From: Terriglobia bacterium
Lineage (GTDB): Bacteria; Acidobacteriota; Terriglobia; Terriglobales; Acidobacteriaceae
NCBI GenBank assembly: GCA_020073665.1
Contig: JAIQEU010000003.1
Span: forward strand, 186,001 to 250,000
Direction of reading: 5' to 3'
Length of the DNA: 64,000 bases
Shown: positions 1 through 64,000 of the stretch, one piece after another
How positions within the stretch are numbered: position 1 is the first letter of the stretch
Layout: each line of letters opens with the position of its first letter
Notes under the pieces: generated by a model
Databases searched by the model: none
Seen by the model: the letters and a program-made list of their open reading frames with translations, nothing else
What the model was told of the DNA's origin: nothing
Position numbers and translations under genes: made by a program

Positions 1-1
1 C

Positions 2-1624
2 GTGATTTTCACCCACGGCAACATCTACACCGGCATCGCGGCCAATTCGTCATTTGCCGGGGTCAAGCGGGAGCACGCCCTGGCGATTCGCGGCGACCGC
101 ATCGAGGCCCTGGGCGAGGAGAGCGAGATCCTCAAGCTAAAGGGGACAGAAACCCAGGTAGTCGACTTGGGTGGCCACTTCCTGATGCCGGGTCTCAACG
201 ATGCCCACCTGCACCTGGCCGACGGCGGCTTTGAGCGGCTGACGGTGGACCTGGTAGGAGTGAAGTCGCTGACCGAATTCCGCGAGCGCATCCGGGCGCG
301 CGTGCAAACAGCCGCTCCAGGCGAATGGATTGTGGGCGGGGGCTGGGACCAGACCCTGTGGCCAGTGAAGGAACTGCCCACCCGCTGGGACATTGATGAG
401 GTCGCTTCCGATCATCCCGTGTTTGTACAGCGCGTGGACGGCCACATCGGCGTAGCCAACACCCGCGCCCTACAACTGGCCAGCATCACCTTGGCCAGCA
501 AGAATCCCGAGGGCGGCGAGATCGATCGCGACTCGACCGGTCAGCCCAATGGCATTTTGCGCGAAACCGCGCGGGCTGCGGTTTTCGCGGTCATTCCCAA
601 GCCGACGCATGACCAGCGCCGGCAGGCCATTGAAGCGTCGCTGCAGGCGCTGGCGCGGTTGGGGATCACTTCGGTCCAGGACAATTCCACCTGGGACGAT
701 TTTCTGGTCTACGAAGAGATGGAGCGGGAAGGCAAGTTGACCGCGCGTATCACCGAGTGGCTGCCGTTTAACGATTCGCTGGATACGCTCCAGGCCCACC
801 GCTCGGCGCACTCGCAGTCCGACCTCATGCTGCATACCGGCATGCTGAAAGGCTTCATGGATGGCTCGCTGGGATCGCGGACCGCGGCGCTGCTGGCACC
901 TTATGCCGATGATCCCAAGAACTCAGGACTGCCCCAGTACGAACCCGCCAAGTTGACCGAGATGGCTAAGGAGCGCACTCAGGCAGGGTTTCAGCTGGGC
1001 TTCCATGCCATCGGCGACAAAGGAGTGCAGACGGCGCTGGACGCTTTTGCCGATGCGGAGAAAGCAGGCCGCGAGAAAAAAGCCAAGGCGGCAAACGGTG
1101 GCGAAGACTACCGCCTGCGCATCGAGCACGCGCAAGTCACGACTCCCGCGCAGATTGCCCGATTCAAGGAATTGAAGGTGATTGCCTCCATGCAGCCGGC
1201 CCACGTGCTGAGCGACATGCCCTGGGCGACCGAGCGGCTGGGGCCCCAGCGCGCGGCGCATTCCTACGCCTGGGCGGAGTTTCTGAAAAAAGGCGTTACG
1301 CTGGCGTTTGGCAGCGACTATCCCTTTGACCAACTGTCGCCCTTCCGCGGTTTGTACGCCGCGGTCACACGTCGGAGTGAAGATGGCAAACGCGAATACT
1401 TCCCGGAACAGAAGCTGAGCATGGAGCAGGCCATCGCCGCCTACACCACGGGATCGGCGTTTGCCGAGTTTGCCGAGAAGGAAAAAGGGACACTGGCTCC
1501 CGGGATGCTGGCCGATTTCATGGTGCTGGACCGCGACATCACCGCGGTGGAACCGGCAAAAGTTCTCGGCACCAAGGTGCTGCGGACAGTGGTGGGCGGC
1601 AAGACCGTCTACGAAGCCAAGTAG
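2..1624 (+). CDS. Amidohydrolase family 3 (YtcJ-like), 5' end cut
   Basis: This is a metal-dependent amidohydrolase of the YtcJ/Amidohydro_3 type, which hydrolyses C-N bonds; its substrate cannot be told from sequence. The first visible residues (IFTHGNIYTG) are the beta-strand that normally follows a short N-terminal segment or signal peptide, so the GTG at base 2 is probably internal and the gene starts before the window. The metal-binding HxH motif is seen in NDAHLHLADGG (about residues 66-76). Further family marks are FHAIGDKG (about 335) and the late AFGSDYP aspartate motif (about 436). The C-terminus returns to the small composite beta domain (GMLADFMVLDRD). The lnt gene starts one base after the stop, suggesting cotranscription. 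Confidence 0.85.
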   Translation: MIFTHGNIYTGIAANSSFAGVKREHALAIRGDRIEALGEESEILKLKGTETQVVDLGGHFLMPGLNDAHLHLADGGFERLTVDLVGVKSLTEFRERIRARVQTAAPGEWIVGGGWDQTLWPVKELPTRWDIDEVASDHPVFVQRVDGHIGVANTRALQLASITLASKNPEGGEIDRDSTGQPNGILRETARAAVFAVIPKPTHDQRRQAIEASLQALARLGITSVQDNSTWDDFLVYEEMEREGKLTARITEWLPFNDSLDTLQAHRSAHSQSDLMLHTGMLKGFMDGSLGSRTAALLAPYADDPKNSGLPQYEPAKLTEMAKERTQAGFQLGFHAIGDKGVQTALDAFADAEKAGREKKAKAANGGEDYRLRIEHAQVTTPAQIARFKELKVIASMQPAHVLSDMPWATERLGPQRAAHSYAWAEFLKKGVTLAFGSDYPFDQLSPFRGLYAAVTRRSEDGKREYFPEQKLSMEQAIAAYTTGSAFAEFAEKEKGTLAPGMLADFMVLDRDITAVEPAKVLGTKVLRTVVGGKTVYEAK

Positions 1625-1625
1625 A

Positions 1626-3068
1626 ATGGGTCGGCATCTTATCTCGCTAATCGTTGCCGCGGCTGTGTCCGCGGCGTTGTTTTATTTCGGCACCGGGCTG
1701 CATCCTGCCTGGTGGATCACGTGGTTCGCACCGCTTCCCGTACTTTTGGCCGCGCCCCAGGTCTCGCGCCGAAGCGCGCTCGCGGCCGCAGTCCTGGCGT
1801 GGGCCGTGGGCGGGCTGAACATGTGGCGCTACGAACATGATCTGCTCAGCATGCCGGTGGGTATTTGCCTGGCGATTCTCCTGATGCCGTCCTTGTTCTT
1901 CGCACTCGCGGTCTTGTTATTCCGCTGGCTGGTCCGCCGCGGCGCCGTGTGGCAGGCAGCGCTGGCGTTTCCCGCAGCCTGGGTCAGCTACGAATATCTG
2001 ACTTCCGCCCTGTCACCGCACAGCACCTTCGGCAACCTTGCTTACTCCCAGATGGACTATCTCCCGGGATTGCAAATCGCGTCTATTACCGGGGTTTGGG
2101 GAATCAGCTTCTGCCTCCTGCTGCTGCCGGCAACCTTTGCGACTGTGCTCAGCGGGTACGGCACCAAAGGGGAGAAGCGTGCTCTGGCAATCGTGGCTGG
2201 CATTTTTCTCGCGGTGGTTCTCGGGTTTGGCTACTGGCGGGTACACACTGCTCCCGCTTCGGCAGGATTAATCACCGTCGGCCTGATCGCCTCCGACCTG
2301 CCGCAGAACATCCTTCCCGTGGACCGTGACAGCGCGGTGCGTTTGCTGGGCGAGTATTCCTCGCAAGTGCAGAATCTCTCCGCCCAGGGTGCGCAAGTGG
2401 TGGTGATGCCGGAGAAGATCGCGGTTGTCCTCGATTCATACCTGGATACGATCGACGGATTTTTCACCTCTGCCGCGGCTCGCTCGAAGGTCAACATCGT
2501 GGTCGGCATCATCCATGTAAGTCCGGGTGCCAGGTGGAACGAAGCCCGCGTGTACTCGCCTGACGGCAAGGTGGCCGCAATCTACGAGAAGCACCACATG
2601 CTGCCGGCTTACGAATCGCGCTTGACGCCCGGCACCACGCGTACGCTACTCCGCCAGCCGTCGGGAGTGTGGGGCATCACTATCTGCAAGGACATGGATT
2701 TCCCGCTGCTCAGCCGGCAATATGGCAACGACGGCATCGGCCTGTTGCTCACTCCGGCGTGGGACTTCACCACGGACGGCTGGCTGCACGGAAGGATGGC
2801 AATTCTGCGCGGCGTGGAAGACGGTTTCAGCATGGCGCGAGCCCCGAAGCAGGGCCTCCTCACCGTGACCGACGACCGCGGCCGCGTCCTCGCCGAACGC
2901 GATACCGGATCAGCGCCCTTCGCCACGCTGGTGGCCAGCGTCCCGGTCCGCCACACTGACACCTTCTATGCCCGGTTCGGAGACTGGTTTGCCTGGCTGA
3001 GCATTGCGGTCATGTTAGTCTGCACAGCGAGTGGCGTTCGCAGCCGGCAGAGCGCCCCCAGGGGCTGA
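1626..3068 (+). CDS. lnt: Apolipoprotein N-acyltransferase (Lnt)-like
   Basis: Lnt transfers the third acyl chain to lipoproteins in the inner membrane. The N-terminal half (residues about 1-215) is a series of hydrophobic segments, followed by a periplasmic nitrilase-fold domain. The nitrilase catalytic triad is visible: Glu in VVMPEKIA, Lys in AAIYEKHH and Cys in ITICKDMDF. The product is 480 aa, slightly shorter than the E. coli enzyme (about 510). The ATG at 1626 is chosen because it directly follows the amidohydrolase stop and begins a membrane segment; the reading frame is open further upstream but overlaps that gene. The stop TGA (3066-3068) lies inside a GGGGCTGAAGCCC repeat. A divergent Lnt-like nitrilase is the alternative. 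Confidence 0.82.
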   Translation: MGRHLISLIVAAAVSAALFYFGTGLHPAWWITWFAPLPVLLAAPQVSRRSALAAAVLAWAVGGLNMWRYEHDLLSMPVGICLAILLMPSLFFALAVLLFRWLVRRGAVWQAALAFPAAWVSYEYLTSALSPHSTFGNLAYSQMDYLPGLQIASITGVWGISFCLLLLPATFATVLSGYGTKGEKRALAIVAGIFLAVVLGFGYWRVHTAPASAGLITVGLIASDLPQNILPVDRDSAVRLLGEYSSQVQNLSAQGAQVVVMPEKIAVVLDSYLDTIDGFFTSAAARSKVNIVVGIIHVSPGARWNEARVYSPDGKVAAIYEKHHMLPAYESRLTPGTTRTLLRQPSGVWGITICKDMDFPLLSRQYGNDGIGLLLTPAWDFTTDGWLHGRMAILRGVEDGFSMARAPKQGLLTVTDDRGRVLAERDTGSAPFATLVASVPVRHTDTFYARFGDWFAWLSIAVMLVCTASGVRSRQSAPRG

Positions 3069-3116
3069 AGCCCGCCTTCTTTTTGCTCCGGGCACGGCTG
3101 AAGCCGCGCCCTTCCC
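3061..3116 (+). repeat. Paired GGCTGAAGCC repeats
   Basis: Two copies of a GGCTGAAGCC palindromic core lie at 3061-3073 (GGGGCTGAAGCCC) and 3093-3107, separated by a pyrimidine-rich stretch. The first copy contains the stop codon of lnt. Nothing else is seen in the short gap to the next gene apart from the GAAAC repeat just downstream. Confidence 0.7.
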
Positions 3117-3141
3117 AAAACGATTGCTGAGATCGCTTCTG

Positions 3142-3160
3142 GAAACTAGAAACTCGAAAC
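3142..3160 (+). repeat. GAAAC-type intergenic repeat
   Basis: Three GAAACT/GAAAC units (GAAACTAGAAACTCGAAAC) lie seven bases before the GTG start of the transporter. The same family forms the long hairpin between mreB and mreC and occurs at 6528-6547. Its position leaves no recognisable Shine-Dalgarno sequence for the transporter. Confidence 0.7.
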
Positions 3161-3166
3161 CATCCC

Positions 3167-4117
3167 GTGTCCCGCTCGCTCAAAGCGCATCTTCTGCTGG
3201 TGCTGATCACCCTGATCTGGGGCGCGAACTTTGTGGTCATCAAGACGTCGCTGGCGGATATCTCGCCGCTATTCTTCAATGCGATTCGCATGAGCCTGGC
3301 TGCTGTCGTGCTCGCGGTCGCGTTCTATCGAGAGTTGCCGCGCCTCACCCCGGGAGCCCTGCGTTCCGGCCTGCTGGTGGGCATTTTCTTGTTTGTGGGC
3401 AACGAACTGCAGACCACCGGATTGAAGTACACTACGCCGTCGAAGTCAGCCTTCCTGACCGGGGTCTCGGTGGTGCTGGTGCCGTTATTTCTTGCCCTGT
3501 TCTGGAAGCGCGGGATCAACCGCTGGAGTGCTGCCGGCGTAGCGATGGCTTTCGTCGGGCTGTACCTGCTCACCGTGCCGGCTTCAACCGGCGCCGGCCT
3601 GAACCTGGCGAGCATGAATCATGGTGACCTGCTGACGCTGGGCGCGGCAGTCGTGTTTGCCTTCCATATCATCTTCATCGGACACGTCACCCAGCAGCAG
3701 CGCTGGCAGCAAATTACCGTCATCCAGGTGGCGGTGACGGCATCATTGATGATCCTGACTGTCCCCCTGGCGGAGAAGGTTGCGGTGGTCTGGTCGGCGC
3801 GCGTGTTCTGGGGGATCGGCATCACCGGATTCCTGAGCCTGGCGCTGGCATTCTCAGTCCAGGCTTGGGCGCAGCAGTTCACTCCCCCGACCCATACCGC
3901 TTTGATCTTCTCCCTCGAACCGGTGTTTGCCTGGATTACGTCGTTCCTGTTCCTGGGGGAACGGCTGGGAGCGCGATCCGGAGTGGGGGCACTGTGCATC
4001 CTGGCCGGGGTGCTCATGTCAGAGGAGAAGGGAGGCGCCGAGTCGATGGCGGTTATGCCGGACCACGCCGGGGTTCCAGCGCATCCCGAAGACGACGAGC
4101 CCGAGGTGCGGACTTAA
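3167..4117 (+). CDS. EamA/DMT-family transporter
   Basis: This is an integral membrane protein of the drug/metabolite transporter superfamily, with two EamA repeats and about ten helices. The first repeat opens with LLLVLITLIWGANFVVIKTSL and the second with LLTLGAAVVFAFHIIFIGHV. The family exports small metabolites or amino acids; the substrate is unknown here. The GTG start gives a short N-terminus before helix 1. The hydrophilic C-terminal tail (about 30 residues, ending PEDDEPEVRT) is acidic. The 316-aa length is normal for the family. No Shine-Dalgarno is visible because a GAAAC repeat sits directly upstream. Confidence 0.88.
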   Translation: MSRSLKAHLLLVLITLIWGANFVVIKTSLADISPLFFNAIRMSLAAVVLAVAFYRELPRLTPGALRSGLLVGIFLFVGNELQTTGLKYTTPSKSAFLTGVSVVLVPLFLALFWKRGINRWSAAGVAMAFVGLYLLTVPASTGAGLNLASMNHGDLLTLGAAVVFAFHIIFIGHVTQQQRWQQITVIQVAVTASLMILTVPLAEKVAVVWSARVFWGIGITGFLSLALAFSVQAWAQQFTPPTHTALIFSLEPVFAWITSFLFLGERLGARSGVGALCILAGVLMSEEKGGAESMAVMPDHAGVPAHPEDDEPEVRT

Positions 4118-4227
4118 TCCGGCAGCGTGTAAAAAGTACAACACTTTTTCCGATTCGTGCGTCTAACAGAGAGGCAATGTCTCGCCGAGAACGCCGGCAA
4201 CGCAGAGTGCGACCCGCCGCGAAAAGG

Positions 4228-4260
4228 TATAATCTTGAAGTCTCGGCTATCCTTGGAGGA
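4228..4260 (+). promoter_or_regulatory. htrA -10 element and ribosome binding site
   Basis: A perfect TATAAT is at 4228-4233. No good -35 hexamer stands at the expected distance. A GGAGGA Shine-Dalgarno lies at 4255-4260. It touches the ATG at 4261 but stands nine bases before the ATG at 4270, so the second ATG is the better start. Confidence 0.55.
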
Positions 4261-4269
4261 ATGTCAGTT

Positions 4270-5862
4270 ATGGACCAGCGCGCGAGCGCTTTCTGGGTGC
4301 GTCTGAAGGCTAATCGTCCGACGTACACTCTCACGATTTTGGCCACGTTGGCTCTCGGTATTCTGATCGGAACCGTGGTTTCCTACGGAGTGAAGGGGCA
4401 GGAAAGCAAGAAGGGGTCGGATGCGACTCCCCTGACGGTGCCCTCGCCGACGCAGCTTTCCAACCAGTTCTCGCAGATCGCGAAAGAGTTAGAACCCAGC
4501 GTGGTGAACATTAACACCGAATCCACCATTAAGAATCCGCACCCGCGCCTGCGCCGTTCCCCTGGCGGGCAAGGCGACGACGACGGTGGCGGCGGGAGTC
4601 CCTTCGACGACTTTTTTGATCGATTCTTCGGCGGGCAGGGTGGCCAGGGCGGCCCCGGCGCCGGCTCCATCAAGGAACGTTCCTTGGGATCCGGTGTGCT
4701 GGTTGACCCCAAGGGCTACATCGTCACCAATCGCCACGTAGTCGAAAAGGCAGACCGGATCCGGGTACGCCTGCAGGACGACCCGCCCGGAGTGCTGCAC
4801 GACGCGAAAGTCATTGGCAGCGACCAGGAAACCGACCTGGCGGTCATCAAGATTGACGTGGACAAACCGCTGCCCACCGCAAAGTTGGGCAACTCCGACG
4901 GCATGCAAGTGGGAGATTGGGTGCTGGCTATTGGCAGCCCCTTTGGCCAAGTCGGGTCGGTGACCGCAGGCATCGTGTCGGCCAAAGGACGGAACATTGT
5001 GCCCGGCCGGCAGTTCCAGTCGTTCATCCAAACCGACGCCGCCATCAATCCCGGTAACTCGGGCGGGCCACTGGTGAACATGAACGGCGAAGTCATTGGC
5101 ATCAATACCGCCATCCTGACCGAAACCAGTTCCTACGCCGGGGTCGGGTTCGCCCTGCCGTCAAACACCGTGGTGCAGGTCTATAACCAGCTGATTGGCC
5201 CTGACCATCGCGTAGCTCGCGGCTCCATCGGCATTGAGTTCAATGCCCAGGAGAACCCGGCGATTGCGCGCGTCTACGGCGTCAACAACGGGGTCACCAT
5301 TTCCAACGTTGTGGCTGGAAGCCCAGCCGACCAGGCCGGGCTGAAGGTGGGTGACACCATCACCTCGGTGGACGGCAAGCCGGTAAAGAACGGCGACGAA
5401 CTGGTCGCCGACATTGCCAGCCGCAAGCCGGGCACGAAAGTGAACCTGGGGTTGGTTCGCAACGGCAAGAAGCAGGAAACAGCAGTAACGGTGGCGGACC
5501 GCGCCAAGCTGTTTGCCTCCCGTCTGGGCGACGAGGATGAGGGCAGCGGGCAGGAAGGCCCGAAAGAGAGCAAGCTGGGCCTGACGGTTCGTGCCATCAC
5601 TCCGGACATCGCCGACCGACTGGATATTCCGGCGGGCAAAGGCGTGATTGTGCAGGACGTCAAGTCGGGTTCGTTCGGGGAAGATGTTGGCCTGACCCGG
5701 GGCGACGTTATCCTCGAGGTCAATAAACAGCCGGTAAATAGTGAGGACGACTTTGCCAAAGTTGCCGCTGCCCTGAAGAGCGGGCAAGACGTCGTCTTCC
5801 TGGTTCGCCAGCGTGGCGGCGGGCAGCAGGGGACAATCTTCCTGGCCGGTACACTTCCGTAA
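4270..5862 (+). CDS. htrA: HtrA/Deg-family serine protease with two PDZ domains
   Basis: This is a periplasmic or membrane-anchored protease and chaperone for misfolded envelope proteins. A single hydrophobic segment near the N-terminus (LTILATLALGILIGTVVSYGV) acts as signal anchor. A glycine/aspartate-rich loop (GGQGDDDGGGG, then GGQGGQGGPGAG) precedes the trypsin domain. The catalytic triad is visible as His in TNRHVV, Asp in ETDLAVIKI and Ser in NPGNSGGPL. Two PDZ domains follow, around GVTISNVVAGSPADQAGL and GVIVQDVKSGSFGEDVGL. An ATG at 4261 is also in frame but is too close to the Shine-Dalgarno. A strong hairpin follows the gene. Confidence 0.95.
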   Translation: MDQRASAFWVRLKANRPTYTLTILATLALGILIGTVVSYGVKGQESKKGSDATPLTVPSPTQLSNQFSQIAKELEPSVVNINTESTIKNPHPRLRRSPGGQGDDDGGGGSPFDDFFDRFFGGQGGQGGPGAGSIKERSLGSGVLVDPKGYIVTNRHVVEKADRIRVRLQDDPPGVLHDAKVIGSDQETDLAVIKIDVDKPLPTAKLGNSDGMQVGDWVLAIGSPFGQVGSVTAGIVSAKGRNIVPGRQFQSFIQTDAAINPGNSGGPLVNMNGEVIGINTAILTETSSYAGVGFALPSNTVVQVYNQLIGPDHRVARGSIGIEFNAQENPAIARVYGVNNGVTISNVVAGSPADQAGLKVGDTITSVDGKPVKNGDELVADIASRKPGTKVNLGLVRNGKKQETAVTVADRAKLFASRLGDEDEGSGQEGPKESKLGLTVRAITPDIADRLDIPAGKGVIVQDVKSGSFGEDVGLTRGDVILEVNKQPVNSEDDFAKVAAALKSGQDVVFLVRQRGGGQQGTIFLAGTLP

Positions 5863-5884
5863 CCTGGGACACAGACTACCGGAA

Positions 5885-5926
5885 CTGGCACTAAGACCCC
5901 AATCGGGGGATTATTCTTAGTGCCAG
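5885..5926 (+). terminator. Strong nested hairpin after htrA
   Basis: The 12-base arm CTGGCACTAAGA (5885-5896) is perfectly complementary to TCTTAGTGCCAG (5915-5926). A second short stem CCCC-AATC-GGGG (5897-5908) sits inside the loop. It lies 22 bases after the htrA stop, so a terminator or mRNA 3' stabiliser is likely. There is no uridine run directly after it, so intrinsic termination is not certain. Confidence 0.6.
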
Positions 5927-6008
5927 CCCGTTTGTTGGGCGTGGTATTTTCTGGGATCCGATTTCTTCGAGGCGTATGCTTCGGGGCGGTCCTGTTTGAG
6001 GTGAAAGC

Positions 6009-6527
6009 TTGGGTTCAGGTCGGGCGAAGATTCTGGCGGCCGGTTGCTCGCTGTTGCTGGCGGGCACGCTGGTCCACGCCCAGAGCACCGGCGGCCCAAC
6101 CCATCCCAAGACCAAGGCCGCCGCCTCGCATCATTCCAAGAGCCACACGCCGGCGACCAGTTCTACGAAAAAGACCTCTACCAAGGGCAAGAAGCCGGGT
6201 AAGACTGCCAACTGGCGCAAACGAGGACAGCAGAAAATCGATTCCCAGCGTGCCCGGGAGATCCAGGAGGCCCTGATACGGGAGCATTACCTGGATGGCA
6301 AAGCCACCGGCACGTGGAATGACGCCTCCCAGAAGGCCATGGAGCGCTTCCAGGCCGACAATGGCTGGCAGAGCAAGTCGGTTCCCGACTCGCGCGCGCT
6401 GATCAAGCTGGGACTGGGACCGGACCATCAGCACCTGCTGAATCCGGAAAGCGCGATGACCACCATGCCTGCCGCCGAACCGCAGTCGAAGGGCCCGTCC
6501 AGCAGTTCCAATTCGCCTCAGAAGTAA
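6009..6527 (+). CDS. Secreted Lys/Thr-rich protein with peptidoglycan-binding-like domain
   Basis: The product has a signal peptide (AKILAAGCSLLLAGTLVHAQ) and then a low-complexity lysine/threonine/histidine-rich segment (about residues 27-75). A compact domain follows whose pattern (REIQEALIREHYLDGKATGTWNDAS...AMERFQADNGW) resembles the PG_binding_1 helical repeat. This suggests a periplasmic, cell-wall-associated protein; the basic linker would suit binding to anionic polymers. The start is TTG, chosen because GAGGTG at 5998-6003 is a good Shine-Dalgarno five bases upstream. The C-terminus is serine-rich. Confidence 0.7.
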   Translation: MGSGRAKILAAGCSLLLAGTLVHAQSTGGPTHPKTKAAASHHSKSHTPATSSTKKTSTKGKKPGKTANWRKRGQQKIDSQRAREIQEALIREHYLDGKATGTWNDASQKAMERFQADNGWQSKSVPDSRALIKLGLGPDHQHLLNPESAMTTMPAAEPQSKGPSSSSNSPQK

Positions 6528-6563
6528 GGTTTCAAGGTTTCAAAGTTGGAGACCCAGGTCTCC
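6528..6563 (+). repeat. GGTTTCAA repeat plus GGAGACC hairpin
   Basis: GGTTTCAAGGTTTCAAAGTT (6528-6547) is a copy of the GAAAC family in inverted orientation. It is followed directly by GGAGACC-CA-GGTCTCC (6548-6563), a perfect 7-bp stem with a 2-base loop. It lies between two convergent genes, so a bidirectional terminator role is possible, although no T-run is present. Confidence 0.55.
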
Positions 6564-6583
6564 CCGGAATCGCGCCATCCCGT

Positions 6584-6611
6584 AACGACCAACGACTAAC
6601 GACCAACGACC
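6584..6611 (+). repeat. CGACCAACGAC tandem repeat at a gene 3' end
   Basis: Four AACGAC(C/T) units with a period of seven bases are seen. The stop codon TAG (6598-6596) of the leftward PHP phosphatase lies inside this tract, and its last codons (VVGR) are repeat-derived. The family recurs at 16454, 18468-18540 and 39660. Confidence 0.75.
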
Positions 6612-7333
6612 GGGTTAGGGAAGTAAGGAAGAGGCTGGCCCTGAACGATCGCGCGGGGATTGTCGTCCACCAGGGCGCGTGCAGTCTCGGCGCCGCACAA
6701 TTCTTCGGCGGCGGCCCGTCCCACGGAGAGTAGTGGCCTGCGTTGTTTGCTGTCGTGGGCGTCGCTGGCCAGCACGTGTACAGCATTTCGCTCCAACAGC
6801 CACTCGGCGGTGCGCCGCACTCGCTCTCCCCAGCCTCCGGTCAGCGCCGAGGCCGTCACTTGCATGATGCAGCCTTGCTCCACCCATTGCAGAATGCGCT
6901 GCGGGGTCTGTTGCAGAATCGGGTTGCGCTCGGGATGCGTAATGATCGCAGTCACGCCCTTGCTGCCCAGCAAGTTGAACCAGTCATCAATCTGCGTGGG
7001 GATGCCGTAGTTGCTGAACTCGAACAGCAGGTAGTTGGTGCCCTCGATGGTGTAGTAAGCCGGTCGCGCCAGAACGTCTTGCAGATTGTCGTAGGAGGCG
7101 TGGAAGTCGCACCCCAGGCTGAGCCGCGGCGTGGGGCCTACCAGTTGGCGCAGGTGATCGAGCAAGCCGGTGAGGTAAGGCCGGTCGTAATGGTAGCGCT
7201 CGTTGGAATGCGGCGTAGCCACCATGCGCTCAACCCCGTCGGCGGCCGCCATGCGACACATCTCAACTGCCACGTCCCAGGACTTGGGGCCGTCGTCCAC
7301 TTCGGGAAGGATGTGGGTGTGGATGTCGATCAC
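6596..7333 (-). CDS. PHP-family tyrosine phosphatase (CpsB/CapC-like)
   Basis: This belongs to the manganese-dependent PHP-type protein tyrosine phosphatases that dephosphorylate BY-kinases in capsule and exopolysaccharide control. The N-terminus MIDIHTHILPEVDDG carries the metal-binding HxH. Further metal ligands are visible in ATPHSNERYH, ITHPERNP and LASDAHD. The 245-aa length fits the family. The start is GTG. No capsule or polysaccharide genes lie next to it, so it stands alone here. The C-terminal residues and the stop codon are made by a CGACCAACGAC repeat, so the ancestral C-terminus may have differed slightly. Confidence 0.88.
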   Translation of the reverse strand: MIDIHTHILPEVDDGPKSWDVAVEMCRMAAADGVERMVATPHSNERYHYDRPYLTGLLDHLRQLVGPTPRLSLGCDFHASYDNLQDVLARPAYYTIEGTNYLLFEFSNYGIPTQIDDWFNLLGSKGVTAIITHPERNPILQQTPQRILQWVEQGCIMQVTASALTGGWGERVRRTAEWLLERNAVHVLASDAHDSKQRRPLLSVGRAAAEELCGAETARALVDDNPRAIVQGQPLPYFPNPVVGR

Positions 7334-7371
7334 TATGGCGATTTAAGCAGATTCGGGGGGAAAGAAAAAGG

Positions 7372-7442
7372 TTTTACCGCCGAGTACGCCGAGAAGAAAA
7401 ATGCGTTGGTTTTCTTAGCGCTCTCGGCATACTCGGCGGTTA
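7372..7442 (+). repeat. CGCCGAG inverted repeat pair
   Basis: The left arm TACCGCCGAGTACGCCGAGA (7375-7394) pairs with the right arm TCTCGGCATACTCGGCGGTTA, which ends at 7442. Fewer than 30 bases separate the arms. Bases 7440-7442 form the TAA stop of the leftward aminotransferase. This is the same type as the CGCAGAG pair at 8665-8744. Confidence 0.75.
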
Positions 7443-8657
7443 GACGCTTTTCCCGTACCGATCCCGCATGAATTCGCCGATGGCGTTATACGCCTTGGTC
7501 AGGGTGGCCTCGTCGGGTAAGAACACGATGCGGAAGTGTTTGGTGCCGGGCTTTTGTCCAAAGCCGGAGCCGTGCACTACCATCACGTATTTCTGCTTGA
7601 TCAGTTCCCTCACAAAGATTTCATCATCCTCGGGGATATCGATTCTGGGATAGGCGTAGAACGCGCCTCGTGGACTGACGCAGCTTACGCGCGGCGTCGA
7701 GTTGCACCAGTTCACCGTCAGATCGCGGCGGGAGCGGAGTTTCTTGCGGACTTCGATCAGGTGGTCTTGTGGGCCTTCGAGTGCCGGCCTTATCGCGTAC
7801 TGCTCGGGATGGTTGGCGCACAGGCGCGACCGCAGCAGCTTGTTCACGCCTTCAACATACGGCGCTACCGCCGATGGCTCGCCGCTGACCACGCCCCAGC
7901 CAATGCGCCATCCAGGGGCAAGGTAGTTTTTTGACAGGCCGCCGAAGGTCACAGTGGGTACATCGGGGGCGACCGACGCGAACGAGACGTGCTGATCGTC
8001 GTCGAGGATCAGCTTGTCGTAGATTTCGTCGGCGAAAACCACCAGATTGTGCCGGCGCGCCAGCTCAGCGACGGCTTCGAGCATGGCCCGGGTGCAGACC
8101 GAGCCTGTGGGGTTGTTGGGATTGATCAGCACAATGCCGCGTGCGCGCGGCGTGATCTTGCGTTTGATGTCTTCAAGCTCGGGCTGCCAGCCGTCTTCTT
8201 CGTTCAGGTCGTAGGTATTCAGGCCGATTTCAAGCTTGGCCAGAACGGCCGAGTAGAGGGGGTAATCGGGGCTGGGCGTGAGCAGGTTCTCGCCGGGATT
8301 GAGCAGCGCCGCCAGACAAATCTCCACGCTCTCACTGACGCCGGAAGTAACGAAAACATCTTGAATGGTAGTGATGCCCTTGCGGGCAGCCTCGCCGCGA
8401 ATCGCGTCGAGTGCTTCTTTGATTCCAGACGATGGGGCGTAGCCGTTCTTGCCGTCTTTCATCGCCTTGTACACCGCCTCGATCATGTGCGCGGGAGTCT
8501 GGAAATCGAAGTTCAGGGGATCGCCGATGTTGAGCGGGAGAATCTTGTGTCCCTGCTTGACGACCTCGTCAGCCACGCAAGCCAGATCGCGGATGGCGTA
8601 GCGGACTCTTTCAAGACGGGAGGCGGCGGTGATTTCGCGGGATTGGGTAGCCGGCAT
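7440..8657 (-). CDS. PLP-dependent class I/II aminotransferase (AlaA/AspC-like)
   Basis: This is a fold-type I aminotransferase of 405 aa, probably acting on alanine, aspartate or similar amino acids. Visible marks are NIGDPLNFDF (substrate loop), VTSGVSESVEICLAAL, the INPNNPTGSV motif (PLP-contacting Asn), VVFADEIYDKL (Asp binding the pyridine N) and the Schiff-base lysine in GGLSKNYLAPGWRIGWG. The C-terminal Arg binding the carboxylate is in KHFRIVFLP. The ATG start fits the family. The aldehyde dehydrogenase gene upstream is on the same strand, but the 90-bp gap is filled with a repeat pair, so cotranscription is uncertain. The stop codon lies in a CGCCGAG repeat. Confidence 0.92.
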   Translation of the reverse strand: MPATQSREITAASRLERVRYAIRDLACVADEVVKQGHKILPLNIGDPLNFDFQTPAHMIEAVYKAMKDGKNGYAPSSGIKEALDAIRGEAARKGITTIQDVFVTSGVSESVEICLAALLNPGENLLTPSPDYPLYSAVLAKLEIGLNTYDLNEEDGWQPELEDIKRKITPRARGIVLINPNNPTGSVCTRAMLEAVAELARRHNLVVFADEIYDKLILDDDQHVSFASVAPDVPTVTFGGLSKNYLAPGWRIGWGVVSGEPSAVAPYVEGVNKLLRSRLCANHPEQYAIRPALEGPQDHLIEVRKKLRSRRDLTVNWCNSTPRVSCVSPRGAFYAYPRIDIPEDDEIFVRELIKQKYVMVVHGSGFGQKPGTKHFRIVFLPDEATLTKAYNAIGEFMRDRYGKSV

Positions 8658-8664
8658 AGGAAAA

Positions 8665-8744
8665 CCTTTAAACGCAGAGGCCGCAGACTACGCAGAGGTT
8701 TAAACCGAAGAATTCTCTGTGCCCTCCGCGTCCTCTGCGTTGAA
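8665..8744 (+). repeat. CGCAGAG inverted repeat pair
   Basis: AACGCAGAGGCCGCAGACTA with a further CGCAGAGG (8670-8698) is matched by CTCTGTGCCCTCCGCGTCCT and CTGCGTTGAA (8715-8744) on the other side. Units repeat every eight to ten bases. It fills the gap between the aldehyde dehydrogenase stop (8748) and the aminotransferase start (8657). Confidence 0.75.
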
Positions 8745-8747
8745 TCA

Positions 8748-10286
8748 CTAGTCCACTCTGTCGATCTGCGCTTTCTGCAGCTTGTCCGAATAATCCACGT
8801 AGATCGACTTCCACTCGGTGTAGAAGTCAATCGCGCCAAAGCCGCCTTCGCGATGGCCGTTGCCTGTGGCTTTCACTCCGCCGAAAGGCAGATGCACTTC
8901 CGCGCCAATTGTCGGGGCGTTGATGTAGGTGATGCCGGCATGCAGGTCGCGCATGGCGACGAACGCCTTGTTCACATCCTTGGTGTAGAGCGCCGACGAC
9001 AGTCCGTACTCGATGTTGTTGGCGATTTCGATGGCGTGCTCCAGGTTGTCGCAGGGGATGATCGAAACCACCGGCCCGAAGATTTCTTCCTGGGCAATGC
9101 GCATCTTGGGATCGACATCCACAAACACGGTTGGCTCCAGGAACCAGCCGTACTGGTAGTCGCGCTTGTCGAGACGGTTGCCGCCGCATTTCAGCTTGGC
9201 GCCTTCGGACTTGCCGATATCGACGTAGCTGAGATCGGTCTTGAGCTGGGCTTCGTTGACCGCGGGGCCCATCTCGACGCTTTCGTCCAGGCCGTTACCG
9301 ACCTTCAGTGCCTTGGCGCGCGAGACGTAGTGCTCCACGAATTCGCTGTAGATGCCCTTCTGCACGATGATGCGGCTGGTGGCGGTGCAGCGCTGTCCGG
9401 TGGTGCCGAAGCCGCCCCACAGGCCGCCGTCGATGGCGAGGTCGAGGTTGGCGTCGTCGAGCACGATCATCGGGTTCTTGCCGCCCAGTTCGAGCGAGCA
9501 ATGCTTGAAGTTCTTGGCGGCGGCAACGCCCACGATGCGGCCCACGTCGGTCGATCCGGTCAGCGAGATGGCCCTGACTTCGGGATGCTCCATCAGCGGC
9601 GCGCCGATCTTCGACCCGAATCCGCTCACGATGTTGATAACGCCCTTGGGCACGCCCGCGTCGGTCAGGCTGCGCACCAGGTTGTAGGTGGAAAGCGGGG
9701 TGTCCTGCGCCGGCTTGATCACGCAAGTGTTGCCGCAGACGATGGCGGGCAGCAGCTTCCACGACGGAATCGCCATCGGAAAATTCCACGGCGTAATCAT
9801 TGCGCAAACGCCGACCGGCTGTCGGACCGCCATGGCGAACTTGTTGGGCAGTTCTGACGGGGTGGTCGGCCCGAACATGCGGCGGCCTTCGCCGGCCATG
9901 TAGTAGGCGGTGTCGATGGCTTCCTGCACGTCGCCGCGGGTTTCTTTCAGGATCTTGCCCATCTCGCGGGTCATGTCGCGGGCGTATTCTTCTTTGCGCT
10001 CCAGCATCATTTCGCCGGCGCGGAACACGATTTCCGCACGCTTGGGCGCCGGAACCAGGCGCCACTTGGCAAAGGCGCGCTTGGCGGCGTCTATAGCATT
10101 GTCCACGTCAGCCTTGCCCGATTTCTGGAAGATGCCGACCAGGTCGCGGGTGTCGGCAGGGTTGCGGTTTTCGAAAGTCTCGCCGGTCGAGGCTTCGAGC
10201 CACTCGCCGTCAATGAAGTTCTTGTACACCTTGGAGCGGGTAGCCGAGCCCATGATGGTTGGGCTGGTGATGGTATCGGTAGCCAT
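8748..10286 (-). CDS. NAD(P)-dependent aldehyde dehydrogenase
   Basis: This 512-aa protein is a member of the ALDH superfamily that oxidises an aldehyde to an acid. The cofactor region [17 protein letters not shown] is followed by [19 protein letters not shown] (Rossmann turn), the general-base Glu in LELGGKNP and the catalytic Cys in [11 protein letters not shown]. The late EIFGPVVSI motif is also present. The overall pattern resembles semialdehyde dehydrogenases (alpha-ketoglutarate or aminoadipate semialdehyde type), but the substrate cannot be decided. The ATG start has AAGGAG five bases upstream. Confidence 0.92.
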
Positions 10287-10404
10287 AAGTTCTCCTTAAG
10301 AAGGCTGCAAACCATCTATGCTACAGGCCGGACGGGACCCGGGCAAGTGAGAGCGAACCGGGCGATGGCCTCCGCTGCGAGGCAACAGCGGGTCAAGAAT
10401 TCCC

Positions 10405-10436
10405 TTGACCCCGGAGCGCGTTCCAGACGATACACT
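10405..10436 (+). promoter_or_regulatory. MerR-type promoter with 20-bp spacer
   Basis: TTGACC (10405-10410) and TACACT (10431-10436) are separated by 20 bp. Such an overlong spacer is the hallmark of promoters that MerR proteins untwist. A near-palindrome GGAGCGCGTTCC (10413-10424, 10 of 12 symmetric) sits in the spacer. Transcription would start about at the A of the MerR ATG (10443), giving a leaderless mRNA. Confidence 0.7.
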
Positions 10437-10442
10437 GCATGA

Positions 10443-10952
10443 ATGAGTGCCGGAACCAAGCGCATTTTGCGGTCTGGGGAATTGGCTAAACAGCTGGGGG
10501 TCAGCCCCGATACGCTGCGCCTGTACGAGCGCAAGGGCCTGCTGCAGCGTCCGCCGCGCTCGGAAAACGGCTATCGCTCGTATCCGCCGGAAGCGGTTGA
10601 CCGCATCCGAGTGATTCGGGCCGCGCTATCCATCGGGTTCACTATTGACGAACTGGCGGAGATTTTCGCGCTGCGCGACCGCGGCGGCGCCCCCTGCCAG
10701 CAGGTGCGCGAAATGGCCGGGGCCAAACTGAAAAACCTCGAACGCCAGGTCCAGGCACTTAACGCGCTGCGCGACCAAGTTCGGACCGTCTTGCAGCAGT
10801 GGGACAAAGTTCTGAAGAAGACCCCGCAAACCCAGCGCGCAAGCCTGCTGGAAGCTTTGGCCGCGGGTACTGCCACGGGCGCTCGTAGTTTGCCGCTGCA
10901 GATGTACTCAAACCTCAAGTCCAAGTCACTTCGCAAGGAGCCACGCAAATGA
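10443..10952 (+). CDS. MerR-family transcriptional regulator
   Basis: The N-terminal winged helix is typical of the family: ILRSGELAKQLGVSPDTLRLYERKGLL, then SENGYRSYPPEAVDRIRVI. A long dimerisation helix (about residues 85-125) follows. A single cysteine in GGAPCQQVREM sits where metal-responsive members (ZntR/CueR type) carry metal ligands, but the full ligand set of a known subclass is not seen. The C-terminal 40 residues are a basic extension. The product is 169 aa. It overlaps the next gene by four bases (ATGA), so the two form an operon, and its own promoter has the MerR-type spacing, implying autoregulation. The signal may be a metal or redox-active compound. Confidence 0.9.
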   Translation: MSAGTKRILRSGELAKQLGVSPDTLRLYERKGLLQRPPRSENGYRSYPPEAVDRIRVIRAALSIGFTIDELAEIFALRDRGGAPCQQVREMAGAKLKNLERQVQALNALRDQVRTVLQQWDKVLKKTPQTQRASLLEALAAGTATGARSLPLQMYSNLKSKSLRKEPRK

Positions 10953-11494
10953 AACTTAAACTTGCCCTGAACGTTGCGCTCACCCTGACCCTGTTATCGG
11001 CTGCCGTACCCCTGGCTATGTCGCAGACGGCCGACACTGTGCCGGCCTCTCATCCCGACGCCAAGACCGATCCCCACCATGGCTGCCCGATGATGGCAGA
11101 CCAGCAGCGCGCCGATGAGGGGATGGGTTTCTCCCAGGCGAAGACGACCCATCATTTCCGGCTGACCGGGGACGGAGGCGTGATCGCGGTCGAGGCAAAC
11201 GACGCCAAAGACAGCGAAAGCCGGGACCAGATCCGGATGCACCTGACGCACATCGCCAAGGCGTTCAGCACTGGCGATTTTGACATCCCCATGTTCGTGC
11301 ATGACCAGGTGCCGCCGGGTGTGCCGGTAATGAAATCCCTGAAAGACGCGATCCACTACCGCTTCGAGGAAACCGACCTGGGCGGACGGGTGGTGATCAG
11401 CAGTGCCGACCAGCAGGCCCGGGCGGCGATCCACGAGTTTCTGGCATTCCAGATTCGCGAGCACAAAACCGGGGACAGCCTGGACGTGCAGTAA
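10949..11494 (+). CDS. Secreted His/Met-rich conserved protein
   Basis: A clear signal peptide (LALNVALTLTLLSAAVPLAMS) is followed by a short stretch rich in His, Met and Cys (HPDAKTDPHHGCPMM) that could bind copper or another soft metal. The rest (MGFSQAKTTHHFRL, then about 100 residues with EANDAKDSESRDQIRMHLTH) is a conserved unnamed domain. I recall it from bacterial metal-resistance contexts, where it is often left hypothetical or misnamed. The start overlaps the stop of the MerR gene, so the two proteins are coexpressed. A periplasmic metal-binding role is inferred from location and composition only. The Cys in HHGCPMM is the only cysteine of the mature protein. Confidence 0.75.
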   Translation: MKLKLALNVALTLTLLSAAVPLAMSQTADTVPASHPDAKTDPHHGCPMMADQQRADEGMGFSQAKTTHHFRLTGDGGVIAVEANDAKDSESRDQIRMHLTHIAKAFSTGDFDIPMFVHDQVPPGVPVMKSLKDAIHYRFEETDLGGRVVISSADQQARAAIHEFLAFQIREHKTGDSLDVQ

Positions 11495-11525
11495 ACAACC
11501 TTCCGCGGGCATCCGACGTCGGCAC

Positions 11526-11572
11526 GGCGGGCGAGGACGCCCGCCGGACAGCCGCCGTGACGGCGGCGCTAC
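11526..11572 (-). repeat. GTAG-headed REP element (double palindrome)
   Basis: Read on the minus strand it starts GTAGCGCCGCCGTCACGGCG and continues into a second palindrome (GGCGGGCG-N4-CGCCCGCC). The GTAG head with a GC-rich palindrome is the form of REP elements. Here it lies 31 bases after the stop of the His/Met-rich protein. Confidence 0.7.
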
Positions 11573-11687
11573 TTTTGCGGCCACTACACTGGTGGCTTTT
11601 CGCACTCCCCACTGTTTAACACTGAGTACTTCCGTAACCCGCTGAGGGTATGACCCAAGTTAATTACCTGTTCCGAGCCCGTTAGGC

Positions 11688-11716
11688 TTGTGCTACTCTC
11701 GAAATTACCCCATATT
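11688..11716 (+). promoter_or_regulatory. Weak candidate promoter for the FecR-domain gene
   Basis: TTGTGC (11688-11693), a 17-bp spacer and CATATT (11711-11716) stand 22 bases before the GTG. The match is moderate. The 244-bp gap before it otherwise holds only the REP element and no further gene. Confidence 0.35.
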
Positions 11717-11738
11717 CTCTAGGTTTGGCTGGACTTAA

Positions 11739-13031
11739 GTGGCCTCAGTGTCGTCAAAGAACAAGCAGGGAATCCACATTGCGTGGAAGACGGTAACCTA
11801 CCGCAGTGTGATCCTCGCCATTTTGGCGGTGGTAGTGGTGTTCTTTGCCGGCCTGCACTTTGCGTTTCCGCAGTTTACCGACAATGGGATCAAGGCGGTT
11901 GGCACCCTGACCACCGATATCCTGGAGAAGGTGGCCGGCGCCGCTGGGACCCCAGGCAAGGCGGGGGTAGGGAACTCGCAGCAGGCCCATATCACCGCGC
12001 TGGATGGCACGGTGCGGGTAAAGAAGTCGAACAGCAATAGCTGGGTCGCGGCAGACTACAACGTCCCGTTGGAGAAGGGCGATGTGGTCCAGACCGGCTC
12101 CGAAGGCATGGCCAAGATCGTTTTTAACGATGGGACCAACTACACGGTGAAGCAGGACTCCCTGATCGTCATCGAAGAGAACTCGGCCAACGAGCAGCAG
12201 CAGACCAACGTAGCGGTGGCGGTCAGCACCGGCACGGTGGACCTGACCACCGCCACCTACGTGCAGGGCTCCAAGTCGCAGGTGATTGTGGCCGGGGCCA
12301 CGGCTTCGCTGGCTCCCGATAGCGCCGCCATGGTGCGCAACGATCCCAAGGCCGACCAGCACGAGATCCTGCTCAAGAAGGGCTCGGGCGAGGTCAGCCG
12401 CAATGGCGAAGTGGTTCACCTGGCCGATTGGGAGAAGGCGAACTGGCACGGGGACGCGCCGCACATTGACAAGGTGAAGGAAATCGGGCCGCCGACGCCA
12501 ATTTCCCCGGCCAACATGATGCCGATTTTCATTGCCGGCGACCCCAAGCCGATCGAGTTTTCCTGGACTCCGATGGCCAACGCGGTCGGGTACCGCCTGC
12601 GTATTTCCCACAACCCCTACTTTTCGTCCGTGGTGGTGGACCGCAAGGTGAACACCGCCGACGTAATCGTTTCGGGCCTGGCCGAAGGGGCCTATTACTG
12701 GCTTGTCCAGTCGTATGACGTTGAGGGCAAGGAGTCGGTAGAAAGCGAAAAGAACCGCTTTACCCTGATTCCTAGGGGCAAGGACGCTGTGGCCATCAAC
12801 CTGGAGCTGGAACCCTTTGTCCAGCACGGGCACGTGATCGAATTGACCGGCAAGACCGAAGTCGGCGCCCGGGTGATGGTAAACGGGCGGGAAGTGCCGG
12901 TGGTGGGAATCGATGGCAGCTTCCACTACTTCACACCGCCGCTGGCCACGGGGGAGAGCGTGATCACCGTCACGGCGCAGAATGCCCAAGGGGGAGTGAA
13001 TACGCTGCAAAAGAAGGTCGTGATCCAATAG
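11739..13031 (+). CDS. FecR-domain envelope protein
   Basis: One N-terminal transmembrane segment (SVILAILAVVVVFFAGLHFAF, about residues 25-45) anchors a 385-residue periplasmic part. A FecR domain is visible around QAHITALDGTVRVKK...LEKGDVVQTGSEGMAKIVFNDGTNYTVKQDS (about residues 85-145). A fibronectin-III-like segment follows (IEFSWTPMANAVGYRLRIS...GAYYWLVQSYDVEGKES). The end is a beta-rich domain resembling glucodextranase-like/PEGA modules (LTGKTEVGARVMVNGREVPV). Its role is probably structural or sensory in the envelope. FecR here is not next to a sigma factor, so iron-dicitrate-type signalling is not supported. The start is GTG. Confidence 0.8.
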   Translation: MASVSSKNKQGIHIAWKTVTYRSVILAILAVVVVFFAGLHFAFPQFTDNGIKAVGTLTTDILEKVAGAAGTPGKAGVGNSQQAHITALDGTVRVKKSNSNSWVAADYNVPLEKGDVVQTGSEGMAKIVFNDGTNYTVKQDSLIVIEENSANEQQQTNVAVAVSTGTVDLTTATYVQGSKSQVIVAGATASLAPDSAAMVRNDPKADQHEILLKKGSGEVSRNGEVVHLADWEKANWHGDAPHIDKVKEIGPPTPISPANMMPIFIAGDPKPIEFSWTPMANAVGYRLRISHNPYFSSVVVDRKVNTADVIVSGLAEGAYYWLVQSYDVEGKESVESEKNRFTLIPRGKDAVAINLELEPFVQHGHVIELTGKTEVGARVMVNGREVPVVGIDGSFHYFTPPLATGESVITVTAQNAQGGVNTLQKKVVIQ

Positions 13032-13046
13032 CGGGACGGGTCCCGC
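13031..13046 (+). terminator. GC-rich hairpin at the FecR-gene stop
   Basis: GCGGGAC-GG-GTCCCGC is a perfect 7-bp stem that begins on the last base of the stop codon. No T-run follows, so it may slow or stop transcription only weakly. Confidence 0.4.
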
Positions 13047-13197
13047 AGCGGCACTCCGTAGGGGCAAGAACTTTGGTGTAGGGTAGAGTTGGGCAATATC
13101 TCATAGAATTAAGGACGTCCCCGGTAAGGGACTAACGTAACCGGGCTTTAGCTCGGAACGACTGCGGTTCGAGAGACCAGAGAGAGACGCTTCACGT

Positions 13198-14262
13198 ATG
13201 TCATCCAACGGCTTTCATTCCAGTGGTTCGCGCATGCACAACCTGCGGTCGCTGTTCAGTATTTTTTCCAGCGACCTGGCCATCGACCTGGGCACCGCCA
13301 ACACGCTGGTGTACGCGCGCGGCAAGGGCATCGTGGTGAACGAGCCTTCCATCGTGGCCATCAACAAGAACACTTCGGAAGTTGAAGCCGTGGGCAAAGA
13401 AGCCAAGGAAATGCTCGGCCGGACGCCGGGAAATATCGTCGCCATCAAGCCCATGAAGGATGGCGTCATCGCCGACTTCAAAGTCACCGAGAAAATGCTG
13501 AACTACTTCATCCAGAAGGCGCATAACCGCAAGATGCTGGTGCATCCGCGCATCGTGATCGGCGTGCCTTCAGAGATCACGCAAGTAGAAAAGCGCGCCG
13601 TGATGGACTCTGCTTACCGCGCCAAGGCCAGTGAAGTGTACCTGGTGGAACAGGCGATGGTGGCGGCCATCGGCGCAGGATTGCCCATCACGGAACCCAG
13701 CGGAAACATGGTGGTGGACATCGGCGGCGGCACTACCGACATCGCGGTGATTTCGCTCAGCGGCATCGTTTATTCGCGTTCGGTTCGCATGGCCGGCAAC
13801 CAGATGGACGAGGCCATCATGAACTACCTCAAGCGGAAATATAACCTGCTGATCGGGGAACGCACCGCGGAGCAAATCAAGATCGAGATCGGTTCGGCCT
13901 ACCCGCTGGACAAGCCGCTCACCATGGAGATCAAGGGCCGCAACCTGATCGAGGGCGTGCCCAAGACGATTACGGTAGACGACAGCGAAATCCGCGAAGC
14001 GCTCAGCGAGTGTGTATCAACCATCATGAATGCGGTGCGCGTGGCCCTGGAGCGCACGCCTCCGGAACTGTCGGCCGACATCAGCGATCGTGGCATCGTG
14101 CTTACCGGGGGCGGCGCGCTGCTGAAGAATCTGGACAAGCGCATTCGCGAAGAAACCGGGCTGCCAGTCTCGATCGCCGATGATCCGCTGTGCAGCGTGG
14201 TGCTGGGCACGGGCAAGATGCTCAGCGACTTCAAACTGCTGCGGAAGATTTCGATCGAGTAG
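13198..14262 (+). CDS. mreB: Rod-shape-determining actin homologue MreB
   Basis: MreB forms membrane-bound filaments that guide lateral wall synthesis. The actin-fold motifs are clear: phosphate-1 [14 protein letters not shown], connect-1, phosphate-2 [15 protein letters not shown] and the adenosine motif [14 protein letters not shown]. From SDLAIDLGT onward the length fits the family. The first 12 residues ([12 protein letters not shown]) before [11 protein letters not shown] are extra, so the ATG at 13234 is a possible true start. The LFSIF stretch would be the amphipathic membrane helix. It is followed by mreC, mreD, mrdA and rodA, the classic elongasome order. Confidence 0.97.
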
Positions 14263-14265
14263 GAC

Positions 14266-14392
14266 GGTTTCGAGTTTCGGGTTTCAAGTTTCTGGTGCGT
14301 GTTTCCACGGCCTGCGGTGAGCCCGCCCGAAAAAACCTCAGCAGCGTTACGCATGGGTTGAAACTCGAGACTTGAAACCCGAAACTTGAAAC
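14266..14392 (+). repeat. Long inverted GAAAC repeat between mreB and mreC
   Basis: The left arm (14266-14292, GGTTTCGAGTTTCGGGTTTC and on) and the right arm (14360-14392) are complementary over 23 bases with one mismatch; the exact core is CTTGAAACCCGAAACT at 14371-14386. The arms enclose about 67 bases. The right arm ends four bases before the mreC ATG, so the folded RNA would hold the start codon at its foot, and no Shine-Dalgarno is seen. Confidence 0.8.
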
Positions 14393-14396
14393 TGCC

Positions 14397-15776
14397 ATGG
14401 AAAACCTCATCACCCGCTACCGCAACGTCACCATCCTGGTGGCGATTCTGTTTGTGCAGGTGCTGGGGCTGGCGGTGCAAGTCAAGCGCAACACCGAGAA
14501 CGAACCTACTCGGCTGATTCGCATCTGGGCGGTGAACGTCGTCACCCCGTTTGAGAAAGCCATCGTCTGGTCGCAGAGCGGCACCTCCAACCTCTGGCAC
14601 AGCTACCTTTACCTGCGAGGGGTGCGCCAGGAAAACCGTGACCTGAAAGCGGAGATCGAGCGTTTGCGCCTGCAGCAAGTCCGCCTGCGCGAGGACGCCG
14701 AGCAGGCCCGGCGCCTGCAACTGCTGCTGGGCTTCAAGGAACAGTTCATTTCGAAGACCCTGGCTGCGCAGGTCATTGGATCGAGCGGCAGCGCGCAATC
14801 TCGCTCGGTCTACATTGACAAGGGCGAACGCGAGGGAATCACCCCCGACATGGCTGTGATCACGGCGGACGGGGTCGTGGGCAAGGTACTGCGGGTGTTC
14901 AACTCGACCTCCCAGGTGCTGCTGATTGACGACCAGACCAGCGGGGTAGGAGCGATCCTGGAGAAGTCCCGCCTGCAGGGTATTCTGCGCGGCACGCCAT
15001 CCGGCGAAGTGGTGCTGGAGAAGGTAATGTCCGACGAACAGGTGCAGCCCGGAGAAAGAGTGCTGACCAGCGGCGGCGACCTGGTTTTCCCCAAGGGCAT
15101 GCCGGTGGGCACGGTCGCCGACGTAGCCAAGGGGGCGGAGTCTTTTCTCAATATTCGCATCAAGCCGGCCGCCGACCTCAGCAAGTTGGAAGAAGTGCTG
15201 GTGATTACAGGGAAGGAAGAGAAGACGCCGTCGGTCACCGAAAACGGGCCGGCGCGGGCGGTGGACATCTTGGCCCAGCGACTGCCCTCAGTGCCGGATA
15301 AAGCTCCAGACGATCCCAGCAAACCGCCGCCGCCAACCAGTGGGCTGACCATTGCCCCAGCCCCAGCGAAGCCGGGGGCACCGGGAGTTTCCACCCCTAA
15401 GCTGCAGCAGGGGAATGCTTTAGCGGGCCAAGCTGGCAAGGCAGTTGCGCCGGCAAGCATTACCGGTGCTTCGGCTCGGGCCCCAGTAGCCAGTGCTCCC
15501 AAGCCACATGGGAACGCGCCCGCGCCAGGCTCAAGCAAGCCTGTTGCCGGGGCTCCCACGACCACCAAGCCCTTAGCCGGCGCGCCAGCGGTCACACCGG
15601 CAACCGCCCAGAAGCCCGTGCCGGCGGCGGTGAAGGTCTCCGATGTCGTTACCACGCCCGGCAGCAGTACGGCCAAGCCGGCGGCAACCTCCACCAAACC
15701 GGCGACGGCACCGTCCAAGCCTCCCGCAGCTTCCCCGTCAACCCCGCCTCCGGCGCCGGAGGACAAGCCGCAATAG
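14397..15776 (+). CDS. mreC: Rod-shape protein MreC with long Pro/Ala-rich tail
   Basis: MreC is the bitopic periplasmic partner of MreB and PBP2. An N-terminal transmembrane helix (VTILVAILFVQVLGLAVQV) is followed by a coiled coil (ENRDLKAEIERLRLQQVRLREDAEQARRL, about residues 75-110). The beta-barrel MreC core follows (VIGSSGSAQSRSVYIDKG...GVVGKVLRVFNSTSQVLLI...LTSGGDLVFPKGMPVGTV) and ends near residue 280. The remaining 180 residues are a low-complexity Pro/Ala/Lys/Thr tail absent from most MreC proteins, and the total of 459 aa is well above the usual 270-340. The tail may cross or bind peptidoglycan. Its start directly follows a long inverted repeat; mreD begins one base after its stop. 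Confidence 0.93.
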   Translation: MENLITRYRNVTILVAILFVQVLGLAVQVKRNTENEPTRLIRIWAVNVVTPFEKAIVWSQSGTSNLWHSYLYLRGVRQENRDLKAEIERLRLQQVRLREDAEQARRLQLLLGFKEQFISKTLAAQVIGSSGSAQSRSVYIDKGEREGITPDMAVITADGVVGKVLRVFNSTSQVLLIDDQTSGVGAILEKSRLQGILRGTPSGEVVLEKVMSDEQVQPGERVLTSGGDLVFPKGMPVGTVADVAKGAESFLNIRIKPAADLSKLEEVLVITGKEEKTPSVTENGPARAVDILAQRLPSVPDKAPDDPSKPPPPTSGLTIAPAPAKPGAPGVSTPKLQQGNALAGQAGKAVAPASITGASARAPVASAPKPHGNAPAPGSSKPVAGAPTTTKPLAGAPAVTPATAQKPVPAAVKVSDVVTTPGSSTAKPAATSTKPATAPSKPPAASPSTPPPAPEDKPQ

Positions 15777-15777
15777 C

Positions 15778-16296
15778 GTGCCTATCACCTACACATCCAA
15801 TGAGCAGGTCGAGGTCTACCGCTTCAGCATCCCGGTAACCATCCTCGTTCCATTGGCCGCCGTGTTTCTGCAGGCGTTTGTGCCGCTGCGTTTGCACTTC
15901 TTCGCGCTTTTCGACCTGCCGCTGCTGGTGGTGATCTTCTTTGCGGTGGCGCGGCGCAGTCCGGTTGCCGGACTGCTGACCGGAGCAGCAATTGGCCTCT
16001 TGCAGGATGCGCTGACTCCGCACCCTATTGGCCTCTACGGGATCGCCAAGACGGTGGCCGGCTACGGGGCGTCATCGCTGGGCGTGAAGATTGACGTCGA
16101 GAACGCCGCCACCCGCTTCCTGGTGACACTGTTCTTCTACGGGGTACACGAAGTCGTCTACTTCACGGTGGCGCATGGCCTGGTCGGGCTGCCGCTGGAG
16201 TGGAGTTGGGCGCACGAACTGGGGGCGGCCCTGGCCAACGCTGCGGTGGCGGTAGCCTTGTTTGCGGCCATGGACCGGCTGAAGCAGAGAACTTAG
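15778..16296 (+). CDS. mreD: Rod-shape protein MreD
   Basis: This is a small polytopic membrane protein (172 aa) of the elongasome. About five hydrophobic segments are seen: IPVTILVPLAAVFLQAFVPL, LFDLPLLVVIFFAVA, the GLLTGAAIGLLQDALTPHPIG turn typical of MreD, FLVTLFFYGVHEVVYF and AALANAAVAVALFAAM. The start is the GTG at 15778, two bases after the mreC stop; the frame stays open upstream inside mreC but those codons are not MreD-like. The tight spacing implies translational coupling with mreC. Confidence 0.88.
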   Translation: MPITYTSNEQVEVYRFSIPVTILVPLAAVFLQAFVPLRLHFFALFDLPLLVVIFFAVARRSPVAGLLTGAAIGLLQDALTPHPIGLYGIAKTVAGYGASSLGVKIDVENAATRFLVTLFFYGVHEVVYFTVAHGLVGLPLEWSWAHELGAALANAAVAVALFAAMDRLKQRT

Positions 16297-16453
16297 AAGC
16301 CGTCGTCCAGTGTTCAGCAAAATCCAATCGGCTATGGCCTTGCGTTACCCGCCTGGGCAATCCCAAAGCCTGTGGCTCGGTTTACAATGAAGTTAACCTC
16401 GACCAGTCCACGACGGATGTGTCTCTTGTTCGCCACAGCGCATGTGACAACGG

Positions 16454-16488
16454 AGGCTGACGACGGACGACTGACGACCGACGACTAA
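16454..16488 (+). repeat. GACGAC tandem repeat upstream of mrdA
   Basis: The tract begins with AGGCTGACGACGGACGAC (16454-16471), an 18-mer that is repeated exactly at 18506-18523 at the end of mrdA. It lies directly before the mrdA ATG. A GGAGG at 16452-16456 would be a Shine-Dalgarno but is separated from the ATG by the repeat. The rest of the 195-bp gap shows no gene. Confidence 0.75.
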
Positions 16489-16491
16489 ATC

Positions 16492-18540
16492 ATGTTCGGC
16501 CGCGACGAAAAAGTTTCGCCCTTCCGCCTGACCGCGGTGCAGTACATCATCCTGGCCATCTTTCTCATACTGGCTTACGGATTGTGGCGGCTGCAGGTGG
16601 TGCAGAGCGACTTCTACGCTTCGCTGGCGGAAAAGAACAAGACCCGCAACGTTCCCATCCTCGCCCCCCGTGGCAAGATTCTCGATCGCGAAGGGCGCAT
16701 TATCGTCGATAACTATCCTTCGTTCACCGCCTTGCTGTTGCGTGATTCCTCGCGCGATTTGAATGCCGATGCTGATCTCATTGCGCAAGGCCTGCACATG
16801 GACGCGAAAGAGGTGCGTGAGCGCATCCGCAAGTTCGCGGGTATGCCGCAGTACCAGCCCATCTATTTGAAGGACGACATCACGCCGGACGAACTGGCAT
16901 TCGTCGAGGCCCACCGCAACGAGTTGCCGGAACTCGACACCATCATGGCCCACCGGCGGTTGTATCCGCGTAACGGTTTCATGGCCCACCTGATCGGGTA
17001 CGTCGGCGAAGTCAGCGAACAAATGCTCAACCAGCCGCGCTGGGAGCTCAACAACCCGGGCGACGTGGTGGGGCAGTCCGGGGTTGAACTGCAATACAAC
17101 AACATGCTGATGGGCAAGAACGGGCAACGCCAGGTTTTGGTCAATAGCCGTGGCAAGGAAGTCAGCCAGATTGGAGAGAAGCCCGCCGAGCCAGGCAAGC
17201 AGCTCAAACTCACCGTCGACATCGATCTGCAGATTGCCGCCGAGCAGGCTCTGGAAGGCAGAAACGGCGCGATTGTCGCCATGGATCCGCGCAACGGCGA
17301 GATCCTGGCCATGGTGAGCCGGCCTACATTCGATCCGAACGATTTTGCCGTCCACATCTCGCGCGATGAGTGGACGAAGCTGGTTACCGACGAGAATCAT
17401 CCTCTGCTGAACAAAGCCATCCAGGCCCAGCTGGCGCCGGGTTCGGTATTCAAGATCATCATGGCGACCGCCGGCCTGCAGGAAGGCGTGGCCCAAGACA
17501 TGCACGTCATCTGCAACGGGGGCGCGACCTTCTACGGGCGCTATTTCAAGTGCTGGGTGGCGACGGAACACCGCACCCACGGCGTCGTGGAGATCAGCAA
17601 AGCCATCTACCAGTCCTGTGACGTTTTCTTTTATACGCTGGCCGAGAAGCTGGGCATCGGGCGCATCGCCAAGTACGCCACTGCGTTTGGCTTGGGGCAA
17701 AAAACCAACATTGACCTGCCGCAGGAAGTGACCGGCGTGATGCCGTCGGAGGAATGGAAAATCCGCAACTTCAAGCAGAAGTGGTATGCCGGAGAAACCA
17801 TCTCCGTGGGCATCGGGCAGGGTGCGGTAGCCGTGACCCCGATCCAGTTGGCGCGTGCGATTGGCGGAATCACCAGCGGCGGCGTGATGCATCGCCCGCA
17901 CGTGGCGTTTCCGTCGCAACTGCCGCCGAACCTGCTGCCGGCTTCGGACGTGCCCGACGAAGTGAGAGTTCCGATTGATCCCAAGAACTGGGAGATCATC
18001 ACCGATGCCATGGCGAATGTGCCGTCGCCGATGGGAACTGCAGGCAGCGCCCATTTGCAAGGCATCGACTTTGCCGGCAAGACGGGAAGCGCGCAGACCA
18101 TCAGCAACCAGCTCAAGGCCAAGCTGGCGCACGGCAAAGCCGACTACAAGGACAACGCCTGGTTCGTCGGGGTCACGCCGCGCAGAAATCCCGAAATCGT
18201 CGTCGCGGTATTGTTCGAAGGTGGCGAGCACGGACAGTTTGCTGCCCGCATCGCCGCCCAGGTCATTAAGGCCTACGTGGAGAAGCAACGCCGCCAGCCC
18301 ACCAAGGTGGCGCAGGGCAGCGGCAAAGTGGAAGTGGGAGCGCTGTGGAATGCTCCCGATCAGGACGATGCCCTGCACGGAGGGCATTTCGAAATGCCAG
18401 TACCGAGTGCCCAGTACCGAGTACCGAGCAAAACACGGCTGGTAGTCAGTGCCCCGACCGTGCTGAGCCAACGGCCAACGACAAACGACCAACGACGAGA
18501 TCCTAAGGCTGACGACGGACGACCGACGACGGACAACTGA
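16492..18540 (+). CDS. mrdA: Penicillin-binding protein 2 (elongasome transpeptidase)
   Basis: This class B PBP crosslinks lateral wall peptidoglycan with RodA. A signal anchor (VQYIILAIFLILAYGLWRLQV) is followed by the dimerisation domain. The transpeptidase motifs are visible: SxxK in APGSVFKIIM, SxN-equivalent in YQSCDVFF and KTG in FAGKTGSAQ. The true PBP2 domain ends near residue 610 (VIKAYVEKQRRQ). The last 45 residues (from about QYRVPSKTRL) are translated from two intergenic repeat families, TACCGAG and GACGAC, so the C-terminus is a repeat-derived extension. The stop overlaps the rodA start (TGATG). No Shine-Dalgarno lies at normal distance because a repeat fills that space. Confidence 0.94.
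   Translation: MFGRDEKVSPFRLTAVQYIILAIFLILAYGLWRLQVVQSDFYASLAEKNKTRNVPILAPRGKILDREGRIIVDNYPSFTALLLRDSSRDLNADADLIAQGLHMDAKEVRERIRKFAGMPQYQPIYLKDDITPDELAFVEAHRNELPELDTIMAHRRLYPRNGFMAHLIGYVGEVSEQMLNQPRWELNNPGDVVGQSGVELQYNNMLMGKNGQRQVLVNSRGKEVSQIGEKPAEPGKQLKLTVDIDLQIAAEQALEGRNGAIVAMDPRNGEILAMVSRPTFDPNDFAVHISRDEWTKLVTDENHPLLNKAIQAQLAPGSVFKIIMATAGLQEGVAQDMHVICNGGATFYGRYFKCWVATEHRTHGVVEISKAIYQSCDVFFYTLAEKLGIGRIAKYATAFGLGQKTNIDLPQEVTGVMPSEEWKIRNFKQKWYAGETISVGIGQGAVAVTPIQLARAIGGITSGGVMHRPHVAFPSQLPPNLLPASDVPDEVRVPIDPKNWEIITDAMANVPSPMGTAGSAHLQGIDFAGKTGSAQTISNQLKAKLAHGKADYKDNAWFVGVTPRRNPEIVVAVLFEGGEHGQFAARIAAQVIKAYVEKQRRQPTKVAQGSGKVEVGALWNAPDQDDALHGGHFEMPVPSAQYRVPSKTRLVVSAPTVLSQRPTTNDQRRDPKADDGRPTTDN
18399..18540 (+). 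repeat. Intergenic-type repeats inside the mrdA 3' end
   Basis: CAGTACCGAGTGCCCAGTAC with further ACCGAG units (18399-18428), CCAACGACAAACGACCAACG (about 18474-18493) and GCTGACGACGGACGACCGAC (18509-18528) are the same families found between genes elsewhere in the window. Here they are in frame and coding. The last one ends in the TGA stop. Confidence 0.8.
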
Positions 18541-19625
18541 TGTCCAGATATATTTCATTACGCGATTTCGACTGGGTGCTGTTCATCTTTGTCCTGATGA
18601 TCTGCGGGCTGGGGGTGTTGGAGATTCGCAGTGCCACGGCGCACACCAAGTTTGCTGGGGCCCACATTAAACAGTTGTACTGGATTGCGGGCGGCATTGC
18701 CGGCATGTTCCTGGTCAGCCTGATCAACTACCAGGTCATGCTCGACCGCATTCACTGGATGTACATCGCTGCGGTGGCATCACTGATTTCGGTCATGATC
18801 TTCGGACAGAAATACCTGGGAGCACGGCGCTGGATCAAGATGCCCGGCGGGCAGCACTTCCAGCCCTCGGAGTGGGTGAAGCTGATCCTGATTCTGGCCG
18901 TGGCCAAGTACTTCGCGGACCTGCATCAGAAAGAGCTGTCCTGGCCCGACTTCATGAAGGCGGGAGCGATCGTGGGCATCCCGATGCTCATGGTGCTGGC
19001 CCAGCCCGACCTTGGAACCGCGCTCACCTACATCCCCATTGCCGTGATGGGGTTATTCCTGGGTGGGCTGCGGTGGAAGCAAGCCCTTGCGGTGTTATTA
19101 CTTGCAGGCTTCATGATGCCGGTGGCCTGGCACGTTCTCAAGCCGTACCAGCGGGACCGCTTGACCAGCTTCATGGAACCGGATGCGGACCGGCAGGGTT
19201 CCGGGTACCAGGTCATCCAATCGCTAATTGCCGTGGGTTCGGGCGGGATTTGGGGGAGCAGCGCCGGCTCTCAGACCCATCTGGCCTTCCTGCCGGTACC
19301 CCAAACCGACTTCATTTTCGCGGCCTTTGCCGAGGAACATGGATTTGTAGGCGCCCTGGGAGTAATGCTGCTATACTTCATCTTGCTGATGCGTTTGACC
19401 CAGAACGCGCAAACGGCGCCCGACCGCGCTGGCACGTTCGTGGTGATGGGGGTGGTAGCTGTGCTTAGCTTCCATATCCTGGTCAACGTCGGCATGGTGG
19501 TCGGTTTTATGCCGGTCACCGGAATACCCCTGCCATTAATGAGTTACGGCGGGTCTTCCGTCCTGTTTATGTTTTTGGCGCTGGGCATTGTTATGAATGT
19601 CAGGATGCGCCGCTTCGTGAACTGA
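18540..19625 (+). CDS. rodA: Peptidoglycan glycosyltransferase RodA (SEDS family)
   Basis: RodA polymerises lipid II in the elongasome together with PBP2. It has about ten transmembrane helices in 361 aa. SEDS motifs are clear: QKYLGARRWIKMPGGQHFQPSEWVK (the conserved W/Q/S/E loop), LVLAQPDLGTAL (catalytic Asp), then GSGGIWGSSAGSQTHLAFLPVPQTDFIFA and the C-terminal GIPLPLMSYGGSS. The ATG overlaps the mrdA stop, giving translational coupling. Its upstream bases are GACGAC repeat, so no independent Shine-Dalgarno exists. Confidence 0.95.
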   Translation: MSRYISLRDFDWVLFIFVLMICGLGVLEIRSATAHTKFAGAHIKQLYWIAGGIAGMFLVSLINYQVMLDRIHWMYIAAVASLISVMIFGQKYLGARRWIKMPGGQHFQPSEWVKLILILAVAKYFADLHQKELSWPDFMKAGAIVGIPMLMVLAQPDLGTALTYIPIAVMGLFLGGLRWKQALAVLLLAGFMMPVAWHVLKPYQRDRLTSFMEPDADRQGSGYQVIQSLIAVGSGGIWGSSAGSQTHLAFLPVPQTDFIFAAFAEEHGFVGALGVMLLYFILLMRLTQNAQTAPDRAGTFVVMGVVAVLSFHILVNVGMVVGFMPVTGIPLPLMSYGGSSVLFMFLALGIVMNVRMRRFVN

Positions 19626-20014
19626 AGCAGGAGGAAGAGGGTAGGGAGAGTGGCCGCACTTGCCAATGGCGGCCAAAGATCAAGATTACGATCGCCCTCG
19701 CGTTAAGAGGGCACTCACCGGCCATAGCAGTCAAGCGGCCGGGCAGGATTGAAGCTAAGGCGCCCACCGGCGGGTAACGGCCCCCTCTGATCCACGGAGA
19801 TCTCGAGAGAGCGGTCACAAACCTGGTTCGCGCAATTGCGATAAGTGCAAAAGATCCCTCAGCTTGTACGACGGACTCGGTCCCGGAGAAAACTCCGAGA
19901 CTCACGCTGCGCCCTACCCGGGCCAGCTATCGCTATGCTCCATCCTCCCTGTGTTTGCCTGCCTTTCACCCGGTGAACTCTGCGGCCGCATGACGGCGCA
20001 GAACCGGAGTATGC
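19626..20014 (+). other. 389-base structured leader before the RNase E/G gene
   Basis: No gene is seen here. Several hairpins can be drawn by eye: TGGCCGC (19651-19657) with GCGGCCA (19669-19675); GCCCTC (19694-19699) with GAGGGC (19707-19712); and CGGAG-AAAA-CTCCG (19884-19897), which competes with CTCGG (19876-19880) pairing to CCGAG (19895-19899). RNase E genes in other bacteria have long autoregulated leaders, so an analogous control region is a reasonable inference. RNase P RNA and tmRNA signatures were looked for and not found. Confidence 0.45.
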
Positions 20015-22735
20015 ATGACAAAAGAATTGTTTGTGTCTTCCACGCCTCACGAAACCAAGGTGGGGATGGTCGAAGACGATCTGCTCGCTGAAATCTACCT
20101 GGAACGCGAAAACGAATACACCCTGGCAGGTTCCATCTATAAAGGCCGCGTAACCCGCGTCCTTCCCGGTATGCAATCCGCGTTCGTGGACGTCGGCCTG
20201 GAGCGCGACGCATTCCTGTACGTATCCGATTTCATGGAAGTGGAAGACGAGGACGAGGTCGAAGAAGTTCCCACCAACCGTCCCCCCTCAACTGAACAGC
20301 GATATCCGCAACAACCGCCTCGGGCGGAAGCGCAGCCCATGGTGATCGAGGGTCCGGATTTTCCGGACGAGGGTATTGCCCCGGCGGAACAATCCACGGA
20401 AGCAGCGCCTCTAGAGACGGGGAACCGAGAGCCATCCAACGGCGACGAGCGAAACGACCGCGGCGGCTATCGTGGACGCCGGCGTCGTCGTGGCGGCCGG
20501 CGCGGGGAGCGCATGCCGGAATCCAAATTTGCCCGCCCCACGAGTGATGCGCCGCGGGAAACGCAGCGCGAAGCTCCGCCGCGGGAAACGTCTCGCTCCG
20601 AACGCTCGGAGCGCTCCGACTATGGCCCGCCCCCGGGATACCAGCCGATGATTCTGCCTGGAGAATCCATTTCCAAGTACCAGCGCCTGGCCCAGTCTCA
20701 GTCCACATCGTCCGGAGGACGTTCCGGGAGCGCAGCCGCAGCCCAGAGAGCCGAAGCTCCGCCACCCGCGATTGCTAAGAACTTCCCTGAAGATGAGCCC
20801 CTGTTCGCCGCGCCGGTGATGGAGACTCACGAAGAAGTGCGCCCTGAACCCACCGAGAGCCGTCCCCAGATCGGTTCGACCGAGTGGGACGAGGAGCAGA
20901 AAAGGTTGCACCAGATGAACGTTGCGGCCGTGTTCGGGGGAGAGGCAGCGGAAGATGGAGGTCAGCCCGACGAACTGCTCGCCGCGGTGCCCGAGGTTTC
21001 GGATCAAGAGCCGCCTGCGGCTTCCACCTCGGTGATTGAGGAAGAGGAGATCGAAGAGGAAGAAGCCGACCTCGCCCACTATGTGGAAGATCTGGATGAG
21101 GAAGACACCTTCGAGGAGATGGAAGAGGAAACCAGCGCCGCCACCAATTTCCATGAGCCAAGCACCCAGGAAATCGCGGCGTCTGCGCAACCGATAGTGG
21201 AAACTACGGAAACTACAGAAACCGAAGAGGTGCCGGAATTGCAGGCCGCCGCGGTTACCGAAGCGGAAGAGCCGGTCGATGAAGCAGCGGAAGAGGCTGC
21301 AGCTGAGGAAGAAGAGGAAGCGGAGATTGAGGACGCCCAAGCCGAGGCTGAAGCCATCCTGGATGCCGAAGCCCGGGGGAACGGTTCCGTAGATGCCCGG
21401 GTCGAAGTACGCGCACCCGCGGGGACGGCAGCCTATACGCAGCGCGCGGCGCGTCCGGCGTTTGACCGCCGAGGCCGTGGCCGCCGGGGCGGAGGCGGAA
21501 AGCGCTTCCAACGCCGTCGCGAACCCCAGGCCATGCCGCAGATTGCCGACCTGCTGAAGGAAGGCCAGGAAATCCTGGTACAGATTGCGAAAGAACCCAT
21601 CGGCAAGAAGGGCGCCCGCATTACCAGCCACATTGCCCTGCCGGGACGGTTCCTGGTGTACATGCCGACGGTGAACCACACCGGCGTATCACGGAAGATT
21701 GCTTCCGAAGAGGAGCGGCAGCGGTTGAAGCGCATCATCCTGAGCGAGCGCGAGAACGGGCACGGCGGCTTCATCGTCCGCACCGCAGCCCAGGGCGCGA
21801 ACGAAGAAGAGCTGCGCGCCGATATCCGCTTCCTGAAAGGTCTGTGGGCGGAGATCAAGAGCCGCGCCGACAACGGCAAGGCTCCGGCGCTGATTTATCA
21901 CGACCTGAACGTGGTGGAGCGCGTGCTGCGTGACCAGGTGACCTCGGACTTTGGCGCCATCTGGGTCGACAACGAGCAGGAATACGAACGCATTCTGCGC
22001 TTCGCCAACCGCTTCCAGCCGGCGCTGGTGCGGAAAGTGAAGCTCTATACCAAGGAAACTCCGCTGTTCGAGCAGTTCGGGCTGAAAGAAGAAATCGACA
22101 AGGCGCTCAAGTCGAAAGTCTGGCTCAAGAGTGGCGGCTACATCGTGATCAACCAGACCGAAGCGCTGGTGGCGATCGACGTCAACACCGGCAAATATGT
22201 CGGCAAGACGGCGCGCCTGGAAGACACCATCGTCAAGACCAACGTGGATGCCATCAAGGAGATTGTGCGGCAGATCCGGCTGCGCGACCTGGGCGGCATC
22301 ATCATCATTGACTTCATCGACATGGATGAGCGCCGCAACCGGCAAAAAGTGATGCAGGCTCTGGAGGAGGCGTTGCGCAGCGACCGGGCGCCGTCGAAAG
22401 TCCTGCAGTTTAACGATTTCGGGCTGGTGGCCATCACCCGCAAGCGGGTGAAGCAATCGCTCGAACGCACCATCGGCACGCCCTGTCCGTATTGCCAGTC
22501 CACCGGTTACGTGAAGTCGGTGACCACGGTGTGCAACGAGATCTACCTGGAGATGCGCAAGATCGCCAAGCACCTGGAGCACTCCGACGTAATGCTGCGG
22601 GTGAATCCCGACGTGGCCAAGGCGCTCAAGGGAAACAATGGCCGCATCTTGATGGAAATGGAAGAAATGACCAAGAAGACTGTGATCCTGAAGAGCGACC
22701 CCGCGCTGCACCAGGAGCAGTTTGATATTAATTGA
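20015..22735 (+). CDS. rng: Ribonuclease E/G with a large insertion in the S1 domain
   Basis: This is an endoribonuclease for mRNA decay and rRNA maturation. The S1 RNA-binding domain starts at GSIYKGRVTRVLPGMQSAFVDVG (about residue 38). It is interrupted after LYVSDFMEVEDED (about 80) by some 420 residues of low-complexity sequence. The insertion contains an Arg/Gly patch (GYRGRRRRRGGRRGER), long acidic runs and a second basic patch (RRGRGRRGGGGKRFQRRR). The fold resumes at PQIADLLKEGQEILVQIAKEP (about 507). The DNase I-like catalytic part follows with AIDVNTGKYVGK and IIIIDFIDMDERRNRQKV. The zinc-link CPYCQSTGYV is present. The total is 906 aa. The start has GGAG five bases upstream. Confidence 0.93.
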   Translation: MTKELFVSSTPHETKVGMVEDDLLAEIYLERENEYTLAGSIYKGRVTRVLPGMQSAFVDVGLERDAFLYVSDFMEVEDEDEVEEVPTNRPPSTEQRYPQQPPRAEAQPMVIEGPDFPDEGIAPAEQSTEAAPLETGNREPSNGDERNDRGGYRGRRRRRGGRRGERMPESKFARPTSDAPRETQREAPPRETSRSERSERSDYGPPPGYQPMILPGESISKYQRLAQSQSTSSGGRSGSAAAAQRAEAPPPAIAKNFPEDEPLFAAPVMETHEEVRPEPTESRPQIGSTEWDEEQKRLHQMNVAAVFGGEAAEDGGQPDELLAAVPEVSDQEPPAASTSVIEEEEIEEEEADLAHYVEDLDEEDTFEEMEEETSAATNFHEPSTQEIAASAQPIVETTETTETEEVPELQAAAVTEAEEPVDEAAEEAAAEEEEEAEIEDAQAEAEAILDAEARGNGSVDARVEVRAPAGTAAYTQRAARPAFDRRGRGRRGGGGKRFQRRREPQAMPQIADLLKEGQEILVQIAKEPIGKKGARITSHIALPGRFLVYMPTVNHTGVSRKIASEEERQRLKRIILSERENGHGGFIVRTAAQGANEEELRADIRFLKGLWAEIKSRADNGKAPALIYHDLNVVERVLRDQVTSDFGAIWVDNEQEYERILRFANRFQPALVRKVKLYTKETPLFEQFGLKEEIDKALKSKVWLKSGGYIVINQTEALVAIDVNTGKYVGKTARLEDTIVKTNVDAIKEIVRQIRLRDLGGIIIIDFIDMDERRNRQKVMQALEEALRSDRAPSKVLQFNDFGLVAITRKRVKQSLERTIGTPCPYCQSTGYVKSVTTVCNEIYLEMRKIAKHLEHSDVMLRVNPDVAKALKGNNGRILMEMEEMTKKTVILKSDPALHQEQFDIN

Positions 22736-22772
22736 GCTTCTGGTTACTAGCTTCTAGCTACCACTCTTGAAC

Positions 22773-22799
22773 GGCCGGACAACGTGTCCGGCCTTTCTT
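22773..22799 (+). terminator. Intrinsic terminator after the RNase E/G gene
   Basis: GGCCGGACA-ACG-TGTCCGGCC is a perfect 9-bp stem with a 3-base loop, followed by TTTCTT. It lies 38 bases after the stop. A CTAGCTTCTAGC-type repeat (22737-22763) fills the space between stop and hairpin. Confidence 0.9.
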
Positions 22800-22947
22800 G
22801 TCATTCCTTGTCTTTTGGTGCAAAACCTTTCACATTGACAGGCTGCAATCCAGCGCGGAAACTTTGTTCTCGCGGCGGGGTGCCGCGTTGTGGTGCTCTC
22901 CAACAGTTCGGGCCGAGAGCAATCCGTCTGAGATAAAGGGGGACATC

Positions 22948-24450
22948 ATGAGTCGAAACGTTCTCATCATAGTCTCGAGTTTCGTCACTCTACTTCTCGG
23001 GGCGACCAGTTTGAGCCACGCTGGCAATGCGCGGAGTATACCGGACTGGGCGCAATGGGCGCGCACGCCACAACACACCGGTGCAACCTCCGCCGTCGGG
23101 CAGAGTCCGAATCGTCAATTGGTGGATATCACCTTCGATCCGTTTGCGGCGCAGGAGCAGGCGGAGACTTACGGGGAACTGCTCACGCACTACCAGTCAC
23201 CGCTCATCGACGGCAACAAAGTCTTTCTTGAAGCTAAAAGCGGCACCTACATCTCCTGCCAGCCGCCCGGATCGGGCATGCCTTATCCCTGCGGGCCGGA
23301 TGCATGGAATTCGCAAATCTGGAATGAGCGGGCATTCGTGTGGCAGGGCTCATCGCTGACGCAGCTATGGAACTTTCAAAGTGATTGGAAGCCGGTGCCG
23401 AATGGTCGGGATCTGTCCGGGTGGGAGCCGGTCTTTCATGCGGCTTGGTGGAACGGGTTCGTGTTTGTGCCGGGCTTTGCCGGAACCATCTACAAGTTGA
23501 ATGAGTCGGATGGCACGGTGGTGGACCAATACAAGCCTTTTGGCCCGATCGACGATCCCAACAAGTACGTCTCCGGCCCTCTGACCGTTGATCGCAACGG
23601 AAACGTTTACTTCAATGCCGTCGGATTGGATCCGTCGAACCCCTGGGGAGTAGACGTTACTGGTGCGTGGCTGGTGAAAGTGTCGCCAATAGGTGTGATT
23701 CAGAGCGTGAGCTATTCGGCCTTGGTTCCGGGTGCGCCCACCATGTGCGATGGCAGCCCCTGTGGGTCGCAGCGGCCCGGAATCAACGCGGCACCCGCAA
23801 TTTCGAATGATGGCATGACTGTGTATACGGTAAGCCGGGCTCACTTCTTCTCCGATCGAGGATATGTCGTGGCCGCGACCGCCAATCTCATGCCCAAGTG
23901 GCAAGCCACGCTGCGCGGCCTGTTTGCGAACAGCAGCGCATTGGTGTGGGACCAATCTTCCTCGAGTCCGGTGGTGGCTCCCGACGGGAGTGTCCTCTAC
24001 GGGGCGTCGAGCAGCCGCAACACGGCTCGCGGTTACCTGTTGAAGTTCGATTCAGCCGGCAAATATTTGGCCAACTACAATTTTGGCTGGGATGAAACTC
24101 CTGCCATCTACGCGCACGACGGTACTTATTCGATCATTCTCAAAGACAACCATTACTTCACCGGGCCGTACTACATCACGCAACTGAGCACCGATCTAGT
24201 CCCAGAATGGCGGTTTCGCAGCCCGACCAGTTACGAGTGGTGCGTCAACGCTCCCGCTGTGGATGCCAACGGGACGGTTTACGCCAACAGCGAGGACGGC
24301 AATGTGTACGTAATCAGCCAGGGTGGCACGCTCAAGGGGAACATCTTCCTGCGTCTGGCCTTGGGCGCGGCTTATACCCCGATCGCCATCGGCCGCGACG
24401 GCAAGATCTATACCGAGAATGACGGCGACATGTTCGTCGTAGGGAAATGA
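22948..24450 (+). CDS. Secreted beta-propeller (PQQ-like) protein
   Basis: A signal peptide (NVLIIVSSFVTLLLGATSLSHA) precedes a 475-residue mature protein. Repeats with PQQ/WD-like rhythm are visible, e.g. GFAGTIYKLNESDGTVV, GNVYFNAVGL, GTVYANSEDGNVYVISQGG and GRDGKIYTENDGDMFVV. Four cysteines (SCQPPGSGMPYPC and MCDGSPCG) could form two disulfides in the periplasm or outside. No catalytic motif is recognised; a binding or dehydrogenase-like propeller is possible but not supported. The ATG at 22948 is chosen for the signal peptide and the AAGGGGG Shine-Dalgarno. Confidence 0.7.
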   Translation: MSRNVLIIVSSFVTLLLGATSLSHAGNARSIPDWAQWARTPQHTGATSAVGQSPNRQLVDITFDPFAAQEQAETYGELLTHYQSPLIDGNKVFLEAKSGTYISCQPPGSGMPYPCGPDAWNSQIWNERAFVWQGSSLTQLWNFQSDWKPVPNGRDLSGWEPVFHAAWWNGFVFVPGFAGTIYKLNESDGTVVDQYKPFGPIDDPNKYVSGPLTVDRNGNVYFNAVGLDPSNPWGVDVTGAWLVKVSPIGVIQSVSYSALVPGAPTMCDGSPCGSQRPGINAAPAISNDGMTVYTVSRAHFFSDRGYVVAATANLMPKWQATLRGLFANSSALVWDQSSSSPVVAPDGSVLYGASSSRNTARGYLLKFDSAGKYLANYNFGWDETPAIYAHDGTYSIILKDNHYFTGPYYITQLSTDLVPEWRFRSPTSYEWCVNAPAVDANGTVYANSEDGNVYVISQGGTLKGNIFLRLALGAAYTPIAIGRDGKIYTENDGDMFVVGK

Positions 24451-24525
24451 GCGCTGGCGGCCAAAGCATAAATCTCTCCGCCACTCTGGTGAGTGGGTTA
24501 GGCTATCGTCGGGCACAAGGTCACG

Positions 24526-26262
24526 ATGAAAACATATGGTTTCTTGTTGATCCTCATGGCAGCGCTGCTGCATGCCAGTGCGGCTGCCGCGCAGGACATT
24601 AGCGCCAATCCTGCGCCAACCTCCGGCGCGTTCGATACGGTGGTAGACGAATACTTCGACCTTTATTTTGGTTTCCACCCCACGGCCGCAACCGCAGCCG
24701 GTTTTCACCAATACGACGAGAAGCTGGAAGATTTATCCCGCGCCGGACTGGAGAGGGAAGCCGCGGCGCTGAGAAGTTTTCTGCCGAAGCTCGAAAAGGC
24801 CCGCTCGGCACCGCTTCCGCAGCAGTCCGCCGACGATCTGGAGTTTGTTCAAAGCCAGATCCGCTCCCGCCTGCTGGAACTCGAGACCATCCGCATGTGG
24901 GAGAAAGATCCCGACCCCTATGCCAGCCAGCCGGCGTACAGCCTGTTTTTGTTGATGAAGCGCCACTTTGCCCCGCCTGAGGTGCGTTTGCGCTCGATCA
25001 TCGCTCGCGAACGGCAAATCCCGGCGATGCTCGATGCGGCGCGGCACAATCTGAAGAATCCCCCAAAGGTCTACACCAATGTGGCACTCCAGCAGATTCC
25101 CGGTACCATCGAGTTCTTCCGGCGCGATGTTCCGGAGGCTTTCAGCGTCGTCAAAGACCCGAAGCTGTTGGCTGAATTCCGGGCGAGCAATCAGCAAGCG
25201 ATCACGGCCCTGGAGAAGTACGAGAACTTCCTGCGTGAGGACTTGCTTCCGGTTTCGCATGGAGACTTCCGGCTGGGAGCGGAGAACTTCCAGAAAAAAC
25301 TGCTTTATGACGAGATGGTGGATATCCCGCTCGCCCGACTGCGTGAGATCGGTTATGCCGACTTGCGGCGCAACCAGGAACAGCTGAAACAAATCGCTGC
25401 GCAGATCGACCCCAGGCGTAGTACCGGCGAGGTACTGGCTACGTTGCGAAACGACCATCCTGCCCCTGACCAGTTGTTGCAGACCTTTCGCGACGCGTTA
25501 GGCAGCTTGCGCCGCTTCATCGAACAGAACCACATTGTGACGATTCCCTCAACCGCGGAACCGGTGGTGGAAGAGACGCCACCTTTTTCCCGTGCCCTCA
25601 CCTCCGCCGCCATGGATACACCTGGACCTTATGAGACCAAGGACACGCAGGGGATTTTCGAGGTCACCCTGCCGGATCGCAGCTGGAAGCCAGACAAGGT
25701 TCGGGAATATATGGAGGAATACAGCCGGGGGATCATCGTCAGCACCGCCACGCACGAGGTCTATCCCGGGCATTACCTGCAGTACCTCTGGTCGCTGCGG
25801 GCTCCTTCCAAGGTGCGAAAGCTGCTGTATTGCGACAGCAACAGTGAAGGTTGGGCACACTATACCGAACAGATGATGCTCGACGAGGGCTACTCCAAGG
25901 ACCCGCGCATACGCCTGGGCCAGGTGACTGACGCGCTACTGCGTGATGCACGCTTCATCGCCGGGCTGGAGATGCATACCGGCAACATGACCCTGGACCA
26001 GGCAACCGAGTTCTTTGTCAAAGAGGGTTACCAGGTTCGGCCGATCGCCGAGATGGAGGCGCAGCGCGGGACCAATGACCCGACCTACCTCGTGTATACC
26101 CTGGGAAAGCTTCAGATCAGGAAATTGCGCGAGGACTACAAGCAGCTTCGCGGCGACAAGTTCACCCTGCAGGAGTTTCACGACCACTTCATGGAGCAGG
26201 GTGGGCTTCCGCTAAGGATAGTGCGCAGGGCGATGCTGGGGAACGACAGCCCGACGCTGTGA
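24526..26262 (+). CDS. DUF885 zinc-peptidase-like lipoprotein or secreted protein
   Basis: A signal peptide (LLILMAALLHASAAAAQ) is followed by the DUF885 fold. The diagnostic metal motif HEVYPGHYLQ (His-Glu-x4-His) is at about residue 407, with the second-shell motif SNSEGWAHYTEQMM (about 443). These are typical of the family, which is thought to be a set of gluzincin-like carboxypeptidases. Length (578 aa) and helix-rich composition fit. It is the last rightward gene before a convergent leftward gene at 26295; the 75 bases upstream hold no obvious promoter. Confidence 0.87.
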   Translation: MKTYGFLLILMAALLHASAAAAQDISANPAPTSGAFDTVVDEYFDLYFGFHPTAATAAGFHQYDEKLEDLSRAGLEREAAALRSFLPKLEKARSAPLPQQSADDLEFVQSQIRSRLLELETIRMWEKDPDPYASQPAYSLFLLMKRHFAPPEVRLRSIIARERQIPAMLDAARHNLKNPPKVYTNVALQQIPGTIEFFRRDVPEAFSVVKDPKLLAEFRASNQQAITALEKYENFLREDLLPVSHGDFRLGAENFQKKLLYDEMVDIPLARLREIGYADLRRNQEQLKQIAAQIDPRRSTGEVLATLRNDHPAPDQLLQTFRDALGSLRRFIEQNHIVTIPSTAEPVVEETPPFSRALTSAAMDTPGPYETKDTQGIFEVTLPDRSWKPDKVREYMEEYSRGIIVSTATHEVYPGHYLQYLWSLRAPSKVRKLLYCDSNSEGWAHYTEQMMLDEGYSKDPRIRLGQVTDALLRDARFIAGLEMHTGNMTLDQATEFFVKEGYQVRPIAEMEAQRGTNDPTYLVYTLGKLQIRKLREDYKQLRGDKFTLQEFHDHFMEQGGLPLRIVRRAMLGNDSPTL

Positions 26263-26294
26263 ACCACAATGTTGATTAGTGCGTAGGGTATGCC

Positions 26295-27791
26295 CTAGCT
26301 GGCGTGAGCCAGTGTTCTTCCCGCCGCGTCAGTGCGTTCGTGCAGTTTGGCGAGAGAGGTCTGAATGGCCTCGGCTACGGAGGCCGCCTCATGCTGGGTG
26401 GCAAGCGCCGACACGCGGGCGGCATTCTCGGCCAGAGTTTCCGCTACTTCCAGCAGGACCACTAGCGAGTCCGCGTGCAGCTTCCACAGCGAACTTGAGT
26501 TCTCGTGACGTCTCAGTTCTTCCAGTTCGGTGGTCATGCGGGCGATCACCGCTACAATGCGCAGCAGAACCCGGGCCGTGCCGGCACGCAAACTCTTTTC
26601 TTCCAGATAATCCGCGCAGTAGGCTTCGGCTTCCGCGGGAGTCAGCGTCAGATTGAAGAAGCGCATGGGAACCACCTGGCGGAACTTGGGATCAGCCACA
26701 CGGACGAAAACGCGAATCGACTCTTCCACCTGGCGCAGCTTGGTTTCTTCCACGGAAAGCTGCGAGGGGGTAATGGCCGCGCGCATGGCACGCACGTCGA
26801 GCATGCGCTGGCGCGCCGGCGCTACTGCGGCAGCGGCCCCACCGGAACCGCGCGCTGCCTTGGCCAGGGGCGGTACCAGCGTGGGGCGGCCCGCCCGCCG
26901 CATAGGCGGACGTTGCTCCAAAGCCTTCTTCAATTTCGAGACGCGACGGAACTTGTCCAGCGCCGTACTGTAGTCAACTTTCAGCAGTTCGCTTTCCTGC
27001 AACGTGGCTACGTGCTCAACCGTAACGTCCACGCCGTCTACGTTGCCCAGGATGCTGCCACCCTGTTCTTCCAACGCTTCCGCGAAGTCCTTAATTTCCG
27101 TGGTGGCCACGTGGAACAGCGAGTCGAACCTCCTGCCAAAGGCGGCGTTGTAGGGTGCGATGGTTGCCAGTACGCCGGGATGATAGAAGGAAGCGTCGAG
27201 CGCCTGTTTGAGGTCGCGCACCCGCGGAATGATGCCGGACTCAAGCAGCGCGTTCAGATCCTGAAAGCCTTCCGCTTCCTGCTGCAGCGCGTCGAAGCGG
27301 CGCAGCAGCTGTACGTGCTCCTCGGGAAGGGAGGGCACGTCGGTATCGGCCAGGATCTCAAGCAAAGCAATCTCGAAGGGCGAAAGGGGAAGAGAACCGT
27401 CCAGCCCATAACCGCTGCGTTCCCATTGCCCCGGTACGCGCGGATGGCGATAAAGAAAGGTAGTGATGAAATCGGTTTTGTCCCGGTTCGCGTCCGTGGA
27501 ATCCTTCTTGCGAACCAGGTAGCGGAGCATGGCCTCGGCGATTTCCGGGTCAGTTTCCGGGGTAAAGGCGCGGCGCAGCATGGCGGGAGTAATGGCGATA
27601 TCGAGCAATCGCAGCCAGCGGCGCATCCGGTCCAGAGTCTGGTGAACCTCGCCATCGGCTTCCTGCAGAGAGATCGCTTCCAGGCCAGCGGGGACCGGAA
27701 CCTCTCCCCCGACGTGCTCCTGCAGCAGCTTCTCGTCGAAGCCCTGCACCGTGGCCAGAATGGCAAGCTCCCACTTCGGATCCTCGACCAA
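26295..27791 (-). CDS. Unrecognised alpha-helical protein, paralogue of the 60871 gene
   Basis: I do not recognise this 498-aa soluble protein. It is rich in Leu, Ala, Glu and Arg, predicted all-helical, and has no signal peptide or membrane segment. Two stretches match the protein at 60871-61902 in sequence and order. NRDKTDFITTFLYRH (residues 102-116) corresponds to DRDKIDFLLVQFFSH. The segment DLNALLESGIIPR...YHPGVLATIAPYNAAFGRRFDSLFH (about 178-227) corresponds to HLNELFSAGILEK...YFQPAAMVAFTRFSFLMRRVFFRLMH. A Pro/Arg/Ala-rich linker (about 310-345) joins a second helical half lacking in the paralogue. The start is TTG with AGGAG at good distance. The paralogue sits in a chemosensory cluster, so a signalling role is a guess. 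Confidence 0.75.
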   Translation of the reverse strand: MVEDPKWELAILATVQGFDEKLLQEHVGGEVPVPAGLEAISLQEADGEVHQTLDRMRRWLRLLDIAITPAMLRRAFTPETDPEIAEAMLRYLVRKKDSTDANRDKTDFITTFLYRHPRVPGQWERSGYGLDGSLPLSPFEIALLEILADTDVPSLPEEHVQLLRRFDALQQEAEGFQDLNALLESGIIPRVRDLKQALDASFYHPGVLATIAPYNAAFGRRFDSLFHVATTEIKDFAEALEEQGGSILGNVDGVDVTVEHVATLQESELLKVDYSTALDKFRRVSKLKKALEQRPPMRRAGRPTLVPPLAKAARGSGGAAAAVAPARQRMLDVRAMRAAITPSQLSVEETKLRQVEESIRVFVRVADPKFRQVVPMRFFNLTLTPAEAEAYCADYLEEKSLRAGTARVLLRIVAVIARMTTELEELRRHENSSSLWKLHADSLVVLLEVAETLAENAARVSALATQHEAASVAEAIQTSLAKLHERTDAAGRTLAHAS

Positions 27792-27935
27792 ACGTCGCTC
27801 CTACGGACCGAACCCTTGGATGTTGAAAGAGTAGTCACGATAATAAAGCGCGAGGGGACGTTCCGCACAGGCCTCTGTTGTTGGCAGGACACTAAAGTAA
27901 CAAGGGCAGGTATCGTCCGGATCTTGCTGATTCGA

Positions 27936-28790
27936 TTAGTCGAAAACGACCGTCTTGTTTCCGTACAACAGGATCCTGTTCTCGATGTGCCAGCGCACCG
28001 CGCGCGACAAAATCACCTTCTCTAGGTCGCGGCCCTTCTGCAGCAAATCGTCCAAGGAGTCGCGGTGGGAGATCCGCACCACGTCCTGTTCGATGATCGG
28101 GCCGTCGTCCAGTACTTCGGTGACGTAATGGCTGGTGGCGCCAATGAGTTTCACGCCCCGGGCGAACGCCTGGTGATAGGGCTTGGCCCCGATGAAGGCC
28201 GGCAGAAACGAATGGTGGATGTTAATAATGCGGTGGGGATACTCGTTCACAAACTCGTTGGTCAAGATCTGCATGTAGCGGGCTAGGACCACGAAGTCCG
28301 GCTGGGCTTGCCGAAGCAACGCGAGGATCTTCTGTTCCGCGTCGCGCTTGTTGTCCTTCGGAACCGGCACGGTGAAGTAGGGAATCTTGTAGAAGTCCGC
28401 CATGGGCTGGTTATCCGGGTGGTTCGAGATAATCAGCGGGATATCGCAGTTCAGTTCACCGCTCTTGTGGCGATAGAGCAGGTCCACCAGGCAATGGTCG
28501 TACTTCGAAACCAGTATCGCCATCCTGGGGCGGTAGTCGGAGCGGGCCAGGCGCCAGGTCATCTCGAACTTCTCAGCGATGGGCGAGATGTGCTTGCGGA
28601 AGTCGTCGAGCGGGATGTCGAAGTCGGCTGGGTCAAATTCCACACGCATCAGGAAGAGGTTGGATTCCTCATCGGCGTGCTCATCGGCGTGCAGAATATT
28701 GCCGCCATGGCGGAACACAAAGTCGGCAATGGTGGCGACTACGCCTTTGCGGTCAGGGCAGGAGAGCAGAAGGATGGCAGAAGTTTTCAT
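27936..28790 (-). CDS. purU: Formyltetrahydrofolate deformylase (PurU)
   Basis: PurU hydrolyses 10-formyl-THF to THF and formate, balancing one-carbon pools. The N-terminal ACT domain is seen in AILLLSCPDRKGVVATIADFVFRHGGNILHADEH. The formyltransferase-like catalytic domain follows with RMAILVSKYDHCLVDLLYR, IPLIISNHPDN, the IINIHHSFLPAF..AKPYHQAF histidine motif and HYVTEVLDDGPIIEQDV (catalytic Asp). The product is 284 aa, as expected. The reading frame stays open far upstream, but the ATG at 28790 begins exactly at the ACT domain. A REP element lies directly upstream of the start. Confidence 0.95.
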   Translation of the reverse strand: MKTSAILLLSCPDRKGVVATIADFVFRHGGNILHADEHADEESNLFLMRVEFDPADFDIPLDDFRKHISPIAEKFEMTWRLARSDYRPRMAILVSKYDHCLVDLLYRHKSGELNCDIPLIISNHPDNQPMADFYKIPYFTVPVPKDNKRDAEQKILALLRQAQPDFVVLARYMQILTNEFVNEYPHRIINIHHSFLPAFIGAKPYHQAFARGVKLIGATSHYVTEVLDDGPIIEQDVVRISHRDSLDDLLQKGRDLEKVILSRAVRWHIENRILLYGNKTVVFD

Positions 28791-28795
28791 ATTTC

Positions 28796-28870
28796 GTAGC
28801 GCCGGCATCCTCGCCGGCTGTTTGTATGCGCTGAACCGTTCCCGGATTGCCGGTGGGGACGCCGGCGCTA
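28796..28870 (+). repeat. Inverted pair of GTAG REP elements (BIME-like)
   Basis: GTAGCGCCGGCATCCTCGCC (28796-28815, continuing GGCTG) on the plus strand faces an inverted copy at 28849-28870 (GCCGGTGGGGACGCCGGCGC then TA). The TAG of the second copy (28870-28868 on the minus strand) is the stop codon of the oxidoreductase gene that ends here. The first copy lies directly before the purU start. Confidence 0.8.
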
Positions 28871-30454
28871 TTTCTTCAGGTCCTTTAAGATCTCCCGGGC
28901 TGCGTTTGCCCCGGAACCTCCTGTTAAACCCGCGCCTGGATGTGTTCCGGATCCGCATAGATACAGCTTCTGAATCGGTGTCCGGTAGCGCGCCCAATCC
29001 AGCAGCGGGCGCATGGTGAAGAACTGGTCCAGCGACAGTTCGCCGTGGAAGATGTGGCCTCCGGTGAGCCCGTAGGTATCTTCCAGATCCTGCGGCGTGA
29101 TGATCTGGTGGCTCACGATCAGCGAGGGCAGGTTCGGCGCGTACTGCGCAATCGTCTTGACCACCGTATCGCCCAGCGGCACGCGCTGGCTCTCCCAGTT
29201 GCTGCCTTTCAGCTTGTACGGGGCGTACTGCACGTAGACCGACATGACGTGCTTGCCCGCCGGGGCAAGAGACGGATCGGAAATCGACGGAATCGCAATC
29301 TCGAGATACGGGTGGGCCGAGAAGCTGCCGTACTTCGACTGGTCGAATGCGCGCTCCAGGTAGTCGATCTCCGGCCCAATGTGAATGCGTCCACCGAGCG
29401 CGTCGGTGTTCCCTCCTTTCAGAGCAGTGAAGCTTGGCAGGCCCGAAAGGGCGAGGTTCACCTTGGCTACCGTGCCCGGCATGCGGTAGTGCTGCAATTT
29501 CAGCACAAAGTCGGGCGCGAGGTGGGTGGGATCCACCAGCTTCAGCAGAGTGCGTTTGGGATCGGCGTTCGAGATGATGGCTTTGGCCGTGATTTCTTCG
29601 CCGGTGGAGAGCACCACGCTGGTAGCCGCGCCGTCTTTTACGCGGACTTCGATTACTTCGACGCCACTGCGGATCTCGGCGCCCGCGGCCTTCGCAGCTG
29701 CGGTCATCGCTTGCGTGACTGCGCCCATTCCGCCAGCGGCGAAGTGGGCTGAGCCGGCGGGATGCGAATCTCCGGCAGCGCGAATCAGCAGCACCAGGCT
29801 GCTGCCTGCTGACCACGGTCCCAGAAACGTACCGAAGATGCCGCGAGCGGCGATGGTGGCGCGCAGCAGTTCGGTCTCAAAGAACTCCGCGACCAGGTCC
29901 GCAACCGCCATCGGTCCCCAGCGCAGCAGGCGATACATGTCTTTCTTGCCGAGTTTCCGGACGGCGCGCCCGGTCTGCAGCATTCCCCACAGGTCGGCTT
30001 TGCTGGGATCGTCAATGTTGGGTGGCGCCAGCGCGAGCGCGCCAGCCAGCACTTTGCCCATCTTGGCGAGTGACGCCTGGAACTCGGGATACTTGGCTGC
30101 ATCTCTCTGCGAGAAGCCGCTGATTTCCTGCGCGGCACGCTTGGCGTCGTTATAGAGCACCATGGCGCGGCCGTCGGGGGAGAGCGCGGTAACGCCCACC
30201 TCAGGGGTAATCAGCTTCAGCCCGTTTTTCTCGAGCTGCATGTCGCGGACGATGTCCGGCCGAATCGGACCCGCAGCGTGGGCGAGCGTGGAACAGCGGA
30301 AGCCGGGGTAGAACTCGTCGGTGATAGCAGCGCCGCCAAGCTGTGCGCGGCGTTCGAGGACCAGCGGTTTGAATCCCGCCTTGGCCAGGTAGAAAGCGGT
30401 GACCAGTCCGTTGTGGCCGCCGCCGATAATGACGACATCGCGCTTGTCGGCCAT
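28868..30454 (-). CDS. FAD-dependent oxidoreductase (PYROXD2/phytoene-desaturase-like), copy 2
   Basis: This is an FAD amine-oxidase/CrtI superfamily member of 528 aa. The dinucleotide-binding N-terminus is VVIIGGGHNGLVTAFYLAKAGFKPLVLERR. A C-terminal FAD motif is seen in KLYLCGSGTHPGAGLTGGSGANAA. It resembles PYROXD2 rather than true carotenoid desaturases, and no carotenoid genes are nearby. The physiological substrate is unknown. It lies three bases downstream of a close paralogue, so the pair is a tandem duplication in one operon. Its stop TAG is the head of a GTAG REP element. Confidence 0.9.
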   Translation of the reverse strand: MADKRDVVIIGGGHNGLVTAFYLAKAGFKPLVLERRAQLGGAAITDEFYPGFRCSTLAHAAGPIRPDIVRDMQLEKNGLKLITPEVGVTALSPDGRAMVLYNDAKRAAQEISGFSQRDAAKYPEFQASLAKMGKVLAGALALAPPNIDDPSKADLWGMLQTGRAVRKLGKKDMYRLLRWGPMAVADLVAEFFETELLRATIAARGIFGTFLGPWSAGSSLVLLIRAAGDSHPAGSAHFAAGGMGAVTQAMTAAAKAAGAEIRSGVEVIEVRVKDGAATSVVLSTGEEITAKAIISNADPKRTLLKLVDPTHLAPDFVLKLQHYRMPGTVAKVNLALSGLPSFTALKGGNTDALGGRIHIGPEIDYLERAFDQSKYGSFSAHPYLEIAIPSISDPSLAPAGKHVMSVYVQYAPYKLKGSNWESQRVPLGDTVVKTIAQYAPNLPSLIVSHQIITPQDLEDTYGLTGGHIFHGELSLDQFFTMRPLLDWARYRTPIQKLYLCGSGTHPGAGLTGGSGANAAREILKDLKK

Positions 30455-30457
30455 GGT

Positions 30458-32053
30458 CTACGCTGCCCCCTTGATGTCTTTCAGAATTTCCAACGCCGCC
30501 AGCCGTCCGTTGGCGCCCATGATTCCGCCGCCGGGATGAGTGGCGGACCCGCACATATACAGGTTCTTCACCGGCGTTCGGTATTGTGCCCAGCCCGGTA
30601 CCGGCCGCAGGAAGAACAACTGCTCAAGCGACAGCTCGCCCTGGAAGATATTGCCTTCGCTCAGGCCAAACTCGCGCTCCAAGTCGAGCGGGGTTACCAC
30701 CTGCTTGTGCAGGATGAGGTTCTTGATATTGGGCGCATACTCGGCGATGGTATCGATCACGTTGTTGCCGAAAGCTTCCTTCTGATCGTCCCAGTTCAAG
30801 CCGGGCCGCAGCTTGTAGGGCGCGTACTGCACGAAGCACGACATGATGTGCTTTCCCGGCGGAGCCACCGAAGGATCGGTCAGGGTCGGGATGACCATGT
30901 CAATGTAAGGACGGCGCGAGAAGTTTCCGTACTTGGCGTCGTCGTAGGCGCGTTCCATGTATTCGACGCTGGGGGAAATCGACATGGCTCCACGCAGGTG
31001 CGCGCCGACTCCGGGCATGCACTTGAAGTTCGGCAGTCCATCCAGGGCCAAATTCACCTTTCCCGACGAACCGCGGAACTTGAAGCGGCGAACTTCTTCG
31101 AGAAATTCATCCGGCACGTTTCCACTGTCCATCAGGTTAATGAAGGTCTGCCGCGGATCGATGCTGGAGGAAACCACGTTGGCGTAGATTTCGTCGCCGT
31201 TGTTGAGCACGACACCCTTCGCCTTGCCATTCTTGACGATGATCTTTGCGATCGGGGCTTCCGTGCGAATTTCGGCTCCGGCTTCGCGGGCTGCGTCGGC
31301 AATGGAGTTGGAGATGGCTCCCGTGCCGCCACGGGCGAATCCCCAGGAGCGGAATGCGCCGTCAATCTCGCCCATGTAGTGGTGGAGCAGAACGTAAGCA
31401 GTTCCCGGCGAACGAACGCCGAGGAAGGTCCCGATAATTCCCGATGCCGACATGGTCGCTTTGAGCACGTCGGTCTCGAACCACTGGTCCAGGAAGTCGA
31501 CGGCACTCATGGTCATCAACTGCACCTGGTTGTACTTGTCTTCGCTGGTCATGCCCTGGAAGCGGCGTCCGATGAACAGCAACTTCATCAGTTCGCGCGG
31601 GTTCAGGGTGGCGGGATCGGGCGGCACCATGCTCAGAATCGGCTTCACAAATCGGCACATGGCCTGCATGGCCTTGCCAAATTCGTCGTAGGCTTCGGCG
31701 TCGAGCTTGGAATGGCGAGCGATTTCGCGATGGGTCTTGCCGTGATCGTTCACCCGCCACAGGTAATCGCCGTTGGGCATGGGAGTGAAAGTGCCGTCGA
31801 GCGGCAAAATTTCCAAGCCGTGGCGAGGCAGGTCGAGGTCGCGGATGATCTCGGGCCGCAGCAGCGAGACCACGTAGGAGCAGACGGAGAACTTGAATCC
31901 GGGAAAGACTTCTTCGGTGACCGCGGCCCCGCCCAGTACGTAGCGGCGCTCGAGCACCACAACCTTTTTCCCGGCGCGGGCCAGGTAGGCGGCGTTGACG
32001 AGGCCGTTGTGGCCTCCGCCGATCACGATGACATCATATTTGGAACTCGCCAT
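30458..32053 (-). CDS. FAD-dependent oxidoreductase (PYROXD2/phytoene-desaturase-like), copy 1
   Basis: This is the first gene of a two-gene tandem. The FAD-binding N-terminus is DVIVIGGGHNGLVNAAYLARAGKKVVVLERR and the C-terminal FAD motif is NLYMCGSATHPGGGIMGANGR. The product is 531 aa. It aligns with the next gene along its whole length (e.g. LSLEQLFFLRPVPGWAQYRTP against LSLDQFFTMRPLLDWARYRTP), but identity is clearly below that of a recent duplication. The two may form a heterodimer or act on related substrates; that is inference. The ATG follows a TAGCTCCTGGCTTCTAGCTC-type repeat. Confidence 0.9.
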   Translation of the reverse strand: MASSKYDVIVIGGGHNGLVNAAYLARAGKKVVVLERRYVLGGAAVTEEVFPGFKFSVCSYVVSLLRPEIIRDLDLPRHGLEILPLDGTFTPMPNGDYLWRVNDHGKTHREIARHSKLDAEAYDEFGKAMQAMCRFVKPILSMVPPDPATLNPRELMKLLFIGRRFQGMTSEDKYNQVQLMTMSAVDFLDQWFETDVLKATMSASGIIGTFLGVRSPGTAYVLLHHYMGEIDGAFRSWGFARGGTGAISNSIADAAREAGAEIRTEAPIAKIIVKNGKAKGVVLNNGDEIYANVVSSSIDPRQTFINLMDSGNVPDEFLEEVRRFKFRGSSGKVNLALDGLPNFKCMPGVGAHLRGAMSISPSVEYMERAYDDAKYGNFSRRPYIDMVIPTLTDPSVAPPGKHIMSCFVQYAPYKLRPGLNWDDQKEAFGNNVIDTIAEYAPNIKNLILHKQVVTPLDLEREFGLSEGNIFQGELSLEQLFFLRPVPGWAQYRTPVKNLYMCGSATHPGGGIMGANGRLAALEILKDIKGAA

Positions 32054-32447
32054 TGGCTTTTAGCTCCTGGCTTCTAGCTCTCAGCCGTCAGCTTTCAGTT
32101 CAAAGAGTGGGAAGCGACTAAGGATACAGCAATACGATAACGACCGCGCGGATCAGAGCCCGCTGGGAAGAACGCTCCACGCTATGAGAGTGCGACGCAT
32201 GAGCTGAAAGGAAATGCCTCGCCATTCTATCCGAGAAGTCGGGAGTTGTCTGCACAGTTTCGCCGTGGTGACTTCCAGTCACAGGATTGGGAGTTGCTGT
32301 GCGTATGCGCGGCTGCATATAATCCAGCGTCGAGTGTTTCCTCCGCCTAACTTCGTGTCCATCGTGGTGATCAAGAAAACCTGAAACCCACCAAGGACAA
32401 GAAGGTACATGAAGGAAGCTACGGTAATTTTCAATTGAGGTACTCCA
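32054..32447 (+). other. 394-base divergent intergenic region
   Basis: No gene is recognised. The left end (32055-32098) is a GGCTTTTAGCTCCTGGCTTC repeat of the CTAGAAGC family, abutting the start of the leftward oxidoreductase. The rest carries the promoter of the rightward GcvT-family gene. No glycine-riboswitch core was found. Confidence 0.6.
32294..32323 (+). promoter_or_regulatory. Candidate sigma-70 promoter for the GcvT-family gene
   Basis: TTGCTG (32294-32299), an 18-bp spacer and a perfect TATAAT (32318-32323). It would give a leader of about 115 bases before the TTG start. Confidence 0.55.
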
Positions 32448-33644
32448 TTGCCCGTCGGAACCGCGTTCCACGAACGAACCTTCCCGCTGTGCACCAGCCT
32501 GAACTACCGCGAATGGTCTGGCTACTACACGGTGAGCGTGTATGAGGTGCATCACGAGCACGAGTACAACGCCATCCGCAATGCATCGGCGCTGATCGAT
32601 ATTTCTCCGCTCTACAAGTACCTGGTCAGCGGGAAAGACGCGACCAAGCTGGTGAATCGCGTGATCACGCGCGACATCAACAAGGTCAAAGTGGGCCAGG
32701 TTATTTATTGCTGCTGGTGCGACGAGCAGGGCAAGGTGATTGACGACGGTACCATCACGCGGCTGGAAGAGAACAAGTACCGCTGGACCGCCGCCGACCC
32801 CAGCCTGCGCTGGTTCCGCCAGAACGGCCTGAACATGGACGTCCAGGTCGAGGACATCTCGGAGCAGACCGCCGCGCTCGCGCTCCAGGGGCCGACTTCG
32901 GGAAAGCTGCTCAAGGCCGTGGCTGAGGCGGACATCGCCAACCTGAAATATTTCCGCATGACCCGCGGCAAAATTGCAGGCGTGCCGGTCGACATTTCGC
33001 GCACCGGATACACCGGCGACCTGGGGTACGAAGTCTGGGCCCCGTGGAACGATGCCGTAAAAGTCTGGGACGCGCTGATGGACACGGGCAGGCGCTTCGA
33101 CATCCACGCCGCCGGCATGCTGGCGCTCGACGTGGCTCGCGTAGAAGCGGGCCTGCTGCTGATCGAAGTGGACTACACCAGCAGCAAGAAAGCGCTCATC
33201 GCTTCCCAGAAATATTCGCCGTACGAATTGGGCTTCGGCAAGATGGTTCACCTTGAGAAAGAGAACTTCATCGGCAAGGCAGCGCTGGCGAAAGATCAGA
33301 AGCAGGGGGTAGCGCGGCAACTGGTGGGCCTGGAGATTGACTGGCCCGAAGTGGAAGCGCGTTACGAAAAGTTCGGACTCACTCCGGCGGCTCCGAGCCA
33401 GGCATCACGCGTGCACGTGCCGGTGTACCTGGGCGACAAGCAGGTAGGGAAGGCGACTTCGACGACCTGGTCTCCGGTGCTGAAAAAGATGGTCGCGCTG
33501 GCTAGCGTGGACACGCCACACTCGCAGGTCGGCAACAGGCTGCAGATGGAAATCACCATCGAAGCTATACGCCAGAAGGTTACCGCGAAGATCGTGAAAA
33601 CACCGTTCTTTAACCCGCCGCGGAAGACGGCGACGCCGGTGTAG
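32448..33644 (+). CDS. GcvT-family aminomethyltransferase
   Basis: This is a folate-dependent GcvT-fold protein of 398 aa. Family marks are IRNASALIDISPLYKYLVSG, VKVGQVIYCCWCDEQGKVIDDGTI, ALALQGPTSGKLL, DISRTGYTGDLGYEVW and the C-terminal barrel VPVYLGDKQVGKATSTTWSP. In glycine cleavage GcvT releases methylene-THF. Here no gcvH or gcvP lies nearby, and the N-terminus (MPVGTAFHERTFPLCTSLNYREW) differs from classical GcvT. A related demethylase or aminomethyltransferase with another substrate is therefore possible. The TTG start has GAGGT six bases before it. Confidence 0.82.
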   Translation: MPVGTAFHERTFPLCTSLNYREWSGYYTVSVYEVHHEHEYNAIRNASALIDISPLYKYLVSGKDATKLVNRVITRDINKVKVGQVIYCCWCDEQGKVIDDGTITRLEENKYRWTAADPSLRWFRQNGLNMDVQVEDISEQTAALALQGPTSGKLLKAVAEADIANLKYFRMTRGKIAGVPVDISRTGYTGDLGYEVWAPWNDAVKVWDALMDTGRRFDIHAAGMLALDVARVEAGLLLIEVDYTSSKKALIASQKYSPYELGFGKMVHLEKENFIGKAALAKDQKQGVARQLVGLEIDWPEVEARYEKFGLTPAAPSQASRVHVPVYLGDKQVGKATSTTWSPVLKKMVALASVDTPHSQVGNRLQMEITIEAIRQKVTAKIVKTPFFNPPRKTATPV

Positions 33645-33656
33645 CCCCTTACCTTT

Positions 33657-33751
33657 TGTCATCCCGAGCGCGACGAGGGATCCAGGTGTTTGCCCGCAGT
33701 TGATGCGTCGCCGGCAAGAACCCCATATCCCTCGCTCCGCTCGGGATGACA
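33657..33751 (+). repeat. TGTCATCCCGAGCG inverted repeat
   Basis: The 25-base arms at 33657-33681 and 33727-33751 are complementary at 22 positions (TGTCATCCCGAGCG ... CGAGGGAT). Each arm is itself an imperfect ATCCC/GGGAT palindrome. The pair encloses 45 bases. A degenerate relative (CTTCGCTCAGGGTGACA) is at about 40580-40596. Confidence 0.8.
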
Positions 33752-33770
33752 CTTCTGGATGAAGATGTGG

Positions 33771-33792
33771 CCCGGTGAGGTGCCGGCGCTAC
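33771..33792 (-). repeat. GTAG-headed REP element at the tatA stop
   Basis: On the minus strand it reads GTAGCGCCGGCACCTCACCG then GG. The TAG is the stop codon of tatA (33791-33789). The second half of the palindrome is degenerate compared with the other copies. Confidence 0.65.
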
Positions 33793-33977
33793 TGGTTCTT
33801 CGTCGTGGAGTTGGCTGTTTCCGACGGTTTGTCTTTTTCCTGCATGGCCGACTTGAAGCCGCGGATGCCCTCTCCGATTCCTTTGCCTAGCTCCGGAAGT
33901 TTTTTGGGCCCGAACACCAGCAGCGCAATCCCAAAGATGACCAGCAAGTGCATCGGTTGAAACAATCCTTCCAACAT
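33789..33977 (-). CDS. tatA: Twin-arginine translocase subunit TatA
   Basis: This 62-aa protein has the TatA layout: one N-terminal helix (MHLLVIFGIALLVFG), the FGPKKLPELGKGIGEGIRGFKSA hinge and amphipathic helix, and a short charged tail. TatA oligomers form the pore for folded, cofactor-containing exports. The ATG at 33977 has AAGGAG six bases upstream; the open frame upstream is not TatA. tatB and tatC are not next to it. The neighbouring gene upstream on the same strand encodes a protein with a twin-arginine signal, so the two may work together. Its stop is the TAG of a REP head. Confidence 0.93.
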   Translation of the reverse strand: MLEGLFQPMHLLVIFGIALLVFGPKKLPELGKGIGEGIRGFKSAMQEKDKPSETANSTTKNQ

Positions 33978-34055
33978 GAGTGCTCCTTGAGTTTGAAAAA
34001 CAGCAGGCGCCGTGCCGGTTAGCACAGCGCCTGTCAACGCCGGGTGTCACCGCTA

Positions 34056-35246
34056 TCAGAACCCGCGTTGTGCCGCATCCGCGTCCGTCGCCAACTGGGT
34101 GACCAGGTCAAAGAATTGTGACGACTGGCCTTGGAACAACAGGTCACTGGTCAGACCCGTGACGGCTGCCGTGGCGCCAGAATTCGTGGTGGAGGTGGGC
34201 CGGATTACGGAACACTTTGGGAAACTCTTGCTCAGAAAGCTGCACGGTTCCGGAAGAATTTTGTTGGTCTGCGTAAGTTCCTTGGCAGGGTTGTTGAGGT
34301 CCGGGAAGGTAAGGCCAGTTTCGGGATCGGTCACACCCGCCAGAGGTTGAGCGACTGCGTTTCCCGCCTTATCGTGCCACAGCCCAAAGTGGTCGATCTC
34401 GACTCCGCCGATGCTGATCACGATGCGCAGCACTTCGGCATCTTGTACTTGCTGTGCCAGGGTCGCGTACAGGCTTGATCCACCCTGCTCAATCATGGCG
34501 AAGTGGAATCCGGCGGTGTTGGCGATGGCTTGCATGCGGGACTCTTGCGGCGTCTCCGGAGGAACCGGTTGCGGCTGGTTGGGAGGCGTGTCAATGTCGT
34601 TCAAAGGGATGGCGGGCTCGTTGACAATGGTGACCGGCCCCTTGAAATGCGCGCCCAGGTCCGGATTCTGGCCGCTGCGGTAGCGGGTATACCAACTGGT
34701 GTCCACGTTCAGATTCATGAGATTGGTGAGCCGTCCGATTTGCCGGGCCCCGGTGGCTTGACTGCTGGGCAAAGTGCGAAACGCGTCCAGGCTGACGGGT
34801 TGCTCGCCCCTGAACTGTAGGTAGGCGTTCAGGAAGGCGGCGTGGCTGAGCTCGTCATCGGTGTTATCGGTGATGTATTGCGGCATATCGCCATCGAGAT
34901 TTTGCAGGGCCAGGATGTAGGCCGGATTACCGCCGTTCGCACCACCCAGTTCCGCGTACTGGGTCCACAGATCGCTCTCGATCAATTCGGCGGCGGCCAG
35001 AAATTTCAGAATGGCTACATCGCCCTTCCCGAGCTTGCCGGAACTGCCGGACTTGCGTGGGCGGGTGTCCGCCAGGCCTGCGGGTACCAAAAGCGAGCCT
35101 GCGGTCAGCGTGGCGCCGGCTATGCCGAGGCCCTTGAGAAATGAGCGCCGCCGGACCACGCGCTCCCAGTTGGCGTTAACGTCTTCGCTCGTCGTTGTCG
35201 AAGTTGCCTCCGATGACAGAGCCGGAGAGAGATTTTCCTTCTTCAT
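34056..35246 (-). CDS. Tat-exported ferritin-like protein
   Basis: A twin-arginine signal RRRSFLKGLGIAGATLTAG (about residues 32-50) with long n-region leads a ferritin-like four-helix bundle. Possible diiron ligands are visible: Glu in FLAAAELIESDLW, Glu/His in DDELSHAAFL, Glu in AMIEQGGSSLY and Glu/His in VEIDHFGLWH. The pattern fits the Ferritin_2/desiccation-related PCC13-62 group, not iron-storage ferritin. The length is 396 aa, with a Pro-rich linker (NDIDTPPNQPQPVPPETPQ) between helix pairs. Export in folded metal-loaded form agrees with the adjacent tatA. The function is unknown, perhaps oxidative or desiccation protection. Confidence 0.85.
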   Translation of the reverse strand: MKKENLSPALSSEATSTTTSEDVNANWERVVRRRSFLKGLGIAGATLTAGSLLVPAGLADTRPRKSGSSGKLGKGDVAILKFLAAAELIESDLWTQYAELGGANGGNPAYILALQNLDGDMPQYITDNTDDELSHAAFLNAYLQFRGEQPVSLDAFRTLPSSQATGARQIGRLTNLMNLNVDTSWYTRYRSGQNPDLGAHFKGPVTIVNEPAIPLNDIDTPPNQPQPVPPETPQESRMQAIANTAGFHFAMIEQGGSSLYATLAQQVQDAEVLRIVISIGGVEIDHFGLWHDKAGNAVAQPLAGVTDPETGLTFPDLNNPAKELTQTNKILPEPCSFLSKSFPKCSVIRPTSTTNSGATAAVTGLTSDLLFQGQSSQFFDLVTQLATDADAAQRGF

Positions 35247-35446
35247 GACTTGTGCACTCCAATGTTTGCGATGTCCGTGACCAGCCCACGGCTAGAAATC
35301 ACAGCACTGCCAGCCTAGGTGGGCATCCCTCTGCAGGTGTCATTGCCCTGTCGCGGTTTTGTAAAAGGTTTGTTTGACGGAGTGTAGTTGCACAACTGAA
35401 CACAAAGTGTGTTGTTGCGTGAGGCCTGCGCTGGAAGAGAAAGTTT

Positions 35447-35469
35447 GGCCGGCAGGACGCCGGCGCTAC
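35447..35469 (-). repeat. GTAG-headed REP element at a permease stop
   Basis: On the minus strand it reads GTAGCGCCGGCGTCCTGCCG then GCC. Its TAG (35468-35466) is the stop codon of the APC permease. The palindrome CGCCGGC-N6-GCCGGC is nearly perfect. Confidence 0.85.
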
Positions 35470-36941
35470 TTTGCGCGTGATGCTCTTTTCTTTCCGGCCC
35501 AGTAAATCCACACTCCGATGAACACCAGCAGCGCGGACAGTCCTACAATTTTCAGCACGGCCAGCGGTTTGTTGGGCTCGTCAGCCTGCGGAATGAGCGC
35601 TAGCCCAATCGTGAACGTGGTGGTGAAAAGGCCGACTGCGGCCACGAGTTTGGCCACCGGTTTTCCGCCAGGGACGCGGATGACGTCTGCTCCCGCGGGC
35701 TCTGCCTGCAACTTCCACATGGCGGCGAACAGGTACAAATACGGGATGAAATAAGTAATCACACCCATGCTAACCAGCACATCGTAGGCACCTTTGATGC
35801 TGGTGCCGGCCTGTCCCAGAAAAATGAATACCACGCCGAAGACGAACTGGGTGAGCAGCCCGACCCACGGCGTCTTCCAGCGCGGATGCAGCGCGCCGAA
35901 CGCTGGGGGCAGGAAGCGATCAATGCCCGCGACAAACGGCAGGCGGGCGGTGGCGGCCAGGTAGGCCCCGGCTGCGCCGACGTTGCTGAGCATGATCAAG
36001 AACGCGGCCACCGGAATGATTCCTTCCCAGCCAATCTTGTGGGCGGTGCTGGAAATGGCCTGCATCAGTCCCTGCAGATTCCCTACTTCTGACGAAGGCA
36101 GGGCAAGTAACACTCCTACTGTGCCCATGATGTAGCAGAAGGCGACAACGATGCCTCCGATAAACAATGCCCAGGGGACGGCGCGGCGAGCGTTCTTGAT
36201 CTCGTCGCCCATGAGCGAAGCGGTCTCGCATCCGGCAACTGCGTAAATCAAGACCGACCAGAAGATGACGTCTTTGATCTGCAGGCTGGGCGTCATGGTG
36301 TGGACGCTGAAAACCGTGGCCGAGCCGAAGCGGTAGTACGCAATCCCACCCATGGCAACGATGATGACGGCCGGGACCCACATGGCCAGCGCGCCGACGT
36401 TATGGAGCCAGGTGCCGACGTCAAGCCCGATCAGGTTCAACCAAGTGGCCACGGCCAGCGCCAGCAGCGAAAAGAGGATGTAGAAAGTTGTGTTGCTTTC
36501 CAAGTGCGCCCAGGCGCCGTGACGGATGTACAGCGCATTGCTCGCCGCGAAGTACAGGACAGCAGGGAAGTAGGGCAGGTTGCACGCCCAGTAGCACCAG
36601 GCGGTGATGAAGCCGGCGAAGGGGCCGTAGGCGCGCTTGGTCCACACATAAATGCCACCCTCGTTGGGGTAGCGCGATGAGAGTTCAATTACTGAGAGCG
36701 CGAGCGGGGTGTAGAACATCAGCCAGGCCCCGATCCAGATGACGATGGAACTCGGGCCCGCCGCCGCGGCACTGGCAACCCAGCGCAGGCTGACGCCGGT
36801 CACTATGTAGAACAGGACGAGATCGCGAAATCCCATCACCCGCTTGGGGCGGTTGGGGTCCTCAGCTTCGGCGATGGAGAGGCCGGGGGACAGCAGGCTG
36901 ATTGATTCGGGTTGGCCGGAGGCTGAGTTGGATTCTGGCAA
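35466..36941 (-). CDS. APC-superfamily amino acid permease
   Basis: This is a 491-aa polytopic membrane protein with about twelve helices. The N-terminal helix pair FRDLVLFYIVTGVSLRWVA and IELSSRYPNEGGIYVWTKRAYGPFAGFITAW carry the APC signature (an E-x-P-x-x-GG-x-Y pattern). It probably imports or exchanges amino acids or polyamines. The start is TTG with a weak Shine-Dalgarno. It is the last gene of a leftward block beginning with a zinc-ribbon gene, with two Clp_N genes between the two permeases. Its stop codon comes from a REP element. Confidence 0.88.
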   Translation of the reverse strand: MPESNSASGQPESISLLSPGLSIAEAEDPNRPKRVMGFRDLVLFYIVTGVSLRWVASAAAAGPSSIVIWIGAWLMFYTPLALSVIELSSRYPNEGGIYVWTKRAYGPFAGFITAWCYWACNLPYFPAVLYFAASNALYIRHGAWAHLESNTTFYILFSLLALAVATWLNLIGLDVGTWLHNVGALAMWVPAVIIVAMGGIAYYRFGSATVFSVHTMTPSLQIKDVIFWSVLIYAVAGCETASLMGDEIKNARRAVPWALFIGGIVVAFCYIMGTVGVLLALPSSEVGNLQGLMQAISSTAHKIGWEGIIPVAAFLIMLSNVGAAGAYLAATARLPFVAGIDRFLPPAFGALHPRWKTPWVGLLTQFVFGVVFIFLGQAGTSIKGAYDVLVSMGVITYFIPYLYLFAAMWKLQAEPAGADVIRVPGGKPVAKLVAAVGLFTTTFTIGLALIPQADEPNKPLAVLKIVGLSALLVFIGVWIYWAGKKRASRAK

Positions 36942-36996
36942 ACGTGTGTCCCGGAGTCAGGTGTTGCCGAGCGACAGCAAAAAGGAGTCAGAGATA

Positions 36997-37434
36997 TCAC
37001 CGATGGGCGGCGAGAGCAAGGTAATTTCGCGGGGGCTGTAGGACGAGTGCGTGCGACACGTGGTTACGCAAGATCTCTGCTGCGTAACTACCGTTTTCAC
37101 GTAATAGTCCTAGCAGAAGATGTTCGGTGCCAATGTGGCCGTGCTCCAAGCGGTCGGCTTCTTCAGCGGCGTATGCTAAAACGCGCCTTGATTCATTGCT
37201 GAGAGGCAGGTCGATGCTGGTGGGAAAGCTCGGGCGTTTAAGACTTCGCGCGTCGATTTCGCTTCGTACCGCCTCGGCATTTAGGAACTTGAGACGGAGG
37301 AAAATGCGCATGTCCTCCCGCACCAAGCCTAGAAGGAGATGTTCCGTCTCAATGTACGGCGAGCCGTACTGGCTTGCCTCATAGCGGGCGAAGAAGATCA
37401 CGCGCCGCGCCTTTTCGGTGTAGCGCTCAAACAT
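36997..37434 (-). CDS. Stand-alone Clp_N-domain protein A
   Basis: This 145-aa protein has the two helical repeats of the ClpC/ClpA N-domain without any AAA+ ATPase: MFERYTEKARRVIFFARYEASQYGSPYIETEHLLLGLV, then LPLSNESRRVLAYAAEEADRLEHGHIGTEHLLLGLLRE. The N-domain binds adaptors and substrates in Clp proteases, and in other bacteria free Clp_N proteins may act as adaptors or decoys. Here the first repeat is partly degenerate. A second copy lies 100 bases upstream on the same strand. The stop is followed by the permease gene 55 bases on, so the genes may be one transcript. Confidence 0.88.
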   Translation of the reverse strand: MFERYTEKARRVIFFARYEASQYGSPYIETEHLLLGLVREDMRIFLRLKFLNAEAVRSEIDARSLKRPSFPTSIDLPLSNESRRVLAYAAEEADRLEHGHIGTEHLLLGLLRENGSYAAEILRNHVSHALVLQPPRNYLALAAHR

Positions 37435-37508
37435 CGCTCACTCCAAGGAATGCATCGTAAGGTGGCGGATGTGGGTTGTAAAGGGAAGCTGAGCGCGAGA
37501 CGCGCTCA

Positions 37509-37535
37509 GGACAGCCGGCGAGACGCCGGCGCTAC
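37509..37535 (-). repeat. GTAG-headed REP element at the Clp_N-B stop
   Basis: On the minus strand it reads GTAGCGCCGGCGTCTCGCCG then GCTGTCC, a nearly perfect palindrome CGCCGGCG-N4-CGCCGGC with head GTAG. The gene stop TAG (37538-37536) lies directly before the head, so the sequence is GTAGGTAG. Confidence 0.85.
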
Positions 37536-38018
37536 CTACCCCAATCCGAAAGTGCGTTTGAGTTTTCCCATTAGGCCGAACGAAGCCGGCGCGGCCGCAG
37601 CTCCCCCCAACTTGTGGCGCAACGCGCCCAGCTCCAGGCCTTGCTTCTTCAGGATTTTTCCGGCCATGGTTCCGGGTTCGCACAATACTCCGAGCAATAG
37701 ATGTTCTCCGCCGACGTTCGTCTTGGAGAGCGAGTCGGCCTGCTCCTCCGCATGTTTGAGGATGCGATTGCATTCGTTGGTTAGGGGCGGTTCCGCGGGC
37801 TTCGAGGCAGGCGCGGCCCTTTTGCTTTTCAGGAGGATTTGTTCCTGGATCAAGTCCACGAGGGGCATGCCTAGCAGTGATCCCATGAGGGCACGGTCGG
37901 CGGTGATGATTCCTAGCAGCAGGTGAAGGGTATCAATCTCGGGCGAGCCTGCGCCCACGGCTTCGTTCCGCGCCAGCGAAATCGCGCGACGAGCGTTTTC
38001 TGTGTACCGTTCGTACAT
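37536..38018 (-). CDS. Stand-alone Clp_N-domain protein B
   Basis: This 160-aa paralogue of the previous gene starts MYERYTENARRAISLARNEAVGAGSPEIDTLHLLLGII and has the second repeat LTNECNRILKHAEEQADSLSKTNVGGEHLLLGVLCE. A short basic C-terminus (MGKLKRTFGLG) follows a Gly/Ala linker. The AAA+ part is absent. The ATG at 38018 is two bases past the permease stop, so it is translationally linked with the upstream permease. Pairing with a transporter suggests regulated turnover or local proteolysis; this is inference. Confidence 0.88.
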   Translation of the reverse strand: MYERYTENARRAISLARNEAVGAGSPEIDTLHLLLGIITADRALMGSLLGMPLVDLIQEQILLKSKRAAPASKPAEPPLTNECNRILKHAEEQADSLSKTNVGGEHLLLGVLCEPGTMAGKILKKQGLELGALRHKLGGAAAAPASFGLMGKLKRTFGLG

Positions 38019-38020
38019 TT

Positions 38021-39454
38021 TTACTCCGTTGGATTGGCCTGGCGACTGCTTCGCTTCCAGTATAGATAACCCGGGATGCCTATCAGGATAATGCCTATGC
38101 CCCAGAGCGATTCGGTTGGCTTGGTGATGATGGTGTTCAGCGTCCAACCGGTGCCGATCAGAACGTAAAACCCCGGCAGCCATGGGTATCCGGTGCAGCG
38201 ATACGGGCGCGGAATGTCGGGGCGCTTCCAGCGCAGAATGAACAGGGCCAATACGGTGAGCGTATATGACAGAACCATTCCGAAGATGACATAGGTGTAA
38301 AGCTGGTCATAGCGTCCACTGACAGCGAGAACCGCAGCCCAGATCCCCAGTCCGATCAGACTGAACGACGGGGTGCGCCACTTGGGATGGATTACTGCCA
38401 TACGCTTGAAGAACAGACCGTGCTGCGCCATGGCCAGGCAAACCCGTGCGCCCGACAGCGTGCAGGTGGCCGCGGCGCTGAAGCAGGACAGCGCGATCAT
38501 GGCGGAGAGCCAGACCGCGGCTCCGGGAGAGAACAACTGCGCGGCGGCGGCGTGGGCGATGGTGTCGTGTTTGGCGACTTCGGTCAGCGGCAGGGCGTAG
38601 ACGTAGGTCATGTTCATCGCCATGTAAATCACGCCGACCGCGAGCACCCCCAACACCATGGCCAGCGGGACATTGCGGCGTGGTTCTTTGACCTCGCCCG
38701 CAACCCAGGTGATGTAAACCCATCCGTCATAAGCCCAGAAGACGGCAATCATGCCCACGCCCAGAGCGGAGAGCAGTTGTCCGGGGCCGAGGCCCATGGT
38801 GAGGCCTCCGCTGGTATGCACGCTGAAGTGGGACCAGCTACCTTTGCCTACGGCAAACCCTAGCCCCACGAACGCCGCCATGGCGGCGAACTTCGTCCAC
38901 GTCGAAACGTTCTGCAGCAGCGCGCCCCAGCGCAATCCCACTACGTTTACCCAGGTAAGCACGACGATCAGGCCGAGGCCCACCACGTGAGCCCGCGTTA
39001 AAGTGATGCCAGCCACTGACAGCACTACGTGCTTTTGCGAGATAAGGGGAAAGATCTCGCCCATGTATGCAGCTGACGCTACTGCGAGCGCGGCAATGGT
39101 GCCGCCGTTGGCGACTGCGAACAGCATCCAGCCGTAGAGGAATGCAGGTAGATCGCCATAGGCTTCGCGCAGGTAGATGTACTGGCCTCCGGAGTCGGGG
39201 AACATGGCCCCCAGCTCCGCGAAGGCGAAGCAGGCGAACATGGAAATCACGCCGCCCAGCACCCAGACCAGGAGAAACAAAACCGGCTGCGGCAGCGGCC
39301 CGGCGATGTCCTTGGCGGTCAGGAAAATGGAAGAACCGATGATGCCGCTCACCAGCAGCAGGACCGAGTCCAGCAAGGTGAGACCACGCACCAGGGAAGG
39401 TTTGTCGCCAGACTGCTGTTCGGTGGCGGGCAGGGTGACGGCGGGAATGTCCAT
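38021..39454 (-). CDS. APC-superfamily (LAT-like) amino acid permease
   Basis: This 477-aa transporter has about twelve helices. The LAT/APC signatures are visible: LLLVSGIIGSSIFLTAKDIAG in helix 1, then ACFAFAELGAMFPDSGGQYIYLREAYG. Later, WAYDGWVYITWVAGEVKEPRRNVPLAM matches helix 6 and its following loop. It probably exchanges amino acids. The ATG lies three bases after the stop of a 58-aa zinc-ribbon gene whose last codons provide the AGGA Shine-Dalgarno. Two bases separate its stop from a Clp_N gene. Confidence 0.9.
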   Translation of the reverse strand: MDIPAVTLPATEQQSGDKPSLVRGLTLLDSVLLLVSGIIGSSIFLTAKDIAGPLPQPVLFLLVWVLGGVISMFACFAFAELGAMFPDSGGQYIYLREAYGDLPAFLYGWMLFAVANGGTIAALAVASAAYMGEIFPLISQKHVVLSVAGITLTRAHVVGLGLIVVLTWVNVVGLRWGALLQNVSTWTKFAAMAAFVGLGFAVGKGSWSHFSVHTSGGLTMGLGPGQLLSALGVGMIAVFWAYDGWVYITWVAGEVKEPRRNVPLAMVLGVLAVGVIYMAMNMTYVYALPLTEVAKHDTIAHAAAAQLFSPGAAVWLSAMIALSCFSAAATCTLSGARVCLAMAQHGLFFKRMAVIHPKWRTPSFSLIGLGIWAAVLAVSGRYDQLYTYVIFGMVLSYTLTVLALFILRWKRPDIPRPYRCTGYPWLPGFYVLIGTGWTLNTIITKPTESLWGIGIILIGIPGYLYWKRSSRQANPTE

Positions 39455-39457
39455 GGG

Positions 39458-39634
39458 TTATCCGATTCCTAGGTCGTCGGGAGACTCGAGCGCGGTGCCA
39501 CAACGGCGGCAGATCACTGAAGAACAATCGCCGCATGTCAGCGGGTCCGTGACTTCTTCAGCGCAGTTGGGACAGTAGAGTGGCTCGTCTTTGTTGTTGC
39601 GCTTGCTGGCCGGGTCGGGAGGATTTTGCGCCAT
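39458..39634 (-). CDS. 58-aa zinc-ribbon protein
   Basis: A short gene is read from ATG at 39634 to TAA at 39458. The product contains the cysteine pairs YCPNCAEEV, LTCGDCSSVICRRCG, i.e. six cysteines spaced C-x2-C-x9-C-x2-C-x4-C-x2-C, enough for one or two structural zinc sites. The rest is charged with no membrane part. It ends three bases before the permease start, so the two are an operon. The coding potential is supported by the cysteine pattern and the tight spacing. The function is unknown; small zinc ribbons often act as protein or nucleic-acid binding modules. Confidence 0.75.
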   Translation of the reverse strand: MAQNPPDPASKRNNKDEPLYCPNCAEEVTDPLTCGDCSSVICRRCGTALESPDDLGIG

Positions 39635-39659
39635 GCGGAAGGCAAATGTAGCATAGAAA

Positions 39660-39697
39660 CAGTCGTCAGTCGTCAGTCGTCGGTCGTCAGCCGTTAG
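39660..39697 (+). repeat. CAGTCGT tandem repeat
   Basis: About five CAGTCGT/CGGTCGT units (inverse of the GACGAC family) lie between the divergent zinc-ribbon and methyltransferase genes. A related TACTGACTCCTGGCTACCGA tract follows at about 39722-39741. Confidence 0.7.
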
Positions 39698-39767
39698 CGA
39701 CGACGATCAGGGCTTTCCTTACTACTGACTCCTGGCTACCGACTACTGAGATTTGGAGGAGAGTACC

Positions 39768-40511
39768 GTGTCCGAACCGAGTTCTGACGAACGCCTGCAA
39801 CAGGAATTCAACCGCTGGGCCGAGGCCGGTGAGGGCGAGAAGATGGAGCGCCATCATCTCGATATCACCGAGAAGACCATCCGGCTGATGGATTTGCGCC
39901 CGGGCGAACGCGTGCTCGATTTGGGCTGCGGCTCGGGCTGGGCGACGCGGCTCCTGGCGCGTTTGGTGGGTGAGGGGCCGGAGGGTTTCGGGCAGGTTGT
40001 GGGTGTGGATGTTTCCGACGAGATGGTGCGCCAGGCGCGGGCGGCGTCGAAGGATTTCGAAAATATCCTCTACGTGTGGGGCTCGGCGGAGAAAATTCCC
40101 TGGGAAGAAAACTTCTTCGACAAGATGCTTTCGGTGGAATCTTTTTATTACTACCCCGATCAGGACCGTGCGCTGGCCGAACTCTTTCGGGTGATGGCGC
40201 CGCACGGACGCATGTTCATCCTGATCAACCTTTACAAAGACAATCCATACTCGCTGCAGTGGGTGGACAAGCTGAAAGTGCCCGTTCATGTGCGCTCGGA
40301 AGCGGAATACGTCGAGCTGTTGAGAAAGCACGCGTTTGAAAACGTGGAGGCGCGGCGCATCCCTGATGACACGCCCACGCCGGACGACTACCAGACCAAG
40401 TCATTTAAGAGCCTGGACGATCTGAGGGCTTTCAAGAAGATGGGAGCTTTGCTGCTGATGGCGTCGAAACCCGATCTGCGCACGCCGGCGCCGGGGTACA
40501 CGATTTACTGA
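39768..40511 (+). CDS. Class I SAM-dependent methyltransferase
   Basis: This 247-aa Rossmann-fold methyltransferase has motif I in ERVLDLGCGSGWATRLLA, motif II acid in VVGVDVSDEMVRQAR and the LSVESFYYYPDQDRALAELFRVMAPHGRMFI post-motifs. The substrate is unknown; the pattern is UbiE/Methyltransf_11-like. The GTG at 39768 is chosen because GGAGGAG (39755-39761) stands six bases upstream; a TTG at 39753 is in frame but overlaps that Shine-Dalgarno. It appears monocistronic, flanked by repeats on both sides. Confidence 0.87.
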   Translation: MSEPSSDERLQQEFNRWAEAGEGEKMERHHLDITEKTIRLMDLRPGERVLDLGCGSGWATRLLARLVGEGPEGFGQVVGVDVSDEMVRQARAASKDFENILYVWGSAEKIPWEENFFDKMLSVESFYYYPDQDRALAELFRVMAPHGRMFILINLYKDNPYSLQWVDKLKVPVHVRSEAEYVELLRKHAFENVEARRIPDDTPTPDDYQTKSFKSLDDLRAFKKMGALLLMASKPDLRTPAPGYTIY

Positions 40512-40565
40512 GCCCCTCTGCTAGCTTCGAACCACTTGAGCCTGCTGCGGTCCGGTGCTGCCCAA

Positions 40566-40667
40566 CAGCAGGTCCTCCCCTTCGCTCAGGGTGACAAGCG
40601 CGGTTAAGAAGGAGAACATAAGACTAGAAGCCAGAGAGTCAAAAGCTAGAAGCTAGAAGCTAGAAGC
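40566..40667 (+). repeat. CTTCGCTCAGGGTGACA and CTAGAAGC tandem repeats
   Basis: CAGCAGGTCCTCCCCTTCGC with TCAGGGTGACA (40566-40596) is a degenerate relative of the TCCCGAGCG family. At 40641-40667 there is a tandem run of AAGCTAGAAGCTAGAAGCTA type with a ten-base period. It abuts the 3' end of the leftward DinB gene (stop at 40675). Confidence 0.75.
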
Positions 40668-40674
40668 TTTTTCC

Positions 40675-41199
40675 CTACCATCCCATCTTGTCTCGAAGCG
40701 AAGTGACATGCGCCACGTGGTGGCGGCCATGCCAGGAATAGAGTGCCAGGTTCTTTTCCAAAGACACCGCTCCCAACTCCGGGTGGCGGAAGGTTCGCTT
40801 CCATTCTTCCGGCTTGATCAAACGCAGTACGCGCACCCAACGGTCATGGAGCGACTCCAGCAATGCCAACGAAACTTCCACCGGCGTGGACTGCACATCC
40901 GCCAGTTTTGCCCAGCGGTCTTCCATGTACGGCTTAATGGTTGGTTCATCTTCGGTCAAGGCCAGTTTGAACCGGATGTAGGCATTCATGTGACTTTCGG
41001 GGACGTGATGGACGACTTGTCGCACCGTCCAACCGCCGTCACGATACGGAGTCTCGAGCTGCTGCGGAGACAGGCCTTCTATGGCTGATCTGAGAGCGGC
41101 TGGGGCCCGCTCGATATCGCCGATGAACTGGTTGCGTTGCGCGTCAGTCAGAGTGCCCTCGAAAGAAAACTTACCTATGGGATAACGTGGGTCGCTCAT
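40675..41199 (-). CDS. DinB/YfiT-family putative metal-dependent thiol transferase
   Basis: This 174-aa four-helix DinB-fold protein has the YfiT triad of metal-binding histidines: QVVHHVPESHMNAYIRFK (two), and LYSWHGRHHVAHVTSL. YfiT/BstA relatives transfer bacillithiol or act as hydrolases, but the actual activity here is unknown. The N-terminus DPRYPIGKFSFEGTLTDAQRNQFI is typical of the YfiT branch. The ATG start has GGAGGAG closely upstream. The CTAGAAGC repeat begins just past the stop. Confidence 0.88.
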   Translation of the reverse strand: MSDPRYPIGKFSFEGTLTDAQRNQFIGDIERAPAALRSAIEGLSPQQLETPYRDGGWTVRQVVHHVPESHMNAYIRFKLALTEDEPTIKPYMEDRWAKLADVQSTPVEVSLALLESLHDRWVRVLRLIKPEEWKRTFRHPELGAVSLEKNLALYSWHGRHHVAHVTSLRDKMGW

Positions 41200-41285
41200 C
41201 TACTCCTCCGTGGAATTGCAGCGCGACTGCGCTGCGTTTACAGCGTCAGATGATCGCTGAGTGGGGTAAGGTGCAGAGAATTCCT

Positions 41286-41422
41286 GAGTACCGAGTACCG
41301 GGTACCGAGTCAAAACCGTTACAGACAACGAGCGATTGTGAGTGTGAGAATTGGGTTACCGGTGGGACGCCGGGGCTACTCTTGCTGGGTACTCGGTACC
41401 GGGTATTTGGTACCGGGACTAG
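41286..41422 (+). repeat. TACCGAG inverted repeat pair enclosing a REP element
   Basis: GAGTACCGAGTACCGGGTAC with CGAG (41286-41310) faces an inverted copy GGGTACTCGGTACCGGGTAT with TTGGTACCGGG (41387-41417). Between them lies a GTAG-headed REP copy (41356-41379, minus strand GTAGCCCCGGCGTCCCACCG). The right arm ends at the stop codon of the leftward cyclase gene (41421-41419). Confidence 0.75.
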
Positions 41423-42207
41423 TGCAGCAACGCGAGAATGCGCACCGGGCCGCCGGAGCCGCCTTCGAGCTTCATGGGTGCTACCACCACGATCGCACCG
41501 CTTGCGGGCACGCGATCCAGGCTGGCGACGTTCTCCAGGTGATAGAGGCTGTGAGCCAGGGTGTACTGATGCACCGGGAAGTCTTGCGAGGGGCCGTAGT
41601 CGATGCTCAGGGTGTCAATCCCTAATCCGAGCACGCTGCGTCCTTCCACCAGGAATTTCGCGGCGTCGGCGGAATAGCCGGGGAAGTGCATTATCCCTTT
41701 CGCATCCGCATTGCGATAGGCTTTGGTGGAATCCCAGCGTGATTCCCATCCCGTGCGCGCGATTACCACGACGCCGGGAGGGATCTGGCCGTTGGCCTGC
41801 TCCCACTTGGCAATATCTTCGACTGAGATTTGGTAGTCAGGGTTACTCTTCACTTTCGAAATGACGTCCAAAACCACCAGGGGAGCGATCAGCCGCTCCG
41901 CCGGGATCTGGTCCACGGTCCACATGCCTCGCGCGAAGTGTGCCGGGGCATCCAGGTGCGTGCCGTAATGTTCAGGCAAGGAGATGTTACGCGCGAAATA
42001 CTTGTCCTTTTCGATGGTGGCGACGGTCTTTACCTGGTAAGCGGACTTCTCCGACAGTTCGTAGGTGGGCACCCTGTCGTTGACAGAATGGGTAAGGTCT
42101 ACGACCGCACGAAAGCCGCCCGGTTGGCCCGCGTCTGCCTGGCGCTTGGCGAATAGAAAGACCGCCAATGCCAACACATATCCGATAACGAAGGTACGAA
42201 TCCGCAT
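41419..42207 (-). CDS. Cyclase/kynurenine-formamidase-like hydrolase, secreted
   Basis: This is a member of the cyclase (KynB-like) family of metal-dependent hydrolases. The diagnostic HxGTHxDxPxHF motif is seen as HYGTHLDAPAHF (about residue 80). An N-terminal signal sequence or anchor (TFVIGYVLALAVFLFAKRQADA) places it outside the cytoplasm, unlike kynurenine formamidase itself. The ATG at 42207 is chosen for that signal; the frame is open upstream without family similarity. The substrate is unknown. The length of 262 aa is normal with the signal. Confidence 0.85.
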   Translation of the reverse strand: MRIRTFVIGYVLALAVFLFAKRQADAGQPGGFRAVVDLTHSVNDRVPTYELSEKSAYQVKTVATIEKDKYFARNISLPEHYGTHLDAPAHFARGMWTVDQIPAERLIAPLVVLDVISKVKSNPDYQISVEDIAKWEQANGQIPPGVVVIARTGWESRWDSTKAYRNADAKGIMHFPGYSADAAKFLVEGRSVLGLGIDTLSIDYGPSQDFPVHQYTLAHSLYHLENVASLDRVPASGAIVVVAPMKLEGGSGGPVRILALLH

Positions 42208-42416
42208 AATTTTTGTTGCCGGCTCACAGGCAGGCTCTTGGGGCACTCCAGGAGACCAGTTTAGGTAATTCGATGCCGGGGTCTCGTCCAGAGGTGCTTG
42301 ATTATTGTCCGATGAGCGGATAATGCCATCAAGGAACCCAGGGACATGACCCGCTGGCGGTGCGACGCCGCTTTTATTTTCAGCAGGGTAGGATGTGGTG
42401 CGTCGAATTCTTGCCG

Positions 42417-43166
42417 CTAGGCCAGCAGACCTGCGATCCCGGCGGCCACTACCGTGCTCAGAAAGTTCACCGAATCGTTGTTCAGCACCCCGCGACGTTC
42501 GAGCGTCGCACCCAGGTAGCTGTCGGCCACCATGCCCGCGACCGCTGCCACAATCGCCGGACCCAGCCATTTCCAGGGCAACATGCCGGCAGCGGCCGAG
42601 ACCAGACTGACTACGGCTGCGCCCGCAATTCCCGCCAGCGTTCCCGCCCAGCTGATACCGCCGTCGGTGCCGGCGGGCACTGTTTCCCAGGTGGTGATCA
42701 GGCGCGCTTGCTCGCTGCTGGCCTGGCCAAGTTCGCTGGAAACCGTGTCTGCGGCGGCTTCCGAAAGAGCCGCCGTCACAGCCAGCAGGAAGACAGTTTT
42801 TCCGCCAGTAACGGCATAGAGAGCCGCCGCAATCGCTGCCGTGCCCAGGTTAGCCAGAACTTGCGATGCGGTGCGTCCGTCCCGCTTCTCGGCCGTCCCC
42901 AGAGCTTGTTTGCGCTGGTATCCCAGCCGGGTGGTGATCCACGCCAACACGAACACCGAGACCAGGGCGAGGAATGCGCCGAGCCCGGCGCTCGCGTACA
43001 GCAGATAGCACACCACTGCTCCGGTACACGCACCGGACGGACTCACGCCGCGAACCGAACGGGCCAGCGCGGTGAACGCGACCGTGACCACAGCCGCCGT
43101 CCACAGGCGCGGAAGGAGGGAGCCAGACTGGGCTAAGCTTCCCGCTAGTAGTCCTAAGTCATGCAT
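42417..43166 (-). CDS. DUF92-family membrane protein
   Basis: This 249-aa membrane protein fits the DUF92/TIGR00297 family, related to the plant phytyl-phosphate kinase VTE6. Helices are visible in AAVVTVAFTALARSVRGVSPSGACTGAVVCYLLYASAGLG, and family motifs in ALSEAAADTVSSELGQ and VPAGTDGGISWAGTLAG. The C-terminus has DSYLGATLERRGVLNNDSVNFLST, also typical. A kinase role is suggested only by the plant homologue. The gene is divergent from ku with 198 bases between them. The 209 bases downstream of it, before the cyclase start, show no gene. Confidence 0.85.
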   Translation of the reverse strand: MHDLGLLAGSLAQSGSLLPRLWTAAVVTVAFTALARSVRGVSPSGACTGAVVCYLLYASAGLGAFLALVSVFVLAWITTRLGYQRKQALGTAEKRDGRTASQVLANLGTAAIAAALYAVTGGKTVFLLAVTAALSEAAADTVSSELGQASSEQARLITTWETVPAGTDGGISWAGTLAGIAGAAVVSLVSAAAGMLPWKWLGPAIVAAVAGMVADSYLGATLERRGVLNNDSVNFLSTVVAAGIAGLLA

Positions 43167-43364
43167 TCTTTGGTGGTTAAGCCGTCCCCCTCCCGCGGTG
43201 CCCCGGTCGATACTACTACTAATAGCGTTCCTGGCCGCTGCGCCCCACGCGCTCGTGCTTGCACTTTGGATTACCGCGCCAAGCTGCTCACCGCAAAGGC
43301 TTCGTTGTAGTCTAAACTCCATACCTTGGCACGGCGCACGGCCGTTGCGGTGGCGGAGTGAACT

Positions 43365-44198
43365 ATGGCAGCCTCGGTTTGGTCTGGCTATCTTACCTTC
43401 GGATTGATCTCCATGCCGGTGCGTCTTTTCTCTGGCGCGCGCAGCTCCGGCATCTCCTTCAACATGCTGCATCGCGACGACCTGCAGCGGGTCAAGCAGC
43501 AGTACTACTGCCCCGCCGAGAACCGCGTAGTCGAGCGCAGCGAGATCGTGAAGGGATACGAATATCGCAAGGACGAATACATCGTTATCGAGCCGGATGA
43601 GATCAAGCAGATCGAGCCCAAGACCGCCAAGACCATGGAAATTCTGGAATTCGTGAAGGCCGCCGAGGTTGATCCGGTCTACTTCGAGTCGTCCTATTAC
43701 ATGGTGCCGGAAGAAGCCGGCCGTCGGCCCTACGCGCTGCTGACTAAAGCACTTGAGGAAAGCGAATACGTCGCCATCGCCAAACTCACCATGCACAACC
43801 GCGAGTACACAGTGTTCCTGCGTCCCCACGAAAAGGGAATGATGCTCCACACCATGTACTACGCTGAGGAAGTCCGAATGGTAGAGGGTTTCGGGGCTCC
43901 TGATGTCGAACTGAAAGACGCGGAAGTCAAAGTGGCCCACCAGTTGATCGAAGCGCTGGCTGCCGATTGGGATCCGGAGAAATATCACGATGGTTTCCAG
44001 GAGAATCTGAAGAACCTCATCCAGACCAAACTGGAAGGCGGCAAGATCGCCGAAGTAGAAAAGCCGAAGAAACTGGCGCCAGTGGTGGACCTGATGGCTG
44101 CTCTGAAGCAAAGTCTGGCCGAGATGGAAGGCAAGAAGAAGCCGGCGGCGCCCGCGAGCGGCGAAGCGGCCGGTAAGAAATCCCGCGGAAGGGCGTGA
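43365..44198 (+). CDS. ku: Ku protein of non-homologous end joining
   Basis: This is the bacterial Ku homodimer subunit (277 aa), which encircles DNA ends and recruits LigD. The N-terminus MAASVWSGYLTFGLISMPVRLFSGARS and YYCPAENRVVERSEIVKGYEY are diagnostic, as is EILEFVKAAEVDPVYFESSYYMVPEEAGRRPYALL. A Lys/Ala-rich C-terminal tail (GKKKPAAPASGEAAGKKSRGRA) is typical of Ku and may bind DNA. No ligD is in the window, so the partner must be elsewhere. The start ATG has GGAG nine bases before it. Confidence 0.95.
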   Translation: MAASVWSGYLTFGLISMPVRLFSGARSSGISFNMLHRDDLQRVKQQYYCPAENRVVERSEIVKGYEYRKDEYIVIEPDEIKQIEPKTAKTMEILEFVKAAEVDPVYFESSYYMVPEEAGRRPYALLTKALEESEYVAIAKLTMHNREYTVFLRPHEKGMMLHTMYYAEEVRMVEGFGAPDVELKDAEVKVAHQLIEALAADWDPEKYHDGFQENLKNLIQTKLEGGKIAEVEKPKKLAPVVDLMAALKQSLAEMEGKKKPAAPASGEAAGKKSRGRA

Positions 44199-44205
44199 GG
44201 AAGGC

Positions 44206-44399
44206 AGCAAATCGCAATTAGCAGTTAGCAACCAGCCCTTTGTACTTCGATTCGTCCAACCAGCCTTTGCCGGTTGTTTGGCCCTTCAGTTCCAACCCAA
44301 AGCAACCCCGCAGCCTGCTTTCGGCACTAAATCGGCAGGCCCGATTGCGAATTGCCAGGTGCTGATTACTGCCTCTCTGGCGCATCTCACTGCTAACCG
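44206..44399 (+). repeat. GCAATTAGC repeat pair in the ku downstream gap
   Basis: GCAAATCGCAATTAGCAGTT with AGCAACCAGC (44206-44235) faces an inverted relative GATTGCGAATTGCCAGGTGC with TGATTACTG (44343-44371) and CACTGCTAACCG (44388-44399). The 239-base gap otherwise holds a weak hairpin (AACCAGC 44258-44264 with GCCGGTT 44269-44275), a possible ku terminator. Confidence 0.6.
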
Positions 44400-44437
44400 T
44401 TTAGAATGTGAAATCGTTCTGAAAACACAGGGAATAC

Positions 44438-46018
44438 ATGAATCTTGCCGAGGACGTACGGATGACTGGTGGGCGGGCCTGCCAGATCGCAGCAATCCTG
44501 TTGCTCTTTCTGATTTGCATCAGCTGCGGAGACACTTTCCGGCCGGTGGCGATTCCCGTGCCTTCGCCGCCGCCCGACCCTGGGAGCTTCCACTTTGCCA
44601 TTATGGTCAACAGCAACGGCCCGTCGAATCCCGGCACCACGACTCGCGTTGACGTCTCGGGGGATTCCAATGCAGGCAATTCCGTGGCCGGGTTCGGTCC
44701 AGTGCACGCCGCGCTGCTGCCGAACGCGGGACGGGTTTATGTAGCCAACAACCTGGAAGACACGGTTACTTCTTATGCTCCTGCGACTCCGGGTTCGGTC
44801 ACCACGACCAGCCTGCCCCCTGGTTCAGCGCCTGTGTTCCTGGCTACCGCCGAGAGCGGCAACATGTACGTGGCGAACTCGGGTACCGGTATGGTGGCAG
44901 TCATTGCCACCGGGTCGAATGTAGTGACGAACCTCATCCCCGTGGGCACCAACCCCATGGCTTTGGTGGAAGCGCCCGATTCCAGGAAAGTCTACGTGGC
45001 GAACCAGGGCAGCGGTTCGGTGACTAGCATCAATACCATCGACAAGAGTGTGAATAACCCGAACATCGTGACTGGGAACTCCCCAATCTGGCTGGCGGTG
45101 CGGTCGGACAGCGCCCGGGTTTACGCGCTCAACTCCGGCAGCGGGACCGTCTCCACCATCGATACTACTTCGGACCTGGTGATCGGCAGCGTGTTGGTTG
45201 GAGCAGGCGCGAACTACATGGTCTCTGACCCGAAACTGAATCGGCTGTACATAACCAATCCGGTTGCTAACACACTTACCGCGCTCGACATTTCCGGCAA
45301 CGTGGCAGCATTGCTGTATAGCGTTTCGGTGGCGAGCACACCGGTTTCGGTCGCGGTGCTGCCCGACGGCAGCCGTGCCTACGTTGCCAGTTTCCGGCAG
45401 GTGCCGCCCTGCACCCAGGACCCGGCGGATCTGCGGCCTTGTATCAACTCCGAAGTTACGACCATCAATACCTCGGACGGCAGCATGCGCGACCTGATTC
45501 CGTTGCAGTCGGCGGTGAGCATCACGGCAGCATCGCAAAGTGGGACTGACACCACCTACACCTACACTCTGACTGCAGGTCCTCCTCCCTCGGCCGGCAT
45601 GACCATGGTAATCACCGGCATGGCGGATGCCGGGAATAACGGCACCTTCATCGTTACAGCGGGATTTGCTGGATCTTTTACTGTAACCAACAGCGCTGGA
45701 GTGGCGGCCAGCAGCCAGAGCGGGATTGGAACAAATGTGGTGGAGGTGGATACTGCGAACCCCACGGGTTGCGGCGCGGCGCGGTTCCGGTTTTCGGCGG
45801 CCGCTTCCGCCACCAGTCCGAGGGTTTATGTAGGGAATTGCGACGCCGGGAACTTGGCGGTCATACGCACAGTTGCGGAAACCTCTCCGGACGGCACGCA
45901 CTACGCCGCGGATACGGTGGTGCTGAACCTGCCAGCGCCAGTCAGTTCTTTCCCGGCACCCATGCCCAGCGAACAGCCGCCGGCGCAGAACCCGGTGTTT
46001 ATTCTGCCGGAGCCGTAA
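44438..46018 (+). CDS. YVTN-type beta-propeller surface protein
   Basis: A hydrophobic N-terminal segment ends in LLFLICISCGD, a lipobox-like site, so a lipoprotein is likely though the -3 residue is not classical. The mature part has propeller blades of the YVTN/YncE kind: GRVYVANNLEDTVTSYAPATPG, NMYVANSGTGMVAVIATGSN, KVYVANQGSGSVTSINTIDKS, RVYALNSGSGTVSTIDTTSD and RLYITNPVANTLTALDISGN. A 75-residue Ig-like insertion (VSITAASQSGTDTTYTYTLTAG...) splits the last blades. The protein is 526 aa and Pro-rich at both ends. Adhesion or envelope scaffolding is plausible, not shown. Confidence 0.75.
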   Translation: MNLAEDVRMTGGRACQIAAILLLFLICISCGDTFRPVAIPVPSPPPDPGSFHFAIMVNSNGPSNPGTTTRVDVSGDSNAGNSVAGFGPVHAALLPNAGRVYVANNLEDTVTSYAPATPGSVTTTSLPPGSAPVFLATAESGNMYVANSGTGMVAVIATGSNVVTNLIPVGTNPMALVEAPDSRKVYVANQGSGSVTSINTIDKSVNNPNIVTGNSPIWLAVRSDSARVYALNSGSGTVSTIDTTSDLVIGSVLVGAGANYMVSDPKLNRLYITNPVANTLTALDISGNVAALLYSVSVASTPVSVAVLPDGSRAYVASFRQVPPCTQDPADLRPCINSEVTTINTSDGSMRDLIPLQSAVSITAASQSGTDTTYTYTLTAGPPPSAGMTMVITGMADAGNNGTFIVTAGFAGSFTVTNSAGVAASSQSGIGTNVVEVDTANPTGCGAARFRFSAAASATSPRVYVGNCDAGNLAVIRTVAETSPDGTHYAADTVVLNLPAPVSSFPAPMPSEQPPAQNPVFILPEP

Positions 46019-46111
46019 AGGATGTTTAGGTCGTGACGGTTGAGGGTTGAAGGGAACGCGGTTGGCGGGCAATCGTTATTCGGGGACCAACATCCAACAA
46101 TCTCTTCGAGA

Positions 46112-46612
46112 CTAGCTTCCTGCGGCCATCACGTGCTCTCCCCGCCGGCGGCGATTGTAACGCAGGGCGATGTTCATAAACACATTGCCGGCGCAGGTCT
46201 CGAAGCAGATTACCAGTGCCTCCGTATCCTCACTGCTCTTAGCGCCGTGATCCGCAGTATGCAGCTCTGGGGGATGCACCCGGAACCGAAAACCCTGGTC
46301 GTTGAGCGCAGTGATGGCGTTGCCGATGACCTGATTGGCGAGTTCGCAGACGGTTTCGCGCACCAGGTCGTCCGATTCCGGCAGTTCCGCACCGGCGAAG
46401 CGGCTGGCAACGCGCAACGCGGTGGTGGGATCCAGGTCAAAAATCATGCGACCTTCAATGTCACCGCTCACCATGACCAGAGCGGCCACACCCTTACGGC
46501 GGTACGCTTCCTCCTCCATGCTGAGGTTCCCGATGGAAACCGGGTTCTGCAGGCCCTGGGCCAGCACGGCGTCGGCCGCGTTGATGAAAGGCTGGATCAA
46601 CTCCATTTTCAT
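46112..46612 (-). CDS. cheX: CheX-family CheY-P phosphatase
   Basis: This CheC/CheX-fold protein (166 aa) dephosphorylates CheY-P. One ExxN active-site motif is visible in VCELANQVIGNAITAL, as expected for CheX. The N-terminus FINAADAVLAQGLQNPVSIG matches the family. It is the last gene of the che operon; its ATG lies two bases past the cheY stop. It replaces CheZ or CheC as the signal terminator. Confidence 0.9.
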   Translation of the reverse strand: MKMELIQPFINAADAVLAQGLQNPVSIGNLSMEEEAYRRKGVAALVMVSGDIEGRMIFDLDPTTALRVASRFAGAELPESDDLVRETVCELANQVIGNAITALNDQGFRFRVHPPELHTADHGAKSSEDTEALVICFETCAGNVFMNIALRYNRRRRGEHVMAAGS

Positions 46613-46614
46613 TT

Positions 46615-47055
46615 TCAGGCTCCCGCGCCCGCGGCGTGCGCCACAGTGGCGTCCTCTCCCAGCACGTACTTGATGACTTCGTACAGCACTTCCGGCTTGA
46701 CCGGCTTTTGCACGAAGTGGCGCGCGCCCCGCTGCAATGCCGCCACGATGTTTTCCTGGTAGCCCACCGACGACACCATCACGATGCGTGCATCGGGGTG
46801 TTGCCGTACGATCTTCTCGGCTGCCTCGATGCCTTCCATCTGCGGCATCGTGATATCCATCAGCACGATGTCGGGAGTGGTGCGATCGTACTCGGTGATC
46901 GCGGTCATGCCGTCTCCGGCTTCACCCACCACCTGGCCGCCAAAGGTCTCGATCATGCGGGCCAGGTTCTTGCGGGCAAAGACGGAGTCGTCCACTACCA
47001 GGTAGCGGACCGGCTGACCGTCCTTAGTGCGTTTTATTGCCGCAAACTGCTCCAT
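46615..47055 (-). CDS. cheY: CheY-like response regulator
   Basis: This single receiver domain of 146 aa has an acidic pocket in VRYLVVDDSVFAR, the phosphorylatable Asp in PDIVLMDITMPQ, the T/S in RIVMVSS and Lys in HFVQKPVKP. It is the output of CheA here. The ATG at 47055 is preceded by GGAGGAGG seven bases away. The C-terminus has a short Ala/Gly tail. With no flagellar genes in the window, the output partner is unknown. Confidence 0.93.
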   Translation of the reverse strand: MEQFAAIKRTKDGQPVRYLVVDDSVFARKNLARMIETFGGQVVGEAGDGMTAITEYDRTTPDIVLMDITMPQMEGIEAAEKIVRQHPDARIVMVSSVGYQENIVAALQRGARHFVQKPVKPEVLYEVIKYVLGEDATVAHAAGAGA

Positions 47056-47099
47056 GTTGCAACCTCCTCCAACTGAATCCAAAACTTGCCTGCCCAGAA

Positions 47100-48203
47100 C
47101 TAGGTACGCCCGGCGCCCGCGGCCTTGCCGCCGTCACCGGGTCCTGCCGTCGCGCGGTCGGACATACATTGCGCCTGCAAGGTGTTGGCCAGCGCATCCA
47201 GGCCAACCACTCGTACTGCAAAACCCCGCTCAATGGCTGCCTTCGGCATGCCAAACACCACGCAGGAATCTTCGCTCTGCGCGATGGTCATGCCCCCGGC
47301 TGCCTTCACCGCGCCCATGCCCTGGGCTCCGTCCTCGCCCATTCCCGTCATGAGCACAGCCAGACTGTTGGCGCCGAACTCTTCGGCGGCAGTCTTGAAC
47401 AACACGTCCACCGAGGGACGGTGTCCGTTGACTCGCGGCTCATCCGTCAGGACCGCCACATCGCCCAAAGGCAGACGCTTTACCTTAATGTGCCGGCTGC
47501 CGGGACAGATCAAGGCCCGCCCGGCCAGCAATAAGTCTCCGGACTGAGCTTCCTTCACCGCGATGGCGCAAATCTCGTCCAGCCGCCGGGCAAACATCTC
47601 AGTAAATCCTTCCGGCATGTGCTGTACCACCACGATGGTTCCGGGAAAGTCCGCGGGCAATTGTGACAGCACAAACTGCAGCGCATGCGGTCCGCCGGTG
47701 GAGACTCCAATGGCCACGACGCGCGACGGCTGCTTTTTCGCATCTGTCGAAACCTTCTCGGCACGCCGCGAGACTCCCGGAATCGGCTGCACCTTGACGC
47801 CCCGGCTCTGGGCCGCGGCTTTGATCTTGGCAATCAGTTCGGAGGCGATTTCCGGCATGCGCGCGGACACGTCGTGCGGCTTGGCCACGAAGTCGAAAGC
47901 GCCCAAACCGAGTGCCTTCAGCGTTACCGACGCACCCTCGGTGCTGTGCGAACTGACCACGATGACCGGGACTCGCGAGCGCCGCATGATTTCCTTGAGC
48001 GTGTCGATGCCGTTCATGCCGGGCATTTCCAGGTCGAGTGTGACCACCTGCGGTCGCAGCTCTTCGATCTTGCGCAACCCAAAATTGCCGTCCATGGCGG
48101 TTCCCACCACCTGGATGGAACTGTCGGTCTGCAGGATCTGCGGGATCAGCTTGCGCATCAGGGCAGAATCGTCGACCACCAGCACCCGCACGGGAGCAGT
48201 CAT
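47100..48203 (-). CDS. cheB: CheB protein-glutamate methylesterase
   Basis: CheB removes methyl groups from the chemoreceptor for adaptation. The receiver domain (RVLVVDDSALMRKL, VTLDLEMPGMNG with the Asp) is joined to the methylesterase domain. Its catalytic residues are visible: Ser in GVSTGGPHAL, His in VVQHMPEGF and Asp in MTGMGEDGAQGM. The length is 367 aa. The start overlaps the cheA stop by four bases. The tail after about residue 350 (RATAGPGDGGKAAGAGRT) is disordered. Confidence 0.96.
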   Translation of the reverse strand: MTAPVRVLVVDDSALMRKLIPQILQTDSSIQVVGTAMDGNFGLRKIEELRPQVVTLDLEMPGMNGIDTLKEIMRRSRVPVIVVSSHSTEGASVTLKALGLGAFDFVAKPHDVSARMPEIASELIAKIKAAAQSRGVKVQPIPGVSRRAEKVSTDAKKQPSRVVAIGVSTGGPHALQFVLSQLPADFPGTIVVVQHMPEGFTEMFARRLDEICAIAVKEAQSGDLLLAGRALICPGSRHIKVKRLPLGDVAVLTDEPRVNGHRPSVDVLFKTAAEEFGANSLAVLMTGMGEDGAQGMGAVKAAGGMTIAQSEDSCVVFGMPKAAIERGFAVRVVGLDALANTLQAQCMSDRATAGPGDGGKAAGAGRT

Positions 48204-50356
48204 GGCTGCACCTCCGGCAGAGCGCCGCGAGCGCGATCGGCATTGGAAAGCAACATGCCGGAACTGACTGCGCCACTTTCGGCGGGGCGAGACCGGGCAA
48301 AACGTTCCACGATGGCCGCCAAGTTCAGGATCAGGACCACCCGCCCGTCTCCGAGGATGGAGGCACCGCTGACCAGGTCGGTCGCCACCGTCTGATCGTC
48401 GAGCGCTTTAATGACCAACTCTTCTTCGCCTTCCAACGCGTCGACAATGAGCCCGAGCTTGCGTTTTTCCGCGTGAATCACTAGCACAAAGAGTTTTCGG
48501 TTGCTGTGGTGCGCGTCTTCCGGCCGTCGCCCCAGCCGCACCAGCGGTACCACCTGGTTGCGCAACTGCAGGACTTCGTAGTTGTCCACCTGGTGAACCG
48601 CCGATTCCCGGGCGCGCGTGATCTCGGCCACGGCGTTCAAGGGCATGGCATACAGCCGCTGGTCCACGCGGAACAGCAGGGCCTTGATAATGGCCAGCGT
48701 CAGTGGCAGTTTCAGGCGGAAAGTAGTCCCCTGGCCGGGGTGAGTATCGATCGCGACCGTGCCTTTCAGCCGGTGCAACACGCTCTGCACCACGTCAAGG
48801 CCCACGCCGCGGCCGGAGATTTCGGTGATTTCCTCCGCCGTGCTGAACCCCGGCCGGAACACCAGCTCGAGGACCGCTGCCTCGCTCAGCCTGCCGGCTT
48901 CTTCTGCCGTAAGCAGGCCTTGCTGCTGGGCCTTGGCCTTCACCCTGGCGACATCGATGCCCTGCCCGTCGTCGCTGATTTCCACGATGACCTGGTTGCC
49001 ATGGTGGTACGCGTCCAGACGTATGGTGCCACGCGCTGGTTTGCCCAGCCGGGCGCGCTCTTCCGCACTTTCAATCCCGTGACTGATGGCGTTCCGCACC
49101 AGGTGGGTCAAAGGCTCGGCAATTGCGTCCAGGATGCTCTTATCGAGGTCGGTCTCGGCTCCGCTGACCACCAGGTCCACCTCTTTGCCGCACATCTTGG
49201 CGACGTCGCGGACCATGCGGGGAAACCGCCGGAACAGCTGCTCGACCGGCACCATGCGGATTTTCATGACCGAGCGTTGCAGATCGTTCAATACCCGCGC
49301 CTGAAACGCCATGGCATCGGCGAACCGGCCCCGCGTCGCGTCCTTGGGGAAATGGCGGCTGAACTCGTTCAGTGCCTGCTGCAACATGGACTTGCCAATG
49401 ATCAGCTCACCCACCAGGTTGAGCACGTTATCGATGCGCTCGGCTTCCACGCGCAGGATGTTTTCCGCCGCTGCCACGCCGGGGATCGCAGTAGTCTCGA
49501 GTGCAGGCGGAGAATCCACGACCCCGGTCTCGGGCGAGGCAGACGGGCTCGCGGGCTGCGCATCTTCTACCGGTACCGGGGTCGAAGCCGCGGCGCTCTT
49601 CCTGGTTCGCTGCGCCCGCTTCAACAATTCCACCTTGACGTCAGTGATCACCGTGGGAATCCGGCACTTCGCGGTGATCTGCTCTGCTGGCACATTGCTG
49701 GCCAGCACAAAGTCCAGCCGCTTGGCAGCCTGGGTTGAACCGGCCTCGGGCCGTGATGCCAGGACCTCGCCGATCGCGGCGATTGCATTCTGCACCAACT
49801 GGCGGGCGGCAATCGGCATGGCGCAATGGGGATCCACGACGGCCACGATGTGATAGACCCGTTTTCCCTGGCTGGCCGCTTTGCCGATGACCAGCTCTTC
49901 ATACTCGGTCCAGCGCACACGGGCGACACTCTCAGCAGGAGCTTTCCGCTTGCGGCTCTTCCCGCTGGCCGGGTTCTGCGCCAGTTCGCGGATGATTTTT
50001 CGCAGCGGCTCGCTGGATGGCGGTTTCACTTTGCGCCGGGCAGCCGCCAGCATAGCGGCAAAGGTATCAGCCGCCTTGAAAGCAACCTCCGCCAGAGAGA
50101 TTTCCGGGGAAACTGTCTCCAGGGCCAGCGCGTCCTCGAGTTCATGTGCCAGTTCGCTCAGTTCGCGGTAGCCGCAGGCAGCAGCGTCGCCCTTGAGGGT
50201 GTGCACGATCCGCCGGATGCTGCGGACGGTTTCGACGTCACCCGGCTGCTTCTCCAGCTTGAGCGCTTCCTCGTTCAAGGACTGCAGCAGTTCCTGCGCA
50301 GTCTCAAAGAAGAGCTCCCGCAGTTCCGCGCCGCGTTCATCGGAGGATTGGGTCAC
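48200..50356 (-). CDS. cheA: CheA chemotaxis histidine kinase
   Basis: CheA reads the receptor and phosphorylates CheY/CheB. Domains in order: HPt with His52 in RRIVHTLKGDAAACGY; a variable linker with a CheY-binding-like segment; the dimerisation helix pair (ENILRVEAERIDNVLNLVGELIIGKSML); the ATPase with HLVRNAISHGIE (N box), ISDDGQGID and GRGVGLDVV (G boxes); and a C-terminal CheW-like domain ending near IVERFARSRPA. The product is 718 aa. The start is GTG and overlaps the cheR stop by four bases. Confidence 0.96.
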   Translation of the reverse strand: MTQSSDERGAELRELFFETAQELLQSLNEEALKLEKQPGDVETVRSIRRIVHTLKGDAAACGYRELSELAHELEDALALETVSPEISLAEVAFKAADTFAAMLAAARRKVKPPSSEPLRKIIRELAQNPASGKSRKRKAPAESVARVRWTEYEELVIGKAASQGKRVYHIVAVVDPHCAMPIAARQLVQNAIAAIGEVLASRPEAGSTQAAKRLDFVLASNVPAEQITAKCRIPTVITDVKVELLKRAQRTRKSAAASTPVPVEDAQPASPSASPETGVVDSPPALETTAIPGVAAAENILRVEAERIDNVLNLVGELIIGKSMLQQALNEFSRHFPKDATRGRFADAMAFQARVLNDLQRSVMKIRMVPVEQLFRRFPRMVRDVAKMCGKEVDLVVSGAETDLDKSILDAIAEPLTHLVRNAISHGIESAEERARLGKPARGTIRLDAYHHGNQVIVEISDDGQGIDVARVKAKAQQQGLLTAEEAGRLSEAAVLELVFRPGFSTAEEITEISGRGVGLDVVQSVLHRLKGTVAIDTHPGQGTTFRLKLPLTLAIIKALLFRVDQRLYAMPLNAVAEITRARESAVHQVDNYEVLQLRNQVVPLVRLGRRPEDAHHSNRKLFVLVIHAEKRKLGLIVDALEGEEELVIKALDDQTVATDLVSGASILGDGRVVLILNLAAIVERFARSRPAESGAVSSGMLLSNADRARGALPEVQP

Positions 50357-51258
50357 ATCTGCACCTCGACGCGCTGGTAGGCAGTTCCGCTGTTGCGATG
50401 TACCATGGCGAACTTGTCAGTCAACCCCAGTAGGCTTTCGGCATGGCCGACGAACAGATAGCCTTCCGCGTTCAGGCAGCGGCTGAATTTCTCCACCAGC
50501 CGTTTCTGCTCGGCTTCGTCGAAATACATCATCACGTTGCGGCAAAAGATGATGTCGTTGCGTTGCGGCAGGTATTCCGTCTTGAGATTGTGAAAGTCAA
50601 AGTGGACGAACTCTTTGAGCGCTTTCTTGATGGCGTAGCGTTCGCCGACTTTGTCGAAGAAGCGCAGGCGGTAGCTGTAGTCCACGTTCGCCATCTGCGA
50701 CTCGGTGTAGATTCCTTCCTGCCCTGCCCGCAGCACGGAGTAGCTGATGTCGCTGGCCAGGATCTCCACCTTCCAGGGCGGCGGGACTACCGGCTTGGGG
50801 CTGGGCATCTCGAATGGTAAAGGGTTGCGCAGGTAGTAGTACGCCAGGCCGTCGGCCACCAGCATGGCCAGCGTGTACGCCTCCTGCCCGGTGGAACAGC
50901 CGGCACTCCAGATCCGCAGGCTGAAGTCGCGCCGTTCCTGCTTGCGGTGCAGCAGGTCGTCGAGGATGTACTTGTGAAACAGGTCCAGCTGGGCCTTGTT
51001 GCGAAAGAAGCTGGTTTCGTTGACGGTCAAGTTCTCCAGCAGCCGGGCCAACTCCTGCTTGCCGGCATCGCTGATCAGCAGGCGGTAATAGCTGTAGAAG
51101 GAATCCAGTTGGCATTCCTTCAACCGCCGCAGCAGCCGGTCCTGCAGGAAATGGGCGCGCCGCTCGTCAAAATGCATGCCGCATTCCTGGTAGACCAGGG
51201 CCTGCAAAAGCTTCAGCTCGGCTTCTGTGAACTGCGCCGCTACGCCGGTTGCGCTCAT
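50353..51258 (-). CDS. cheR: CheR chemoreceptor methyltransferase
   Basis: CheR methylates receptor glutamates using SAM. The N-terminal helical domain is followed by the SAM-binding motif LRIWSAGCSTGQEAYTLAML, the second acidic motif VEILASDISYSVLRAG and IIFCRNVMMYFDEAEQKRLVEKFSRCL. The product is 301 aa and the C-terminus GYLFVGHAESLLG is typical. A second cheR lies at 62683. The gene overlaps cheA by four bases. Confidence 0.95.
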   Translation of the reverse strand: MSATGVAAQFTEAELKLLQALVYQECGMHFDERRAHFLQDRLLRRLKECQLDSFYSYYRLLISDAGKQELARLLENLTVNETSFFRNKAQLDLFHKYILDDLLHRKQERRDFSLRIWSAGCSTGQEAYTLAMLVADGLAYYYLRNPLPFEMPSPKPVVPPPWKVEILASDISYSVLRAGQEGIYTESQMANVDYSYRLRFFDKVGERYAIKKALKEFVHFDFHNLKTEYLPQRNDIIFCRNVMMYFDEAEQKRLVEKFSRCLNAEGYLFVGHAESLLGLTDKFAMVHRNSGTAYQRVEVQM

Positions 51259-51287
51259 GAGTTCTCTTTCGTCCCGGTAATGTGGGG

Positions 51288-51800
51288 TTACTTGCCCGCG
51301 GCGGCGCTATGCGCTTCGGCCTGCCCGGCGCGGGTCCCCGCTTCTCCCGCAGTTCCTACTTCTTGTCGCAGCCCGCTGAATTCCAACAGCCGGGCCATGT
51401 CCAGCAGCACAATCAGCCTGCCGCCATACTTCGCCAGGCCGGTAACACAGTTCAGCCGGCCATCCTGAAAATCAATGGGAGGCGGCTCCACATCGGGAGC
51501 TGGAATCTTGAGCACTTCGGTGGCGGAATCGACGATCAATCCGTTAAGCCGCCCGCGATGCTCCACCACCAGAATCCTGGTCCGGCGGCTGGGGGCAACA
51601 CTGCGTTCGCCAAAGCGTTTCCGCAGATCAATCACCGACACAATTTTGCCCCGCAAGTTGATTACGCCCTCCATGTAATCGGGCGCATCCGGCACCGAAG
51701 TAATCTCGGGCACGCGCACGATCTCATGCAGGGAAGTGATGGGCACGCCGTAGGTTTCACGGCCCACCTGGAAGCCGACGATGTGGAGTTCGCGGTTCAT
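51288..51800 (-). CDS. cheW: CheW coupling protein
   Basis: CheW joins CheA to the receptor. The fold is seen from LHIVGFQVGRETYGVPITSLHEIVRVPEITSVPDAPDYMEGVINLRGKIVSVIDLRKRFG, then the second half RILVVEHRGRLNGLIVDSATEVLKI. A 25-residue Ala/Gly tail follows the normal end. The ATG at 51800 is chosen for the domain start; it lies 13 bases after the MCP stop. The product is 170 aa. Confidence 0.95.
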   Translation of the reverse strand: MNRELHIVGFQVGRETYGVPITSLHEIVRVPEITSVPDAPDYMEGVINLRGKIVSVIDLRKRFGERSVAPSRRTRILVVEHRGRLNGLIVDSATEVLKIPAPDVEPPPIDFQDGRLNCVTGLAKYGGRLIVLLDMARLLEFSGLRQEVGTAGEAGTRAGQAEAHSAAAGK

Positions 51801-51813
51801 GAGCGTCAGCGGG

Positions 51814-53796
51814 TCAGCCGCGGGCTCCCGCAGCGGCCCGCCGGACGCCGCGGTCCTCGTGGCGCGCGGCCATCCGCCCGGACTCCAGTTGCTCCAGGGC
51901 GAAGCGATCCATGGAGTCAAGCAAGTCGCGGGACATCTTCGACATCTGCTCCGCCGAGGCCGCCAGCTCGGTCGATCCCGAGGTGGTCTGCTGCACCAGT
52001 TCGCGCATGCGCTCCATAGCCTTTACCACCGCCTGCGCTCCCGAAGCCTGTTCTTCCACCGCGGAGTTGATCTCGTGGGTGATTTCGTTCAGCCGGGTGG
52101 TCGCGCGCGCGATCTGCGAGGAGCCATGCGACTGCTCGTTGGTGGCGGCGCCGATTTCCTGCGCGAATTTGTATACCTCCGTGACTACGTTGGAGATCTT
52201 GCGCAGGGCGCCGTTCAGTTCCTGGCCCAGGCCCAGGCCTTCGTTCACGATGCCGGTCGAGCGGTCCATGTTCTCGACCGCTTTACGCGCCTCTTTCTGG
52301 ATACTCTGGATCAGTTCGGAAATTTCCTTGGTTGACTGCGCCGATTTTTCCGCCAGCTTCCTGACTTCGTCGGCCACCACGGCGAACCCCAGGCCGTGTT
52401 CTCCGGCACGGGCGGCCTCGATGGCCGCATTCAGGGCCAGGAGGTTGGTTTGCTCGGCCAGGTCGTCAATGACCTCAATGATTTTGCCGATGTCATCGGC
52501 CCGCTGCCCTAGTACCCCGATGATTTCGCCGGAAGAGCGGATGGTGGTGTTGATGTTGTTCAGGCCGTCCGTGGCCTTTTCCATGGTGTTGATGCCGCTG
52601 TGGACTTCTTCCCGCGAGCGGTTGGAGATGTCGAGCAGCACCTTGGCGGTGTCGGCCACGCGCTGGATGGAAGCCACCATCTGATCGATGGAGGCGGAGG
52701 TTTCGCTGACGCTCGAAGCCTGCACCTGCGTGCTCTTCACCATGTTCTGCACGTTGACGCTCATCTCATGCATGGTGCTGGTGACTTCATCGATGGCCGA
52801 GGAAGTCTGCATGCTGATCTTGGCGGATTCGTCGGAGGCGCTGGCCACCTGGCTGGAGGCGCCGGCCACCTGGGAAGATGCGTCGCGCACGTTGCGCACC
52901 AGGTTTCGCAAGCCCTCGATCATGCGGGCGAAAGCGTTGCCCAGGGTATCGCTCTTCGACCGCGGTTGGACATCCACGGTCAGGTTGCCTCCGGCAATGG
53001 CCTCCGACACTGACGCCATTTCTTTCAGGTAGGTGACCATGTTGGTGAAGGTCCGGGCCAGTTCGCCAATCTCGTCCTTACGCCGGATGTCAATCTCATG
53101 TTCCAGGTCCCCGGCATCCCCGATCTGCCGGGCCACTTTCATCAGGCTATTCAGCGGCTCGGTGATGGACTTGGCGGTGGAGAAGGCGATGGCGCCGCCC
53201 AGGACAAGCGCCAGAAGCGTGCTGATCAGGGCGATCACGATGGTTGCTGTAGCCGCAGTCTCGTCGTACTTGCGCCGTTCCTCCAACACCTTGCGGTTTT
53301 CCTGGGCAGCCGTATCCAGGTATTCGGTTGCAGTCCTCACCCAGGAGGACGCGTCTTTCTGGAGATAAAAAATCTGCAACTCGGCGACGGTGGCGTTGCC
53401 GGCGTCAACTTCTTTCCGCTTTTCCGCCAGGGGAGCGGCGAAATCCCGGGCCCAATTCTGTTCGTTTTGTGCCAGTCTTTCCAACGCGGTCTTCTGCTGT
53501 TCGGAATTGGCCAGGCTCTCTACTCGTTGCAAGGCTTCGCTGAGCAGACGGACACCCTCGTTAACCCGGTCCACTTCGCGGGTATCGCCGCTGAGCAGGT
53601 AGTTGCTGAGGTAGAGCCGGTTCTGCATCATTTGGAACTTGACCGCGTCGGTGGCGTCGGCCAGTTCCAAAGCTTTGGACGCCGCGGCCTTGGCCCCGTG
53701 TTCGCGTTGCATGGCAAAGTAGTTCACCAGGAACAGCACCACGACCATCGCAAGGACGGCTCCGAAGTTCATGTAGAGTTTCTTGCCAATCGTCAT
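51814..53796 (-). CDS. Methyl-accepting chemotaxis protein
   Basis: This chemoreceptor of 660 aa has two membrane helices: the first about residues 8-30 ([20 protein letters not shown]), the second about 185-208 ([23 protein letters not shown]). The periplasmic part between them is helical, a four-helix-bundle sensor. A HAMP domain ([15 protein letters not shown]...) leads to a long coiled coil with the hairpin tip [21 protein letters not shown]. It is the only receptor in the operon. The C-terminus lacks a CheR-binding pentapeptide. The ligand is unknown. Confidence 0.95.
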
Positions 53797-53868
53797 TGCT
53801 GTTCCTCCGCTATACCGCTGTGGTTGCCGTCATGGGCGCCTGGGCGCGCCATGATCCAGGACTCGTCG

Positions 53869-54246
53869 TCAATTTCCGGGCTGGAACTTGAATTCCACAA
53901 TCCCCGTGCTTTCCTCGGAGGCGGGTTCGAACTTCCACTTCTTCAGAGCCTCTGTGGCCGCTGTGACCAGCAAAGGATGGCCTCCAACTACCTTGGTGTT
54001 TTTCACGACGCCGCTTGGTGAGACCACCACCACCATCTTGACGGTGCCAGTGATGTTCATGCGCCGTGCAATGTCCGGGTAAACGGGGGGGACCTTGGTT
54101 TTGACCTTGCGCGTCAGTTCTTCCGTGTGTGCCGGATCTTCCTGTGCGAACAACGGTGCAGATTGAAAAGCCACGCCTAACGTCAGCCATCCCAACAGCA
54201 GCAAGGCGCCGCTAGCTATTCCACGCCGTATCGTTTGCAGAGACAC
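53869..54246 (-). CDS. TonB C-terminal-domain protein at the head of the che operon
   Basis: This 125-aa protein has a signal sequence or anchor (GALLLLGWLTLGVAFQSAPLFAQ) and then a single TonB_C domain: VPPVYPDIARRMNITGTVKMVVVVSPSGVVKNTKVVGGHPLLVTAATEALKKWKFEP. TonB-type energisers are longer, so a minimal or periplasmic TonB_C protein is likely. The GTG at 54246 follows GGAGGAG directly upstream and fits the signal peptide; an upstream ATG in frame is possible but overlaps the promoter region. It lies 72 bases before the MCP and is the first gene after a sigma-54 promoter. Confidence 0.82.
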   Translation of the reverse strand: MSLQTIRRGIASGALLLLGWLTLGVAFQSAPLFAQEDPAHTEELTRKVKTKVPPVYPDIARRMNITGTVKMVVVVSPSGVVKNTKVVGGHPLLVTAATEALKKWKFEPASEESTGIVEFKFQPGN

Positions 54247-54283
54247 AACTCCTCCTCGGAAATGGTTGTTGCTCCGATACAAG

Positions 54284-54299
54284 TGCAATGCCGTTGCCA
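54284..54299 (-). promoter_or_regulatory. Near-consensus sigma-54 promoter of the che operon
   Basis: Read on the minus strand the 16-mer is TGGCAACGGCATTGCA. It has TGGCA and TTGCA blocks with GG and GC exactly 12 bases apart, as in the sigma-54 consensus TGGCACG-N4-TTGCW. Transcription would start near 54273, about 27 bases before the GTG of the TonB-like gene. The Shine-Dalgarno GGAGGAG lies in between. Confidence 0.82.
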
Positions 54300-54411
54300 G
54301 CACGTTGAGGGAGGAATGCAGGACGTTGCCAAACCTGCTAAACGATTGTGCAACAATGCATTAGAACGGGCCAGCTTACGATGGGTCATGCCCTCTAAGG
54401 GTCTGGGAAAC

Positions 54412-54517
54412 GTCTCAGCAATGTCCCTCAATCTCAGTATGAGACCGTTCCAGTGTTGGACCTTGGGATTTCACAATTCGGCACCTAAGCCGTTATTTGC
54501 TTGACTCAAAATGAGAT
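54412..54517 (+). promoter_or_regulatory. TYTCA-N3-TGAGA palindromes between the che and kinase operons
   Basis: One full palindrome ATCTCA-GTA-TGAGAC is at 54431-54445, one ACTCA-AAA-TGAGAT at 54504-54517, and a half site GTCTCA at 54412-54417. Relative to the sigma-54 promoter they lie about 140-240 bases upstream, where an NtrC-type activator binds. The second palindrome also overlaps a TTGACT (54501-54506), a possible -35 of the kinase operon, so it might control that too. Confidence 0.65.
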
Positions 54518-54588
54518 TGCAAGCTAGTTTTCCTCTATATTCAATTACTTGGAATTAGGAGTAGGTAGCGGGCGGTGGCCTTCTGACC

Positions 54589-57500
54589 ATGCAATCGGGA
54601 AATACGACTCTGCTCGAAGGGCCTGGCCCGCGCTCGGATGAGGCTTTCCAAAAACTCCTCCTGCAATTTTCAGCCGCCGCAGCGCGCGGAACCCAGAGCC
54701 CGGCCCTGATGCAACTGTTTTGTCGTGCCACCCGGGAGTTCTTCCAGGTTAGCGGAGCCTACTACTGGCAGTTGGCTTCCGCGGAGGAATTGGTAGGTAC
54801 CGAAGCTGACGGCCTGATGGCGGACCGTTTTCGCGGAGTCCGGCTCAAGACTACGCAAAGTGCGGTTGCGATCGAGGCGATCCGCAAGCGCCGGACCGTC
54901 TATGTGAACCGCTTGGACTGTTCTCGCTATCCACTGGCGGAAGAGTTTCATGCCAAGTCCATCATGGCCGCGCCCCTGGTGGTATCCAACGAAGCGATTG
55001 GGGCGGCGGTCTTTCTACACGAGTCCGAGCCGGAATTCTTCAACGATGACCTGGCAGCCAAGGCCACAATTCTGGCGGGGCAACTGGGCAGCCTGCTGGA
55101 AGCCGGTCGTCTGACCCTGGAGTCGAGGGAAGAACATCGCCGGGCCGAGATCCTGGCAGAAGTGGCCCAGGTCCTGCACGCGGTGCCCGATGATGCCGCG
55201 GTAGTCGAGGCGGTAGCCGACCGCCTGCGGGTGCTGCTGCGTACCCGGTTGGTCTGCATCCTGCTGCGGCAGGGCGGAGCTTTTGGCCTGCGGGCGGTGG
55301 CGGCGGAGACTCCGCAACTGGCGGCTTCAGTGCGTGCCCGCCATGACCGCAAGGGGCTTAACTTCACTGCCGATCTGGCGACTCGGGCCGTGGCCGCCGG
55401 AGAACCCATCACCGTGGCCATCGATCCGGCTACCCACGCCTTGGGCGACCTGATTCCCGCCGGGGTATTGATTGCGGCGCCCTTCCGTACTTCGCTTACC
55501 CAGGGTGCGGTGCTGGTCTATCCGCGACAGGACGGGGCTTTCAGCGCAGAGGAGAAGTCGCTAGTCGCGGCCATTGCCGGATTCGGCGCGGTTGCCATCG
55601 CCAATGCCGAACTCTGTGCCACCGCCCGCTCCCAGGCTCATGAACTGCACCAGTTGCTTGAGATCTCTTCTGACCTCGGTTCCATCGGCCACCTGGACGA
55701 GTTCATGCAGCAATTTTCCTTGCGCGCCGCCGATTTCCTGGGCTTCGGGCGTTCCTTCATTGGCCTGCTGAAGGAGGATAACGCCTTCCATGTGCGCTGG
55801 GGCTCGGACAAGGGCAGGACCGTGCTCGTGGACATGATCATCCCCAATGGCGCTGCCAGCGGCGTGCTGATGAGAAAGGAAGCGTTCTGGACCGACGATG
55901 CCGCCAGTGTTCCTGGGGCGAACCTCGAGATGGTCGGGGAATTCGGGGTGCGGCAACTGTTGGCGGTGCCGCTGCTCGGCAGCGATGGGCAAGTGCTAGG
56001 CATGTTCGGAGTACTCGATCGGTTGGATCTGGCGGGCATTTCGCAGGAAGACATCCGGCGCGCTCGCGTGCTGGCAGGGCAGGTTGCCATCGTCTTGGAA
56101 GTAACGCGCAATCTTCACTTGTCCAAGCAACATCGCCGCCGCGCCGAGTCTCTGGTGGAGCTGGCCCTGGAGCTGAACTCGCTGCTGCGCTTGCCCGACT
56201 TCGCGAAGGGCTTTGCTTCACGCGCCGCCGAGATGACCGGCGCCCGTGGAACGGCGCTGGCGGTGCAGCAGGGCGCCGCTCTGGAAATCCTGGTTCTCCA
56301 GGGGGCAGGTGGCGAAGCGGTACCCGAGCCTGCGCTGCTGCGCCGATTGGGTCAAGCGCTGACTGAGACCCTGACATTGCGTCCCGATCAGATCATTTCT
56401 TCCACTGCAGCCGAGTTGTTCGGGGCACCGCTGGCCTCGGCGCTCGGTTGGAGCGATTGCACCCTGGTACGGCTGGTGGCCCCGTCCGGAGAGTTGGTGG
56501 GAGTGCTCTGCCTCGCCGACCGCGGCAAGGCCCTGGAGCAGGAGGCGCGCCAGTTGCTGCAGGCGATCGCCGGGCATGCTTCGGTGGCCCTGGAGAATGC
56601 GCGGCTGTTTACCCGCATGGACCAGGCGAACCGCCACTGGATTGAGATCTTCGACGCCATTACGGATTTCATTGTGGTGCATGACGAGTCCGACAAGGTC
56701 TTGCGGGTGAATCGCTCCCTGGCTGACTTCATCGGAGTGCAGCCCCAGGAACTGATCGGCATCAACATGGGAGCACTGCTGGCCATGGGCGTCCACGCGC
56801 CGCTGCACTCCTGCCCATTCTGCCGAGCGACCAACGACCCCCAAGACGAGTACGCTCACTCGGTATTGGAACGCAGCTACCTGGTATCTACGTCGCGAGT
56901 CCATGGGGTCAACGGCGAAGGCCTGCAGACCATCCATGTGCTCAAGGACATGACCGACCGGAGGGAGGCGGAACGGCGCTACCGCGAGCTGTTCGACAAC
57001 ATCCAGGAAGGACTTTTCTTCTCCACCCAGGACGGCCGTTTCATCGAGGTCAACGATGCCATGGTCCGCATGCTGGGCTACGAAAGCCGGGAGGAACTGC
57101 TGCAGGCCGATGTGCCTACCCAGATCTACTTCTCGCCGGAACAGCGAATCCGCTCGGCCCAGCTCATGGAAGAGCGCGGCGTGTTGCGCAACCATGAAGA
57201 AACCCTGCGCAAGAAGGATGGCTCACCTATCCACGTGATGATCAATGCCTTCGCGGTGCGCGACACCCAGGGGCAGGTGCTGCAGTACCGCGGCCTCATG
57301 CTCGACATCAGCGGGCTCAAGGCCTTTCAAGCGGAATTGCAGCACGAGCGCGACTTCATCGGCAAGATATTGAGCAACACCCAGAGCCTGATTCTGGTAG
57401 CCGACACCGCTGGCCTGATCAGCTATGCCAACCGCCGCTGGTTCGACATGGGATATGACCAGAAGCAGCTTCTGGGCAAAGCCCTGGAGGAGCTGGTGGC

Positions 57501-58437
57501 GTCGGCCCGCCGCCCGGTGTTCAAGGACGCGTTGAGCGCAACCTTGTCAGGCCGCCAGGTGGACAACCTGGACGTCCAGATCTTGCGTGGAGATGGGCGC
57601 GTGGGCCAGTTCTCCGTCAACCTCAGCCCCATGCGCGATGAACAGGGCAACGTCACCAGCCTCGTCGTAGTCATGACGGACGTCACCGATGCGGCATCCC
57701 TGCAAGCCAAGCTGATGCAAGCGGAAAGGCTGGCGGCCGTCGGCCAACTGGTCTCTGGCGTGGCCCATGAGGTAAACAATCCGCTGACTGCCATTCTCGG
57801 GTTTGCGGATCTGCTGATGGAGAATACGGACGTGCCGGAGACGGCACGCAAGGACTTGCGGGTCATTCTGCAGGAAGCGCAAAGGACCAAGCAGATCGTG
57901 CAAAACCTGTTGAGCTTTGCCCGGCAGATGCCGCCGCAGCGCAAGCCGGTGCAGCTCAATGCCATCCTGCGGCGCACCGTCCAGTTGCGCGCCTACGACT
58001 TCCACAGCCATGGGGTGGAAGTGGTCGAGCAATTCGACCAGGAACTGCCCTACGTCATAGGCGATGCGCAGCAGTTGCAGCAGGTGTTCCTGAACATCAT
58101 CAACAATGCCTACGACGCGGTGCATGAAATCGCTCGTCCGGCACGCATCGAGATTATGACCACCCGCGCGGGTAACTTTGTCGAGGTGTCGTTTCGCGAT
58201 AATGGACAAGGGATTTCTCATCCCGACCGCATCTTCGATCCTTTTTTTACGACCAAGGAAGTGGGCAAGGGAACCGGCCTGGGCCTGAGTATTTGCTACG
58301 GCATAGTGCGAGAGCACGGGGGCGAGATCCATTGCCACAACAACCACGGTGCGGAGGGCGCCACCTTCCTGGTGCGTCTCCCGGCCGCTTCAGAGACGGC
58401 CTCGCTCGGGGCCGCTGCCGGAGCTATTCCGCGATGA
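54589..58437 (+). CDS. Soluble multi-GAF/multi-PAS hybrid-free histidine kinase
   Basis: This 1282-aa kinase has no membrane segment. By eye there are four GAF-type sensor domains (about residues 25-180, 190-345, 355-515, 525-680) and three PAS domains (about 685-800, 810-930, 940-1045). The DHp follows with phosphoacceptor His1060 in GVAHEVNNPLTAILGFADLL, then the ATPase with NIINNAYDAV (N box), FRDNGQGIS and GTGLGLSICYGIV (G boxes). The H-box HEVNNPL is of the NtrB class, matching an NtrC-type partner. The first PAS holds a CPFC pair. It overlaps the next gene by four bases (ATGA). Confidence 0.93.
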   Translation: MQSGNTTLLEGPGPRSDEAFQKLLLQFSAAAARGTQSPALMQLFCRATREFFQVSGAYYWQLASAEELVGTEADGLMADRFRGVRLKTTQSAVAIEAIRKRRTVYVNRLDCSRYPLAEEFHAKSIMAAPLVVSNEAIGAAVFLHESEPEFFNDDLAAKATILAGQLGSLLEAGRLTLESREEHRRAEILAEVAQVLHAVPDDAAVVEAVADRLRVLLRTRLVCILLRQGGAFGLRAVAAETPQLAASVRARHDRKGLNFTADLATRAVAAGEPITVAIDPATHALGDLIPAGVLIAAPFRTSLTQGAVLVYPRQDGAFSAEEKSLVAAIAGFGAVAIANAELCATARSQAHELHQLLEISSDLGSIGHLDEFMQQFSLRAADFLGFGRSFIGLLKEDNAFHVRWGSDKGRTVLVDMIIPNGAASGVLMRKEAFWTDDAASVPGANLEMVGEFGVRQLLAVPLLGSDGQVLGMFGVLDRLDLAGISQEDIRRARVLAGQVAIVLEVTRNLHLSKQHRRRAESLVELALELNSLLRLPDFAKGFASRAAEMTGARGTALAVQQGAALEILVLQGAGGEAVPEPALLRRLGQALTETLTLRPDQIISSTAAELFGAPLASALGWSDCTLVRLVAPSGELVGVLCLADRGKALEQEARQLLQAIAGHASVALENARLFTRMDQANRHWIEIFDAITDFIVVHDESDKVLRVNRSLADFIGVQPQELIGINMGALLAMGVHAPLHSCPFCRATNDPQDEYAHSVLERSYLVSTSRVHGVNGEGLQTIHVLKDMTDRREAERRYRELFDNIQEGLFFSTQDGRFIEVNDAMVRMLGYESREELLQADVPTQIYFSPEQRIRSAQLMEERGVLRNHEETLRKKDGSPIHVMINAFAVRDTQGQVLQYRGLMLDISGLKAFQAELQHERDFIGKILSNTQSLILVADTAGLISYANRRWFDMGYDQKQLLGKALEELVASARRPVFKDALSATLSGRQVDNLDVQILRGDGRVGQFSVNLSPMRDEQGNVTSLVVVMTDVTDAASLQAKLMQAERLAAVGQLVSGVAHEVNNPLTAILGFADLLMENTDVPETARKDLRVILQEAQRTKQIVQNLLSFARQMPPQRKPVQLNAILRRTVQLRAYDFHSHGVEVVEQFDQELPYVIGDAQQLQQVFLNIINNAYDAVHEIARPARIEIMTTRAGNFVEVSFRDNGQGISHPDRIFDPFFTTKEVGKGTGLGLSICYGIVREHGGEIHCHNNHGAEGATFLVRLPAASETASLGAAAGAIPR

Positions 58438-58835
58438 ACCAACCTGCTATCCAACCCGTCATTTTGCCGGTGCTGCTCATCGAAGATGAGGCCGGCGTGA
58501 TGGCTTATGTTCGTGCCACCCTGGAGCGCAGCGGCTACGCCGTGGTGTGCGCGCAATCCGGGGCCGAAGGTATACAACTGCTGGAAACTGGAGATTTTCT
58601 GGGGGTGGTATCCGACATGGTGACTCCCGGCGGCGTAAATGGCGCTGGGGTTCATGCCTGGATCGCCCGCAACCGCCCTGATCTGGCCTCGCGTATCGTT
58701 TTTATTACCGGCGACATTGCCAATGAAGAAACCGTGGCTACCCTGCGCCGCACCGGCGCTCCCTGCGTGGAGAAGCCGTTTCGGGTCCAGCAGTTCATTG
58801 ACGTCGTCGAGAAAACTATGGGGAAGGCCCCGTGA
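58434..58835 (+). CDS. Single-domain response regulator
   Basis: This receiver domain of 133 aa has the acidic pocket VLLIEDEAG, phosphoacceptor Asp61 in GVVSDMVTPGG, Thr in IVFITGD and Lys in CVEKPFRVQ. No output domain is present. It lies between the histidine kinase and the NtrC-type regulator with ATGA and GTGA overlaps, so the three are coupled. It may act as a phosphate sink or alternative output of the same kinase. Its T-loop (TPGGVNGAG) is longer than usual. Confidence 0.9.
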   Translation: MNQPAIQPVILPVLLIEDEAGVMAYVRATLERSGYAVVCAQSGAEGIQLLETGDFLGVVSDMVTPGGVNGAGVHAWIARNRPDLASRIVFITGDIANEETVATLRRTGAPCVEKPFRVQQFIDVVEKTMGKAP

Positions 58836-60241
58836 GCGAAGACCTACGCATCCGTCTGCTGATCGTTGATGATGAGGAGAGCATCCGCAAGCTCTGCATG
58901 ACCGTGGGGGAGGCGCTCGGCTTTGCCTGCCTGGAGGCCGATAGTGGCGAGTCCGCCCTGGCCCTGCTGGAAGAACAGCCCGCACAACTGATCCTTACCG
59001 ACATGGTGATGCCGGCCATGTCGGGCCTGGAATTTCTTGAGAAAGTGAAGAAAGCTTTTCCCCGCACCGAGGTTGCAGTAATGACCGGCCATGGCTCGGT
59101 CGAAACTGCGGTACAGGCCATGAAACTGGGCGCCTACGACTACATCAGCAAACCTTTTTCGCCGCTGGAAGAGTTGCGCTTGTTCCTGCGACGCATGGCG
59201 GAAAAAATCCGGCTGGTGGAAGAGAACCAGTTCTTGCGCGAACGCATGGATACAGAAACCGAACTCCATGGCATTGTGGGCGCGTCGGCCAAGATTCAAG
59301 ACGTGTTGCGCATGATTTCGCGCTTGAAAGATACCCGTACTCCAGTGCTGATTACCGGCGAGAGCGGGACCGGCAAAGAGCTGGTGGCGCGTGCCATACA
59401 CTTCCGCGGTACCTTCGCCAACCGTCCTTTCGTAGCCGTGGATTGCGGTTCGCTGGTCCCGACCCTCATCGAAAGCGAGTTGTTCGGCTACGAAAAAGGC
59501 GCCTTCACCGGCGCAGTGAAGTCCAAGACCGGACTGTTCCAGTCCGCGAACGGGGGCACGATTTTCCTGGATGAGATCGGCGAACTGCCGCTGGAACTGC
59601 AGGCCAAGCTGCTGCGTGTCCTGCAGGAAAAGGAAGTGCGGCCCGTGGGCAGCAATCAGAAAACCAAGGTCGATGTGCGGGTGATTGCCGCTTCCAACCG
59701 CGATCTCGAAGCCGAATACCGTAACGGCACCTTTCGCAAGGACCTGTTTTTCCGGTTGAATGTGGTCACCGTGCACCTTCCCGCCCTGCGGGAGCGCCGT
59801 TCCGACGTCCCCATGCTGGCGCACTGGTTCCTGGATCGCTATGCCAAGGACGATTCCATCCAGATCACCAGTGCAGCCATGAAATACCTGCTGCAGTATG
59901 ACTGGCCGGGAAACGTGCGAGAGTTGGAAAACTGCATCGAGCGGGCCGTGGCCTTGGGAGACCGCCGGGTCATCGATGTGAACGATCTTCCGCCGGCGAT
60001 CGCGTCGGCCTTGCAAGGACTGGAGGCGGGTCCCAGTCCGTTAGCCACAACGCTTTCTTCCACCGATCTGGAAGACATCGAGCGGGTAACCATCCAACGA
60101 GTTTTTGAACAGGTCAACGGCGACAAGGCGCTGGCCGGCAAGATGCTGGGCATCAGCCGTGCCACCCTGTACCGCAAGCTCAAGCGCTACAATATCGGCG
60201 GCGCCCACCTGGCGGCGCCGGGAAGCCAGGCGTTGCAGTAA
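58832..60241 (+). CDS. NtrC-family sigma-54 response regulator
   Basis: This 469-aa enhancer-binding protein has a receiver with Asp57 in [13 protein letters not shown]. The AAA+ domain has Walker A GESGTGKE, the sigma-54 contact loop GAFTGA, Walker [13 protein letters not shown] and the Arg finger region [17 protein letters not shown]. The Fis-type helix-turn-helix is at the C-terminus ([24 protein letters not shown]). The GTG start overlaps the previous stop. The sigma-54 promoters and palindromes flanking this operon on both sides are the obvious candidate targets. Confidence 0.96.
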
Positions 60242-60293
60242 GACTTGGCCGCAGTTCCCGTACCGGCTGGAATGACACCTTCCCGCCGCCCCT

Positions 60294-60320
60294 TGAGACC
60301 CGTGTTTCAAAATGAGACAC
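60294..60320 (+). promoter_or_regulatory. TTTCA-N3-TGAGA palindrome upstream of the accessory cluster
   Basis: GTGTTTCA-AAA-TGAGACAC (60302-60320) is symmetric at 7 of 8 positions per arm. It has the same half-site and N3 spacing as the palindromes before the che operon. A further half site TGAGAC lies at 60294-60299. Its centre is about 130 bases before the predicted transcription start, the normal place for an NtrC-type enhancer site. Confidence 0.7.
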
Positions 60321-60412
60321 AGGTGCGAATCAAGCCTGATTCGCGACCCGGGTAGTTTCACTTAATACCGTTTAAAATCAACATATTACAGGTTAACCGT
60401 CTTGCCGCGACT

Positions 60413-60430
60413 TTGGCTGCGATCGTGCAG
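60413..60430 (+). promoter_or_regulatory. Candidate sigma-54 promoter of the accessory cluster
   Basis: TTTGGCTGCGATCGTGCAG (60412-60430) contains TGGC and GTGCA with GG (60415) and GC (60427) 12 bases apart. The match to the consensus is weaker than that of the che promoter. No other sigma-54 or sigma-70 promoter is obvious in the 282-base gap. Confidence 0.55.
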
Positions 60431-60523
60431 CTTCAGTAGGGCGACGCGGTCTGGGTGCCACGGTCATGCTAACCGGCAGGCCAGGGGACCCGGGCCGCGT
60501 TGAGCCTGAAACTGAGGTATCCC

Positions 60524-60874
60524 GTGTCCCAAGAGGCCACCGCCCGCGCCCGCGCTGCCGGCGACAGCTCTATCGCCAGGTTGGCCAGATATTTCCCCGA
60601 TGCGACTCCGGTCCGCATTCCGGTCAGCTTGATCCGGGTGGGGAGCACGAACAGTGGACTGAGCGAAAGCACGGTCATCGAGTTCGGCACCGCCCGCGAA
60701 GTACTGTTTGCCTCCAGCTTGCCGCTGGAATTCGCCGACGTGGTGCGAGTACAGAATTCCGATGGGACCCTGAACGCAGAAGCCTGCGTCGTGGCCCTGC
60801 AGTACAACCGCGGGCGTACCGCAGTGGCCGCCCGCTTTACCCAAGAAGTCTCCAACTGGATCGTGAAACCATGA
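60524..60874 (+). CDS. Small conserved protein, PilZ-like in pattern
   Basis: This 116-aa soluble protein has a beta-rich pattern: STVIEFGTAREVLFASSLPLEFADVVRVQNSDGTLNAEACVVALQYNRGRTAVAARF and NWIVKP at the end. The strand order resembles PilZ domains, but the RxxxR c-di-GMP motif is not seen, so any PilZ relation may be to a non-binding form. The GTG at 60524 is chosen because GAGGT stands five bases upstream. It overlaps the next gene (ATGA). It begins the cluster that follows the sigma-54 site. Confidence 0.65.
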   Translation: MSQEATARARAAGDSSIARLARYFPDATPVRIPVSLIRVGSTNSGLSESTVIEFGTAREVLFASSLPLEFADVVRVQNSDGTLNAEACVVALQYNRGRTAVAARFTQEVSNWIVKP

Positions 60875-61902
60875 CCGACACTCCACAATTGCATGAACTG
60901 GCCGAGGAATGGAGCGCGGCGCGGCTGCTGTATCCGCTGTATGCCGCGCTGGCTCGAGAGTTTGTCATTGATTTGCCGCCTTGCGCTGACTTGGAAGCCA
61001 ACGTCGAAGCTCCGCCGCAGGAATCGATTGAACTGGCCCGCCAGTGGTTCCTCGACATGGACGAGCGCATCCAGGTGCACCAGTTGCGTCAGTTTCTGCA
61101 GACCACCAGCCTGACCAGCGATGAAGGGTTGAAGGCATTGCTGGTTCATCATCTGCACAAGCCGAACCGTTCCAGCTCGGACCGCGACAAGATTGATTTC
61201 CTGCTGGTGCAGTTCTTCTCCCACTGTGCACCTTCACGCCTGGAGGATGCCGACGTCGACGTGGAGTACGTGGCCCAGGTGCTGGAACCGGTGCTGGGCT
61301 CGTTGGACGCGAGCACTCCGGAATGGCTGAAGCCGCTGGACGAGTTCGTGCAAGCCGCGAATGGTTGCCGCCATCTGAACGAGTTGTTCAGCGCCGGCAT
61401 TCTGGAGAAGGGCCGAAAGCTCAAGGCGAGCGCCGGCGAGAATTACTTCCAACCAGCCGCCATGGTGGCTTTCACCCGCTTCAGCTTCCTGATGCGGCGG
61501 GTGTTCTTCCGCCTGATGCATCAGGACCTGAATGCCATCCTGGATGGCCTGCGGGAACTGGAGTTGCGCGACGTGCATACCCTGGATTGCCGCCGGGCAC
61601 AGTTTTCCGCCGAGGAACCCACGGTGCGGTTGCGCATGATCTGCCAGTCGTGGAAGGTGATGTTTCATGCCGAATATTCCTCCGGTCAACCTCTCCGCAT
61701 GCTGGTGGACTTGCGCACCGTGATCGACGCGGCCCTGGCTCGCACCGCCAAGAGCGCCAGCGGTAAGGCGAAGGCCGCACCCGGGCCCTCCAAGGCAAAA
61801 GCCGCGGCAGCGGTAGCGCAGTTTGCTGCCAGCGCCGCCGATGTACCTGAGTTTGAGGTTAGCTCCGGTCATCCCGCGACGGATGACGAGGGCACCGTTT
61901 AA
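60871..61902 (+). CDS. Unrecognised helical protein of the chemosensory cluster, paralogue of the 26295 gene
   Basis: This 343-aa soluble protein has no recognised domain. Two conserved blocks, DRDKIDFLLVQFFSH (104-118) and HLNELFSAGILEKGRKLKASAGENYFQPAAMVAFTRFSFLMRRVFFRLMH (168-217), match the leftward 498-aa protein at 26-28 kb in sequence and order. The first 100 residues are charged helices and the last 60 are a Lys/Ala-rich disordered tail. It overlaps the preceding gene and is 35 bases from the next, so it is one operon with them. Its position suggests a scaffold or regulator in signalling; this is inference. Confidence 0.75.
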   Translation: MTDTPQLHELAEEWSAARLLYPLYAALAREFVIDLPPCADLEANVEAPPQESIELARQWFLDMDERIQVHQLRQFLQTTSLTSDEGLKALLVHHLHKPNRSSSDRDKIDFLLVQFFSHCAPSRLEDADVDVEYVAQVLEPVLGSLDASTPEWLKPLDEFVQAANGCRHLNELFSAGILEKGRKLKASAGENYFQPAAMVAFTRFSFLMRRVFFRLMHQDLNAILDGLRELELRDVHTLDCRRAQFSAEEPTVRLRMICQSWKVMFHAEYSSGQPLRMLVDLRTVIDAALARTAKSASGKAKAAPGPSKAKAAAAVAQFAASAADVPEFEVSSGHPATDDEGTV

Positions 61903-61937
61903 GCATTGCGGAGCGTCCGCAAAGAAGGGGGAAGAAC

Positions 61938-62615
61938 TTGGACCAGCCGACTGTATTGCTCGTCTCCGACGACGCCGAGTTCGCGCGCGCCATTGCAGGC
62001 CGCTGGCAGAGTGAGCGCCACCCGCCGGCTTTCACCCTGATGGGGGGAGACCTCTGCCGGGACCTTCATGCGGAAGACTTCGATGTGGCCATCGTGGGCG
62101 CGGTGCAGCCCCCCTTGCTGCCCGCAGTTCTCCAGGCTCTCGAAGCCACGAACTGCCCGGTAGTGTTCGCCGGCGAGGATATCCGGCAGGCGCAGGCGAT
62201 GCGGGAGACCCTGCCGCGAATCATGGTTCTGGTGCAGCGCGAAGGCTGGCTGGATGTCCTGGTGCTGTTGGTCTCGGAAGCATTGCGGCGCTGCGAGGCG
62301 ATGGCCCGTGCCCGGGCCCTGGAGCAGGCCAATGCGCTGCTGGAGCGCCAGGCGGCCCTGGGTCGCTACATCCTGGAGATGCGGCACACCCTGAACAACG
62401 CCCTGACCTCCATCCTGGGCAACGCCGAGCTGTTGCTGCTCGAGCCGCTGGCCTTGGGATCACGGGCGCAGCTTGAAACCGTACGCAACATGGCAGTGCG
62501 GATGCACGAAATCCTACAGCGCTTTTCGTCGATCGACAAAGAGCTGAGTGTGCTGGAAAAACATCCGGACGCGGCAGGCACCACCAAGTCTCAAGCCGCG
62601 GCAGCCAGCTTCTAG
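61938..62615 (+). CDS. Degenerate receiver fused to a DHp domain without ATPase
   Basis: This 225-aa protein starts with a receiver-like fold (VLLVSDDAEFARAIAGRW) in which the position of the phosphoacceptor holds Gly54 (FDVAIVGAVQ) instead of Asp. A long helix (about 110-140) leads to a DHp-like pair with His150 in LEMRHTLNNALTSILGNAELLL, which is a clear H-box. The protein then ends; no N or G boxes follow. It could receive phosphate from another kinase or bind one as a dimerisation partner. The TTG start has GGGGGAAG seven bases upstream. Confidence 0.78.
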   Translation: MDQPTVLLVSDDAEFARAIAGRWQSERHPPAFTLMGGDLCRDLHAEDFDVAIVGAVQPPLLPAVLQALEATNCPVVFAGEDIRQAQAMRETLPRIMVLVQREGWLDVLVLLVSEALRRCEAMARARALEQANALLERQAALGRYILEMRHTLNNALTSILGNAELLLLEPLALGSRAQLETVRNMAVRMHEILQRFSSIDKELSVLEKHPDAAGTTKSQAAAASF

Positions 62616-62682
62616 CGGCTGCGAAGAATTTGAGCCCTCCCCTGGACGAGCCAACGTGTGCAAGTAGAGGAGTTGTCGGTCA

Positions 62683-63600
62683 GTGGACGCGAACCATTCG
62701 AAGTGCTTGGATGGTGAGCGGCCGCTGGGCGGTGCGGTTTTGCCAATGAATACGCTCTCCACCAGCGTCCTGGAGCACGAACTGTCCGAACTCCGCCTTA
62801 TCCTGGAGCGGCAAGCCGGGGTCTTGCTGGATACTCCCGCGGAAATACTCAGCGACGTCCTGCGGAAGTATCTGCTGAGCAAGCACCAGGGCAGTGTCCA
62901 GGACATGCTTAGCCTGTTGCGTTCGTCGGACGCGGAGTGTGAACGTCTGCTGGAACCGCTGCTCGATCCCCAAACCGGTTTTTTCCGCTATCCCCAGGCG
63001 TTCGAAGCGCTGGCCACCCTGGTTCTGCCTGACCTCCAGACTCGCAAGCTGGCCGAGAACCCCCACAGCCTGCGCGTCTGGAGTGCTGGTTGCTCGAGTG
63101 GCGAGGAGGCTTATTCGATTGCCATGTCGGTGTGCGATGCCTTGAACTGCAATGGCGGCGGCTGGAACGTCCGCATCATCGGCAGCGACATTCGCCGTCC
63201 GGCGCTCGAAGTTGCCCAACGCGGCCTTTATCCAGAAAGCGGGTTGCAACAAGTTTCCCGCCAGCGCGTCCAGACCTACTTTGTGCGAGTTGGCCAGCAC
63301 CTTTTGGTGAAGCCTCGGGTGCGAAACCTGGTCACGTTTACACCCATGAATCTGGCCAAGCCTGATTACCTAGGCCGCTTCGACTGCATTTTCTGCATGG
63401 ACGTGCTACCCCATTTCTCCATGTCCCAGAGAGTTGCGCTGACGCAGCGCCTGCACCTGTACCTGGAGCCGGGCGGATATCTGTTCCTGGGTCAGAACGA
63501 GAAGTTGCCTGCGGTAGACGTGGCTTTCCGCCCTCACAAAACTGGAAGTTACACGCTGTACCAGAAGCCCATGGCCGCGGCGGCCGGGCAGGGCCGCTGA
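62683..63600 (+). CDS. cheR: Second CheR methyltransferase
   Basis: This CheR of 305 aa has the SAM motif LRVWSAGCSSGEEAYSIAMSV, acid motif VRIIGSDIRRPALEVAQRGLY and FDCIFCMDVLPHFSMSQRVALTQRL. The usual CRNVL motif is altered to CMDVL. The N-terminal helical domain (ELSELRLILERQAGVLLD) is present. The start is GTG at 62683 with GAGGAG about 12 bases upstream; an internal ATG at 62746 would remove a non-conserved 21 residues and is also plausible. No receptor gene lies next to it, so its target may be the MCP at 51.8 kb or another protein. Confidence 0.9.
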   Translation: MDANHSKCLDGERPLGGAVLPMNTLSTSVLEHELSELRLILERQAGVLLDTPAEILSDVLRKYLLSKHQGSVQDMLSLLRSSDAECERLLEPLLDPQTGFFRYPQAFEALATLVLPDLQTRKLAENPHSLRVWSAGCSSGEEAYSIAMSVCDALNCNGGGWNVRIIGSDIRRPALEVAQRGLYPESGLQQVSRQRVQTYFVRVGQHLLVKPRVRNLVTFTPMNLAKPDYLGRFDCIFCMDVLPHFSMSQRVALTQRLHLYLEPGGYLFLGQNEKLPAVDVAFRPHKTGSYTLYQKPMAAAAGQGR

Positions 63601-63621
63601 AAGCTAATCTCGACGAGTTTC

Positions 63622-64000
63622 TCAGCGGGGCACGGCAGTGCCCCTCAGTATCTTCTGCTCGGGCCCGCCATCTACGCTGGCGAACTCATCCAGCGTGAAC
63701 CCACCGCCCCGAGTCGGGCGCGTCTCGCTCCGGAACTTGACGTGTTTTCCGTCTAATTCGAACTCAGCGTGATAGGCCAGCGTATCGCCCTCGAAACGTC
63801 CAACATACGTCCACTGATCGGGCGAGTCATACCAAAGCGAGTGGTCCCTGTATACCTTTTCTTTCGGATCCCACGTCATGATTTCAATCCCTTCGTAGTT
63901 ATCCCCGGTCCCATGAGACACGAAAGCGTTGACTATGGAACGCCCTTGCGGCCCGATCTGGCCGGTCCAGGTTCCGGTGTTCCGTCCGCCATTCGGGAAA
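63622..64000 (-). CDS. DUF1579-family protein, 5' end cut
   Basis: The frame continues upstream past the window edge without a stop (FPNGGRNTGTWTGQIGP...), so the gene is partial. The visible 125 residues have the DUF1579 beta-barrel pattern: NYEGIEIMTWDPKEKVYRDHSLWYDSPDQWTYVGRFEGDTLAYHAEFELDGKHVKFRSE. The family is uncharacterised and often secreted. A GTG at 63921 could be mistaken for a start but lies inside the domain. It converges on the second cheR gene. Confidence 0.75.
   Translation of the reverse strand, partial: FPNGGRNTGTWTGQIGPQGRSIVNAFVSHGTGDNYEGIEIMTWDPKEKVYRDHSLWYDSPDQWTYVGRFEGDTLAYHAEFELDGKHVKFRSETRPTRGGGFTLDEFASVDGGPEQKILRGTAVPR

Follow-up and report, generated by a model that had tools for sequence, protein, structure and literature searches.

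What a chemoreceptor methyltransferase does in a gene cluster that holds neither a chemoreceptor nor an array of its own is the question raised by four genes (g1 to g4) of an Acidobacteriota genome, located in a contiguous stretch of 64,000 nucleotides (hereinafter referred to as the window). In the first-pass annotation, the four genes were regarded as an add-on module for the che array encoded divergently nearby. No literature on the g1-g4 locus was found, in a search that was thin on subscription journals.

Gene content and layout

The features of the locus are listed in Table 1. The four genes had been described as packed head to tail behind the NtrC gene, and the open reading frames and coordinates agreed with this arrangement: g1 and g2 overlap by 4 bases, and gaps of 35 and 67 bases separate g2 from g3 and g3 from g4, respectively. 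We infer that g1 to g4 are transcribed jointly as one operon. Pfam assignments were likewise in accordance with the annotation for three of the products. The putative methyltransferase g4 matched CheR (162 bits), g3, described as a kinase fragment without ATPase, matched HisKA (28.1 bits; cut-off, 26.9) with HATPase absent, and g2, labeled as unknown, gave no usable match for the window protein. CheX and CheY of the che array were named by sequence, without a family call. The HEVNN motif was read in 39/39 of the cluster kinases with a match to the pattern. No match to FliG was detected in the window genome, and a flagellar output is thus unlikely.

Table 1. Features of the g1-g4 locus and its surroundings (positions within the window)
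Feature	Position	Strand	Description
che array	46112-53796	-	CheX, CheY, CheB, CheA, CheR1, CheW, MCP, read inward from the + side
Sigma-54-like promoter TGGCAACGGCATTGCA	54284-54299	-	Facing the che operon
TGAGAC/GTCTCA half sites, pattern YTCTCANNNTGAGAC	54412-54445	.	Between the che operon and the kinase gene
Further palindrome GACTCAAAATGAGAT	54503-54517	.	Before the kinase gene; conserved block
GAF/PAS histidine kinase	54589-58437	+	HisKA and HATPase (Pfam)
Single-domain response regulator	58434-58835	+	Response_reg; ATG start at 58434 inferred from the ORF
NtrC-type sigma-54 activator	58832-60241	+	Receiver, AAA+, Fis-type HTH (Pfam)
Three TGAGAC-type half sites TGAGACCCGTGTTTCAAAATGAGAC	60294-60318	+	Proposed NtrC site of the g1 operon; conserved in a 16-locus alignment
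Sigma-54-like -24/-12 promoter TTTGGC-N6-CGTGCA	60412-60429	+	Before g1
Leader block TGCTAACCGGCAG	60467-60479	+	Conserved in a 16-locus alignment
g1	60524-60874	+	GTG start, 116 aa; predicted PilZ fold without [DN]xSxxG
g2	60871-61902	+	343 aa, all-helical (model); tail disordered, Ala/Lys-rich
g3	61938-62615	+	TTG start; pseudo-receiver-like N-terminus and HisKA/DHp without ATPase; His150 codon at 62385
g4	62683-63600	+	GTG start, 305 aa; orphan CheR of the second-array lineage
g4 motif CMDVLPHF	63394-63417	+	SAM-pocket region; mostly CMNVLIYF in array-linked CheRs

Conservation of the locus and origin of g4

Among 150 genomes of the same family, g1 was found in 58, g3 in 74, and both in 55; in 50 of these 55 genomes the two genes were located on one contig within 6 kb (relatedness of the genomes was ignored in these co-occurrence statistics). 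For g2, 67 of 73 genomes were kept, and 6 were dropped in which the best match was weaker than 1e-20 and was taken as a distant paralog. Some of the 67 kept genomes had g2-like genes located apart from g3.

Gene order was compared in the best 80 of 165 g3 loci, so that close relatives are over-represented; many of these loci are on contigs that also occur in the other set of loci. In this set, g1 and g2 were both located upstream of g3 in 65 of the 69 relatives with more than 2.5 kb of upstream sequence, and an NtrC gene was found within 4.5 kb upstream in 35 of the 53 loci with more than 6 kb. The g1-g2-g3 genes are a conserved unit, and the neighborhood of g1-g3 and che was kept in many genera; one locus (L049) contained a g1-g3 unit without any che or NtrC match in the 15 kb upstream. 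The expectation that all four genes would be kept together in relatives was accordingly borne out for g1 to g3. For g4 it failed, since the region after g3 varied on its own: in the same best 80 of 165 loci, g3 was followed by a CheR alone in 45, by a second array in 16, by an MCP alone in 1, and by no CheR, array, or MCP in 16, with 2 loci cut off. The view of g1-g4 as one inseparable module was rejected because g4 is present at some loci and absent from others.

In more distant relatives, g1-g2-g3 is followed by an entire second chemosensory array with a Pil-Chp-like gene order, as exemplified by locus L081 (g1-g2-g3-REC-CheW-MCP-CheR-CheA-CheB-CheW, the CheA having 2 Hpt domains and REC). 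A similar order is known from the Pil-Chp system of Pseudomonas type IV pili. As in Pil-Chp, REC, CheW, MCP, CheR, multi-Hpt CheA with REC, CheB, and CheW are encoded in one operon, the counterparts by role being PilG/H, PilI, PilJ, PilK, ChpA, ChpB, and ChpC (PMC12632253). Unlike Pil-Chp, the array of the relatives follows g1-g2-g3, its CheA has 2 Hpt domains (Pfam), its MCP is short (478 aa, with HAMP), and in the window the CheR alone is kept. A complete Pil-Chp-type array beside g4 was found in relatives only, and not in the window genome, which has one CheA and one CheW. Relocation of the second array elsewhere in the window genome was also rejected, because only 2 CheR genes, 2 CheW-domain genes (the window CheW and CheA), and 2 MCPs were identified; the second MCP, encoded on contig C4, has Cache and CZB domains.

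In the complete loci, the g4 ortholog is the CheR of the second array, and g4 is therefore, by origin, part of another system. In a CheR tree that took in 6 of the 30 CheR1 rows, 15 orphan CheRs formed one side of a branch (96/99), nested in a clade holding 24 array-linked CheRs. Gene order and phylogeny indicate that g4 is a descendant of the CheR of the second array, and it looks like the last survivor of that lost array.

SAM pocket of the orphan CheR

Pocket residues of g4 were placed by alignment to 5xly and 1af7. The g4 protein resembles chemoreceptor methyltransferases in its fold, in the receptor-side FFR, which is mostly kept in the CheR alignment, and in the SAM-site Asp aligned with D144, which was found in all 114 CheR rows, including 48/48 orphan rows. 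It differs from them in standing without its own array and in two replacements within CxNVxxYF, where Asp stands for Asn and His for Tyr. Of the 48 orphan rows, counted by alignment, 46 were readable at the pocket and 2 were cut. Among distinct rows, the first site was Asp in 46/46 orphan CheRs and Asn in 34/36 array-linked CheRs and 30/30 CheR1; the pocket Tyr was kept in 2/46, 35/36, and 30/30, respectively, and was His in 39/46 readable orphan CheRs. One array-linked CheR (L143) has Asp at the pocket, with most of its array present. His244 of g4 aligns with Y222 of Pseudomonas aeruginosa CheR1, in which the D144A-Y222A double change is reported to abolish SAM binding (PMC6370697). Branches of orphan CheRs were longer than those of array CheRs in the tree, and the median pairwise dN/dS was 0.118 for g4 (102 pairs) and 0.057 for the array CheR (23 pairs); the former value shows that g4 is under purifying selection.

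A DHp protein without ATPase

HisKA was matched in 47/47 g3 relatives, and HATPase was not found there. Across the phylum (396 genomes), the g3 profile gave E values below 1e-80 in 5, each belonging to the family of the window. The remaining matches listed were weaker (2e-17 at best) and were located mostly in kinase-length frames. None of 101 distinct g3s had an acidic residue at H+1, and H+4 was Asn in 96 and Asp in 4 of the 100 g3s with a readable letter. In HisKA proteins, the acidic H+1 residue is reported to be required for kinase and not for phosphatase activity, and Thr/Asn at H+4 for phosphatase and not for kinase activity; Asn to Asp at H+4 removed the phosphatase activity of CrdS (PMC3510030), so that the 4 g3s with Asp count against a phosphatase role. 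The g3 protein is probably incapable of autophosphorylation. The phospho-acceptor His was kept in 92/101 distinct g3s and replaced in 9/101. It was Pro in 6, in which the motif was otherwise unchanged, and all 6 belonged to second-array loci, which counts against phosphotransfer there. The median pairwise dN/dS of g3 was 0.083 (192 pairs).

The N-terminus of g3 matched a receiver weakly in hhalign (probability 27%, E value 6.6e-4), and the g3 profile matched a de novo designed protein among solved structures (E value 1.2e-4), these two matches being the sole support for a receiver-like reading. Of 101 g3s, 93 had Gly and 3 had Asp at the position of the receiver phospho-Asp. In having a DHp His without an acidic neighbor (HRxxN in PhyT) and, by prediction, no autokinase activity, g3 is similar to PhyT/PhyP, ChpT, and Spo0B. 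It differs from them in the lack of any ATPase remnant, in the absence of the His in 9/101 proteins, and in the addition of a receiver-like N-terminus without phospho-Asp.

Predicted folds of g1 and g2

The annotation of g1 as PilZ-like was supported by predicted structure and not by sequence profile. The AlphaFold2 model (pLDDT 80.2) had PilZ domains as its top Foldseek matches (best E value 9.9e-4), and VIA aligned it to VCA0042 (Z 11.2, rmsd 2.0, 87 residues) and to MapZ in the 5xly complex (Z 9.1). Pfam gave nothing usable for the window g1, none of the 10 families listed for its 44 relatives was PilZ, and g1 itself was not one of the 37 PilZ matches in the window genome; an hhalign comparison with just 8 PilZ domains from that genome was uninformative (probability 5%). 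The motif [DN]xSxxG was found in 0/44 g1 relatives. RxxxR, located in the N-terminal loop of c-di-GMP-binding PilZ domains, was present within residues 11-45 in 20/44, where it reads RIPVR and falls in the first strand of the prediction, and was missing from the window g1. The predicted PilZ fold of g1 accordingly lacks the usual c-di-GMP motif. That the locus encodes a CheR along with a small PilZ-fold protein is reminiscent of MapZ-CheR1. Unlike in that system, g1 lacks [DN]xSxxG, and it occurs also where the second CheR is absent; MapZ is reported to act on CheR only with bound c-di-GMP (PMC6370697).

The g2 model (pLDDT 86.9) had no Foldseek match at an E value of 0.001 (best, 0.6), and the best VIA match (Z 6.0 over 69 residues) identified no close solved fold, which is not proof of a new fold. 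A plasmid search with g2 gave no match. Searches of solved structures with g2 or g3 as single sequences gave nothing useful, and with profiles weak matches only.

Promoter elements and palindromes

The palindrome upstream of g1 was found with at most 1 mismatch in 88/97 distinct upstream regions, compared with 0.26% of shuffles, and the promoter with at most 2 mismatches in 74/97, compared with 3.0% of shuffles; 16 of the counted sequences had also served to derive the consensus of these elements. Among g1 upstream regions with NtrC located within 4.5 kb, the palindrome was present in 25/25 and the promoter in 18/25; among those with NtrC not so near, the counts were 9/13 and 4/13, respectively. 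On the che side, TGGCAYN5TTGCA was found with at most 1 mismatch in 15/23 divergent regions, compared with 1.0% of shuffles, and YTCTCANNNTGAGAC, one mismatch being allowed, in 14/23, compared with none of the shuffles. Since similar elements precede g1 and the che operon, with NtrC between them, NtrC probably drives both the g1 operon and the divergent che operon.

In the window alone, these matches were near chance (0.51 promoters expected; palindrome counts reached in 12 and 4 of 100 shuffles). The exact palindrome occurred at 1 site in the genome, as did a reversed control, and a genome search for the palindrome followed by TTTGGC with a spacer of up to 90 gave 0 matches, the actual spacer before g1 being 93. 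The leader block matched no Rfam family at threshold, with one sub-threshold chance match. A sigma-70 scan found none. One terminator-like site was detected, on the minus strand inside g3, which was fewer than in shuffles.

Proposed function and alternatives

With moderate confidence, we favor a reading in which g1-g4 form an operon under NtrC and sigma-54, the second array was lost and an altered CheR was kept, and g3 acts on receivers with g1 and g4 as partners. The NtrC-type activator and sigma-54 would switch on g1-g4, and the divergent che array would probably belong to the same regulon. The ancestor would have carried g1-g2-g3 followed by the second array in Pil-Chp-like order; in the window lineage, the array would have been lost, with g4 alone kept and the change in its SAM pocket fixed. 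The likeliest role of g3 would be to tune phosphorylation of the cluster's own receivers (the single-domain response regulator, NtrC, or CheY), stripping phosphate from them or passing it between them, by means of the conserved Asn at H+4 and, in the majority of relatives, of the His, thereby setting the level of NtrC activity. In the same scheme, g1 may work by contacting other proteins, g4 being a possible target just as CheR1 is the target of MapZ in Pseudomonas, and g4 may be a SAM-dependent or SAM-sensing binding partner with reduced or changed methylation.

Alternatively, g3 could be a phosphotransferase in a four-step relay leading from the kinase through the single-domain response regulator and g3 to NtrC, for which Spo0F-Spo0B-Spo0A and SdrG-PhyT-PhyR are models. 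All four components are encoded in one cluster, and most g3s keep the His. PhyT, with a non-acidic HRxxN and a degenerate ATPase domain, is reported to move phosphate from SdrG to PhyR (PMC5898713), and ChpT is likewise reported to have no autokinase activity (PMC3433190). We nevertheless give the relay less than an even chance, because the His is replaced in 9/101 g3s (by Pro in 6 with the motif otherwise intact), NtrC is located within 4.5 kb in only 35/53 loci among the best 80 of 165, and the cluster kinase comes second, not first, when the ordinary kinases of its genome are ranked by their match to the g3 profile. That the g1-g4 operon is unrelated to the che array, adjacency and similar promoters being incidental, appears improbable: although single-genome promoter matches were near chance and the L049 unit stands without che or NtrC, paired conserved elements flank the kinase-NtrC genes and the neighborhood recurs in many genera.

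For g4, a role as an ordinary methyltransferase of the window MCP or of the second MCP of the genome would fit its CheR score far above the cut-off, the SAM-site Asp in 48/48 orphan rows, purifying selection, and the presence of two MCPs. This is rather unlikely, given the change of Tyr in 44/46 and of Asn to Asp in 46/46 readable orphan CheRs, the CheR1 that the first array already has, and the 16 loci among the best 80 of 165 without CheR or array after g3. Decay is a quite improbable account: the remaining array genes are all gone in the window lineage, branches are longer and dN/dS higher than in array CheRs, and some relatives have lost g4 entirely, but a dN/dS of 0.118 and a CMDVLP unchanged in most orphan rows point to constraint on g4.

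The add-on interpretation is supported in part. The retention of g1-g3 and the paired elements around NtrC speak for it, and the same kind of promoter and palindrome on the g1 and che sides makes an add-on to that regulon plausible; the kept module comprises three genes rather than four, and g4 would be a re-used relic. We consider unlikely a further proposal, that after the loss of the array the CheR became a non-canonical SAM-binding signalling partner in the g1-g2-g3 control module, in which a PilZ fold no longer reading c-di-GMP, a new helical protein, and a kinase-dead DHp with a pseudo-receiver would jointly tune an NtrC/sigma-54 regulon that includes the remaining array. If true, this would represent a type of chemosensory-to-transcription adaptor that has not been described.

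The locus provides a phylogeny-dated case in which a chemosensory array appears to have been dismantled with one enzyme kept and altered at fixed pocket residues. It also points to a conserved, predicted kinase-dead DHp protein that is placed between chemosensory genes and a sigma-54 two-component system. Clear biochemical predictions follow for g3 as well as for the orphan CheR, which makes the re-use of array parts testable. The hosts are soil Acidobacteriota, which are abundant and mostly uncultured, and their locus could illustrate how bacteria re-use parts from a dismantled sensory machine.

Locus organization and genome content

The first-pass annotation described four genes packed head to tail, with an overlap of four bases followed by gaps of 35 and 67 bases, and ORF and family calls in the window returned the same positions, overlaps and gaps. 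They encode a PilZ-like protein (g1), an all-helical protein (g2), a DHp/HisKA fragment (g3) and a CheR without an array of its own (g4). Upstream on the same strand, a family search identified a GAF/PAS histidine kinase, a single-domain response regulator (RR) and an NtrC-type activator; a che array, from MCP through CheX, was encoded on the opposite strand. The genome (62 contigs, completeness 100) harbored two CheR genes, both inside the window, two CheW-domain genes, namely the CheW and CheA of the window's array, and two MCP genes; no FliG was found in a genome search. The second MCP contained a Cache sensor and a zinc-binding CZB domain, and no CheW or CheR adjoined it in the stretch read around it.

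Locations of the features discussed
Feature	Location	Strand	Remark
g1	window 60524-60874	+	PilZ-like
g2	window 60871-61902	+	helical protein
g3	window 61938-62615	+	DHp/HisKA fragment
g4	window 62683-63600	+	CheR
TGCTAACCGGCAG	window 60467-60479		conserved block between sigma-54-like promoter and g1
g2 paralog	window 26295-27791	-	distant
TonB-like ORF	window 54303 (start)		annotated GTG start
Second MCP	L102:8116-10242		contig C4, same genome

Conservation of the gene cluster

Of 150 genomes from the window's family, 58 contained g1, 74 contained g3 and 67 contained g2, the last count omitting six genomes having only a distant paralog. Genes g1 and g3 occurred together in 55 genomes and all three genes in 52, with g2 absent between g1 and g3 in three. 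In 50 of the 55, g1 and g3 lay no more than 6 kb apart on one contig; in the remaining five they were on separate contigs. In a draw of 396 genomes across the phylum, g3 was detected at E < 1e-80 in five, every one from the window's family, and named contigs placed it also in Acidoferrales-type MAGs. The named relatives carrying the locus (best 80 of 165 loci) were Terriglobales and other Acidobacteriota of soil or peat origin, which makes this group the most likely source of the window. One acidobacterial locus (L227) was found in a record titled Betaproteobacteria, probably a mislabelled bin.

In many relatives, g3 was followed by a second array in the order REC, CheW, MCP, CheR, CheA (with Hpt and REC domains), CheB and a second CheW, the order of pilG/H-I-J-K-chpA-B-C. 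Among the same best 80 loci, this array followed g3 in 16, a CheR alone in 45, an MCP alone in one and none of these in 16; two were cut off. In three further genomes a second-array-type MCP was the sole survivor after g3 (L140, L146 and L148), as it was at locus L219. The claim that the four genes form one unit was not borne out: the module is g1-g2-g3, with g4 a re-used relic. The genes and their spacing were as first described, and the related proposal of an add-on module was partly right.

No family was assigned by sequence to the window's g1, nor did PilZ occur among the matches listed for 44 of its relatives; the predicted structure of g1 was a PilZ barrel by modelling and structure comparison. 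The [DN]xSxxG motif was found in 0 of 44 g1 proteins, and RxxxR, not found in the window's g1, was present in 20 of the 44 but placed in the predicted first strand. The g2 model was confident and all-helical (pLDDT 86.9; 257 residues at 90 or above) with a disordered tail, and comparison with solved folds gave no standout match. The distant g2 paralog in the window is 498 aa long (26% identity over part), and many of the family's genomes show it as a second, weak match.

Putative regulatory elements

Alignment of the regions upstream of g1 revealed a TGAGAC-type palindrome, followed some 75-95 bases further on by a -24/-12 element. The palindrome (at most one mismatch) was found in 88 of 97 distinct regions vs 0.26% of shuffles and the promoter element (at most two mismatches) in 74 of 97 vs 3.0%, counts that overstate the case because the consensus was drawn from 16 of these regions and the relatives are non-independent. 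Both elements were present in all 14 array-bearing regions of the 97. Among 23 regions facing the che operon, 15 had a textbook-like sigma-54 element, vs 1.0% of shuffles, and 14 had the palindrome, which appeared in no shuffle. Taken singly, the window's own promoter and palindrome matches were near chance. Where NtrC was encoded within 4.5 kb, palindrome and promoter were found in 25 and 18 of 25 g1 regions, respectively; both were rarer where it was not (9 and 4 of 13). NtrC likely drives both the g1 and the che operon. The conserved TGCTAACCGGCAG block matched no Rfam family at threshold. The true start of the TonB-like gene probably lies further in than annotated, because its GTG overlaps a conserved sigma-54-like element.

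Origin and altered motif of g4

In a tree of 45 CheRs, the array-linked CheRs (inside the second array) and the orphans (g4-type, without it) were separated from CheR1, the CheR of the window's che array, with support of 100/100. Within the array-linked group, 15 orphans fell on one side of a branch with support of 96/99. Because the orphan clade is nested there and relatives carry the array downstream of g3, g4 is, on phylogenetic grounds, the CheR left over from an array that was lost; losing the array while keeping this gene looks like a single event.

The Asn of the CxNVxxYF motif was Asp in all 46 readable orphans (distinct alignment rows); it was kept in 34 of 36 array-linked CheRs, the exceptions being L143 and L137, the latter with a badly diverged array, and in 30 of 30 CheR1 proteins. 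The Tyr was kept in 2 of 46, 35 of 36 and 30 of 30, respectively, and was His in 39 orphans. This His (His244 in g4) aligns with Y222 of Pseudomonas aeruginosa CheR1, and the Asp aligned to D144 of that protein was conserved in every CheR row. The double change D144A-Y222A, in which the residues were altered jointly, is said to abolish SAM binding in the portion of PMC6370697 available. Median dN/dS was 0.118 for orphans, 0.057 for array CheRs and 0.083 for g3, by which measure orphan CheR is constrained, though less tightly than before. On these patterns, we read g4 as changed in function rather than decaying. Orphans at L065, L067, L069 and L071 were longer (367-387 aa) through an insertion.

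Predicted activity of g3

The HisKA domain was detected in all 47 g3 relatives searched, and an ATPase domain in none of them. Across 101 distinct proteins, the phospho-acceptor His was kept in 92. The position after it held Ser, Gly, Asn, Thr, Ala or Arg and in none of the 101 an Asp or Glu; H+4 was Asn in 96 of the 100 with a letter there and Asp in four. The position of a receiver phospho-Asp was Gly in 93 and Asp in three. The kinase of the cluster carried HEVNN in 39 of 39 cases where the pattern was found. According to the accessible part of PMC3510030, which covers CrdS and three other HisKA enzymes, only kinase activity depends on the acidic residue and only phosphatase activity depends on Thr/Asn at H+4. 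Given these residue roles, the missing ATPase and the non-acidic residue after His, g3 is best read as kinase-dead.

Phosphotransfer has a precedent in PhyT, with its HRxxN motif, in the accessible part of PMC5898713. A phosphatase role is slightly preferred, because H+4 Asn stays even in six g3 proteins in which Pro replaces His and the other motif residues are intact (L217, L218, L221, L222, L223 and L224, all loci containing the second array). The four proteins with Asp at H+4 speak against a universal phosphatase role.

Proposed mechanism

Joint action of g1 and g4 is speculative, the MapZ-CheR1 pair (PMC6370697, in the portion available) being the only thing that suggests their cooperation. 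In the proposed scheme, a signal would be sensed by the GAF/PAS kinase, which would pass phosphate to RR and NtrC; NtrC with sigma-54 would then switch on the che operon and g1-g4, and g3 may feed back on the receivers by phosphatase activity or phosphotransfer.
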